From Chloroflexota bacterium (GTDB taxonomy: Bacteria > Chloroflexota > Anaerolineae > UBA4142): a stretch of 40,103 nucleotides of DNA. Numbering within the stretch: position 1 is the stretch's first letter; each line of letters begins with the position of its first letter. The stretch is from contig JAMDCU010000021.1 in assembly GCA_023489485.1 (NCBI GenBank), positions 1-40,103 of the forward strand, given 5' to 3'. The notes below the pieces were generated by a model. The model saw only the letters and a program-made list of their open reading frames with translations. It did not search any database and had not been told where the DNA came from. The position numbers and the translations under genes are program-made. This document shows, piece after piece, positions 1-40,103 of the stretch.

Positions 1-638
1 GGAGAGGGCTGGGAGGGATATCGGTCCATGTCAGCTGGGATGGGGACGAAGGCGGGATCACACAGACGACGGAGCCGAATGGCTATTACGTCTTTATCCT
101 CTCACCCGGCGAGTATCGCGTGCAGGTCGCTCAGGGCAAGAGCCAATCCGTCGCCTTTCGTACCAACCTGCGCGAATGGTACGGTCATTACACCTACGAT
201 GTAGATTTCACTCAAGGGAATTGCATCAGCGGGCCCGGGAACTATACCAATAATCCGAATGCCCCTCACGGCATGCCCGTTTCAGGACGGATCACCGCGA
301 CCTTTCACAGTTGGTCCTACTACCTCCGCTTCGGACGCGTCCATGATGGCTTGGACCTCGCCGTTCCTCAGGGCAGATCGGTAATAGCGACGATGAGTGG
401 ACGCGTGGTCCAGGCGGGCAATTATGGAGCATGGGGGAACATGGTCATGCTGCAGAATGGTCCATGGGAAATCATTGTCGCGCATCTGTCGCGCGTCGAC
501 GTGACGATGGGACAAACGTTGACGGCGAATTCCATTCTTGGGTTGAGCGGCAATACCGGTAACTCCACGGGACCCCATGTGCACTATGAGGTGCGGTACA
601 ACGGCATGCCCGTCGATCCATTGGGACTGGAGAAATAG
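1..638 (+). CDS. M23-family metallopeptidase, C-terminal part (5' end outside window)
   Basis: The reading frame is open from the first bases of the window, so the GTG at 120 is an internal valine codon and not the start. The visible part begins with a beta-rich segment (GYYVFILSPGEYRVQV) like a carboxypeptidase-regulatory or SpaA-like repeat. A LytM/M23 zinc peptidase domain follows. Its ligands are visible: H and D of the HDGLD motif and the HVH motif near the end. The family cleaves peptide cross-links of peptidoglycan outside the membrane. It lies 3 nt before a TraD-like ATPase gene, which fits a conjugation-associated cell-wall hydrolase; this role is inferred from context. The signal peptide, if any, lies outside the window. 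Confidence 0.85.
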   Translation, partial: RGLGGISVHVSWDGDEGGITQTTEPNGYYVFILSPGEYRVQVAQGKSQSVAFRTNLREWYGHYTYDVDFTQGNCISGPGNYTNNPNAPHGMPVSGRITATFHSWSYYLRFGRVHDGLDLAVPQGRSVIATMSGRVVQAGNYGAWGNMVMLQNGPWEIIVAHLSRVDVTMGQTLTANSILGLSGNTGNSTGPHVHYEVRYNGMPVDPLGLEK

Positions 639-641
639 AAT

Positions 642-3602
642 ATGCCAAGCGCGGCTATTTATCGCTGTACTAAATGCCAAAGGGAATATCGGCCCCTCGA
701 AGCCGGCGCCCTCCGTTTCCGGTGCTGTGGCACCCCTCTTGTAAGGGTGGACTCGCCGAGTGCCCGCAGGTTCGCAGGCCGCGAAATCCTTCCGGGCGAT
801 GCACCGTTACAGAGACAAGCTTCGTCCTGTAGCCAGGCAATGGAGGTTATTCCACCGCGTGAGAACGCCATGGATGCGCTTGCGGTGGAGACCATGCTGG
901 GGAGCTTTGCGATTGGCTCTCTCTTTTCCCTCGAGATCATGGGGGACGCGACGAGCCGCCGCTTTCTCCTGCGGGGAACTCCTGATGCGCTAGCCCACAT
1001 CTGCCGGCAGATTCAAGCGACTTATGACCAAGTTTCCTTCCGGACGCTCAGCCCTGAAGAAGACCCGGCCCGTCCCAGCCGCTTGCCGAGTTCCACCGCC
1101 CAATTGACTCTGCTCCGTCCGGCCTATCTGCCTCTCCGCACCTATGAGGATGGAGCTTTCGAAGAAGCGGACCCGGTTCGCGGACTCCTCGCGGCGTTCG
1201 ACGGACTAGAAGGAGAAGAGCGTGCGCTTGCCCAGATCTTGCTTTCGCCTGCTCCACCGCGGTGGTCCGTTCGCTTCGAGGGTTCCGCGCGACAGGTCGA
1301 GAAAACCTTTAGCGGCGAGACGGTGACATTTAGTACGGCTTTACGGCAGTTTCTCTCGCTCGTCGCCGTCATGTCGGCCATCGCCTTTGGACTCTGGGCG
1401 CTCTTCTCTTTTGTTCAGCAAAACTGGCTCGCGTTCATTGTGGCGTCCCTTCTAGTCTCAGCAGCCTTTGCTGCCATCCTGTATCTCTACGGACACTTAC
1501 AAGAGCTGACCAATATCGACCCTGAGCTCGTAAGGAAAAAGATCTCTACGCCAGCCTTTGACGTGGCTCTCCGCCTCTTGGTGGTTGGGAAAACCCAAGC
1601 ACGGACAGAAGGAAAGTTGCGTGAGCTGGCCGCTGCTTATCGTCGCGCCAACCTGCAGAGTGGAAATTCTCTCGTGTGTCACCGTTCCCAGTTCGATCCT
1701 CAGGTGCTCTCGCTGGATCGCCCCTCCTGGTGGAGGGAATTCACAGGCCACGTCATGCGCCTGAACGTGAGCGAGCTAGCCTCCTTGTGGCACCTGCCAG
1801 TCGGACGAGGTACTCCTCTCGTCGAACGCAACCTGACGCGGCGCATTTTGCCGCTTCCCAACCAGGTGGGTGAAGGCGTCCTCGTCGGCCATGCGGTGCA
1901 CCAGGGAAGGACAATTCCTGTCCACCTGCCGACCGATGCTCTGCGGCACCATACTTTCATGGTCGCGAAGACACAAAAGGGCAAGTCGACCTTGATGGCG
2001 CATCTCGCCGCTGCGGCGATGGAAATGGAAACGGCGCTCGTTGTGATTGATCCCCACGGTGACCTTGCCCGTTCCGTCTTGCGCCTGGTCCCACGCGAGC
2101 GCGTGGGCGATGTTCTCTATGTCGATTTCAGTGATACCCAACAGTTCGTGGGATTGAATGTGCTCGACATGTCTCAAGGCCGCAACGCGGACGCGATCGT
2201 GTCGAACATCGTCCATGTGGGCGAACTCATCTGGAGCGATTACTGGGGGCCGAGGATGGAGGACGCTCTCCGCATGGGGCTTCGGACGCTCCTCATGATC
2301 AATGAGAAGCTGGTTCAAGACGGCAAGCCCCAGTTTACGCTGATCGATATTCCAACGCTCTTTGAGGTCCATCCCCTGCGGAAGAAACTGCTGGATGACT
2401 ATGTGACGGATGGCGAGATCAAGCAATGGTGGACGGGCTATTTCGACAAACTCTATGCCAGCCTGCGCATGGATGTGGTCAATCCCGTCTTGACCAAGAT
2501 CCATCGCTTTTCGACCCACTCGGTCGTGCGGAATATTATCGGACAGTCAAGTTCCACTGTGAACTTTCGAGAACTGCTCGATCAGCGCCGAATTCTCCTG
2601 GTGAACACAGCGACGGGCGTAATCGGCCCCGATGCCGGCGGGCTCCTGGGGGCGGTGCTTGTGGACCACATTAATTTTGCTGTACGCGAGCAGATGGCGG
2701 TTGCCGATCCGAAAGCGAGGGCACGGGCGGTGGTCGTCGTGGATGAGTTTCAATCCATTCCCGGGGTGGATTACCAAGGCCTTCTGGCGGAGCTGCAAAA
2801 GATGGGTGCGAGTTTCATCCTGGCCACACAGGCTCTCGGTCAGTTGGATGCCATCAGCAAGCCTCTTCGCCCTGCGATCATGTCGAATGTGGACACGCTG
2901 TTCGTGTTTCAGACCAGTGCCGAGGACGCCGATATTTTGCGTCACGAACTAGACGATGAGGTAGTAGGCACGGACATTATCAATTTGGCAGACCATTCTT
3001 GTTATTTGAAGACGCAGCTCGGTCGGGAGCGACTTCCCGTCATGCACATTGAAACGCTTCCGCCTAGTCCTGGCACTCCATTGATCGCTCAGCAAATTCT
3101 CACGCAGATGACACGGTATACGCGGTCGGGTCAGATCGTGGAGGCGGAACGGATCAAGTTCCAAGAGGAGTGGTTCGGGCTGGCAGGACGCCTTCAGGCC
3201 GAGCTCGATTCACTACAGGAGGGCGATGCTTCGGCGAAGCCAAAGGAGAACAAGCCCGCGCAACAATCGCGCAATAAGAACAACTCCGAATCAAAAGAGC
3301 GGAAGAAAAAGAGAAATTCTCCAAATGCGGACGACCAATCGGCTGAGAAAACAGAGGAGGTAGAGCCGTCTGACTCGACTCAGGGGGCTGATGGGGATCA
3401 GGCCGCAGCGATCAATGAGCAGGGGTCTGAACACCCAGAAAAGACAGAGGAACATTCGAAGGATTCCGACGTGGAAGGCGAACCCCCAGATTCAGAAGAG
3501 CATCCTCAGGTGAGGACGACGCTCATTGAACCGTCCGAAAACAATGACGAGAATAAACATGCTGCCGGGTCTGAGGCCGATGAGAAACGAATCAACCCAT
3601 GA
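642..3602 (+). CDS. TraD/VirD4-like conjugative coupling ATPase with N-terminal zinc ribbon
   Basis: A 986-residue P-loop ATPase of the HerA/FtsK/VirD4 class. Residues 9-29 form a small zinc-ribbon-like knot (C9, C12, C28, C29). Two hydrophobic helices lie at about 238-257 and 261-283. A Walker A-like motif (AKTQKGKST) sits near 441-450 and Walker B (AVVVVDEFQSIPG) near 694-706. The last ~120 residues are charged and low in complexity. Coupling proteins use ATP to feed relaxase-bound DNA into a type IV secretion channel at the inner membrane. The membrane segments before the motor and the adjoining replication-relaxation gene support that role. The start ATG at 642 lies 3 nt after the upstream stop, suggesting translational coupling. 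A HerA-like DNA pump is the main alternative. Confidence 0.8.
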   Translation: MPSAAIYRCTKCQREYRPLEAGALRFRCCGTPLVRVDSPSARRFAGREILPGDAPLQRQASSCSQAMEVIPPRENAMDALAVETMLGSFAIGSLFSLEIMGDATSRRFLLRGTPDALAHICRQIQATYDQVSFRTLSPEEDPARPSRLPSSTAQLTLLRPAYLPLRTYEDGAFEEADPVRGLLAAFDGLEGEERALAQILLSPAPPRWSVRFEGSARQVEKTFSGETVTFSTALRQFLSLVAVMSAIAFGLWALFSFVQQNWLAFIVASLLVSAAFAAILYLYGHLQELTNIDPELVRKKISTPAFDVALRLLVVGKTQARTEGKLRELAAAYRRANLQSGNSLVCHRSQFDPQVLSLDRPSWWREFTGHVMRLNVSELASLWHLPVGRGTPLVERNLTRRILPLPNQVGEGVLVGHAVHQGRTIPVHLPTDALRHHTFMVAKTQKGKSTLMAHLAAAAMEMETALVVIDPHGDLARSVLRLVPRERVGDVLYVDFSDTQQFVGLNVLDMSQGRNADAIVSNIVHVGELIWSDYWGPRMEDALRMGLRTLLMINEKLVQDGKPQFTLIDIPTLFEVHPLRKKLLDDYVTDGEIKQWWTGYFDKLYASLRMDVVNPVLTKIHRFSTHSVVRNIIGQSSSTVNFRELLDQRRILLVNTATGVIGPDAGGLLGAVLVDHINFAVREQMAVADPKARARAVVVVDEFQSIPGVDYQGLLAELQKMGASFILATQALGQLDAISKPLRPAIMSNVDTLFVFQTSAEDADILRHELDDEVVGTDIINLADHSCYLKTQLGRERLPVMHIETLPPSPGTPLIAQQILTQMTRYTRSGQIVEAERIKFQEEWFGLAGRLQAELDSLQEGDASAKPKENKPAQQSRNKNNSESKERKKKRNSPNADDQSAEKTEEVEPSDSTQGADGDQAAAINEQGSEHPEKTEEHSKDSDVEGEPPDSEEHPQVRTTLIEPSENNDENKHAAGSEADEKRINP

Positions 3603-5683
3603 GTGAGAGTCAGGGGACGAGCAAGAAGGAAAACGACAGTGAAATAGACGAGGTCGAGTTAGGCAGAGGTGAGCTAACCGATGGCGACGAACGTGTCTTC
3701 CAGGCTCTGCACGATCATCCTTTTCTCTCCCGACGTCAGCTCGAGCTCTATCACGGGCGTGCGTATCGCATGATCCACCTCCATTTGAAAAGCCTGGCCA
3801 ACCGCGGGTGGATTGAGCGACACAATGCGCGGCAGCCGTGGATGCGCACGCGCGCTCTCTTCTCACTCACGGAGAAGGGTGTGGCCCGGGCAGCGGCGAA
3901 TGCCAGGGCAAAGGAGCAGGATTATGGCCGACAGATGGGACTCGATCTACCCCGGCTCGAACAACTCCTCGTCATGATGGAATGCGTCTTTCAGGTGCGC
4001 ACCTTTCTCCTCTGGCTCCAGCAGAAAAAGGCGAACTGGGATTGGGCTATGCCGTACTGGGACGTTGAAGTGGACAAGCTTTTCGACACCGGAGACGAGA
4101 GCTTCAAGGTTCCCTTCCATGGAGCGGGAGTAATGGTGCGTCCCAATGGGCGGTGGAACATGGTCGCAGTGGAACTGGACTTGCGACGCGTCCCCGTGGA
4201 GAAAGACCGAGAGCGCCTAGTACGGTTCGTGCTGGCTCAGACTGACCGCCGTTTCTCAAGACCCGAGAACCGAGAGGAGTTTCCGGTCTGGGTGCTCATC
4301 GCTCAGGAGGAGTTTCGCTTACAGGACTATTACGCGGTATTGAGGGCGACCGCTACGGCAGAGCAGCTGCCCATGCCGCGCGCTTATCTCACGACCTTTG
4401 CACAGATGCGCGCTCTCCGCGACGACCCGGCGCTCCCCATCTGGCACTCCACTGTGTCCGGGCAACGGAAAGCGCTTCTGGCCGACGCCGTGGGGAGTTC
4501 CTCGCCTCTACCGATACAACCGCCCTGGAGCAAGCTGCGGGTCGAGCCACAAAAGGGCAAGCAAGACATCATTACGTGGAAATGGCTGGCGGATCTATCG
4601 CAAGGTGCCGACCAGAAGCTCGATCTCCGGGAAGTGAAACACTGCGCTGGGGCGATTGCACTCGTGCTCAAGCCGCTCGAAAAACGAGTGCTGGAAGAAA
4701 TTGCTGCCCATCCACTCCTCACAACCGATGAGATGGCGCTTCTTCTGCGTCTTGCACCTTGGCGCGTCGCCGAGGCCGCTCAGCGCCTAGTTGAATTGGA
4801 TTTTGCCGCGGAACATGTGCTACCGACAACAGTTCGAGACAACGCACCAGAAGCAAACAAGCCCAGACGAGCATCCGAGAGGAAACGGTATCTGCTCGCA
4901 GAAGGCGGACTGCATTATCTTGCCATGATTGCCGGCTTTCAGAGCAGGGTTGAGAGATATGCGCGAGCGCGCGGCTGGGCCCAGGGTTTTGATTCTCTCC
5001 TCGAACATTGGCAACACACCCATGAAGAGAACGCTTTCTTCCTGGAGATGGCTCGCATTGCAGAAGAAAGGAAACACGAACTGGTCTGGCTTTCAGAATT
5101 GGAGAGCCGTCTGTATTACGACTATGGAAATGACTCTTTGGTGAAAGTCAAGCGTCCCCGACCGCGGGCGGAGGTGGACGACTCGCGTCCCCGCTCAGAC
5201 ACGGAAGCGAAACGCAAGAATTGGCGACGGAGTTTTCTGCCGGATGGACGCGGCACCTACATTGCCAACGGGCAGCGGTACGAGTTTGCGCTAGAGATCG
5301 ACCGCAGCCGGATGCCGATGGCAAAGTTTCAGCGTAAATTGAGCGAATACTTTGCCGCCGTAGCGTCCAATATCCTCCGCGGCCGGGGGATTGAGCTCCT
5401 GCGGCTCTTAATCGTGACCAACAGCTGGGAGCGGGCAGAAACCTTGGAAGAGAGCGCGACGAAGATACAGGAGAAGCTCAAGAGCGCCAAGTTCCTACCT
5501 GTCCTAATCACAACCTTTGATCGGCTCAGGGCAAGCGGTATCGATCACCCCATCTGGCTGCGCGCGGGCCAGACTTCCGAGAAGGGATCTGCTCTGACAG
5601 CAGCAAAGGACTATTCCTTTGATTGCTTTGTCCCCAAGCCCAAGGCACCGCGAGAGCCCGGTCGCGTCACTTACAAGAGTTAG
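3599..5683 (+). CDS. Replication-relaxation family protein, apparent two-copy version
   Basis: A 694-residue protein whose ATG overlaps the stop of the upstream ATPase gene (ATGA). The N-terminal part holds a winged helix (about residues 22-95, FLSRRQLELYHGRAYRMIHL). It is followed by a fold carrying 'VRPNGRW' and 'VAVELD', as in the Replic_Relax family. A second winged helix follows near 355-410 (LLTTDEMALLLRL), and then the same pattern again: 'FLPDGRGTY', 'FALEIDRS' and a K-rich 'KFQRKLSEYF'. This is about twice the length usual for the family, and I read it as an internal duplication. Family members are linked to plasmid replication and mobilisation, often beside coupling ATPases, but their biochemistry is poorly known. 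Confidence 0.7.
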   Translation: MSESQGTSKKENDSEIDEVELGRGELTDGDERVFQALHDHPFLSRRQLELYHGRAYRMIHLHLKSLANRGWIERHNARQPWMRTRALFSLTEKGVARAAANARAKEQDYGRQMGLDLPRLEQLLVMMECVFQVRTFLLWLQQKKANWDWAMPYWDVEVDKLFDTGDESFKVPFHGAGVMVRPNGRWNMVAVELDLRRVPVEKDRERLVRFVLAQTDRRFSRPENREEFPVWVLIAQEEFRLQDYYAVLRATATAEQLPMPRAYLTTFAQMRALRDDPALPIWHSTVSGQRKALLADAVGSSSPLPIQPPWSKLRVEPQKGKQDIITWKWLADLSQGADQKLDLREVKHCAGAIALVLKPLEKRVLEEIAAHPLLTTDEMALLLRLAPWRVAEAAQRLVELDFAAEHVLPTTVRDNAPEANKPRRASERKRYLLAEGGLHYLAMIAGFQSRVERYARARGWAQGFDSLLEHWQHTHEENAFFLEMARIAEERKHELVWLSELESRLYYDYGNDSLVKVKRPRPRAEVDDSRPRSDTEAKRKNWRRSFLPDGRGTYIANGQRYEFALEIDRSRMPMAKFQRKLSEYFAAVASNILRGRGIELLRLLIVTNSWERAETLEESATKIQEKLKSAKFLPVLITTFDRLRASGIDHPIWLRAGQTSEKGSALTAAKDYSFDCFVPKPKAPREPGRVTYKS

Positions 5684-5700
5684 CACAGAAAGGTGAAAGA

Positions 5701-5892
5701 ATGCAGACACTACTGATTTGGACAGGTGCCCTCATCGGCCCCTTCTACGTCATTCTACTATTGAGCATTCTGGTCGCGCGGCGTGTCTTTCCCGATGCCC
5801 AGACTCTCTATGAAGTGATCGAGCCGATTCTGGTCTTCGTTGCCGGCGCCTGTGCGCTGGCGGTCGCCGGTCTCCTGGCACAAGTGGGGTGA
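5701..5892 (+). CDS. Small two-helix membrane protein
   Basis: Encodes 63 residues with two hydrophobic stretches (about 3-26 and 40-61) separated by a short polar loop (RRVFPDAQTLYEVIEP). The frame is open further upstream to an ATG at 5623 inside the previous gene. The ATG at 5701 is preferred because it follows that gene's stop by 17 nt and has a GAAAGGTGAAAG ribosome-binding region just upstream. No family is recognised. Its position between a replication-relaxation gene and a ParB gene suggests a small membrane accessory of the mobile element. That is inference from context only. Confidence 0.6.
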   Translation: MQTLLIWTGALIGPFYVILLLSILVARRVFPDAQTLYEVIEPILVFVAGACALAVAGLLAQVG

Positions 5893-5954
5893 ATGAGTTG
5901 ATCGCAACTGCCAAGAGCGCTGAAGTGAAATCTATTCCATAACGAGGAGCAACA

Positions 5955-6995
5955 GTGGCAGACACGTCATTGGTCGCAACGGCAATCCCAATCCATCAGA
6001 TCCATCCCGATCCCAACCAGCCGCGTCGGTGGCTTCCATCTGATATTTCGGAGGCACTGACCGCCGGAGCTACTCCGGTCGACATTCTTTCGCAACTGCG
6101 TGAGAGAAAGCGAGACAAGTGGGTTCAGGAACGCCTGGTGGAACTGGATGCTCTTGCCGACTCGATTGCGGCTGATGGTCTGATGCAGCCGATCCGTGTA
6201 ATCCTGGACAGCGAGGGCGCCTACCGTATCGAGGCTGGCGAACGCCGCTGGTGGGCGCACCAGATCCTTCTCGGTCGCGGGGACGCCCACTTTGAGACGA
6301 TTGCCGCGTTCATTGTGGATTCGGGAGCAGCCGCACCAGGAATGCTCCGCCGACGCGTTGCCGAGAATGTGCATCGTTCAGGCTTCACCGCGATAGAGCT
6401 TGCTCGGGCCATGGGCGCGAGAATTGAAGAAATCGCTCTGGCCGAGCCGACTTTAGCGAGAAGAGAGATTGAAAAGCGAGTCGGCAAAGAGAATGGGCTG
6501 TCAGATCGGCGAGTACGCCAACACCTCGCTCTCCTTAAATTGCCTGGGGAGGTGCAAGAGCTGGCGCAGCAAGCTCGGATGAGCGAGGGCAGCCTGCGCG
6601 GGTTAGTCAGTATCAAAGACCCGACTCGCCAGATGGCGGCAGCGCAGAAACTTGTTCATCCGACGAAGACGAACCCCGCCAGCAGGAAGGATCGTGCTGG
6701 TAACCGCAAGCCACGTGGGAAGGCTACGCGCCATACATTGCCTAACCCACGGCCATCGGCTACTGTCCCTTGGCCATTGGTGCTGATTAGGCTAGCACGA
6801 AGACTCGAGCAGCGGAATAACAAAGAGATCGGACGAGAGCTGGGAAAGACGGTAAAGAACGAGAAGGAATGCGAGGCACTCGCTCACCTCGGAGAGGCGC
6901 TTAAGGACGTGCAACCATCAGACAAGATACAGAGCGGGGCAGAAGATCCGACCGGTAATGATCTGATTGGTTCAAAGAAGAAAAATCGAGGATGA
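5955..6995 (+). CDS. ParB/RepB/Spo0J-family partition-like protein
   Basis: A 346-residue protein with a GTG start preceded by GAGGAG at 5944-5949. The N-terminal ParB domain is clear: 'IPIHQIHPDPNQPRR', the 'LADSIAADGLMQPIRV' helix, the GERRWWA motif near residue 95 (the CTP-binding GERRxxA box) and ENVHR near 137 (family ENxxR). A helix-turn-helix region follows at about 145-205 (KENGLSDRRVRQHLALL). The C-terminal third is basic and low in complexity. ParB proteins bind centromere-like sites and slide on DNA as CTP-dependent clamps. No ParA is visible in the window. The next gene overlaps by four bases, so the two are probably translated together. Confidence 0.85.
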   Translation: MADTSLVATAIPIHQIHPDPNQPRRWLPSDISEALTAGATPVDILSQLRERKRDKWVQERLVELDALADSIAADGLMQPIRVILDSEGAYRIEAGERRWWAHQILLGRGDAHFETIAAFIVDSGAAAPGMLRRRVAENVHRSGFTAIELARAMGARIEEIALAEPTLARREIEKRVGKENGLSDRRVRQHLALLKLPGEVQELAQQARMSEGSLRGLVSIKDPTRQMAAAQKLVHPTKTNPASRKDRAGNRKPRGKATRHTLPNPRPSATVPWPLVLIRLARRLEQRNNKEIGRELGKTVKNEKECEALAHLGEALKDVQPSDKIQSGAEDPTGNDLIGSKKKNRG

Positions 6996-8008
6996 CAGAG
7001 CGCCTGGTCCTGCCCGCAGGCTTGGAGTTCCCACGCACCCTACTGGATGTGAGCCTCGAGTTCGACGCGCATATCAAAGCCGGCAAGCTGGCGAATTACA
7101 GACCTATCCCTACCGGCTTTGACGATCTCGATGGCTATTTGGGAGGAGGACTTGTTCCTGAGAGTCTGATGTTGGTCGGCGGCCCTCCGGGAACGGGTAA
7201 AACGATCTTTGTCTTGCAGGCGGCTCGCAACATCGCCGCGGCTGCGCGGGACAATCGCACCGCTGCCTGTGTAGTTTGCTTTGAGCATGGCGAGGTCTAT
7301 CTTTACCATCGCCTATTGTGCATGGAAAGCACGATCTCTAGCAACATTGGGCTGACAATGGACGACATTCGCCGTGCCGTCCTCATCAGAGGAATCGGCG
7401 AGCCGGGGCTCGAATCCCTTTTGAACACCCTCTGCGCGGCGAAGGAAGCCTGGGCACGAATTGTGCGTTATTGGGAACGGCTGTTTATCGTGAAAGGTCA
7501 TCCAATCAAAACAACACTCAATGTCTTGGATATTTACCTCACATATCTCTGCAATCAGTTTCCGACCGTTGTTCTCTTCGTCGATTACCTGCAGAAGGTG
7601 CCTGTCTTTTCTCCAGGCATTGAGCTGACTCCAGAGAGACAGATCCGCACAGTGACGGAAGGACTGAAGAATCTCGCACTGGCTCATGGAGTGCCAATAG
7701 CGGCTGTTGCGGCGGCAGATTCTCAAGGTCTGAAAGGGGATCGCGTGCGATTCGAGGATTTGTGGGGTGGGTCCAGCGTCAATTATGAACCGGATGTCGC
7801 ACTCATGCTCAATCCTTGTGAAGAGAGTGGACAGAGGAACTCAACAGAAGTGGTTTTTTCGATTGAAAAGAATCGGCTGGGTCCGACAGGAGTAGACTTC
7901 AGGGTTCCTCTTCTAGGTCAGCATTTTGCATTTCAGTTCGCACGTGGAGACAAACGTCTAGATGCGAATAGCCGGGAATCGAGCTTTCCATGCGTTCCCC
8001 GTCGGTGA
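6992..8008 (+). CDS. DnaB/RecA-like P-loop ATPase (RepA- or helicase-like)
   Basis: Encodes 338 residues starting at an ATG that overlaps the ParB stop (ATGA). The fold follows the DnaB/KaiC pattern: 'FDDLDGYLGGGLVPESLMLV', a canonical Walker A (GGPPGTGKT) near residues 63-71, and a Walker B of the DnaB type (VVLFVDYLQKV) near 192-202. A late segment 'WGGSSVNYEPDVALML' resembles the sensor region of replicative helicases. It lacks the N-terminal DnaG-interaction domain of chromosomal DnaB, so it is probably a plasmid-type hexameric ATPase for replication of the element. Pairing with ParB suggests a maintenance module. A DNA-repair RecA-like ATPase cannot be excluded. Confidence 0.75.
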   Translation: MTERLVLPAGLEFPRTLLDVSLEFDAHIKAGKLANYRPIPTGFDDLDGYLGGGLVPESLMLVGGPPGTGKTIFVLQAARNIAAAARDNRTAACVVCFEHGEVYLYHRLLCMESTISSNIGLTMDDIRRAVLIRGIGEPGLESLLNTLCAAKEAWARIVRYWERLFIVKGHPIKTTLNVLDIYLTYLCNQFPTVVLFVDYLQKVPVFSPGIELTPERQIRTVTEGLKNLALAHGVPIAAVAAADSQGLKGDRVRFEDLWGGSSVNYEPDVALMLNPCEESGQRNSTEVVFSIEKNRLGPTGVDFRVPLLGQHFAFQFARGDKRLDANSRESSFPCVPRR

Positions 8009-8382
8009 GAAGCCAGAAATAAGAACAAGGAGATTCAGGGTAGACCAGCGGGAGGAGGCTGAATGTCACCCGCAGTTTGGGGCCCGGCCATCGGAGTCAA
8101 ATATCCGGTAACTCATGGTATCGCAAATTGCATCATGACCTCTGCTGTGTCGATGGTATGATCGCAACGAGTCTTGGAGAGCTAAGCCTGTCGCACGGTT
8201 GCAGCGGAGACATCACCGTCTTTCGGAGGTCAGGACAAGCAGCTCCTCGAGGGACAATTACTACAGTGCGTTCGTTAGAAGAGGCAAGCACCTGCTTGCT
8301 TGATGCGTCAGCGCCATCTTCGGTGCCGATCATCAGGCACGAGGTGCGTTTTGTTTTTCGATCTACCTCGAAAAACAAATAG
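8009..8382. other. Intergenic stretch without a recognisable gene
   Basis: I find no convincing gene, RNA or terminator between the ATPase stop and the beginning of the transposase fragment. The short open frames on both strands (for example 8077-8382 on + and 8133-8378 on -) have no recognisable domain and oppose each other. The stretch may be decayed sequence from the insertion that left the transposase fragment downstream. Confidence 0.5.
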
Positions 8383-8802
8383 CCCGCCTTCCCGCCGAAT
8401 TATGACGGACTTTGGCAGCCCTATCTGTCTCTCGCGCGTTCAGAACGGAAAGGGGGTTCTTTGCTTGCTAGGGTCATTATCATGGTTCGATCCATCAGCA
8501 TCGGTCTGGAGTCCGAAGTGACGCTCGAAGCCGATCTGATCACCCAGCAGCAAGTGCTCCAAGTTCATGCGGTCGACAGCACTTACGTGACAGCCCTGGG
8601 AGAGTCGGCGGCCTTCGGACGGGTGCTGTGGGCGGAAGCGGTGCGCCGGCGGTTCCCCGAGGCCGGCGAGCCCATCACTCTCAGCGATGGGGCGGCGTGG
8701 ATCTGGAATCTCCCAGATGAGCATTTCAGTGGCAGTCGCCAAGTGGTGGATTGGTATCATGCCAAACAATGTCTGGCCACTGCCGGGGTGCAATGGGGCT
8801 AG
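8383..8802 (+). pseudogene. ISKra4-type transposase fragment
   Basis: The frame is open from about 8383 to the stop at 8800-8802. It has no start with a good ribosome-binding site; the first ATG-like option is near 8461. The part after residue ~30 matches the catalytic core of ISKra4-family (UPF0236-like) transposases: 'DSTYVTALGESAAFG', 'LWAEAVRRRFPE', 'LSDGAAWIWNLPDEHF' and 'VVDWYHAKQCLA'. The DGAxWIW and DWYHA blocks are diagnostic of this group. Intact proteins of the family are about 400-500 residues, so both ends are missing. No terminal inverted repeats were seen. The fragment ends exactly where the oppositely oriented carbamoyltransferase gene ends. Confidence 0.7.
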
Positions 8803-10448
8803 GCTTCCCTAATTGCTCGAGGTGGCATCACATTTACGCCAGCTATAGGTTTTGGCATCCTCAAGTATGCCTGATAACTCGTCGACGACTTCAAAAGATA
8901 GCTTCGACCTTCAATTACAAAGCCGTCCAAATTATGCTTTACGGCATATGAAGAAAGATCATCTATCCTGTTTATAAATCCTTTTCCCTTGAAGTTTAGC
9001 GAGGTATTGCACAAGACACCGTAACCAGTACGCGCCTTGAATGCGATGAGCAAATTGTACAAGCTTTGGTTGGTTGTAGACGACACGGTCTGAATGCGGG
9101 CAGTCTTATTCACGTGAGTAACAGCCGCCAGCGCGTCCGTTCTTACTCTATATGTATAGAGCATATATGGACTTGCGTGGTTGCAGCCAAACCACCGTGT
9201 AGCATCTTCTTCCAGGCAAACAGGAGCAATCGGACGGAATTGCTCGCGCTGCTTGATCTCATTCAACCGCGTTCTGGTGTTTTCTCGGAATGGTGCCGCA
9301 AGAATTGAACGGTTGCCTAATGCCCGGGGACCGATTTCATATTTGCCGCTCACCCATCCTAGAACAAGGTCATTGGCCAACATGTCGGCTATCAATTCAT
9401 AGTTCGTCTCGTAGAGATCGTATTGCGCCAAATCGAAAGAGCCGGCCGTGATGAAGCCAAGACCAGAGTAAACGTTCCAATCGATCTTCGGATTCCCAGT
9501 AAAATGGAACTGGGCGTCGATAGCCGTTCCGATAGCCGACCCCGAATCATTTGCCACAGGCGGTACGAAGATTTCAGTAAAAAGGCCTGTCTCCTTCCAC
9601 TTGGTGTTCCAGTCGCAATTCAAACCACATCCACCCGCGATGATTAGCGGCATTCTTTTCTTCATGTTCGCTTTCGCGAACTGATAAAAGACATCAAAGA
9701 TCTTGTCGCTAAAAATACCTGCGAAGTTGCGAAATTCTGGATCATTGAGCCCCACATTGTAGTATGGCGAATGCTCAAGGTCTTCGTACAAACTTAGTCG
9801 GACATGTGGCGAGTCCAATAGAAAGGCGATCAGTTTTTTCTCTTCTGCCGAAGGTGTGCTGCGATTCGAGAATGAAGCCAAGGCCATGAGCTTGCCTGCG
9901 TCCGAGAAGCGAGAAAAGGGCGCATTCTTCGGAAAGGTTGGGTCAGCCAAGCCGTAGATCGAGGCGTAGCGATTCCCCGGCTCATTCAGGACGTCGGCAA
10001 GCAGCGTTATGTTCAGCTCAGAATCAATCTCGTAGAAAGCGCCGATCGCACCTTCCCATACCAATGCATAGCATGGAGTACCTTTCGGTAGACTTGACAT
10101 GCCGAAAGCGCAGAGTAAGTGCGATCGCTCATGAGAAGACGAGAAATAGTGGACCGGCCTTCCTAGCAGCCGCCGTTTGTCCACGAGGATGTCGCTCTTC
10201 AGCACACCACGGTACCCGACATGGGCAGGCGACCCCAGTACCTGCGCTTCGTGTGGCCACCAACCGCCTGTACAAAGAACGTCGGGCAATTCCTCAACTT
10301 CGCCAAGAACGTTGAACACGTCATGACTGGAAATAGGCGAGTATCGGTAGTTCGAGTTCTTCTCTGACTCAATAGAAAACAGTAGATGGGTATCCTTCAG
10401 ATAGGCGATCGCACCGTCATGGTCGAGTTTGTAGGAGAGAATGTTCAT
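8799..10448 (-). CDS. NodU/CmcH/TobZ-type carbamoyltransferase
   Basis: A 549-residue protein with both halves of the family. The N-terminal half is Kae1-like, with a metal-type HERSH pair near residues 107-111. The C-terminal half carries 'KYEIGPRALGNRSILA' near 370-385, 'EQFRPIAPVCLE' and 'VLCNTSLNFKGKG'. 'AGGCGLNCDWNTK' in the middle is also typical. These enzymes transfer a carbamoyl group from carbamoyl phosphate, via carbamoyl-AMP, to a hydroxyl on a sugar or small molecule in the cytoplasm. The start ATG overlaps the stop of the upstream GT25 fusion gene (ATGA), so the two are coupled. The last ~20 residues (VNVMPPRAIREA end) run into the transposase-fragment boundary and may not be the native C-terminus. 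Confidence 0.88.
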   Translation of the reverse strand: MNILSYKLDHDGAIAYLKDTHLLFSIESEKNSNYRYSPISSHDVFNVLGEVEELPDVLCTGGWWPHEAQVLGSPAHVGYRGVLKSDILVDKRRLLGRPVHYFSSSHERSHLLCAFGMSSLPKGTPCYALVWEGAIGAFYEIDSELNITLLADVLNEPGNRYASIYGLADPTFPKNAPFSRFSDAGKLMALASFSNRSTPSAEEKKLIAFLLDSPHVRLSLYEDLEHSPYYNVGLNDPEFRNFAGIFSDKIFDVFYQFAKANMKKRMPLIIAGGCGLNCDWNTKWKETGLFTEIFVPPVANDSGSAIGTAIDAQFHFTGNPKIDWNVYSGLGFITAGSFDLAQYDLYETNYELIADMLANDLVLGWVSGKYEIGPRALGNRSILAAPFRENTRTRLNEIKQREQFRPIAPVCLEEDATRWFGCNHASPYMLYTYRVRTDALAAVTHVNKTARIQTVSSTTNQSLYNLLIAFKARTGYGVLCNTSLNFKGKGFINRIDDLSSYAVKHNLDGFVIEGRSYLLKSSTSYQAYLRMPKPIAGVNVMPPRAIREA

Positions 10449-12625
10449 AAAGACAGCGACCTCTGGTGTCGATTCGCTTCCAGCGTAATCGACCTTATAA
10501 AACTGGTCGACGGGAGTCGGCGGCTAGCCAGCCTACCGGCAAGTTCTTTGGAACGAGATGGCCAAACGTTTACATGAAGGGCCATTGGAAGGTGGGGAAT
10601 CGGCGTGGGTTCCCAGTCAGCGCGCACATGAACTAGACGATTGTCAACCAACCAGCGAATCCCGCACGGCTCCCATTCTATCGCGAACCGATGGTCAGAT
10701 TCTGATGCGTCAAAGCCAAGGTCGATATAGCTGGCTGCACCTCTATATCCGTAGTCAAACTTCGCGCCCTGGTCACCAGGATTGTAGAAGACATTGACCA
10801 GGACACGATCTGTTCGATTTCCCGCAATCTCAATATCAATTTCCTGCCGCGGTGAATCGCGATGGAGGAAAAATCCAGTGACCACACCGGGTACGTTCGA
10901 TGCCTTAATGATTGCCTCGAATCTTCCGAATAGGTATCGGTCATGACTAGTTAACGATGCAGCACTATATTCTCGAACACCTAAGGATTCCCTTCTGATA
11001 TTGAGCGCAGCACCAAGCCCAGAACGGAACTCGATATTTGAGGGACGAAACAACGCCAAGTTGTCCGTGAAGGTATCGTTTCGCAGAAGCCAACTTTTTG
11101 TGTCGAGAAATTCCATACAGTCGCTGACCCTAACGGGACTTGTAGCGATCGATGTTCTCCCTTCTATCGGGGCGGAATGAATGCCTTGCCACCACGGACG
11201 CGGCTCAACAACCCAAGGCGACTTATCACGTTTAGGAATCTTGCAGCTCGGCCTTGCGTCCGCTTCAATGGTTCCGCAGAGGAGCTGTCTTTGTCCAAGG
11301 TCAGCCAACTCAGGGAAGGAACAAGCGGGAGGCGCACATCTGAGGTGTTCGCAAACGACCTGCCATTTATTGGATGCCTCTAGATGAAGAACAGCAATAT
11401 CTGCACCAGTAAGATCATCGAGAACTTTCAAATCGCTGTCATCTGCAATTTCAGTCTTCCTAGTGGTGATAATGAACTTGGCCTGAGGGTAACGTTTCCT
11501 GAGAGCCAAGACTTCTCCCGCCAAAGACCCAATGTTCACATATGCGTCAAAAACACGATCACCTCCTCCGGCAAGTAGCATCTCGTGTTCATGATCTGGA
11601 AGCGCTTGAAGATCACTACAGCATCTGTATCCGAGCATGGACAGGGCCATTGCAAGTGATGAAAGACCAGAGCCTCCCGGACCAAATGCAAACACAGGCC
11701 GCTCACTTGGACGAACGTGAAAGAGGGATGCGCTCTCAGAAGTGATAGCGCCAATTTTCGTGAGCGCTGGAAGTATTGAATACGAGTTAGTGGAGCTAAC
11801 ATCGCGTCGCTGGCTGATGATAGACCGTCTTATTGCGAGTACATCCAGAAATTCGAACTGGTGATTTATCCATAGATCTACGGGCCCTCGACAAGGAAGG
11901 AGTCGAAGGAGCTTTTCAGCGCCTTCGCGCGAAATAACGTACCCAGAGAGATGCCAGAGCCCACGTGCTGGGCGGAATACATTCCTTGACAGGAAAGTCT
12001 TCGGGGTACCGTACTTCACCTCTTCGTAGGACAAATAGAGAATGTCGAAATTGCTATTCCTGTTGCCTTCGGGCTTGATTTCGTCCCACGCTTGGTCCAG
12101 TTTTTGGGCAAACCCGGATTGAAACCACACATCGTCCTCAAGAACGAGTACGTATTCGTGATTACTCGCCGCGACCCTTCGCCAGATGTCGATGTGTGAG
12201 CGAGCGACTGCAATCTCAGGTCGACTCATTTGGATCGGAGAAGTGAGCTCCAGCCGGGTGGGGAGAGCTAGCGGTTGGGGCTCTACGAAGAGCTGATCTC
12301 CGAGTGTATAAATTGGATCGATGTCGGCATCCTTTAGCGGTTCGCGCGTGAATTGATTAGCATCGACGGCCGCATGCCGCTCCGTACGATTCCAAAGTTC
12401 AACTCCAGACCAATCCAACACGTGTCTTAGCTCCTGCTCCATCTCGACCCAACGAGCTGGTTGGCGATTCAGGTTGATGACGTAAATGTGGCCTATGCTC
12501 GGCCGCTCCTTGATATTCGAAGGCCCAAATGCTTGAGACCTTTTCTGCGGTAGCAACCTCCGACACTTCACCGTGATGCGAAACAAGAACTTCGAAGGTG
12601 CATTCCAAGTAGAGGCGCGATTCAT
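10445..12625 (-). CDS. Three-domain protein: GT25 glycosyltransferase + sulfotransferase-like + GH16
   Basis: Encodes 726 residues. The ATG at 12625 follows GAGGGAG at a spacing of four bases. The first domain (about 45-240) is a GT25/LPS-type glycosyltransferase with 'HIYVINLNRQPARW' and 'EYVLVLEDDVWF'. The second (about 305-460) resembles the Sulfotransfer_4 group: 'FAFGPGGSGLSSLAMALSML', 'YPQAKFIITTRK' and the closing 'CSFPELADL'. Its PAPS loop lacks the usual R/K-T of the GxxRTGTxS pattern, so catalysis is uncertain. The third (about 515-720) is a GH16 beta-jelly-roll with the catalytic EIDIE (ExDxE) near 593-597 and a final 'WLVDNRLVHV'. No signal peptide is seen. Substrates are unknown. 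It probably works on the same glycan as its two neighbours. Confidence 0.75.
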   Translation of the reverse strand: MNRASTWNAPSKFLFRITVKCRRLLPQKRSQAFGPSNIKERPSIGHIYVINLNRQPARWVEMEQELRHVLDWSGVELWNRTERHAAVDANQFTREPLKDADIDPIYTLGDQLFVEPQPLALPTRLELTSPIQMSRPEIAVARSHIDIWRRVAASNHEYVLVLEDDVWFQSGFAQKLDQAWDEIKPEGNRNSNFDILYLSYEEVKYGTPKTFLSRNVFRPARGLWHLSGYVISREGAEKLLRLLPCRGPVDLWINHQFEFLDVLAIRRSIISQRRDVSSTNSYSILPALTKIGAITSESASLFHVRPSERPVFAFGPGGSGLSSLAMALSMLGYRCCSDLQALPDHEHEMLLAGGGDRVFDAYVNIGSLAGEVLALRKRYPQAKFIITTRKTEIADDSDLKVLDDLTGADIAVLHLEASNKWQVVCEHLRCAPPACSFPELADLGQRQLLCGTIEADARPSCKIPKRDKSPWVVEPRPWWQGIHSAPIEGRTSIATSPVRVSDCMEFLDTKSWLLRNDTFTDNLALFRPSNIEFRSGLGAALNIRRESLGVREYSAASLTSHDRYLFGRFEAIIKASNVPGVVTGFFLHRDSPRQEIDIEIAGNRTDRVLVNVFYNPGDQGAKFDYGYRGAASYIDLGFDASESDHRFAIEWEPCGIRWLVDNRLVHVRADWEPTPIPHLPMALHVNVWPSRSKELAGRLASRRLPSTSFIRSITLEANRHQRSLSL

Positions 12626-12653
12626 TCATCTCCCTCGACGTGTTCCTGGCAAA

Positions 12654-13484
12654 TTATTCTTGATAGGCTCGGCAGTTCGAAAGCCTCCAGTTCCTTGGGT
12701 CGTTCCTATAGCTGAGCTCCCATTTGGTTTTGGCAATATTCTCCCAATCGCACAGCACAAGAAGGGTCTGTTCGATCTCACCGCTCTCAGTTGCAGCGTC
12801 AAATATTGATTTGGTAAGATTCCCGGGGCCAGTCGTCGATTGGATTTCTGGCAAGCCGTTCGTCATATCTTTCTCAAGGGAGAGGGTAGCGTGAGCGAGT
12901 GCACGCTCTATTAAAGGGTGCCCGCAGCCAGCAATTAGCGGATTGTTGTTAAAGTAGAAGATCCAGCTATCGGCGTTTGCTCCTGGCCTAGTAAAAAGCG
13001 ATGGGTGTACCATCATATTCGTCGCCACGTCATAGCATAGAGGCTGGAGTTTTAACCGACCATCACTGAAGAGATGTTGGATTTGAGAGCCGTCGTAGAC
13101 ATCGTCAGCGTCTATGTAGCAGCCACCCTCCACGAGAATATAACAGAGTCGAAAATAGTCCGACTGCATTGCCGGGTGATAGCATTTGTCGTAGGCCAGT
13201 TTGTGCCGTGCACCGAGTTTTCGCCTAATAAAATCTCTTGCTTGGCCTTCGTCGAAAAGTAATCTTTCAAAGCCCTGCTCCTCTGTTTCTTTCCATGTTT
13301 CGATGCACTTGCTCACGTCTCCAGGCAGTCGATCCAGATCGTCCCAGAACTGTACGATCTTCTTTGGGAGCCTACTGGTGAATACGGAGGATGCGACAGC
13401 GGGGTCGCTGGAACGTTGCACTAGCCCCCGAACAAAGCTTGAGCGCGCGCGATGATTTTCTTGTGTGGGATTACCTGCATTCAT
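12654..13484 (-). CDS. GT32-like glycosyltransferase (DXD sugar-binding)
   Basis: A 276-residue protein of the glycosyltransferase 'sugar-binding region containing DXD' type. After a short leader comes 'PKKIVQFWDDLDRLP', a typical family opening. Then come 'MQSDYFRLCYILVEGGCYID' and the DXD-like DADDVYDG near residues 127-134, which would bind the nucleotide-sugar through a metal ion. The 'SDYFR..L...GG.Y.D.D' pattern is a hallmark of the Och1/TcdA-like GT32 fold. It is the first gene of a three-gene leftward set, 28 nt before the GT25 fusion. The 141-nt space upstream may hold its promoter, but I see no clear -35/-10 pair there. The acceptor is unknown. Confidence 0.8.
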   Translation of the reverse strand: MNAGNPTQENHRARSSFVRGLVQRSSDPAVASSVFTSRLPKKIVQFWDDLDRLPGDVSKCIETWKETEEQGFERLLFDEGQARDFIRRKLGARHKLAYDKCYHPAMQSDYFRLCYILVEGGCYIDADDVYDGSQIQHLFSDGRLKLQPLCYDVATNMMVHPSLFTRPGANADSWIFYFNNNPLIAGCGHPLIERALAHATLSLEKDMTNGLPEIQSTTGPGNLTKSIFDAATESGEIEQTLLVLCDWENIAKTKWELSYRNDPRNWRLSNCRAYQE

Positions 13485-13625
13485 GAGAATTGAACGTTAG
13501 TTGTTTGGTATATTGCGCTCTTTTAACCAGTGAGAGATATTGCCCGATCATGGCATCTGCTGGCGAACCCCGCAATACGCAAAGCTTGCTGCACGAACGC
13601 GATTTGCCCGAGTTTTGGTCTCCGG

Positions 13626-15467
13626 CTATTCGTCTCCCTCGTCTTCGTCGAGGTCCTCGGGAGGAACCTCGGATGCCGTCGCAATAACTGCTTTACCCAT
13701 TGCCTTTTCGATAATATTAATCAACTCGACCTTGCGCCTGTCATAAAACCCAGAGAAATCATCGGCGCGCAGCAACGATGGATCAATCAGGTGACTAGAG
13801 AGAACTTCATCCTGCTCAACTCGGCTGGCCTGAACCTGTGGATGGGTCCTCAGCTGTTCCAGGTATTGTGAGGGTGCTTTACCGCCTATCATTCTGTTCG
13901 CCTTATAGGAAATCGCAGTCTTGTTGACGATGGAGTTGCCGACTCGATTGGAGATGCCATTTCTTCTGAACCAAGCGGTAGGGAAAATGTGGTGGATATC
14001 GATTGCACAGTCGTCGTAATCCAAGTCCACGATGCGGGCCTTCCAAAAGATATCCTTTGCCCCCTCGCGCTGGAGCAAAACGTACAGTCCCCGATATGCA
14101 GCGCTTGTGCGCGTTCGCAAAGTATCGAGTCGGGAAGGTTGAAAACCAGCGGCTACCACTGTGGCGGGTTCCTGGCCGTCTGGTTGCTGGACCCAAGTTA
14201 GCAAGTCCTGCATATCCAGTCCAATTCGGGTTTCGACAGCTCCACCGTACAATTCACCAAACACACCACACCAAAACCAGCGAGCGATCTTGTCATAGAT
14301 CATCGGCTCTAGCCACCGCTCGCCCAACCACGTCATCACGGATGCCAGCGGCACCAGTTGACTCCGGTACGGAAGGTACTTGGGGTTACGAAATCCTTCC
14401 ATCCTAAGAAAGCGAACAGCTTCCACGAACCCATCGACAAGTTTGTCTGCCCACTCTTGGTAGGCGCTCAACGGCAACGACAGCACTTGCTCGCGCTTGG
14501 CGCTTACGGCTGTCACTTCTTTGCCGGATCTGCCCGCGGCGAGGTCCTGAAGCCGAACCTTGTATGAATTGAGAAGAGATATGCCTTGCAGGAAATCCGT
14601 GGGCTCGATCTCCTTAAGGAGAGGTCTGCTTGCTAGTTTCCTGCTGCGTCCTTCGACATTCCTTTCCGCCGAACCATACCAATCGTCGCGCAAATTGAAC
14701 CCGTCGGCTGCATAGGATGCCGTTACGAGCTCGAACACCGAAAGAGGAACTCCTCCTGTGTTGACCTTCTCAAAAACGAGGCAGACCGCTTCTTTGGTGT
14801 TTTCCTTTTTCAACTCAATGAGCGGAACCAGATACTCGCGAAACTTGTTCAGTATCGAGCTTCTGAATCTCATGTAGAGTGGGAACTTGTTCTGATCGTA
14901 CGCCATCAACCCTTCTTCCCAGACATCCGAGTTCAAAATCTGGTTGCATGGGAAGTAGAACTGGGAGAATTCCATCTCTCGGGTGCTTAGATCAAGCACG
15001 ACTTCGCGCCCAAAGTTTCTTCTAAGGGTCTTGCTGCCATCAACCCCGATAATTGCCTCTTCGAGGTTGCTGTTCCCCAGTAGCGCCTTTTCGATACTAA
15101 AGTAGTAGAAGCGTTCCACTTCGCGCTTTTGGCTGTCTCTGGTCTTGACCGGCTTGTTGAGCCGGAGAACTTGGATCAATGATGTCAACCGCTGTTGGCC
15201 GTCCAGAATGAGCCGCTCCACCTTGGTTGTACCCGCGATTAGCTCTACGCCCTCAACTGGCCGTATCTGAAATCGAGATGCCCCACCGGCCTCAAGCAGC
15301 ATGATGCTGCCGATCGGAAAATCCCGAGCAATGCTCAACAACAAGGACCGGATATGCTCGTCATCCCAGATCCATCCGCGTTGAAAGTCAGGCAGTTGAA
15401 TCTTTCCTTCAACTATCTGATCAAGGATGCTCTTGAGTGGCAATTTCGTGGAATCAAAAAGTGACAT
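13626..15467 (-). CDS. GmrSD-like DUF262 + HNH protein
   Basis: Encodes 613 residues; the ATG follows GGGAG at a spacing of five bases. The N-terminal DUF262 domain is clear, with 'IQLPDFQRGWIWDDEHI' and the nucleotide-handling DGQQR motif near residues 89-93. The C-terminal part has an HNH/DUF1524-like signature, 'AIDIHHIFPTAWF', followed by spaced asparagines (N...N...N). This is the full GmrS-GmrD layout seen in type IV restriction enzymes that cut modified (for example glucosylated) phage DNA, with NTP hydrolysis by the DUF262 part. It is the last gene of the leftward defence array, 143 nt after a PD-(D/E)XK nuclease gene. Its link to the Argonaute genes is positional only. Confidence 0.82.
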   Translation of the reverse strand: MSLFDSTKLPLKSILDQIVEGKIQLPDFQRGWIWDDEHIRSLLLSIARDFPIGSIMLLEAGGASRFQIRPVEGVELIAGTTKVERLILDGQQRLTSLIQVLRLNKPVKTRDSQKREVERFYYFSIEKALLGNSNLEEAIIGVDGSKTLRRNFGREVVLDLSTREMEFSQFYFPCNQILNSDVWEEGLMAYDQNKFPLYMRFRSSILNKFREYLVPLIELKKENTKEAVCLVFEKVNTGGVPLSVFELVTASYAADGFNLRDDWYGSAERNVEGRSRKLASRPLLKEIEPTDFLQGISLLNSYKVRLQDLAAGRSGKEVTAVSAKREQVLSLPLSAYQEWADKLVDGFVEAVRFLRMEGFRNPKYLPYRSQLVPLASVMTWLGERWLEPMIYDKIARWFWCGVFGELYGGAVETRIGLDMQDLLTWVQQPDGQEPATVVAAGFQPSRLDTLRTRTSAAYRGLYVLLQREGAKDIFWKARIVDLDYDDCAIDIHHIFPTAWFRRNGISNRVGNSIVNKTAISYKANRMIGGKAPSQYLEQLRTHPQVQASRVEQDEVLSSHLIDPSLLRADDFSGFYDRRKVELINIIEKAMGKAVIATASEVPPEDLDEDEGDE

Positions 15468-15610
15468 AAAGGCTCCCGCAGAATAGCTCCAGACTAGACG
15501 TGACCTGAGGTTTGAAAAAAAGGATCCATAAGATCTCGCTCGCTAGTTTCGAACCACTCAGACACGATCCTTACATCTTCCAGGTTATTGAAAAAACAGG
15601 TTTGCTCGTA
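15468..15610. other. Short gap between two defence genes
   Basis: No gene is seen. On the minus strand there is a run of eight T residues at about 15518-15525 just after a four-base-pair GATC/GATC stem. That is too weak to call a terminator with confidence. The ribosome-binding site of the GmrSD-like gene lies at the left end. Confidence 0.4.
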
Positions 15611-16633
15611 TCAGAAGCCGTATCGGCCAGTGACGTATGCGGCCCAACCGCCCCAATGTCCGGATGTGTCTGCCTCTCTCACCCAGCGGACCCACGCTTG
15701 GTGTGTGAAAGTCCGGAACTTTGCCGCTCCTCTAAATAGCGATTCCCAATCGGACTTGATATCGGACAGTCCCGTCGAGCCCGATATGGATTTCATCAAT
15801 TCTTCGTTCCGGGCATCATATGCCACAGCAGAGACAACAAGACTCAGGTTTCCCAGACGAGCAATGCCTTCTGCCAACGCCTGTTGCCGGAAGAGTTGGT
15901 AACCGCCGAACGCGGCTGCACATGCCTTTAAGTTGCCAAAACTGGCCTCGTCAATCACTGGACCCAAATGATGCCAATACTTCCTACCCCAACGCAACAG
16001 ATGACACTGTTCTTCGGGTGCGGCCAGCACAGCGGCTGCATAGAGGCACCGCTCGGGATCGTCGTTGCGGACTGGGTTACGTGTTGAGCTGCTGCGACCT
16101 GCACAAGGGTAGAAACTATGCTCGGTGAATTTGCACTCGACAAGCACGATCCCTTGCCCAGAATCCGTTTCTACCTCAAAGGCTACATCCGGGGAAGTTT
16201 GGCCAGCACCTTGGCTACCATCCATCTCGCCGAGTAAGGCGGGAGGTGTCAATCGGGAGTCCTCGGATTCAAACTCCAACTCGACTGACATGACAGCCTT
16301 GATTTCCCTGTAGACGTTTTCTCGCAAAAAGCCAGCCAATAATGCTCTTCCCGCAGCATCTCGGAACGGAAAGTAGAGGTTCGCGCACAACACCCACGAG
16401 CTCAGCAGATTATGAGTGCCGCTGTGATGCCTTTTGCGATGGCGGTGAAGATACGCGGAAAGGGGAGTGATTGATTGCCCCTCAATTCCTTCCCATAGAT
16501 TCAATTTCCAGTCTTCGTACGGGAGGATATGAGCGTACTTCTTGCCAATTTGCTTTCCCCATTCTTGATTCGTAAGGTGGTGTTTCCTCCAGGCGATCTG
16601 TTGGAGCCTCATTCGCTCATAGAATGCTCGCAT
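15611..16633 (-). CDS. PD-(D/E)XK nuclease, PGN_0703-like putative restriction endonuclease
   Basis: A 340-residue protein with a PD-(D/E)XK nuclease core. PDVAFEVE near residues 146-153 supplies the first acidic site and 'GIVLVECKF' near 158-167 supplies E-x-K. The upstream 'HNLLSSWVLCANLYFPF' block and the downstream tryptophan/cysteine-rich region recall the PGN_0703 family of putative restriction enzymes. That assignment is from memory of the family and is less certain than the nuclease fold. The start ATG at 16633 follows GGTGAGAGG at a suitable distance. It sits 156 nt downstream of the Argonaute-associated nuclease on the same strand and may be a second effector or an independent restriction gene. 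Confidence 0.7.
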   Translation of the reverse strand: MRAFYERMRLQQIAWRKHHLTNQEWGKQIGKKYAHILPYEDWKLNLWEGIEGQSITPLSAYLHRHRKRHHSGTHNLLSSWVLCANLYFPFRDAAGRALLAGFLRENVYREIKAVMSVELEFESEDSRLTPPALLGEMDGSQGAGQTSPDVAFEVETDSGQGIVLVECKFTEHSFYPCAGRSSSTRNPVRNDDPERCLYAAAVLAAPEEQCHLLRWGRKYWHHLGPVIDEASFGNLKACAAAFGGYQLFRQQALAEGIARLGNLSLVVSAVAYDARNEELMKSISGSTGLSDIKSDWESLFRGAAKFRTFTHQAWVRWVREADTSGHWGGWAAYVTGRYGF

Positions 16634-16789
16634 TGATTCCGCCTCTCACCCCCAGTGCTGCGATGATCGTAACCTTGCCACACGTTGAAAAGTCGGGTCT
16701 CGATTGAGTCAATGTATCTGGTCGTCCCAATAAGGCCGAAGAAGCGTCTGGATTGCCAACTTCGCATCGAGAAACCTGGTAACCAAAAG

Positions 16790-18097
16790 CTATTGGCGTG
16801 TAGGTCTTCGCCTGGCCGATGGCCTGCCGGCATTCCGTGCTTTTGGAAGCAGAGTTTTACTCGGTTGGCACATCGAGGGTGCACTCACGATAACGCACTC
16901 TTTCACGAGATTGATTTTCCTTATTGTTCCTTTTGCCCAGGCATGTTGTTCGACGGAGCAGCTCTGATCATAGATGAAGACCACGATTCCTGTGAATGCT
17001 GCCTGGGTACCCAACTGAGCGGAATCTTTGCTAATCTCGTCAACGAACCTTTGGAAATCACTTTTTCCCCGCGCATACTTCGCCTCAACGACCAAGCTCA
17101 GAGGGGGAATCCCAATATCATAACGTTGCCCACTGCGCCCTAACTTGGGTAGATACTCCTCATATCTCAAATCATCAAAGGAGCTTCGAAGAATTAGCCA
17201 AAGGAGCGCTTGGACGTCGTATTCATCCTTTATTGGCCATGAGGACTTCCAGCGCTCCATGGCAGGCTCGAAATTGTCCAGAAGGGAGAGGACGAGATCC
17301 AATCTCGGATATTGGCTTCGCGTGTGAAGATAATTGAAAAGCGCCTCAAGCACAATGGCGGCTTTCTCGTCGCGGGTCGGGAGTAGATCTTCGACTAGGC
17401 ACCTGCGAAGAAATTCTGCTTGTACACTTCCTAACCAGTCTGAAGGGTTACCGACGCCTGAGATCTCAACGCCATGCCTGACCAGCCAGATGGATAGGGC
17501 AAGCTCCGATAGAGTGCAGTCGGAACTATTGATCGCAGGGAGACGCAATACATCATTCGGTGATGAACCCGAGCTCAACGCGTGAAGGCCACTCAAGTAA
17601 CACAGGCGCAGAAAGAATGGCAACTCAAAGTGCTCCATTCCTTCATCGAGCCTTCCGCGGATCCATGTTCCGAGGTCCGGATCGTTAAGAGCACTGATAC
17701 CCAAGGTGATGCCTAGCACAATGTTAGGCTGCGTTGCCCAAGAGTTGGGCGTTGTGAAGATGCTCTGCCTTTCCGCCAGTAGTTCCAGCCCTTTCTTGAA
17801 CGCAATCACAGCACCGATCAACGGCGAAACTCGTTTCTCCATCAAATCGAAAAGCAAAAGGCCCAGCGTCGCCAATTGAGGGGATTGATGGAAATCGGTT
17901 TCATGTTCGTTCAGCCAGTCTATCAAAGGAACATGGACGTTCCAGTCGATTTGTAGCTGACCGCGTTTGGCATTGAGAAAATAGTAGGCTACGAGACCCG
18001 AGAGGTCACCGGGACGGTTCACCTCACGAACTCGATGTGCCATCTCATCGATTACGTCGTGCACCGCCCTCGTAAATGAGTCCTCTACAGAAACCAT
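16790..18097 (-). CDS. Argonaute-associated PD-(D/E)XK nuclease (candidate effector)
   Basis: Encodes 435 residues. The ATG lies inside the 3' end of the Argonaute gene (13-nt overlap), so the two are translationally coupled. The first ~300 residues are helical with no family that I recognise. The C-terminal third has a restriction-like nuclease core: 'RYDIGIPPLSLVVEAKY' near 322-338 gives D and E-x-K, followed by 'DFQRFVDEISKDSAQLG'. Long-B Argonautes with dead PIWI sites are commonly encoded beside a nuclease that degrades DNA once the guide complex finds an invader. The gene order here fits that role. The last ~24 residues are basic and repetitive and may be readthrough beyond the domain. 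The closest family should be checked by structure prediction. Confidence 0.72.
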   Translation of the reverse strand: MVSVEDSFTRAVHDVIDEMAHRVREVNRPGDLSGLVAYYFLNAKRGQLQIDWNVHVPLIDWLNEHETDFHQSPQLATLGLLLFDLMEKRVSPLIGAVIAFKKGLELLAERQSIFTTPNSWATQPNIVLGITLGISALNDPDLGTWIRGRLDEGMEHFELPFFLRLCYLSGLHALSSGSSPNDVLRLPAINSSDCTLSELALSIWLVRHGVEISGVGNPSDWLGSVQAEFLRRCLVEDLLPTRDEKAAIVLEALFNYLHTRSQYPRLDLVLSLLDNFEPAMERWKSSWPIKDEYDVQALLWLILRSSFDDLRYEEYLPKLGRSGQRYDIGIPPLSLVVEAKYARGKSDFQRFVDEISKDSAQLGTQAAFTGIVVFIYDQSCSVEQHAWAKGTIRKINLVKECVIVSAPSMCQPSKTLLPKARNAGRPSARRRPTRQ

Positions 18098-20406
18098 AGA
18101 CTATCACCCAGGTCGGTCGTTTCCAGTGCATTTGCATTCCAATTCCGAACTTGTCGCAATCTTCCAAGGAAACTAGCAATCATTCCGCTATAGGCGATAG
18201 TAACGGGTAGAGGCGCCAGATTAAACGTCTGCCAAGACATGTAGCTGAAGTTGAATACCTGCTCCCCAAGATATCTGAGGTCCTTAAATGTGGAAGCCCC
18301 GTTCAGGTGAAGCCGGAGAGGTGTTGGCGTTCCCTGAGCAGCAAATTTCAGCTCCTTCGGCCCAGTTACCCCAACTAGCATTTCTCCCTCGTTTAGTATG
18401 ACGGCGCTGCCGCGCTTCGGGACCTGTACTCCGCGGTAGGATCCCTTCGAAAGGATGCCCTTTGATTCAGGGTCATACATCGTCCAGTTGTGGTCATCTC
18501 CAATAACCAGGAAGGCAAAATCAACACTGAAATCTTTCAGCCTGTTGTTGACCAAAGCCTTGACCGCCTCGATTTCCGCATTTTTGAGTGGTTTGTAAGT
18601 ATGAAAGATCAGGCGAACGCGATCTCCCCGTCTCCAACCTTTACGCCCGCCAACACTTTCTATTGTTGAGAGGAGGACAGACTCCAAAACACCTGGATAT
18701 TCTTTAATCGTTGATTCCTGCGATGATCTCGAAACCAAGTAAACGCCATCATAATTGAACAATGTGGCGATGCCGACATATCGTTCTTGATCCCCAAGCC
18801 TGCTCCTTTTCACGATGGCGTTACCCAGCCCGACAATCACCTCATGGGTGATCCCTTCTCCTTTTGGGGCCGCCAGTGTCCAGGGCGTACCGCCCAGCTT
18901 GGCATAGCTCGCGAGAGCTAGATTATTGAGGATAAAGGGCCAGCTAGATGATTGAGAGTTAATTGTCTCAATTTCCAATGCCTGCGTTGCTACGCCTTGG
19001 CTCAATAAAATGGCTTTGGAGACAAGATATGGATCGTTAGCCCCAAGAAGTTTGTGTTTCTCGCTGGTCACGATAATTGCGAGATCAAATCGCCTGATTT
19101 GTTCCTTGCTGTCACGCAACGCCTGCAAACACGCTTGTTCATAGTCCGCGGATGTGGCAGACTTGGGGTCGAAATCTAGGAATTTGAATTCACATCCCCG
19201 CAAGTAGAATTTGCCCAAGAATCCCCTAGTATAGGGTGAACCTAAACCTCCGTCTCGCCATTTGCCGAGAAATTGCTCGACTTGTCCCAACCACTGTTTC
19301 GGAGTGAGTACTAGAATGTAAGGGGTAGTCTTTTTGAAGCTATCCCGATCAAATGGTCCGTGTCCAGCATCTAGGGCAGCCGCAATGGGCCCGGTAATTG
19401 GAGCTTTGCCGAACTTAACGACGAACTTCGGCTCTTCAAACGCTAGTGCCAATGGAGAACCGTTCGGGGTCGCTCGCTGCAACTGCACTGTGCAAACAGC
19501 AGACAGGTTCCGAGCGCACGCGATAGGCTGCCTAGCAAGAGTCTCCGCGATCTTCATAATCCTTGTCTGCTGCCCAACCGAACCTAGAAACTCGGCAACA
19601 AGTCTGCGGACTTCGCGAAGCACACTTGTGCTCTGGGGCCCGAAGGCTTTGGCGAGACTTCGGACAACATTCTCCTGGCTCGCCTCGATTGTGTAATCTG
19701 CTGCGTCGACAACATCGCTATCGCGTGCATCGATGAGGAAGACCTTGCCGTCCCTGATCTCGCGCACTGAGCCTACTATCTTGTTGCCAATGGCGGGGGT
19801 TGAGCCCGGACGCAAGGGGAGAACATAACAACCTGTAAGATCTACGCCGAGCCTTGTCAGCTCTGCTATTGACATGCCTATCTGCCAGTTGGTCGAGAGT
19901 TTCACACGGAGTCCGAAATTGGGAGCCTCGTCCGACCTGGTGCGCAGATAGGCGGCTTCGAAATGATACAGGCGATAGATGTGTAGCAGCTGAGGCTTAT
20001 TACGAAGAGAAGGAAAAGCCTTCATCGCGTCGCTCGCAATGTCTGTCCCGCCGCCAGTTGCTTTGAGCCAGACCTCTCCAAAGTTGGATATGGTGCCAGC
20101 CGGGTATATAGACTTCAGAAGTCGCCGGACGCCTTCTTCCAGCAGTTTGCCAAAGAGGGACCAATCCTTCTCAGTGACAAATGTCGCAGGCTCTCCGGAG
20201 AGAGTCTCATTCTCATGGATCGGAATCGCCTGGAGATTCTTGCCGGCGCGCCGACATATCCATTTACCTACCGTCCTGTCTTGGAGAGCGCGCAGATCAG
20301 CCTCCGTCGAATAGGGCAGCAGTTCGCCTCTAACCTCGTTGCAGTCGAAACTGACCGGTAAGAGGTTAAGAATAATGTCGCTCCCAATAGGTTGACTCAG
20401 AGACAT
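18085..20406 (-). CDS. Long prokaryotic Argonaute with inactive PIWI site (long-B type)
   Basis: Encodes 773 residues from the ATG at 20406, which has GAGG six bases upstream. The frame extends 74 codons further to an ATG at 20628 with a poor ribosome-binding site. The 773-residue form matches long pAgos such as RsAgo. The MID domain shows 'NDPYLVSKAILLSQGVATQ' near 456-474, the 5'-guide pocket pattern. In PIWI the first catalytic Asp is replaced (IVGLGNAIV near 522-531, Gly instead of Asp). The third site reads FHTYKPLKN near 600 instead of H-R-D. The protein ends in a hydrophobic WFL. It should bind guide and target but not slice. It lies in the same operon as the DUF499 ATPase upstream and a nuclease downstream, and probably acts by recruiting the nuclease. 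Confidence 0.85.
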   Translation of the reverse strand: MSLSQPIGSDIILNLLPVSFDCNEVRGELLPYSTEADLRALQDRTVGKWICRRAGKNLQAIPIHENETLSGEPATFVTEKDWSLFGKLLEEGVRRLLKSIYPAGTISNFGEVWLKATGGGTDIASDAMKAFPSLRNKPQLLHIYRLYHFEAAYLRTRSDEAPNFGLRVKLSTNWQIGMSIAELTRLGVDLTGCYVLPLRPGSTPAIGNKIVGSVREIRDGKVFLIDARDSDVVDAADYTIEASQENVVRSLAKAFGPQSTSVLREVRRLVAEFLGSVGQQTRIMKIAETLARQPIACARNLSAVCTVQLQRATPNGSPLALAFEEPKFVVKFGKAPITGPIAAALDAGHGPFDRDSFKKTTPYILVLTPKQWLGQVEQFLGKWRDGGLGSPYTRGFLGKFYLRGCEFKFLDFDPKSATSADYEQACLQALRDSKEQIRRFDLAIIVTSEKHKLLGANDPYLVSKAILLSQGVATQALEIETINSQSSSWPFILNNLALASYAKLGGTPWTLAAPKGEGITHEVIVGLGNAIVKRSRLGDQERYVGIATLFNYDGVYLVSRSSQESTIKEYPGVLESVLLSTIESVGGRKGWRRGDRVRLIFHTYKPLKNAEIEAVKALVNNRLKDFSVDFAFLVIGDDHNWTMYDPESKGILSKGSYRGVQVPKRGSAVILNEGEMLVGVTGPKELKFAAQGTPTPLRLHLNGASTFKDLRYLGEQVFNFSYMSWQTFNLAPLPVTIAYSGMIASFLGRLRQVRNWNANALETTDLGDSLWFL

Positions 20407-20660
20407 CTTTAGCCTCAGCAAAAACGAGTCAGTCATACCGACTTGGATGTGTTCCCACTTTGACTGACGTCGCAGATTTTTCCGTGCAGGGATCTGCCGT
20501 TCAAACATTGTGTCCGGATGTCGGTATCTGTGGCCACCCGATCCAATCTCAGAGGGCCTCGTCTGCACTTGATCCAGAAACCAAAGCGGGTACCCTTGCC
20601 AGCAGTAGGGGGCAGAATCATTGAACATCGCCTAGACTCACACCGTGAGTATCCCTTCTA

Positions 20661-23468
20661 CTATTGTACTTTGACGTCGTCGTCCAGCCCGAGTTCTCTT
20701 AATGCGTTGCGGGTCTCTTCGAGCCTCTGCTTAGAAACGCCTTCCTCGGAAGTCACCTGAAAATTGATCGCGATTTTCAGGCCTTTGGCGTTTGCGAATT
20801 TCGCAAGCACTTTGGTGTAAAAGTTCATCCACTTTTGAGGCGGAACTTCGCCGGCCCAGAACATGAGTTGCGTCGCCACGGGGGGATTTTGCCTTCCCGG
20901 CTCTTTGCCGGGAGTTTCTCCACCGGCCGGTGGTTGGGCATCTGGTGGCTCAGGCTCGCGCTTGGGCGGCGTGGCACCGCCACCGGGAGGTGGGGGTTTC
21001 GGTGCGAATCCAGCTTCCTTCGCCTTTTTGTACTCGTCCGCCGCGGCACGAGTGACGATATACACATCATCGGAGATCTCGACGTCGGTGGCATTCATGC
21101 CCGTGCTGTAAAGGAACGGAGCGTACTCCCCGCCCCCACCTTTTCCCACATAGGCAAGGACACCGCTGCTCACGCCGCGGGCGATGGTCTCCTTGATGCT
21201 GTCGCCATTTAAAAGACGCGGGAACTGCGGCGAGGCGAAGAAAGCATCGCGGACTGCCTTCGTGCTCCATTCCTTGAACGCGGGCGGCCAGTTGCGCACC
21301 AGGAATTGTGGGCTAGGGCTCTCTTCGACCTCGCCATCCTGGCGCAACCGGGTCAGAACAAGTGTGGTGATGTTGGGTGCCATACTGGAATTGACCTGTC
21401 CCAAGTCAACCACGCGCATAGCATTGTCCTTACCGAGTAGCGCAAGATATTTGTAAGTTCGCCACACGCACTCTTTCAGGTCACGCTTGGCCTTTCCGAG
21501 ATTTTCCGCTAACTGCTTCTTCTGTCCCTCGTCCAGGCGCAAGTCTTCCTTTTCGTCGTCGATCGCCTCCCACGCGAGCAAGCTGCGCGCCGTCTCCCGG
21601 AGAACCGCCTCGTTGTCAGGAATTGCCCATATCAATGCACTCTTGAAGGTGCGTGAGGAGGTGCCGCAGTCGCGCGTCATGCCCTCGACGACGTCCATCG
21701 TGTCTTTCTCCGCCATCGAACGCTCGGGTGGGAGGACGACAAGCGTGAGGAGCGGGCGATTGGAAATCTCGCTGCTCTTGCTAGGGAACGTAATTCGTTC
21801 CATCCCGGTGCCGGCGCGAAATGCCTTTTCGATCTCGCCCCGCATCGTCTCTTGGATTTTTTCAGGTGAGATACTGGCGCGCCGGTCGGCGAGGATCTTG
21901 TTGAGGTTCGGCGCTAAGCCAAAGCGATATCGGTTGCGCTCGATGGAGAGATAGTAACAGGAGGTCCCGAGCGTTTCCAATACGGTTTCGACATTGCCAA
22001 TGTCCAGGTCCGGCTCCGCGACGGCGAGTCGTATTTCCGGCACAGTAGCCTCCCCTTTCGCCTGCCCGCCGTTCGATTCGAAAAAGATCGTGGTCGCCAC
22101 CTTCCGGTGAAGTCTCGCTTTCTTGATCGAATCCACAGCCTCCGTATCGAGCCGGGTGGCGAAAGAATCCGCCTTGCCACAGATATCCGTCGTGATGGCG
22201 ACTTCAAGTTTCTCCGTGCCCAATTGTTCGAACATCGCGGCTCGGAAGGTCGGATCATCTAGCGGCGCGGTGCCAAGTCCAATCAGTGGATCGCGGTGGA
22301 CATTCTTGTAGCCGTCCTGGTAGGCTCTCGACACCCAGAGCGCAAGAAGCCTCAGGATGCCGCGAGTACGCTGGAAACGCGGCAGCGCCTGCCATTTGCG
22401 CTCAAAGACGGAGAGCGTGATCGGGTGGAAGGGGTAGGTGGATTCGAAGGCTTTTTGAGCGTTATCGACCGCGAACCAATTCGGGATCTGCTGGCGGTGC
22501 TCGACGACCCACTCGGCATATTCGTTCGAGGTCTCTTGGGCATCGCGGCTAATCAGGATCCGCCCATCTGCCGTGATTGCCTGTGCATCCCACTCAAACA
22601 GACGGCGGCGAATGATTTCCGAGGTTTCCGCTTCAGCGGACATTAGGATGGCCTTGCCTAGGCGGTCGAGCATCTTTTTGAACCGCTGCTCGTCGGCTTC
22701 ATCTTCCGGCGTGTATTCCATTTCCGAGGCTGGGATGGAAACCACGAGGACAACATTATCCTGCCCACGCGCCGTTTCAGAGAGCGCCTGGATAAAGTTA
22801 TAGAGCGAATTACCGTAGCCCTTTTTTCGGTAGGTGCTGACGTAATTGATGATCTCGTCCATCAGGATGAGGCAGGGTCGGTCCTTCGGGAGGAACTCGC
22901 GGATGACATCTCCCTTCGGCTCGATGAACTGCTTTTCGTGCTCGGCGAGAACGGCGAGCGCCTCCTCCCCGCCGAGTTGATAGGCGATCTCACCCCAGGG
23001 TGTCTTGCGGAGGGGAGTCCCGTCCTTCCCGCCCCGCCCGGTCAGCGAGTCGAACTCGGTCCCCACAAAGACCGCCGTTGCCGCCTTAGGTACAGCGGGA
23101 ATGCCGGCTTTCTCCAAAATACGTTGCACACCAGGAAACCGGGTGGCCTCGTCCCCGCAACGGGCAAGATGGTAAAGCAGCGTGAGGGCATGGGTCTTGC
23201 CACCGCCAAACTGGGTGGTCATATTAAAGACGGCCGAGGTCTCGGTCTTGGTGCCGGAAAGGCGCCGGACGACTTCGCCGGCCAATCCGGTGAGACCCTG
23301 AGTGAGATAGGTGCGCTCAAAGAACCGCTTGGGATCCTGATAGTCCATCGGGGCACGCTTGTCCCGCACCTGATCCAAATGCACGGCGAATTCGGATGCG
23401 TCGAGCGGCTTGCCTTCTCTCAAATCTTCGCGGGGTGTGACGACCTTATACCACGGTTTCAGAGTCAT
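20661..23468 (-). CDS. DUF499 AAA-type ATPase
   Basis: A 935-residue protein of the DUF499 (COG1483) family. The ATG at 23468 gives the family-like opening 'MTLKPWYKVVTPREDL'. A TTG six codons upstream overlaps the previous stop. Walker A is TTQFGGGKTHAL near residues 85-96, followed by Walker B in 'CLILMDEIINYV' near 194-205. A proline/glycine-rich linker at about 821-860 separates a C-terminal domain (QLMFWAGEVPPQKWMNFYTK onwards). DUF499 genes recur next to DUF1156 methylases and SNF2 helicases in defence islands. The ATPase probably drives or gates the restriction part of that system. Its stop codon is 254 nt before the preferred Argonaute start, or 32 nt before the longest one. Confidence 0.85.
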   Translation of the reverse strand: MTLKPWYKVVTPREDLREGKPLDASEFAVHLDQVRDKRAPMDYQDPKRFFERTYLTQGLTGLAGEVVRRLSGTKTETSAVFNMTTQFGGGKTHALTLLYHLARCGDEATRFPGVQRILEKAGIPAVPKAATAVFVGTEFDSLTGRGGKDGTPLRKTPWGEIAYQLGGEEALAVLAEHEKQFIEPKGDVIREFLPKDRPCLILMDEIINYVSTYRKKGYGNSLYNFIQALSETARGQDNVVLVVSIPASEMEYTPEDEADEQRFKKMLDRLGKAILMSAEAETSEIIRRRLFEWDAQAITADGRILISRDAQETSNEYAEWVVEHRQQIPNWFAVDNAQKAFESTYPFHPITLSVFERKWQALPRFQRTRGILRLLALWVSRAYQDGYKNVHRDPLIGLGTAPLDDPTFRAAMFEQLGTEKLEVAITTDICGKADSFATRLDTEAVDSIKKARLHRKVATTIFFESNGGQAKGEATVPEIRLAVAEPDLDIGNVETVLETLGTSCYYLSIERNRYRFGLAPNLNKILADRRASISPEKIQETMRGEIEKAFRAGTGMERITFPSKSSEISNRPLLTLVVLPPERSMAEKDTMDVVEGMTRDCGTSSRTFKSALIWAIPDNEAVLRETARSLLAWEAIDDEKEDLRLDEGQKKQLAENLGKAKRDLKECVWRTYKYLALLGKDNAMRVVDLGQVNSSMAPNITTLVLTRLRQDGEVEESPSPQFLVRNWPPAFKEWSTKAVRDAFFASPQFPRLLNGDSIKETIARGVSSGVLAYVGKGGGGEYAPFLYSTGMNATDVEISDDVYIVTRAAADEYKKAKEAGFAPKPPPPGGGATPPKREPEPPDAQPPAGGETPGKEPGRQNPPVATQLMFWAGEVPPQKWMNFYTKVLAKFANAKGLKIAINFQVTSEEGVSKQRLEETRNALRELGLDDDVKVQ

Positions 23469-23482
23469 GCGGATTGCTCCAA

Positions 23483-24067
23483 TCAAATGAGTCTAAACGT
23501 GCCGGTATTGGTTTCGAGCTGCCACCATTTGAAAAAGCCATACGGAAAGATTGCGGATTCTTCCCGATTCCCGACGACAACCAGCGTCTCCCCTTCTTGG
23601 CGGGCGCGTTCTTCCAAACTCAGCCCGCTGATTACCTGGTCACGAAGGAATCGGACCAACGTCGGAGCCTGATTGGTGCTCGGACGATAGCAGAAAAGAA
23701 CGCGCAGTTGTGTCCGGATACACAAAGTTTTCCAGAGAGCATAGGCAATGAGGTCGTCGTTCTGGCTATTCTCTAACTCCATGACGGCGACAGGAAAACG
23801 CCAGCCTTTCTCAGGCTTTTCAAAAGCAATCACATCGAGAGAAAGGTATTCTTCTCGAGATACTGGGAGCACCTCGAGCGAATGCCCTTTTGCCGAAGCA
23901 TGCCAACCCATGGCGTCGCACGTGGCTGTAACCACAGACGTCAGGGCCTTGGTCCAAGCACCAAGTCTTTCCTGTAATGCCGCTTCTTTCAGCGGCATTG
24001 CATTCTCGCGCTGCTGCAGTACAGTGATGAACTCCTTACGCCACTGATTGACAATGGCACTTGCCAT
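23483..24067 (-). CDS. Unknown protein between methylase and DUF499 genes, nuclease-like pattern
   Basis: Encodes 194 residues from the ATG at 24067. This start is chosen because it overlaps the stop of the methylase gene (TAATG), although the frame continues 15 codons upstream. No domain is recognised with confidence. The segment 'YLSLDVIAFEKPE' followed by 'VAVMELENSQNDD' (about residues 74-105) has the spacing of a PD-(D/E)XK core, with D and E-x-E but no lysine. If this is related, the site is altered. The position, tightly coupled on both sides, marks it as a fixed part of the DUF1156/DUF499 system. DUF3780 proteins occur at this place in related loci, but I cannot confirm that identity from sequence alone. 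Confidence 0.6.
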   Translation of the reverse strand: MASAIVNQWRKEFITVLQQRENAMPLKEAALQERLGAWTKALTSVVTATCDAMGWHASAKGHSLEVLPVSREEYLSLDVIAFEKPEKGWRFPVAVMELENSQNDDLIAYALWKTLCIRTQLRVLFCYRPSTNQAPTLVRFLRDQVISGLSLEERARQEGETLVVVGNREESAIFPYGFFKWWQLETNTGTFRLI

Positions 24068-27000
24068 TAGAACCCTAGCCCTTTCTTTCTCGCCAGCACG
24101 CCATCCACCCACCGCTTCTCATCGCTTGATGATGGATACAGCGCCGAAAGTGCCTGTGCCAAACGCCAAAAGCGGGGATCGGCACCGGCTCCGTTTTCGA
24201 CCAGGAACCGCTTGAGTGCCTCAATTCTTCCGGCCGCAAACAAGATCATGCTTTGGTGGACCCGGTCGAGGGCGGTTTCGCCCGGTCTGGGTGTACTCTT
24301 ATCGCCCCAACCGCCATCCTCTTCTTCGACTTGCCCGACAGTCTCGAACATATCCAGTTGCTTGGCTTGCTTGCGCTTTGCGGCAGGTGCAGGTGACCTG
24401 CCCTCATCTTTGCCAAAAAGATGCCGCGTGCGTTCTGATGCTGGCAGCAGCCGTGCCTTGTCTCCTTGGACTTCGACGAGATTGGTCAATCGCTCCAAAT
24501 GTGCACCCAGCCCTTGAGCGATTTTGCGCGCTGCATCATATTCAAGGAAGTACCCGCTTACCTTCGTCGTCTGTTCACTACCCGCCACGTCATCAGATTC
24601 CCGTTCTTCGTTCTCCTCTCCACCTTGGCGCTTTCTGCCTTCAATCTTTGTAGAGAGCGTCCACAGCCACATTGCTGTTAGCCGGGCATCTTCCTCGAAT
24701 CCTGTTGCATCGGCACCTTCGAAAATCATGTTGAGTGCTTCTTTCGCCACGGCTGCCCAGACGTATTCGAGATACTCTTTCAGTGTGACTTGTTCGCCGC
24801 TTGCTTTCTCTACCCGTGAGTACTGCGAAAAAATCTCCAGCGCGGGGCCGAGGCAGGCGAAGATAGCGTCCGCACCCACAACGCCTTCTTTAGCTAGACG
24901 AGGCATCCAGGTGTGAATGCGCTTCGGCAGTTCTGACAAGACATCGCGCCAATCCCCAATCTCGTTTGTTGACAGTGGTCTACATACAACATGCACAGAC
25001 GATAGCAAGGAGGCATTCTGGTAGGCGTTCATTCTTTCCGGTCTTTCGGTATCGATGGGCCATGAACTCACGATTGTCCATCCAGCAGACACCAATCCAT
25101 TCAGCATCGATTCCCAGCCGCGCGTTGACTTATGCGCGAATACCAAAATCATCAACTGGCTCTTTTCTACGATGCGACGAATCTCAGAAAAAGCTTGGGT
25201 CAGTGCGTGCTCATAAAAATCCGCTCGTTTCTTGCTGGGGCTTCGCGAGTGCGCCCTATCTTCGACAATTTCTGCTGTCTTTTCCGTCAAATCAGATCCG
25301 AACATGGAATCATGTGATGCACGGAGACATGCTCTTAGCCATATGTAGAATACGTCAGACAGATGGGAGTACGGGACTGAATCGTAATAGGGCGGGTCTG
25401 TCACAACAATAGTGGCTCCATCGTCCGGAAGACCAATTTCGGTGGCACTGAAACATTCTGCAGTTCCCGCCTCGAGCTGCAACCGACAAGAACTGGTCAG
25501 TAGCGTGTAAATCTGTTTGAGTGAGAAGTCGAGCCCTCCAACTAACTTCGGCATCGTCGGATTCGCTTCTGCAAAATCCGAGCGCATCGCCAGCGAGGTC
25601 CCTTGGATAAAGGCCGAGACCATTCCATTTGACAGATACGTAGACAGGCTCATGTTGTAATGGATGATGTTCGAAGCAGCGAGCGCGAGCACGTCCAAAA
25701 CGGCTTGCTGAAGCCCCGGATCCTGGGCTGTTTCTCTTAGTTGCTCTCTCGCGCGCCCAAGAGTCAACTCAACTACATCAAGCGCGAGTTTCTGACGCGC
25801 GAGAAACAACTTGTCAAAAGTATCAAGGCCGTATAATGGGACAGAAATGCGGCGAAGCTCTGTTAATGGCACCTTTGTCTTGAGATATTCGGAGAAGAGT
25901 GCCTTGTGCCCGACAATCTTGAGACTGTCCTCGGCCTTCTGTATTGCGGCGAGGTCCTTCTTATTGGGAGCGCGGAAGCGACGCGCCGATTCTCCTGGCA
26001 AAGAAAGCACAACACCCATCAAACGTGTGCCCAGACCCTTCTCGCTTGCTTGCAGACGCACTCTTTCGGCTGGTGTGGTGTATCCACAGCGAGGGCAAGT
26101 GACAGCAGCTTGGCGAGTTGTTCCGGAATTGACAGTTTTAGGAGCGGGATTTTCTACGATTTCGATATCGATTGCTTTTCTAGGCCGTGCGACAAGCCTG
26201 AACGCGTATGTAGGAGAACCCTTCTTTTTGATCCACAACTGATTTATCATGGGGACATCGACTCCACAACCCGGGCCCTCGCATGGAATCGTTCTTGCCC
26301 AGAGGTAGGCTATCGGGGTCGCGCCATCGGGGTCCTTCGGATAGAACTCGGCCAATTCCTTCTCTGCTTGCTCTTTGACCCACTCACCCCACTTGTATAC
26401 TTCGTCCGCAAGTTGCTGACCGTACTTCGGGATGTGCTCTAGGACTACCTTGTTTAGCAGCACTGCAACGGGATTCAGGTCACTCGCAAAGGCATCTGCC
26501 CCAACGCGCAAGGCCTCAAGCGGGATTGCACCACCACCGGCAAACGGATCGACCACGAGTGGATGGGGCAGAGCCGTCATTCGAACTCTCAGGTGCGCGA
26601 TATGCGCATCTATACTGTCTGTGGCGAAATTCAGCCGACAATCAGAAATGTCGAACTCGCTATCGGATAGTGCCGAGTGGGCAATCTGTGTCAACAGGCG
26701 CGCCGTCTCTAGGTATTCCCGGATACCTGAGTTGTCCCAATCGGCGAAATCCGCAATGAAATCGAGCAATGCGTTGCGCAACTCGCCAAGATCATTAGGA
26801 TTGGCCGAATTGAGCCGATTTTCCGCCGTGGCCAATTTAAGCCAGCGCTGAAGTGATTCTCCTGAGCAATGCCCTGATAATGTCTCGCTTTTTCTGGCTT
26901 GGTACGCAAAAGCGTTTATGAGGTCGGCAGCAGCATCGCGGAACGCTTGCGGACAATGCTTGTCGGCGGGGTCAGGCCACAATGCGGCACAGATCACAGC

Positions 27001-27147
27001 ACGGCACGCGGCCAGCGGTCGCCGCGCCCACCAGATGTGCAGCGTGCTGATATGCCCTTGGCGGATATTTTTCTCACGGCGCGCGTGCTCAGAGATACGT
27101 CTGATGGGCAAATCAACTTCGATGAGACGTTTGGGATAGTTGGTCAT
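24067..27147 (-). CDS. DUF1156 adenine-specific DNA methyltransferase
   Basis: A 1026-residue protein of the COG1743/DUF1156 group. The N-terminus 'KRLIEVDLPIRRISEHARRE' with 'HISTLHIWWARRPLAACR' is the DUF1156 signature. The SAM-binding motif is 'VVDPFAGGGAIPLEAL' near 195-210. Zinc-ligand cysteines appear around 292-297 and in TCPRCGY near 350. The catalytic DPPYYDS lies near 582. The order (FxGxG first, DPPY second) and the DPPY itself indicate N6-adenine or N4-cytosine amino methylation; adenine is the family's usual assignment. It would mark host DNA so that the helicase/ATPase part does not attack it. Both ends overlap neighbouring genes (ATGA upstream, TAATG downstream). Confidence 0.88.
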   Translation of the reverse strand: MTNYPKRLIEVDLPIRRISEHARREKNIRQGHISTLHIWWARRPLAACRAVICAALWPDPADKHCPQAFRDAAADLINAFAYQARKSETLSGHCSGESLQRWLKLATAENRLNSANPNDLGELRNALLDFIADFADWDNSGIREYLETARLLTQIAHSALSDSEFDISDCRLNFATDSIDAHIAHLRVRMTALPHPLVVDPFAGGGAIPLEALRVGADAFASDLNPVAVLLNKVVLEHIPKYGQQLADEVYKWGEWVKEQAEKELAEFYPKDPDGATPIAYLWARTIPCEGPGCGVDVPMINQLWIKKKGSPTYAFRLVARPRKAIDIEIVENPAPKTVNSGTTRQAAVTCPRCGYTTPAERVRLQASEKGLGTRLMGVVLSLPGESARRFRAPNKKDLAAIQKAEDSLKIVGHKALFSEYLKTKVPLTELRRISVPLYGLDTFDKLFLARQKLALDVVELTLGRAREQLRETAQDPGLQQAVLDVLALAASNIIHYNMSLSTYLSNGMVSAFIQGTSLAMRSDFAEANPTMPKLVGGLDFSLKQIYTLLTSSCRLQLEAGTAECFSATEIGLPDDGATIVVTDPPYYDSVPYSHLSDVFYIWLRACLRASHDSMFGSDLTEKTAEIVEDRAHSRSPSKKRADFYEHALTQAFSEIRRIVEKSQLMILVFAHKSTRGWESMLNGLVSAGWTIVSSWPIDTERPERMNAYQNASLLSSVHVVCRPLSTNEIGDWRDVLSELPKRIHTWMPRLAKEGVVGADAIFACLGPALEIFSQYSRVEKASGEQVTLKEYLEYVWAAVAKEALNMIFEGADATGFEEDARLTAMWLWTLSTKIEGRKRQGGEENEERESDDVAGSEQTTKVSGYFLEYDAARKIAQGLGAHLERLTNLVEVQGDKARLLPASERTRHLFGKDEGRSPAPAAKRKQAKQLDMFETVGQVEEEDGGWGDKSTPRPGETALDRVHQSMILFAAGRIEALKRFLVENGAGADPRFWRLAQALSALYPSSSDEKRWVDGVLARKKGLGF

Positions 27148-27797
27148 TTTCTGGTATCACACAACACAGAGCCATTTTCGCAGACCCAAAATATTTCTAC
27201 GTTGACATGGGGCCGGATCCACTGAACCTTCTCTAGTAGCTTATGATAGCGCAGAAAATCTGGCATCGCCATGGCCAAGTCCGCATCGAGATTCTCACCC
27301 CTCCATACAAGAATGTCGAAGAACGCGTCTTTGAACCAATGTCCCGCCTGTAGGTTTCGAGGTGTGCTTGTCGTGCCCACAGGGTAGCCTTTGGCGGTCA
27401 CCCAGAGTAACCGCGATCCCTTCTTGGCTTCGATGTCCTTGCCCCGTTCATGTGCGGCAGTATCAGCCGTACGGAGAATTGTGTAGCCACGGTCGCGCAG
27501 GTGTTGCTCGACCCTCGCCTGCACGTTGCCCTCCCAGAACCATGGCTTGTCATCTTCCGAGTGCACTTCTTTAGGTTCGGGTTTCACAAGGGCAGAGGGA
27601 GTTGCACCTTTGGCAAAGTTCCTAATCTTGCCACCTGCGCTTCGACGCTCGATTAGCCCCTCCTGCACCATCTGTCGGCAGTAGTTATTGGCTTCTTGCC
27701 TACGTCTCAACCCAAGGGCAGCAGTGAGTTCATCGTCGTCGGCACCCTCAGGATGGCGCTTCAAATACTCGAGTATTCTATCGCGGATGGTTGGCAC
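27144..27797 (-). CDS. Winged-helix protein with Mrr/PD-(D/E)XK-like domain
   Basis: Encodes 217 residues from the GTG at 27797, preferred because GGAGAGG lies four to five bases upstream. The ATG at 27836 adds 13 residues. Residues ~2-55 form a winged helix ('ILEYLKRHPEGADDDEL', 'NNYCRQMVQEGLIERR'). After a linker comes a nuclease-like fold: 'VEQHLRDRGYTILRTAD', 'HERGKDIEAKK', 'LLWVTAKGYP' near 130-175. In Mrr-like nucleases the last block reads E-x-K; here it is T-A-K, so the catalytic acid seems to be lost or shifted. It may act as a DNA-binding regulator or sensor for the methylase it is coupled to (4-nt overlap). Confidence 0.65.
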   Translation of the reverse strand: MPTIRDRILEYLKRHPEGADDDELTAALGLRRRQEANNYCRQMVQEGLIERRSAGGKIRNFAKGATPSALVKPEPKEVHSEDDKPWFWEGNVQARVEQHLRDRGYTILRTADTAAHERGKDIEAKKGSRLLWVTAKGYPVGTTSTPRNLQAGHWFKDAFFDILVWRGENLDADLAMAMPDFLRYHKLLEKVQWIRPHVNVEIFWVCENGSVLCDTRK

Positions 27798-28470
27798 GTT
27801 CCCTCTCCTGGGGGCTCTTTGCCTCTCTGGCGGCATCGTATTCCTCGTGCAGTTTCGAGATGGATGGGATCGCTTTTCTGGCGACCTGAATAAAGGCGTT
27901 GTCGGTCAGCAGCTCATAGGTGATGCCCTTGAACACCAGCTTGACCTCAATCTTTTTCAGATTCTCTTCAGCGGAACCGAACGCGTCGTTCAACTCGCTT
28001 TCGAGCATGCTATGAATCTCGTCCTCCTTGGGCGACGCCCCCATGAACTTGCGCCAGCGGGCCGGCGGACTCTTGACCACGGTTGGCAGAAGGGCTTCCG
28101 CCAGAGCATTCCGGTTCGCGTCAATTTCTTTCTGTAGCTGAGTGGCGACTTTTCTTTGGTAGCGCAGAATGTACTTGCGCAACGTTTTTACCGCCAACTC
28201 AAGATCTGCCTTGTTACTCCGCAGGGCCACAGATCCATAGTTCTTGAGCGTGATGAGGTATTTCCTTGCGATGAAATCCTTGAGCTTGAAAACCGGATTA
28301 CCTGAAAGGGAGCTTTTCTCGTCTACCAACTGAAAAGTGCTCTTGAGCAGTCGCTGCACCCTCTCCTCTTTTGCCAACCCCATCAGATCGCTCGGAATTG
28401 GGACCTTCTTCCGGGAAATGAGTCCACCCGTCAATTCAAACTCCACGAATTCAAAATGAGCATTGAACAC
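27778..28470 (-). pseudogene. 3' part of frameshifted PLD-like defence gene
   Basis: The open frame encodes 230 residues from an internal ATG, but the frame is readable further upstream to about 28590. It reads '...AKELQETDADLKSNPPVAF' and 'DVARKVRVFNAHFEF', which continues the upstream piece in a different frame. The C-terminal region is helical and charged (KTLRKYILRYQRKVATQLQK) and has no recognised domain. With the 5' piece it would make a protein of about 414 residues. If the shift is real the gene is disabled; if it is an assembly error the gene is intact. The ATG at 28470 has no obvious ribosome-binding site, which argues against it being an independent gene. Confidence 0.6.
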
Positions 28471-28496
28471 GCGGACCTTACGGGCGACATCGAACG

Positions 28497-29021
28497 CTAC
28501 TGGCGGGTTAGACTTGAGATCAGCGTCCGTCTCCTGTAGTTCCTTCGCTTGACGGCGTCCATCCCTATCTGCCGGTCGCGAGTGCCATTTTCACCCTGGC
28601 CGAGATCCCGATTGACTGCTGGTGGGACCGAGTTCAGCAGGATCGCGCTGGGCCGAGATTGTTCCCTGGGTGTCGACTCGATGAGGAAGGGCGTGGGGGA
28701 GAATATGAGAATGCGCTCGTCCGCAACCACAAGGCCGATACGGATACCCACTTGGCGATTGATATTTGCCCCGAGCTCGCCGGCGACAGTCTGTAGCCTC
28801 TGTATCGCTTCAAACTCGCCGTATCCGAGGCGTACTACCTCAGGGTCGACATCGAGGATAACATCAACGCGCTCTGGGCCCAGAGATTTCCAACGTTCAA
28901 CGAGAGCGTCGGCCACCTTGTGACGCAAGCCGGGACCGGCGAACACCAAACGAGTTTTCGCGGACTGGATAAAGTTGATGAGGTCTGCATCATCTACACA
29001 GCGAATCGTTTGCTCAGACAT
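28497..29021 (-). pseudogene. 5' part of frameshifted PLD-like defence gene (DrmC-like?)
   Basis: Encodes 174 residues; the true homologous part ends near 28550. It starts 15 nt after the helicase stop. 'SAKTRLVFAGPGLRHKVADA' and 'VGIRIGLVVADERILIFSPT' look like one half of a phospholipase-D fold, where active enzymes have HxKxxxxD and a following GS/TxN. Here the H and K are replaced, so this half is degenerate. PLD-like proteins accompany helicases and methylases in DISARM-type systems (DrmC), which makes this a plausible relative. After 'DRQIGMDAVK' the frame turns basic (RRNYRRRTLISSL) and stops, while a neighbouring frame continues the protein. This points to loss of one base near 28548. 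Confidence 0.6.
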
Positions 29022-29036
29022 TACAGCGCCATCCCC

Positions 29037-32000
29037 TTAGGCTTTTTGACTTAGTATTTCCTCTGCTTTCACCTGGTAATGCTCAACCGTTACAATCGGC
29101 TTCCATCCAAGCCGCACAGGGTCTTGAATCAAGCGGATCTCTGGGGTGCCAGAACAATTGAATACCACGTACAGCCAATAATCCTGCTTTAGTCGCTCCG
29201 CGGTCTTGTATTCGTTGGCGCTCAGCGCAATGTCGCCCACTCCTGCACGCCCCTTGACCTCAACAAAGCGAACGCCAATCGCGGTCTGCGGGTCTTCGGG
29301 ATGGGGCCGACGTGAGATGAGATCGAAACCGCGATTCTCTTTTTCTACACTCTCGGCGTGCCACCCGCGCGCCTCTTCGTACGCCTTGACCGCCGCGACG
29401 GCAATCCGTTCAATCTCCTCATCACGCACCATTGGCGCAATGCTCGGGGCCGTCCGCTCTGGATGCGGCAATACCCAAGCGCGCCCATGCTGGCGAATGT
29501 CGCTGACGAGGCAGTTGCGCTCTTGTTGCAGTTCTTCGCGGCGACGCTCTAGGCGTCCATTCAGTTCGTCGAGACGGTCCTCGACTGTCTTGATGTTTGC
29601 TGCCAAGAGCGGGCTCGGATCGCCCGACTGCTGGTCCTCTAGCAGTTCCGCCATCCGCAGATTCTGCCGGTGAATTAATTGGTTCAGGCTGATCTCCATG
29701 TGGTCGGAGATAACCTCGATTTCCTTCTCGCGCTGTAGACGGATCTCCTCCAGGAAGGGACCCAATGCTCGCTCGACGAGGACTTGCTCGACGTGCTCAC
29801 GCTGTGGCAGTGCACTGCCCTCCGGTACGGCTGTTCCACTGGGTGCTAGCGCCAGATCAAGAAAGAGTGTGGGTTGGCGCACCGCCATCAGTCCTTCGAC
29901 GTCCGTCTCGACGACGAATAGCCGCCGGTGCAGGATATTGCCACGCCCATCCCGAATCGCGGCCGAGAAAACGTCCAGACGTGCCGGCTGGTCTCGGTGG
30001 ATATCGTAGAACACAGCACCACGCTGGAGGTCCTTTTGCACGCGTTCCGCTACATCTTCACGAACCGATTCAAACAGCGGATGGCCTGGCGTGACCCATT
30101 CGAGCGTCGGATCATCGGTCAACAGCTTTTTGTCGAAGACGATCTGCTTGTACTCGCGCCCTAACTTGCCGAACCGCGGTTCGATCCGCTCACCAATCGG
30201 CCAGAGCGTTCGGGGAATCTTGCCAATGCGGTAGACATGCTCCCCACGCTTGGTCTCCTTGGGGCTGACCCCGGCGAGAGGTGCCGCTTCCGTAAAGAAC
30301 CCTTCAATTACCTCGGGCACAAGCCGTCGCTCTTTTGCCTCGGCGGACTTGCCGACGATGGCGGAGAGATTCAACTCGCGCTTGGCAAGACCTTCCAAGG
30401 TCGAAAACGTGATCTTGCGGAAGCGTTCCGTATCCACCTGCTCGATGATACGACTAGTAATGACGTCGACGCTCAGGTTGTGGGCATACATGTCTCGTAG
30501 CATCCGCTCAATGGTGTTGGCGGGGAATACTTCGCCCAGGACATTGAACACCTTGCCGGTCCGTTTGGGGTCGAGGTCTTCTTCTATCTTCTGGATGCGC
30601 TCGAACAGCTTTTGAAATACGCGCCCTTCTCGGGTGTTCGTCGTCACAAAGTTGAAAATGAGGCAGTCCTTCTCCTGTCCATAGCGGTGGATACGCCCCA
30701 TCCGTTGTTCGAGCCGGACCGGGTTCCAGGGAATGTCATAGTTGATCATGAACCAGCAGAACTGGAGGTTGATACCTTCGCCGGCGGCTTCGGTCGCCAC
30801 TAGCACCTGACACTCGTCGCGGAATTCGCGCTCGGCATAGATGCGAGAGCCGGGGGTATCTCGGTCGCCGATCTTCATTCCACCGTGAATCTGAGTGACC
30901 GACAGGTTCCAGGCGCGCAGCTTGTCGATAAGGTAATCGAGCGTATCTTTGTGCTCGGTGAAGATGAGAACCTTCATCTTCGGATCGGCAAAGACACCCT
31001 GCGCCGTGATCATTTCTTTCAACTTCGTCAGCTTCGTCTCGACCTCGCGCTCTTCCAAGGCACAGGCCAGATCGATGAGACGGTTCAACTGGAGGATTTC
31101 CTCGCGCAAGGCTGTGGGATCGACTGAGGCAACGACGCCTTCCAGCTCATCCAAGATTTCCTGCTGTTCTTCCTCTTCCAGTTCGTCGAAATCCTCCGGC
31201 ACGCGTTTCGCGATTTGCTCTTGCCGGTAGCCGGCCGGATCGTCGAGAATCTTTTGGCGTTTGTCGCGCATCCGCTCCAAGCTGCGCCGGACGGCGTAGA
31301 TACTCGAGGCGAAACGGCGTTGGAGCATCGCCATCGTAAAACCTAGAGCACGCCCACGGGCGGAATCATCCGCCGCCGCCTTGATCGATTGGTTCTCAAC
31401 AAAGCGGGTCAGAGCATCGTAGAAATCCCACTCGTCGTCGCTGATCTGGAACTCAGTGGTCTGGACGTTTCGTTTGGTGAAGATGGCTTTGATCTGCCCG
31501 GTATCCGGATCGGGAAATGTGACCAACGCCTCTTTTACCCGACGCAAGTAGAAGGGCGCGGAGTTGCGCCGCATCGCCTCTTCCAAACTCTTGACGTCCC
31601 CGTAGACGTCCCGGTCGAGCAGTTCGAGGAAGAGACAAAAGTTCTTGGGGTCGCCTTTGTGTGGGGTTGCGGTCATCAGCAAATAGTGGTCAGTCATCTC
31701 AGAGAGTTGCTCGCCGAGTTGATACGCCAGCGTCTTTTTCTCCGAACTGTAAGCGCTCATCTTGTGCGCTTCGTCGACAATGATGAGGTCCCAATGACTG
31801 CGGAGGAGGCTTTCGCGTGCGTCTTCGATGATAGACACCCAAGAGACGGACGTAATCACTTGGTTCTTGTCTTGCCAGGGATTGGAACCATAGTTGGCAC
31901 GGAGCACATCCCCGCGAATAATCTCAAAATGCTCGCGGAACTTGTCTTTCATTTCACGCTGCCATTGGAAAGACAGATTGGCCGGCGTGACTATGAGCGT

Positions 32001-32459
32001 ACGCTGGATCAACCCCCGGATCTTGAGTTCCTTGATAAGCAATCCCGCCATGATCGTCTTGCCGGCACCGGGATCGTCCGCGAGCAGAAAGCGGATGCGG
32101 GGCAGCTTGAGAAAATAGTCGTAGACAGCCTCAAGCTGGTGGGGTAAGGGATCAACACGCGCGATGGAGAGGGTGAAGTAGGGGTCATATTCGTAGGCGA
32201 GTTGGAGACGCATAGCCTCAACCCCGAGGCGAAAGCGGCCGGCATCGCCATCAAACGGTTCCTTCTGAGGTGTTGCTTCCAGTGAGGCGATTTGCTCGCG
32301 TGAGAGGACGAGCTCGTGCACCTGACCGGTATTGAGCCCTTTGCCGATGAGCTTGATGGAATCGCCCATCTGTATGGTCACGATCACCTGGACTGGCTCG
32401 GGGAAAAGTGATCCCCGCAATACTGTGTTCGGTTTCAGCGCTGGAAAGCTGCTATCCAA
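29037..32459 (-). CDS. SNF2/HepA-type helicase with C-terminal DUF3883 domain
   Basis: A 1140-residue protein with a TTG start preceded by AAAGGA. Superfamily-2 motifs are visible in order: DDPGAGKTIM (I) near 131, IIVDEAHKM (II) near 224-232, 'LLMTATPHKGD' (III), 'VLIFTEHKDTLDYLID' (IV), 'VATEAAGEGINLQFC' (V) and 'QRMGRIHRYGQ' (VI) near 584. A charged coiled-coil region follows, and then a DUF3883 domain at about 1000-1110. That domain carries 'ENRGFDLISRR' and 'VRFVEVKGRA', a D...E-x-K pattern of nuclease-like folds. It is related to the SNF2 helicases of DISARM class 1 (DrmD) and of DUF1156/DUF499 loci. It would translocate on invading DNA and supply the motor of the restriction complex. 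Confidence 0.88.
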   Translation of the reverse strand: MDSSFPALKPNTVLRGSLFPEPVQVIVTIQMGDSIKLIGKGLNTGQVHELVLSREQIASLEATPQKEPFDGDAGRFRLGVEAMRLQLAYEYDPYFTLSIARVDPLPHQLEAVYDYFLKLPRIRFLLADDPGAGKTIMAGLLIKELKIRGLIQRTLIVTPANLSFQWQREMKDKFREHFEIIRGDVLRANYGSNPWQDKNQVITSVSWVSIIEDARESLLRSHWDLIIVDEAHKMSAYSSEKKTLAYQLGEQLSEMTDHYLLMTATPHKGDPKNFCLFLELLDRDVYGDVKSLEEAMRRNSAPFYLRRVKEALVTFPDPDTGQIKAIFTKRNVQTTEFQISDDEWDFYDALTRFVENQSIKAAADDSARGRALGFTMAMLQRRFASSIYAVRRSLERMRDKRQKILDDPAGYRQEQIAKRVPEDFDELEEEEQQEILDELEGVVASVDPTALREEILQLNRLIDLACALEEREVETKLTKLKEMITAQGVFADPKMKVLIFTEHKDTLDYLIDKLRAWNLSVTQIHGGMKIGDRDTPGSRIYAEREFRDECQVLVATEAAGEGINLQFCWFMINYDIPWNPVRLEQRMGRIHRYGQEKDCLIFNFVTTNTREGRVFQKLFERIQKIEEDLDPKRTGKVFNVLGEVFPANTIERMLRDMYAHNLSVDVITSRIIEQVDTERFRKITFSTLEGLAKRELNLSAIVGKSAEAKERRLVPEVIEGFFTEAAPLAGVSPKETKRGEHVYRIGKIPRTLWPIGERIEPRFGKLGREYKQIVFDKKLLTDDPTLEWVTPGHPLFESVREDVAERVQKDLQRGAVFYDIHRDQPARLDVFSAAIRDGRGNILHRRLFVVETDVEGLMAVRQPTLFLDLALAPSGTAVPEGSALPQREHVEQVLVERALGPFLEEIRLQREKEIEVISDHMEISLNQLIHRQNLRMAELLEDQQSGDPSPLLAANIKTVEDRLDELNGRLERRREELQQERNCLVSDIRQHGRAWVLPHPERTAPSIAPMVRDEEIERIAVAAVKAYEEARGWHAESVEKENRGFDLISRRPHPEDPQTAIGVRFVEVKGRAGVGDIALSANEYKTAERLKQDYWLYVVFNCSGTPEIRLIQDPVRLGWKPIVTVEHYQVKAEEILSQKA

Positions 32460-32501
32460 CGTTTACTTTCCTTTCTCGGCAGCCGGAATCGCACTCGCGA
32501 A

Positions 32502-33239
32502 TCAGCAACAGGGCTCACTAGGCTTGCTTGGAGATTTCGTTTTGCTCATTTCCTTCAATATCTTTACGACTTTGAATTTGGTACCATCATCGATACGTTT
32601 CAAAACTGCCTGGACCTGTTGATGCTCCAAGCGGACTGGCCTCTTGCCTTTGATGCCCCGCACAAGTAATGTCCTTACTGGTCGAGGCGGCTTCCCCACG
32701 GGAATCTCTGCGCGCTCGCCCGCAACATTCAGTGGCAGAAAAGAAAAATCGCTCGCTCCTCTCTGCCATGCGCGTGAGAGATATGTGTATTGTCCTTCGT
32801 GCTGCTTATCTTTTCCGATTCCGAATCGCAGGTGATGCAGCCAGAGCTTGGAAGATTTGTTCCTCCGATATTTCTCCAACTCCGCCGGAAGATCCGGTCT
32901 TTTGCCCCGCCGCCACTCCGCAACGGTGCCGACTACAAAAACGGTATCAACGCGGAGGATACCGTCCTCCGCTGCGTCTCCACTGCAGAAGATGAGATAT
33001 GAACCCGGTTGGATATATGATGGGTGTCGCTTCCGACGTCGGAGTTGGGTGGCATGGCAATACGTAAATGCCCAAGGGTAGGCAAGAACGAATGGGTCTT
33101 CATTGCCATTGGGTTTGTCTACCCAGACGCGGCCATGCCAGCGCCTTGTTGCTCCTTTAGGCGTAAGAGCGACCGCCTTAACATGGACCGCAGCTCTTTT
33201 CTTTTCCGGATGGAAGATTATGTAGTGAGCCAGTGCCAT
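32502..33239 (-). CDS. Unknown protein leading the defence operon, possible DNA-modification reader
   Basis: Encodes 245 residues from the ATG at 33239, which has GGGGA about seven bases upstream. An upstream GTG at 33272 is possible. The central part, 'YPWAFTYCHATQLRRRKRHP' then 'YIQPGSYLIFCSG' and 'VDTVFVVGTVAEW', is a beta-rich block. It loosely recalls PUA/EVE-like and Nmad-type domains that recognise modified bases. This is a pattern impression, not a match. The C-terminus is lysine-rich. It is 42 nt upstream of the helicase gene on the same strand and so probably belongs to the same system. A terminator lies about 90 nt ahead of its start. Confidence 0.55.
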   Translation of the reverse strand: MALAHYIIFHPEKKRAAVHVKAVALTPKGATRRWHGRVWVDKPNGNEDPFVLAYPWAFTYCHATQLRRRKRHPSYIQPGSYLIFCSGDAAEDGILRVDTVFVVGTVAEWRRGKRPDLPAELEKYRRNKSSKLWLHHLRFGIGKDKQHEGQYTYLSRAWQRGASDFSFLPLNVAGERAEIPVGKPPRPVRTLLVRGIKGKRPVRLEHQQVQAVLKRIDDGTKFKVVKILKEMSKTKSPSKPSEPCC

Positions 33240-33328
33240 AGCATATCCCCGAACGGATAATGGAGAGCACACACGCGACGCATGCCCATGGGCGGTCCGT
33301 GAAACTCGGGCGCCTCCATTCAGTCGCG

Positions 33329-33375
33329 AAAAAAAGGCACCTGCCCAAGCGCAGACGCGCTTAAAGACAAGTGCC
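33329..33375 (-). terminator. Rho-independent terminator, leftward
   Basis: On the minus strand GGCACTTGTC and AAGCGC pair across a GTCT loop with GCGCTT and GCAGGTGCC. The stem is followed at once by seven T residues (33329-33335). It is a strong stem with a few internal mismatches. It lies between the promoter at 33523 and the first defence gene. Confidence 0.75.
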
Positions 33376-33516
33376 GAGGATCGCCGTCGATCAACCCGCT
33401 CGCGCGACCTTCGTCACCCGGGGCGACAGGCAATCACACCAAGAATCAGATTGAGAGTGCCGTAGTCCAAGCTAGAAGTCTAGTCCGTAGCCACGGGGCA
33501 AAGAGATCAAGCGATC
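33329..33516 (-). ncRNA. Candidate small RNA or attenuated leader ahead of the defence operon
   Basis: A transcript from the promoter at 33523-33552 would run about 187 nt and end at the terminator at 33329-33375. The body (33376-33516) can close on itself: GATCGC near the 5' end can pair with GCGATC near 33380, with further GATC/GATC and CCCG/CGGG pairings inside, plus a local CAATC...GATTG hairpin. No start codon with a ribosome-binding site is evident. Size and rod-like pairing recall 6S-type RNAs, but I see no decisive consensus. It could also be a leader that controls readthrough into the defence genes starting at 33239. Confidence 0.4.
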
Positions 33517-33522
33517 TACGAC

Positions 33523-33552
33523 AGTATACCACAAGATTATGGAAATCAACAA
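33523..33552 (-). promoter_or_regulatory. Sigma70-like promoter, leftward
   Basis: On the minus strand TTGTTG (33547-33552) is followed after 18 bases by TATACT (33523-33528). A TG one base before the -10 makes it an extended -10 element. Expected transcription start is near 33516. It lies just after the stop of the AddA-like gene and reads toward the defence array. Confidence 0.6.
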
Positions 33553-33585
33553 ACGGAAATTAGATTCATATTGCAGTTGCGGCCG

Positions 33586-36558
33586 CTACCCTGCGCATAC
33601 CATCGTGCGTGCCGCGCACCATTCGCAGAAATCGGACTTCACCTGCGGAAAGGCGGCGTCTGGTCGAGAGAGGTTAGCCGTGAAAGTTGCCAGTTCATTC
33701 TTTAGACGCGTTTCATCTGCCGAAGTACAAGAGACAGAAAGCATTGCTGCAGTCGGAGCATGGTAGATCCAGAGCGTTGCTTCAGGTTTGAGCAGGCCAT
33801 CTTGCCTCGCACCAAGCGCGTAGAGACGCAGTTGATCGCCGCAGCGGTCCACCAGCCCTTCGGCGGCGGCATCTGTCTTGAAATCGATCAGCCGGTCGGG
33901 CTCGAACCGGTCAGCCACTCCAAAGACCCCGAGGATTCCATCGTCAAATTCCATGAATAGCGACACCCGGACTTCGACGGCGGCTGGCTCGAGAGGTACG
34001 CGGCCAATTTCACTCGCCAGATACAACTCCAACCATGTCTTCACAGTGTTCGCCTGACTGGCACTCAAACGCGCGGACAACTCGCTTTTGGCCATTCCTA
34101 ACAACTCATCTGCGGTTGCCTGATGGCATCGCGCATGCGCTGCGACCGCGCGATGGAAAACGGAGCCGAGCAGTCGGCCCGTGCCATGACCCTCTACCCG
34201 CTCTTCCTCTCGCTCAATATCCTCTTTCAACCACCCATAGCGAGTGAGGTAGTAATAGCGATAGGCAGCAGGACACTGTTGGTACCACCGGAACGCCGTG
34301 GGCGAAACACGGAACTGGGGTTTGGCTAGAACAAAGGCGGGTGCCATCGGCCTCGGTGTTTGCTCAGGCCCAGTGGTAGCAGGAGATGGGAGAGAACTCT
34401 TCGCCTCTGGTGAGCGGTCGAGGGCCACGCCGGGCAGTGGGCTATCCGCCTGTCGGTTCCACAGTTCCTCGAAAAAGGTCTCGACTTTTCCGTACCGGTC
34501 GTCCTCGCGTTCCTTCTTGTTCGTCGCGGTAATAATCAGTCGCTTCTTGGCACGCGTGCAGGTCACGTACCACAGGCAGCGAGCTTCGTTCTGAGAGCGA
34601 CGCTTGCGCTCCACAAACGCGGGATGGTCTACCTCTTCTTTCGGGATCACCAAACCTGAGGTCGGCTCGTGGAACGGCGACTGGCTCTGATTCGGGCGGA
34701 CCTTTTGGCGCGAATCCGCCGCGATGACCACGGGGAATTCAAGCCCCTTGCTCGCATGCGCAGTGAGGACGCGCACGGCATCTTTTGCCGTATTCAGTTC
34801 GGGTGCCTTGGCGCGCGGGTTACCCTCGAGCGTCAACCGTAAGTAGGTGACGAGATCGCGCAAGTATTCGGTGGGATGATCAGACTCGTACACCTGGACA
34901 ATTGCTTGCAACTTCGTCAAGGCGCGCAGTGCCATCGGGTCAGCCACACTTCCCAAGCCGCTCTGCTGCAGCGCCCAGTCGACAAAAGAGGCCATCGAGA
35001 CCACCCACTGCTCTCTCTGCGCCTCTTGCCAGAAAGCCATGAACTGGCCGACACGCGCGCGAACGACAGTGTCCTGAGTTGCTGCTTCTACTCGGCGGAC
35101 CACACCCCACAGTCGCTCGCCTTTTTCCTGCGCACGTGCCAAGGCCGCGACCTGGTCTTGGCTGAGGCCGACCGCTGGGCTGAGGAGCACGCGCACGAGC
35201 GACAGGTCATCGGCTGGGTTGAGACAGACGTTCAGGAGGTGAATGGCATCCAAGACTTCCGGGCGTGTGAAGAAGGCATCCTGCGCCGAGACCTCATATG
35301 GAATTCCAGCCCTACGCAGGGCGGCCGCATAGGCGTCCAGGTACGTTCTCGCCCGGATGAGAATCGCAATCTCGCCAAACTTGAAATCCTCCGCTGTGAC
35401 CGCTTGCGCGATCCAACCGGCAACGGCTTCTGCTTCCTCTTCCCGCGTCGGACAGGCTTGAAGATCGACGATCACTCCGTCAAACTGCTCGTTCTTTGAA
35501 TACGGCTTCAGCTGATCGTGTGCGTCAAATTCTGGCGCCACGGCAAAAGCATAACCCGCGATCGCTCGGTTCGCGACGTCAAGGATTGGCTTGAGCGACC
35601 GGCGGTTTTCGATAAGCGGCCGGTCGTTACGCTTTCCGCCGCGCATCGGGAAATCGGCGATGTTGTCGACGCGTGCTTCGCGCCAGACGTAAATCGCCTG
35701 TCGGGGGTCACCCACCACCGTGATATTTGCCATGCCTTCGGCCGCGAGGGCTCGCAACAGCCGGTCTTGGACGAAATTGGTGTCCTGGTATTCGTCGACG
35801 AGGATAACCTTGAATTGCGTCCGCAGCTCGTCGCGGAGCGCCTTGTCGTTTTCCAGGAGTGCGACCGTGCCGACGATGAGCCGGTCGAAATCAAGCTGGC
35901 CCCGATCCTTCAATTCTTGAAGATAGGCGGCATAAAGCCAGTGCACGAGGGGTGTGAGCGCGCGATGCGCCTCCGATTCCGTTTCTTTATCGACAACCTC
36001 ACGCTTGAAATCCTCTAGCGCCACGCCCTGATTCAGCAGCTGATCCATGATATCTTGCGCCGTATCGAACGGTCCGCCATCTTCCCAGGTGTAGGCGCCG
36101 AGCTCCAGCGGATTCAATGTGCCGTACGCTTCGCGATAGCCTTGTTCCAGAAAGCGTTCCTGCGCCTCCTCCATGAATTCTTGGACATCAACTGGGGTGA
36201 GAACCGGCAGGTTCGGGTCGACTCGTGCCGCGAGGCTGTGCTCGCGGAGCAAGCGAGCGCCGAAGGAGTGAAAAGTGCTAATGGAGGCGGCACTGAGATC
36301 CAGGCGGTCGAATCCCAGGTCGGCTTGCGTGACGGCGCGGAAAATCCGGGCCCGCATTTCGGCCGCCGCCTTTTCGCTAAAGGTCAAAACGAGAATGTTC
36401 TCCGGCTTGAGCGAACGGTCCTTTTCGAGAAGATGGACAAAGCGACGCGAAATGACCTCCGTCTTGCCGGTCCCAGCTCCTGCGACGACCCGTGTCGGCG
36501 TGCCGAGAGGAGAATGAATCGCTTTATCTTGTCCGGGGTTGGGGAGAAAGCTGCTCAT
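33586..36558 (-). CDS. AddA/UvrD-like helicase with RecB-type nuclease domain
   Basis: Encodes 990 residues. The ATG at 36558 is preferred because AGGAGGAG lies four bases upstream and it overlaps the previous stop (ATGA). Superfamily-1 motifs: 'VVAGAGTGKTEVISRRFV' near 22-40, 'LVLTFSEKAAAEMRAR', 'VILVDEYQDTNFVQDRLLRA', 'VVGDPRQAIYVWR', and 'VRVLTAHASKGLEFPVVI' (motif V). The C-terminal nuclease has 'GVFGVADRFEPDRLIDFKTD' and 'QLRLYALG'. Four cysteines (QQCPAAY, and CEWC...C in the last 20 residues) fit a 4Fe-4S nuclease as in AddB/AdnAB. Length is somewhat below AddA (about 1200). It should process double-strand ends together with the adjoining AddB-like subunit. Confidence 0.85.
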   Translation of the reverse strand: MSSFLPNPGQDKAIHSPLGTPTRVVAGAGTGKTEVISRRFVHLLEKDRSLKPENILVLTFSEKAAAEMRARIFRAVTQADLGFDRLDLSAASISTFHSFGARLLREHSLAARVDPNLPVLTPVDVQEFMEEAQERFLEQGYREAYGTLNPLELGAYTWEDGGPFDTAQDIMDQLLNQGVALEDFKREVVDKETESEAHRALTPLVHWLYAAYLQELKDRGQLDFDRLIVGTVALLENDKALRDELRTQFKVILVDEYQDTNFVQDRLLRALAAEGMANITVVGDPRQAIYVWREARVDNIADFPMRGGKRNDRPLIENRRSLKPILDVANRAIAGYAFAVAPEFDAHDQLKPYSKNEQFDGVIVDLQACPTREEEAEAVAGWIAQAVTAEDFKFGEIAILIRARTYLDAYAAALRRAGIPYEVSAQDAFFTRPEVLDAIHLLNVCLNPADDLSLVRVLLSPAVGLSQDQVAALARAQEKGERLWGVVRRVEAATQDTVVRARVGQFMAFWQEAQREQWVVSMASFVDWALQQSGLGSVADPMALRALTKLQAIVQVYESDHPTEYLRDLVTYLRLTLEGNPRAKAPELNTAKDAVRVLTAHASKGLEFPVVIAADSRQKVRPNQSQSPFHEPTSGLVIPKEEVDHPAFVERKRRSQNEARCLWYVTCTRAKKRLIITATNKKEREDDRYGKVETFFEELWNRQADSPLPGVALDRSPEAKSSLPSPATTGPEQTPRPMAPAFVLAKPQFRVSPTAFRWYQQCPAAYRYYYLTRYGWLKEDIEREEERVEGHGTGRLLGSVFHRAVAAHARCHQATADELLGMAKSELSARLSASQANTVKTWLELYLASEIGRVPLEPAAVEVRVSLFMEFDDGILGVFGVADRFEPDRLIDFKTDAAAEGLVDRCGDQLRLYALGARQDGLLKPEATLWIYHAPTAAMLSVSCTSADETRLKNELATFTANLSRPDAAFPQVKSDFCEWCAARTMVCAG

Positions 36559-39500
36559 GTTTCTCCTCCTGTGGCCTTGCCTTGGTCGCAGACGGAGGCG
36601 AACGCACAATAGTTGCAGGCGCCGTAGGTGGGAGTCGCCTCGTACGGGGTGAAAGACATGCTATTCAATGTGCTGGCAACTGCCTGAGGGATTTGCTTTT
36701 CGAGTGTGGAGACGGGTAGCTCGCCGCGTCGGTAATCGAGTTTACCCTTCGTGATCTGAATGGTCCGGCAAGATTCGGCGGTGTAACTGCCATTGTCTTT
36801 CTGAGCTATCGAGCCAATGTTCATATAGTGGAGGGCGCGGGGCGCACCTTGGACGCGTCGGATGCCAGCCATGAGCGCCAGCGCGTACAGCGGCAGCTGA
36901 TAATCGCTCGGCCGCTTATCCCCTTCGGGCAGGAATTTCTGCATCTGGGCATTGAGCGCATACTTGCCGGACGAGCCGGTCTTGTAGTCGATCACATCGT
37001 AGAAAGTGCCCGCCGCGGTCTTAATCTGATCGATGCGATCAATTCGACCGGCAATCGGTATCCCCTCAATCTCGATTCGGAAGGGGACTTCCAAGAGGAT
37101 GGGGCGGCGGACCTCGGCATCGGGTAGACCGTCGCTCTCAAATTCGGCCCACGCCGCGAGCGCGTCTTGTGCCCAGAGGCGCACGGCTTGGCGCTGGAGA
37201 TCCGGCCCGAACGCGACACTCCATTCGGCGCTCGGCGTGTAGCGGCCTCCCCCGGGCAGATCAGTCGGTTGACCGGTCCACCCCGCCTCGAGCGCCTTGT
37301 GTGTGCGCTCCTTCAGTCTCGCGGCGTCCCCGATCCAAGGCGCTGGCTTGCCATGCGAGAGATCCACTTCTCGGCAAGTGCCGTCTCCCAAGGCGGCGCA
37401 CAAGACCTCGTGAATTAGCGAGCCGCGTCGCGGCGTATCCTCTTCCTCGGTTTCGATGTTCAAAACATGCGCCAGAAAGAATTGCAGGGGACAGGTCAAG
37501 TACATCCGGAGTTGCGTGGCGGAGAAGGTGTGGCGGTTCAGGACCTTTGTGGGTCCAGGCGTAGGCGCGAGCAAGCGACGAAGTCCGCCTGTCGATAGCG
37601 GCGGAAGCTCTGGCGCTTTGCTCCACAAGACCGGATGGGTAAGCTGAATTTGCCCATCTTTGTCGATCTCGCCCTCGTCGGCGAGCATTCGTTCGAAAAA
37701 GGGCGAAGGAAGTTGGGCCTCTCCCCCCGCAGTGTACTGGCTCACCGACACCTGCAGATGTTCGGTGCCACGGCTGAGCAGCAGGGCGAGCTTGCGCGCC
37801 TCCCGTTCGATCCACGCGGCATGATCCCGGAGAGCGGGCAGAACGACACGTCGCCCGTCCGTGAATAATGCCGGCAGTTCTTCCTCCGAGATGAGTTGGA
37901 ACGGCGCGCTGGGGATAGGGCAAGCGTTTTCGGAGAGCCCCACAACAAAGGCGCTAGGGGCGTGGCTTCCGTTCGCGTGCAGGCTATCGAGGAATTGGAT
38001 CTCCTCGGGCCGCGTTTCGGTCTGGGTAAGCTCATCCGCTAAACCGTCGAGGAGGTCGATCCACTCCTCAAACGGCGTATTGACAGAGCGTGCGGTCCCT
38101 TCCAGATCCGAGATCGCGACAAGCCAGTTGGAAAACGTGCGCGCCCATTCGTCGCGCTGAGCGCGTCCGAAAGCGGAATTGTCCCATGCCCACGCGATGC
38201 CGCCGAGATCGCGTACCAACTGGAAAAGCTGCGGTCTCAGAGGTGATTCCTGATTCAACTTACTGAGTGCCTCGCGCACGTGTCCCAGGCAGGCTATGGT
38301 CGCTTCCGGCACTACGAGAGATGGCAGTTCCGTGCCCTCGAGCTCGAGAATGCTCTTTTCGTGATCCTTCGCGGCGCGCTCCAAAGCCGCGCGGTCGATC
38401 GGATCGATACCCACGTATGGCAGGGCCAATAACTCGGAGTCGATTTCAGCGTCTGCGCCTTGTGAGAGCCATTGGAGGGCAAGGATGCCTGCATAAATGA
38501 GCGGGTTATGGCGAGCGGGAGGTGGCTGCGGCGAGACCAGTCCATAGCGCGCTAACACGCGTCGTGCAAAGGGGAGCAATCCAGCATCTGCAGCAACGAT
38601 GGCAATCTCGCTCGGTTTCAGGGCGCGGTCCCGAGCCAGTTGATTGGCAACTGCCCGCGCCACTAGCTCCATTTCATCTTCTACGGCAGAGGCGCCGGCT
38701 ACCAGCATAATGGGGGAAGATATCGGCTGCCTCGCGCCCGGCATCTTTATCACGCGACCGATGAGGGACGTGATGGCGGGATTCATGTCGGGTGCTGGTC
38801 GGTCGAGTGTTTCCACCTGCTCACAACTCCGCAAGAACTCCTGAACATGTCTCAATTCCGGTGAAGCTGGGTTTGCCTGGAGCCAGGCGGTACATGTGAA
38901 GCGAGTATCGGGACCGCACAACCGCTCGATCAAGGCCAATTGGTCGGGGCGGGCTTGATGCAGGTCGTCCACCATGAGAACAGGGAAGCGGTTATGTACG
39001 CCTCGTGCGATGCCCTCTTCCGCGAGGAGATCCAGGCAGCGCAAGCTCGATTCCTGAAACGTGAGCACCCGATTCCGGTTGCACAGTTCGATGTAGCGGA
39101 CGTAGACGCGCGCGAGTTCGTGCTCGCCCGCCTCGTTCGGAGCTAGCGTGAATCCGCGTCTGTTTTGAGAGATCCAGTCCACCACTCGGGCCAGTTCGCT
39201 GATAGCTCCAGGCGCCTCGTGGAACTCCTGCCACAAAGCCCCTCCGATATCCGACCACGCCCGGGCAATGATGAGAGCCCGCGCCGCAGGGCTGATTTCC
39301 TCAAGTGGCGTATCCAGCCCTACCGCGTCCGCGTATTCGGTGAGCAGGGTGAGCTGAAAATGCTGTATCGTTGTGACGTAGGGGAGGAAATTCCCTACGT
39401 CCCGGAGCTTGTCGCGCAGGGAGCGCGCATTGGCCGAAAAGAAGGAAAGAAGGAGAATTCGCTGCGGAGCAAGGTGCTCATCTCGAACGCAGTGAATATA

Positions 39501-39584
39501 GTCCCTAACCAGGCGTGAGGACTTGCCCGTCAGGAGAGTACCGGCAAGAACACGACGAAAGGCAGGAGAAGAAGGAGTCGACAT
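36555..39584 (-). CDS. AddB-like helicase-fold/Fe-S nuclease subunit
   Basis: A 1009-residue protein opening with a Walker A-like 'AGTLLTGKSSRLV' (about 14-26) and then a UvrD-like fold lacking a clear DExx/QxxR set, as in AddB. 'PVLMVDDLHQARPDQLALIE' is the nearest motif-II equivalent. The C-terminal nuclease carries 'CPLQFFLAHVLNIETEEE', 'GRIDRIDQI', 'YDVIDYKTG' and 'YQLPLYALAL', and closes with 'ACNYCAFASVC'. The four cysteines are spaced for an Fe-S cluster that staples the nuclease domain. It is the first gene of a two-gene unit, coupled by ATGA to the AddA-like subunit. Such complexes resect DNA breaks and degrade foreign linear DNA. AdnA/AdnB-type is an alternative name. Confidence 0.82.
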   Translation of the reverse strand: MSTPSSPAFRRVLAGTLLTGKSSRLVRDYIHCVRDEHLAPQRILLLSFFSANARSLRDKLRDVGNFLPYVTTIQHFQLTLLTEYADAVGLDTPLEEISPAARALIIARAWSDIGGALWQEFHEAPGAISELARVVDWISQNRRGFTLAPNEAGEHELARVYVRYIELCNRNRVLTFQESSLRCLDLLAEEGIARGVHNRFPVLMVDDLHQARPDQLALIERLCGPDTRFTCTAWLQANPASPELRHVQEFLRSCEQVETLDRPAPDMNPAITSLIGRVIKMPGARQPISSPIMLVAGASAVEDEMELVARAVANQLARDRALKPSEIAIVAADAGLLPFARRVLARYGLVSPQPPPARHNPLIYAGILALQWLSQGADAEIDSELLALPYVGIDPIDRAALERAAKDHEKSILELEGTELPSLVVPEATIACLGHVREALSKLNQESPLRPQLFQLVRDLGGIAWAWDNSAFGRAQRDEWARTFSNWLVAISDLEGTARSVNTPFEEWIDLLDGLADELTQTETRPEEIQFLDSLHANGSHAPSAFVVGLSENACPIPSAPFQLISEEELPALFTDGRRVVLPALRDHAAWIEREARKLALLLSRGTEHLQVSVSQYTAGGEAQLPSPFFERMLADEGEIDKDGQIQLTHPVLWSKAPELPPLSTGGLRRLLAPTPGPTKVLNRHTFSATQLRMYLTCPLQFFLAHVLNIETEEEDTPRRGSLIHEVLCAALGDGTCREVDLSHGKPAPWIGDAARLKERTHKALEAGWTGQPTDLPGGGRYTPSAEWSVAFGPDLQRQAVRLWAQDALAAWAEFESDGLPDAEVRRPILLEVPFRIEIEGIPIAGRIDRIDQIKTAAGTFYDVIDYKTGSSGKYALNAQMQKFLPEGDKRPSDYQLPLYALALMAGIRRVQGAPRALHYMNIGSIAQKDNGSYTAESCRTIQITKGKLDYRRGELPVSTLEKQIPQAVASTLNSMSFTPYEATPTYGACNYCAFASVCDQGKATGGET

Positions 39585-39659
39585 GGAGCAGTGCGCCTCT
39601 TTGAAATTCTGTGATCACTGCACTTGCCATTCGCGTTCGCGAGCTGACTGTCGAGGAAC

Positions 39660-39705
39660 AAAAAACACCCCTGCCGGATGGCGTCTGCATCCGACAGCAG
39701 GTGTT
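39660..39705 (-). terminator. Rho-independent terminator, leftward
   Basis: On the minus strand the arm at 39688-39705 (AACACCTGC, then CGGATG after a three-base bulge) pairs with 39664-39680 (CATCCG then GCAG...GTGTT) around a seven-base loop. Six T residues follow (39660-39665). It ends transcripts coming from the promoter at 39934-39962, about 75 nt before the AddB-like start. Confidence 0.75.
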
Positions 39706-39819
39706 GGTCACTCTTCGCAGCAATTGTTCAGATGAGCTTCGTCACAGGCTGAATCGTCCCGCATCATGTCTCAGGGTCCGACCCGCAAGAGATGTGTACA
39801 AGTTTGGTGCGCTGGACCA

Positions 39820-39918
39820 TCAGGGAGAGCGAGGGCATGTCGGTGCCGATAACAGGAAGAATGCATGCCCAATGACAAAGCCGATCAGAGAAAGCAGAAG
39901 ATCACGTTCCTTCCACAT
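39820..39918 (-). CDS. Possible 32-residue hydrophobic peptide in the leader
   Basis: ATG at 39918, about nine bases after the predicted transcription start, so it would be nearly leaderless. The peptide has a single hydrophobic stretch (LLLSLIGFVIGHAFFLL) after a charged MWKERD start, like a small membrane peptide. No Shine-Dalgarno sequence and no known family; it may be chance. Confidence 0.2.
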   Translation of the reverse strand: MWKERDLLLSLIGFVIGHAFFLLSAPTCPRSP

Positions 39919-39933
39919 CTAGATACAATGCAC

Positions 39934-39962
39934 AGTATAGCGCGAGATGGAGCGCGCGTCAA
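39934..39962 (-). promoter_or_regulatory. Sigma70 promoter, leftward
   Basis: On the minus strand TTGACG (39957-39962), 17 bases, TATACT (39934-39939). Both boxes are one base from consensus and the spacer is ideal. Expected start of transcription is near 39927. It reads toward the leader, the terminator and the AddB-like gene. Confidence 0.75.
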
Positions 39963-40103
39963 AACATCCTCCACGCGAGAGTGTGGATTTATGGCGGCTT
40001 TTGGGGACTTGAAGCCGGAGTGATCCGAAAGGCGGTTTGGGACGTCGCCGCCCGCCCAGGGATCAGCCTGCCGTAGTGTCGCGTCCCCTGGTTTCAGTCA
40101 GTT
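39963..40103. other. Window end without recognised gene
   Basis: About 140 nt upstream of the promoter. I see no gene, RNA or repeat that I can support here; it may be the flank of a gene beyond the window. Confidence 0.4.

Follow-up and report, generated by a model that had tools for sequence, protein, structure and literature searches.

The window analysed here, a stretch of 40,103 nucleotides (contig JAMDCU010000021.1 of the Chloroflexota assembly GCA_023489485.1), carries on its minus strand a gene in which sites for making and for cutting sugar chains appear to be joined in one protein together with a sulfotransferase-like fold. This raises the question whether such a chain is real and, if so, with which partners and for what purpose a cell might use it.

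The fusion gene and its three domains

From an ATG start the reading frame runs through 726 codons without an internal stop. An initial annotation had described a GT25 glycosyltransferase, a PAPS-type fold and a GH16 jelly-roll in this order. Both fusion and order are borne out: the open reading frame, Pfam and independent full-length records agree on one chain, and the order GT25, middle domain, GH16 is kept in every copy read. Full-length homologues occur in independent records, among them complete plasmids bearing the same three-domain chain, and we therefore reject a misassembly, a chance join or three misjoined separate genes. Positions of all features are collected in Table 1. The 23 aligned rows of fusion homologues and the 24 loci compared below, the window counted, define the samples used throughout.

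Table 1. Features of the three-gene unit in the window
Feature	Positions	Strand	Residues or length	Basis
Three-gene mobile unit	8799..13484	-		DNA similarity to closest copies confined to it
DXD-type glycosyltransferase (Gly_transf_sug)	12654..13484	-	276 aa	directly upstream of fusion, 24/24 loci
Fusion gene, GT25 + sulfotransferase-like + GH16	10445..12625	-	726 aa	full-length homologues
N-terminal basic/hydrophobic tail	12497..12625	-	1-43	sequence, hydropathy
GT25 domain	11876..12490	-	46-250	Pfam PF01755 Glyco_transf_25, E 3e-16
GT25 acidic motif LEDDV	12128..12142	-	162-166	alignment
Shortened sulfotransferase-like domain	11306..11713	-	305-440	PF17784 in 13/13; PDB sulfotransferases by profile
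Degenerate PAPS loop GPGGSGLSSL	11654..11683	-	315-324	no Lys/Arg at usual place
Linker, poorly conserved	11111..11305	-	441-505	dN/dS 0.36-0.99
GH16 jelly-roll, licheninase-like	10478..11110	-	506-716	Pfam PF00722; PDB sequence and fold matches
GH16 catalytic motif EIDIE	10829..10843	-	595-599	alignment
NodU/CmcH-type O-carbamoyltransferase (CarbT)	8799..10448	-	549 aa	downstream; overlaps fusion stop by 4 bases

Purifying selection acts on all three domains (dN/dS 0.12-0.31 for GT25, 0.12-0.26 for the sulfotransferase-like part and 0.11-0.26 for GH16), whereas the linker is relaxed. By sequence and hydropathy no signal peptide or transmembrane segment is apparent in the N-terminal tail, which is possibly membrane-peripheral.

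Assignment to GT25 is supported by the Pfam score (60.3 bits against a curated cut-off of 24) and by the acidic motif, in which EDD is invariant in all 23 aligned homologues. The domain thus resembles a family that includes LPS glycosyltransferases and the procollagen galactosyltransferase COLGALT1, chains of which match by sequence. As far as we know and could search, no described GT25 member has a C-terminal GH16, as the fusion does. The initial statement that no enzyme of this order was described held up, since full-text literature searches of limited coverage turned up no paper on the architecture; a search on carbamoyl or glycosyl modification of DNA gave no match either.

Membership in GH16 is supported by the Pfam score (Glyco_hydro_16 at residues 547-694, E 1e-27, 96.9 bits against a cut-off of 22), by the ExDxE motif and by the jelly-roll fold match. 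The EIDIE motif is intact as first noted; E-I-D-[IVL]-E is found in 23/23 aligned rows with both Glu and the Asp invariant. The domain matches PDB entries 3i4i, 1gbg and 3axd by sequence (profile E 1e-17) and by fold. Structure prediction, proposed initially as a check, recovered the GH16 fold, with Foldseek matching lichenases at E 1e-8 and TM ~0.5 from a low-confidence AlphaFold model of the domain alone (pLDDT 47.5), and failed for the full chain (8 sequences, pLDDT 37). Like licheninases, ExoK, xyloglucan endotransglycosylases (XET) and Crh transglycosylases, the domain combines the jelly-roll with EIDIE without the beta-bulge residue; its best solved matches are lichenases, and XET and Crh5 match too. 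The XET and Crh relatives of GH16 are transglycosylases. All of these known enzymes are secreted or act in the wall, whereas the GH16 of the fusion is cytosolic as judged from its sequence and joined to a glycosyltransferase. GH16 at work in the cytosol is unusual.

The middle domain has a sulfotransferase fold by profile. Sulfotransfer_4 was found in the whole-protein scan at residues 311-392 with E 0.001, under the curated cut-off, and over it when the domain was scanned alone (E 5e-7); PF17784 matches 13 of 13 homologous middle domains (best 4e-8), and the profile matches solved sulfotransferases at E 2e-4 to 8e-4. The P-loop position, YPxAKFI and the C-terminal signature W..LC.FL...P..FP are retained. 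Unlike PAPS sulfotransferases, the domain is shortened to ~130 aa and its cofactor motifs are degenerate: the 5'-phosphosulfate loop contains no basic residue, the altered loop that the initial annotation had pointed out; the 3'-phosphate R..S motif is absent, the window reading ITTRKTEIAD; and in three relatives (L015, L016, L035) the loop is wholly missing. By these motifs it falls outside the active PAPS sulfotransferases, and sulfation appears unlikely. The suggestion that the protein might build, cut and decorate one polymer is accordingly retained in part: the conserved GT25 and GH16 motifs are compatible with building and with cutting or re-linking, and decoration by the sulfotransferase-like domain is unsupported. 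If decoration occurs, the neighbouring CarbT would be the better candidate.

Distribution of relatives

Relatives of the fusion, at 37-84% identity, are found on plasmids and on chromosomes or MAGs of several phyla. With tblastn, full-length relatives were detected on Citrobacter freundii pCf164_LMB-1 (IncC) and Rhizorhabdus wittichii pSWIT02 (57% each), Klebsiella michiganensis pKmfe267-2 (IncF, 47%), four Aliarcobacter plasmids (43%) and Rhizobium leguminosarum pRL9b4 (37%); on Sphingobium herbicidovorans pSHV1 the match is 43% across 80% of the length. The database label of the plasmid copies is solely "family 16 glycosylhydrolase". A scan of genome contigs added nine loci at 69-84%, in bins of Methylobacter, Scalindua, Anaerolineales, Omnitrophota, Phycisphaerae, Nitrospirales, Gammaproteobacteria, Thermoflexales and Thermoleophilia; mis-binning may affect several of the MAG hosts, but neither the 4.6-Mb Thermoleophilia contig nor the plasmids. 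Among sampled genomes the fusion was present in 3 others out of 399 in the window's phylum, in 6/343 of one class and in 1 other out of 398 in the phylum of the Methylobacter bin. The Thermoleophilia copy (L025) is frameshifted, and another (L009) is truncated at the edge of its contig and interrupted by an in-frame stop, which indicates decaying copies.

The DNA of the Citrobacter copy was not matched in E. coli genomes. A phage origin of the fusion was rejected, since no match was found by peptide pattern in phages and IMG/VR, a scan that reaches close relatives only.

Partner genes

The DXD glycosyltransferase gene lies immediately upstream of the fusion on the same strand in all 24 loci, with short or overlapping junctions. 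Several donors each are known for the GT25 and Gly_transf_sug families. CarbT adjoins this pair in 16 of the 24 loci (15 by ORF clustering and Citrobacter by tblastn), in varying placement: downstream, upstream or convergent. Both of its Pfam domains are present and NodU-like (Carbam_trans_N E 9e-24, Carbam_trans_C E 9e-56), as in the O-carbamoyltransferases TobZ, GdmN and NodU. In contrast to these it is linked to the glycosyltransferase pair and not to a Nod or antibiotic cluster, and it is often lost. It is truncated, split or interrupted in several loci (L006, L012, L022, L024, L025, L039). As many copies lack it or have a broken version, CarbT is not essential. Plasmids of Sinorhizobium fredii also carry CarbT remnants (67% identical), close to a remnant of GH16.

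No other widely recurring neighbour was found among the 24 loci. A DUF262/GmrSD gene at 13626-15467 was considered as a fourth member and rejected: tblastn found no homologues at other copies, and other DUF262 genes, located close to the Citrobacter and Rhizobium copies, are dissimilar to it at the thresholds used. The contig of the window as a whole is a dense defence island adjoining plasmid- or ICE-type genes.

The unit is mobile and has attC-like sites at some copies

Across the unit, DNA of the window is 79-87% similar to the closest copies, and this similarity stops at the edges of the unit, ~7-75 bp before the start of the glycosyltransferase gene and, where CarbT is complete, at the CarbT stop. 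The three genes thus move as a unit. G+C content is 0.47-0.57 in the unit versus 0.32-0.64 in the flanks. The protein tree is incongruent with host kinship: the window clusters with the Methylobacter, Scalindua, Anaerolineales and Phycisphaerae bins and not with copies of its own phylum, and two genomes of one family (f92) are placed in opposite clades.

The unit resembles an integron gene cassette in being discrete. At three copies, in unrelated settings, attC-like sites accompany it. The Thermoleophilia copy has them on both sides, one 110 bp upstream of the glycosyltransferase gene and a second directly after the CarbT remnant; the 5' TTAGAC of this cassette and the R'' box GTCTAAC in its own attC are complementary, the arrangement of true integron cassettes. 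At a second copy (L041) a canonical-looking site of 92 bp lies upstream, and at the Aliarcobacter copy (L014) a site of 71 bp lies downstream. The relaxed scan, which as positive control recovered the known attC of aadA16 on the Citrobacter plasmid, gave 3 sites within the immediate flanks, 18.4 kb in all, against 4 in the 350 kb outside them (P 0.0013, an optimistic value because the criteria were loosened after a strict scan had found no site near the unit); shuffled flanks gave a mean of 0.06 sites. Single-strand folds of the attC-like sites resemble the control, with z-scores weaker than -2 in 2 of 4 tested sites. IntI scored over the cut-off in 4 of 24 genomes or records (the MAGs of L003, L008 and L010, and the Citrobacter plasmid), none of them shown beside the unit.

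The relaxed scan found no attC at the copy in the window, nor at most other copies, and integron carriage would therefore be one route and not the sole one. A three-gene cassette would in any case be unusual, since a review reports a notable lack of systems with more than two genes in integrons (PMC12409362).

A putative glycan module and its alternatives

We give an even chance to the reading that the unit is a mobile cytosolic glycan module laid out as DXD glycosyltransferase, GT25/sulfotransferase-like/GH16 fusion and optional CarbT, with the fusion as the central enzyme. Hydropathy plots contain no transmembrane-like stretches in any of the three proteins, and signal peptides are likewise absent, which should place their action in the cytosol or at the inner membrane face. 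The enzymatic steps, their order, the substrate and any benefit are inferences. The two glycosyltransferases would build a short carrier-bound chain; the GH16 site, tethered beside the GT25 site, could trim this chain or transfer it to another acceptor by transglycosylation, on the model of XET and Crh; and CarbT may cap a hydroxyl with a carbamoyl group. The sulfotransferase-like middle would serve as a non-sulfating spacer or as a scaffold holding the acceptor. Given how much the hosts differ, the carrier or acceptor is probably either universal, for example a polyprenyl-phosphate or a nucleotide-linked sugar, or a product of the module. Against this reading counts that the unit is not accompanied by a flippase, polymerase or acceptor gene.

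A real though unlikely alternative is that the module is a defence against phages or mobile genetic elements, altering an envelope glycan or a molecule of the invader so that infection fails. The island in the window contains pAgo, Hma and restriction genes. Near other copies we found Hma, Lamassu-like, Septu/PDC-S06, Qat, type I RM and DrmE-like + SIR2/HerA genes; annotation also places Shedu and a ThiF/multiubiquitin cluster near copies of the unit. PADLOC gave convincing hits for 6/16 of the largest neighbours, whereas random regions of the same genomes gave dedicated defence genes in 0/10 and generic-domain hits in 2/10; this comparison is small and partly chosen by eye, and is suggestive, not decisive. 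Integron cassettes are in addition a known reservoir of anti-phage genes, with ~10% of those of V. cholerae being anti-phage (review, PMC12409362). On the other hand, none of the three unit proteins matches a PADLOC family, such islands gather mobile cargo of any kind, and three copies (L024, L041, L042) lie amid housekeeping-type genes as judged by eye. Anti-phage protection by the module is plausible. That the unit amounts to an undescribed, integron-capable glycan system directed against phages or rival mobile elements, with cytosolic building and re-linking, a universal carrier, an optional carbamoyl cap and a function in multiple phyla, we put forward only very tentatively.

A role of the module in making or tailoring a specialised small glycoconjugate, either a signal or an antibiotic-like compound, seems quite improbable. 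It would be analogous to the decoration of Nod factor by NodU and to the carbamoylation of antibiotics by TobZ and GdmN; the family membership of CarbT and the remnants on the Sinorhizobium fredii plasmids would fit. Against it, no scaffold-making gene travels with the unit, the unit is present in many non-symbionts, and CarbT is dispensable. We give little credence to a GH16 part that is a binding or regulatory domain in a GT25 chain with two accessory domains: a cytosolic GH16 is odd and enzymatic degeneration has already occurred in the middle domain, but the motif Glu, Glu and Asp persist in every row, even where full-length identity falls to 37%, which argues for catalysis.

With the glycan module as the preferred reading, sugar-making and sugar-cutting sites in one cytosolic chain that is kept under selection and passed between phyla in a compact cassette point to a useful, host-independent glycan function. 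Carriers of the chain include plasmids of clinical Enterobacteria, and in public databases this function would be hidden behind a label that names the GH16 part.

Genes accompanying the cassette

In the window, the plus-strand genes, which run divergently to the island of defence genes, are probably the core of a plasmid or an integrative element. Within the island the long-pAgo-type gene encodes 847 aa; its immediate neighbours are a partner of the Aga helical REase/DpnII-like type and a gene for a REase-ARP. The Hma cluster is interspersed with additional small genes. Further along, the UvrD/GajB-like helicase (1007 aa) and its neighbour (1009 aa, with weak Cas4/PD-DExK similarity) possibly form an AddAB-like pair. 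At another cassette locus, L034, an HmaB/HmaC pair resembling that of the window is located next to the fusion cassette, and a relative of the helicase is found close by.

Features in the window and at other cassette loci
Locus	Position	Strand	Feature
Window	642-8008	+	TraD/HerA-like ATPase, Replic_Relax protein, ParB, DnaB-like helicase
Window	15611-20628	-	Three-gene pAgo cluster: long-pAgo-type gene, two adjoining genes
Window	20661-32459	-	Hma-type defence cluster: HmaA, HmaB, HmaC (PADLOC)
Window	33586-39584	-	UvrD/GajB-like helicase, adjacent protein
Rhizorhabdus wittichii pSWIT02	17220-19781		Carbamoyltransferase split by IS4-family element
Klebsiella michiganensis pKmfe267-2	12687-13289, 17346-17948		Two related tyrosine recombinase genes, ~200 aa
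Sinorhizobium fredii pSF45436a	298-10179		Apparent cassette remnant, riddled with IS

Cassette copies on plasmids

The Sinorhizobium remnant, apparently a cassette copy that is now dead, retains a truncated carbamoyltransferase (67% identical to that of the window) and a short GH16 fragment. In Rhizorhabdus the annotation of the fusion gene (Swit_4988) begins only at its middle. On the Klebsiella plasmid the recombinase genes flank the glycosyltransferase-fusion pair on both sides, a bracketing that may represent another route of mobilisation.

Follow-up and report, generated by a model that had tools for sequence, protein, structure and literature searches.

A conserved structured RNA, probably a transcription attenuator, ahead of a Hma/pAgo defence operon in a Chloroflexota bacterium

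RESULTS

A promoter, a structured RNA and a terminator precede the defence genes

Based on sequence comparison and folding, we propose that a short element ahead of a block of defence genes is the 5' leader of that operon and probably acts in cis as a transcription attenuator. The window, by which we mean the whole stretch of 40,103 nucleotides analysed, carries on its minus strand, at 33329-33552, an extended -10 promoter, a structured RNA of ~190 nt and a strong T7 terminator, so arranged that promoter, leader and intrinsic terminator stand ahead of a co-directed gene. The first-pass annotation had described these parts, and sequence, conservation and folding bear it out; the ~190-nt RNA holds no credible open frame. 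Our best reading places the element in a new family of attenuators. Its subclass, here called subclass A, would rely on RNA alone, and the loci known to date lie mainly ahead of defence operons. The features are as follows.

33523..33552, minus: predicted promoter, with a weak -35 (TTGTTG at 33552-33547 or TTGATT at 33549-33544) and the extended -10 TG-G-TATACT
33336..33518, minus: leader RNA, 5' end predicted 5-7 nt past the -10, drawn from conservation, folding and the covariance models R1 and R2
33329..33375, minus: intrinsic terminator, hairpin 33375-33336 and T7 at 33335-33329, drawn from sequence, consensus scan and folding
32502..33239, minus: first gene downstream of the leader, encoding about 245 aa, without a Pfam, PADLOC or NCBIfam match
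16790..32459, minus: remainder of the downstream gene block, with HmaA (29037-32459), HmaB (24067-27147), HmaC (20661-23486), pAgo (18085-20628), an Argonaute-associated nuclease (16790-18097) and small genes in between
33586..39584, minus: upstream AddAB-like pair, UvrD/PDDEXK (33586-36609) and AddB-like (36555-39584), which travels with the leader

Judging by its co-direction, the block at 16790..32459 would form a single operon. The -10 hexamer TATACT (33528-33523, minus) lies 57 nt downstream of the stop of the UvrD/PDDEXK gene, and the spacer is 18 nt for TTGTTG and 15 nt for TTGATT, the -35 being weak either way. A simple consensus scan of the minus strand recovered the terminator and missed the promoter because of this poor -35. 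The promoter call rests on conservation: its 39 bases are invariant (0 differences) across the three copies that this genome contains, and TGTGATATACTT recurs in two distant copies. The window RNA folds at -83.4 kcal/mol (z = -3.25), and none of 200 dinucleotide shuffles reached so low an energy; two distant homologues gave z = -2.54 (L005) and a non-significant -0.96 (L004). The first-pass annotation had also pointed to 6S and other known families for comparison. No Rfam family matches within the window, and searches of the element at E<=10, as well as a permissive Rfam search of 11 homologue-bearing loci, returned chance-level matches to it only. The element found no blastn match among phages and plasmids, and its conserved-core patterns are absent from the viral contigs searched.

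Near-identical copies head different defence operons

Two further copies, 95-96% identical and each with the same helicase gene upstream, lie in the window's own genome, a 3.12-Mb assembly that is 70.7% complete. In the first (contig C57) the stretch homologous to the window is 6.6 kb long: it begins at 39963, takes in the AddAB-like pair and breaks off at the terminator, at 33333. Behind it follow BrxE, BrxA and BrxC, recognised by profile matches, and between the last two an ORF of fitting size that we take to be BrxB. The ORFs behind the second copy (C133) have sizes equal to those behind the first (BREX, brxE-A-B-C); this contig ends at its edge there and possibly derives from a co-binned strain. 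Behind the window copy stand the ~245-aa protein, the Hma genes, pAgo and the associated nuclease. Within one genome the AddAB-like pair and leader thus stand before BREX at two loci and before Hma/pAgo at a third; these three copies are not independent of each other. A comparison of window and C57 shows 1 changed base among 138 in the RNA body, and 136 changes over 1465 positions of the flanking helicase coding sequence, with 76 of 488 third codon positions affected; set against the latter, the conservation of the body (Fisher 4e-8) points to strong constraint on the element, beyond chance.

Among the 14 genomes of the family, a DNA search found the RNA in three, the own genome included. Subclass A comprises the three own-genome copies and diverged copies in two related genomes (G008 and G012), which retain motifs of the body. 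The covariance model R1, built on these five sequences, scores them at 150-203 bits; at E<=1e-5 it found matches in 3 of 396 class genomes and 1 of 400 phylum genomes, all within the own family. Downstream lie Hma/pAgo (one locus), BREX (two) and a type I restriction subunit (one, in G008), and at the G012 locus two proteins have no Pfam, PADLOC or NCBIfam match. Recognised defence genes therefore stand behind four of the five loci, that is, two of the three independent ones. Conservation upstream of related operons, which the first-pass annotation had suggested looking for, is thereby found. Its proposal that the RNA supplies Argonaute guides finds no support, since copies before BREX and before a type I restriction gene mean that the RNA does not track Argonaute. 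From leader to first gene the distance is 60-90 nt in the window and 112 nt at G008:C116.

Three proposed overlapping pairings in the leader

The RNA contains segments for a 5' helix (P1), a candidate antiterminator and the terminator. An RNAalifold consensus built on the initial five sequences was dropped, as the three near-identical copies dominated it, and hand-named helices were used instead.

33490..33503, minus: P1 5' strand, CUUUGCCCCGUGGC
33409..33427, minus: P1 3' strand, GUCGC..GACGAAG
33404..33418, minus: candidate antiterminator 5' strand, GGUGACGAAGGUCGC, overlapping the P1 3' strand
33371..33384, minus: candidate antiterminator 3' strand, GCGAUCCUCGGCAC, including the terminator's first bases

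In P1 the 5' segment CUUUGUCCCGCGGG pairs with a segment roughly 70-110 nt downstream. Taken jointly, P1 and the terminator have 85.5% of cells paired, as against 43-52% after sliding. In a shuffle test covering 38 leaders, the P1 duplex reached p<=0.05 in 12. The input was 46 leaders, with 15 of 59 matches left aside; 8 of the 46 lacked the 5' motif, and several matches were anchored on incorrect 5' sites. The helix is weak or absent in many members of the wider family described below. It is strongest in the closer ones: none of 200 shuffles did as well in G012:C92, G010:C200, G008:C15 and G008:C116. P1 can therefore be taken as secure just for these closer members.

In subclass A the segment GGUGACGAAGRUCGC is complementary to GCGAUCMUCGGCAC, which extends over the terminator's opening bases. 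This candidate antiterminator is the top partner of the terminator 5' arm in all five members, where it ranks 14, 17, 16, 26 and 1 of 200 against shuffles. Its pairs hardly vary, so that covariation cannot test it. In prefix folds the antiterminator was best in one of the five (L005, before the terminator is complete) and the other four folded without it. At -20.6 to -25.0 kcal/mol the terminator hairpin is the stronger of the two helices, the range for the antiterminator being -14.9 to -18.9 kcal/mol. The overlaps suggest that P1, antiterminator and terminator are mutually exclusive helices and likely constitute the switch in subclass A.

A wider family with leader peptides

Weaker R1 matches led to diverged leaders of the same layout: a sigma70-type promoter, CUUUGUCCCGCGGGNUGCGGA near the 5' end, a terminator and a co-directed gene. 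A second covariance model, R2, which includes P1, found matches at E<=0.01 in 17 of the 20 genomes of the order, many of them terminator-driven. It reached 15 of 298 class genomes, every one in the own order, and 3 of 400 genomes of the phylum sample, namely the own genome and two from another family (f62); one of these two matches (L163) has the 5' motif, a start with a Shine-Dalgarno (SD) site and a terminator. From 91 R2 matches, 11 were removed after inspection (terminator-only or antisense) and 20 lay outside the set; the remaining 60 and the second leader of the window make up 61 leaders. The next gene is co-directed in 55 of them, opposed in 3 and lacking in 3, and for one of the opposed cases (G011:C240) there is, in addition, a co-directed TIR gene that runs off the contig. 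Upstream genes are co-directed in 40, opposed in 15 and lacking in 6. In several leaders 13-33 nt separate the terminator from a start codon with an SD site, which in the tightest cases leaves no room for a separate promoter.

A genome-wide pattern gave 12 stretches, of which six lie in Chloroflexota MAGs and six in unrelated taxa (Arthrobacter twice, Kordia, Lacunisphaera, a Clostridiales MAG and a Desulfobacterales MAG); the latter six were taken as chance, the fitting named records being Chloroflexota MAGs. A mismatch pattern over 20 genomes was discarded, swamped by chance matches. In this lineage the terminator sequence type of the leaders also occurs as plain or bidirectional terminators at G010:C77 (L123), G012:C117 (L119) and G000:C118 (L114).

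An SD-led start lies within 90 nt before the terminator in 45 of the 56 leaders outside subclass A, compared with 19.2 in shuffles (sd 3.3, maximum 25), mostly 40-60 nt before the hairpin. Of these 45 ORFs, 35 reach or pass the terminator, against 9 and 27 in the other two frames, and several of the peptides terminate in APVV. Such an SD-led short ORF reaching the terminator is present in the wider family and absent in subclass A: enumeration of all possible starts gave no SD-led frame in any of the five window-type leaders. The peptide-type leaders share no common antiterminator that we could find. The window itself contains what is likely a second member of the wider family, of the peptide type.

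39660..39962, minus: putative second leader, R2 match at E 0.0047, preceding the AddAB-like pair

Its predicted promoter is TTGACG-17-TATACT (39962-39934, minus), and a terminator is present. Its P1, CUUUGUCAUUGGGC/GCCUGUGACGAAG, was equalled by 12 of 200 shuffles, and the possible peptide MMRDDSACDEAHLNNCCEE (39767-39708, minus) has a weak SD.

Genes behind the leaders

Proteins for Pfam and PADLOC were picked, not drawn at random, and within this choice the defence-type genes behind leaders include TIR (L025, L151), SIR2 (L157), pAgo (L153), FRG-HepT (L156), a restriction subunit, BrxE and, as a later gene of L031, TIR-CHAT. Repeat proteins (WD40, RCC1, Kelch), tyrosine recombinases and proteins of the SPFH/Band 7 type follow other leaders. 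The wider family therefore extends beyond a defence regulon proper, its members standing before both accessory and conflict genes. The leader before pAgo (L153, G005:C31) is of the peptide type and stands directly before the gene, which shares 68% DNA identity over 1373 bases with the window pAgo. At 8 of 20 loci tested, in eight genomes, PhnE (NCBIfam) lies upstream of the leader (L024, L025, L030, L031, L134, L139, L148, L150). Behind these eight leaders are WD40 in two, TIR in one, a protein without assigned identity with TIR-CHAT further on in one, an SPFH protein assigned by Pfam in one and, judged by eye, membrane proteins resembling it in three. The differing genes behind the PhnE-leader and AddAB-leader units suggest that genes are exchanged behind a retained leader.

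DISCUSSION

How might the leader control the genes behind it? In the model that we infer for transcription, read-through, switch and trigger, RNA polymerase would start at the extended -10 promoter, make the ~190-nt leader and then either stop at the T7 terminator or read into the operon. In subclass A the choice would probably be set by the three exclusive pairings. In the OFF state P1 (CUUUG..GUGGC with GUCGC..CGAAG) would sequester the GUGACGAAG segment, leaving the terminator free to form. Were P1 prevented or delayed, GGUGACGAAGRUCGC could pair with GCGAUCMUCGGCAC and capture the 5' arm of the terminator, and transcription would continue (ON); in the window, GGUGACGAAG is the proposed antiterminator partner of GCGAUCCUCGGCAC. 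Candidates for the controller of P1 are a protein, a metabolite, the ribosome or the state of the polymerase.

The first-pass annotation had offered a stand-alone small RNA beside an attenuator, and the homologues directly before co-directed genes favour its attenuator option. A trans-acting small RNA between two operons, the downstream one having its own promoter, would account for the element's own promoter, strong terminator and stable fold, and the spacing to the first gene leaves room for another promoter in the window and at G008:C116. Given that homologues are almost always directly before a co-directed gene, several within 13-33 nt, we hold this to be unlikely; the RNA is probably neither a free small RNA nor a guide source. 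It is less likely still that the GUG of GUGACGAAG, 40-42 nt before the terminator, is the degenerate start of a peptide-type attenuator. Its position agrees with the starts of the wider family, but an SD is found in none of the five members and the frames diverge in length (VTKVARAG*, VTKIA*, VTKVALAIHTILRSSALVV*).

Two further readings fit poorly. An unregulated, constitutive terminator shielding the AddAB-like pair on its upstream side, with an RNA that has no function, would be in keeping with the three plain or bidirectional terminators of the same type; the element's own promoter, however, sits after the AddAB-like genes, the body is conserved along with the terminator, and distant copies keep its motifs, which makes this very improbable. 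GACGAAG, which fits the Ro motif, occurs in all five subclass A members and recalls a bacterial Y RNA (Ro-binding RNA). That identity is scarcely credible: no TROVE/Ro gene was found in the own genome (0 matches in the 70.7% complete assembly), the motif is lost in the wider family (GACAAAG, GGCGAAG), and the element has no Rfam match. An attenuator acting in cis remains our preferred explanation.

In their working the leaders resemble known attenuators. Riboswitch-type attenuators are leaders with exclusive antiterminator and terminator helices, like those proposed here; the present leader differs in having no Rfam counterpart. The pil1 leader of Streptococcus gallolyticus is a leader-peptide attenuator in which transcription is switched on when translation proceeds into the terminator (PMC3894217). 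It shares with our element a promoter, a leader and a premature stem-loop terminator before an operon, and with the wider family a peptide that may end in or past the terminator, the ribosome blocking the hairpin. The window subclass differs in lacking an SD-led peptide, its proposed switch being RNA pairing. In E. coli, according to a study of transcription-translation coupling, translation stops intrinsic terminator hairpins from forming (PMC5021804). The same logic may apply to the peptide-type relatives; as described there it is a general principle, not a leader family, and the peptide-less subclass falls outside it. Structured RNAs of Chloroflexota include the Chloroflexi-1 RNA (PMC2864571) and the DUF3800-IX RNA (Rfam), and the leader matches neither. 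Titles and opening lines of abstracts in the literature searched contain no description of such a leader before BREX or Hma, and by these searches and Rfam the family is undescribed.

What would such a family mean for defence? How costly defence operons are silenced and switched on is largely an open question in the field. If the attenuator reading is true, unrelated systems (BREX, Hma/pAgo, type I restriction) would be under common control at the RNA level, and the leader would offer a sequence handle for finding conflict genes behind the same leader type. We speculate, with considerable doubt, that a Chloroflexota lineage keeps promoter-leader-terminator units as 'attenuated sockets', one leader type holding down exchanged genes behind it (Hma/pAgo, BREX, restriction, TIR, SIR2 and some surface genes). 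The peptide-less subclass might then serve as an RNA sensor of disturbed transcription or translation, as in phage takeover, and release several defence operons at the same time.

Two neighbourhoods contain further features. At L012 a DUF3800-IX RNA (1774-1847, plus) is found near a leader. A nearby ORF there is preceded by a further promoter, which shares the leader's 5' motif but shows no visible terminator. On the plus strand of the window, 120-8008 encodes a Peptidase M23, a type IV coupling-type ATPase, a replication-relaxation protein, ParB and a DnaB-like ATPase, which suggests a mobile or conjugative element adjoining the defence block.
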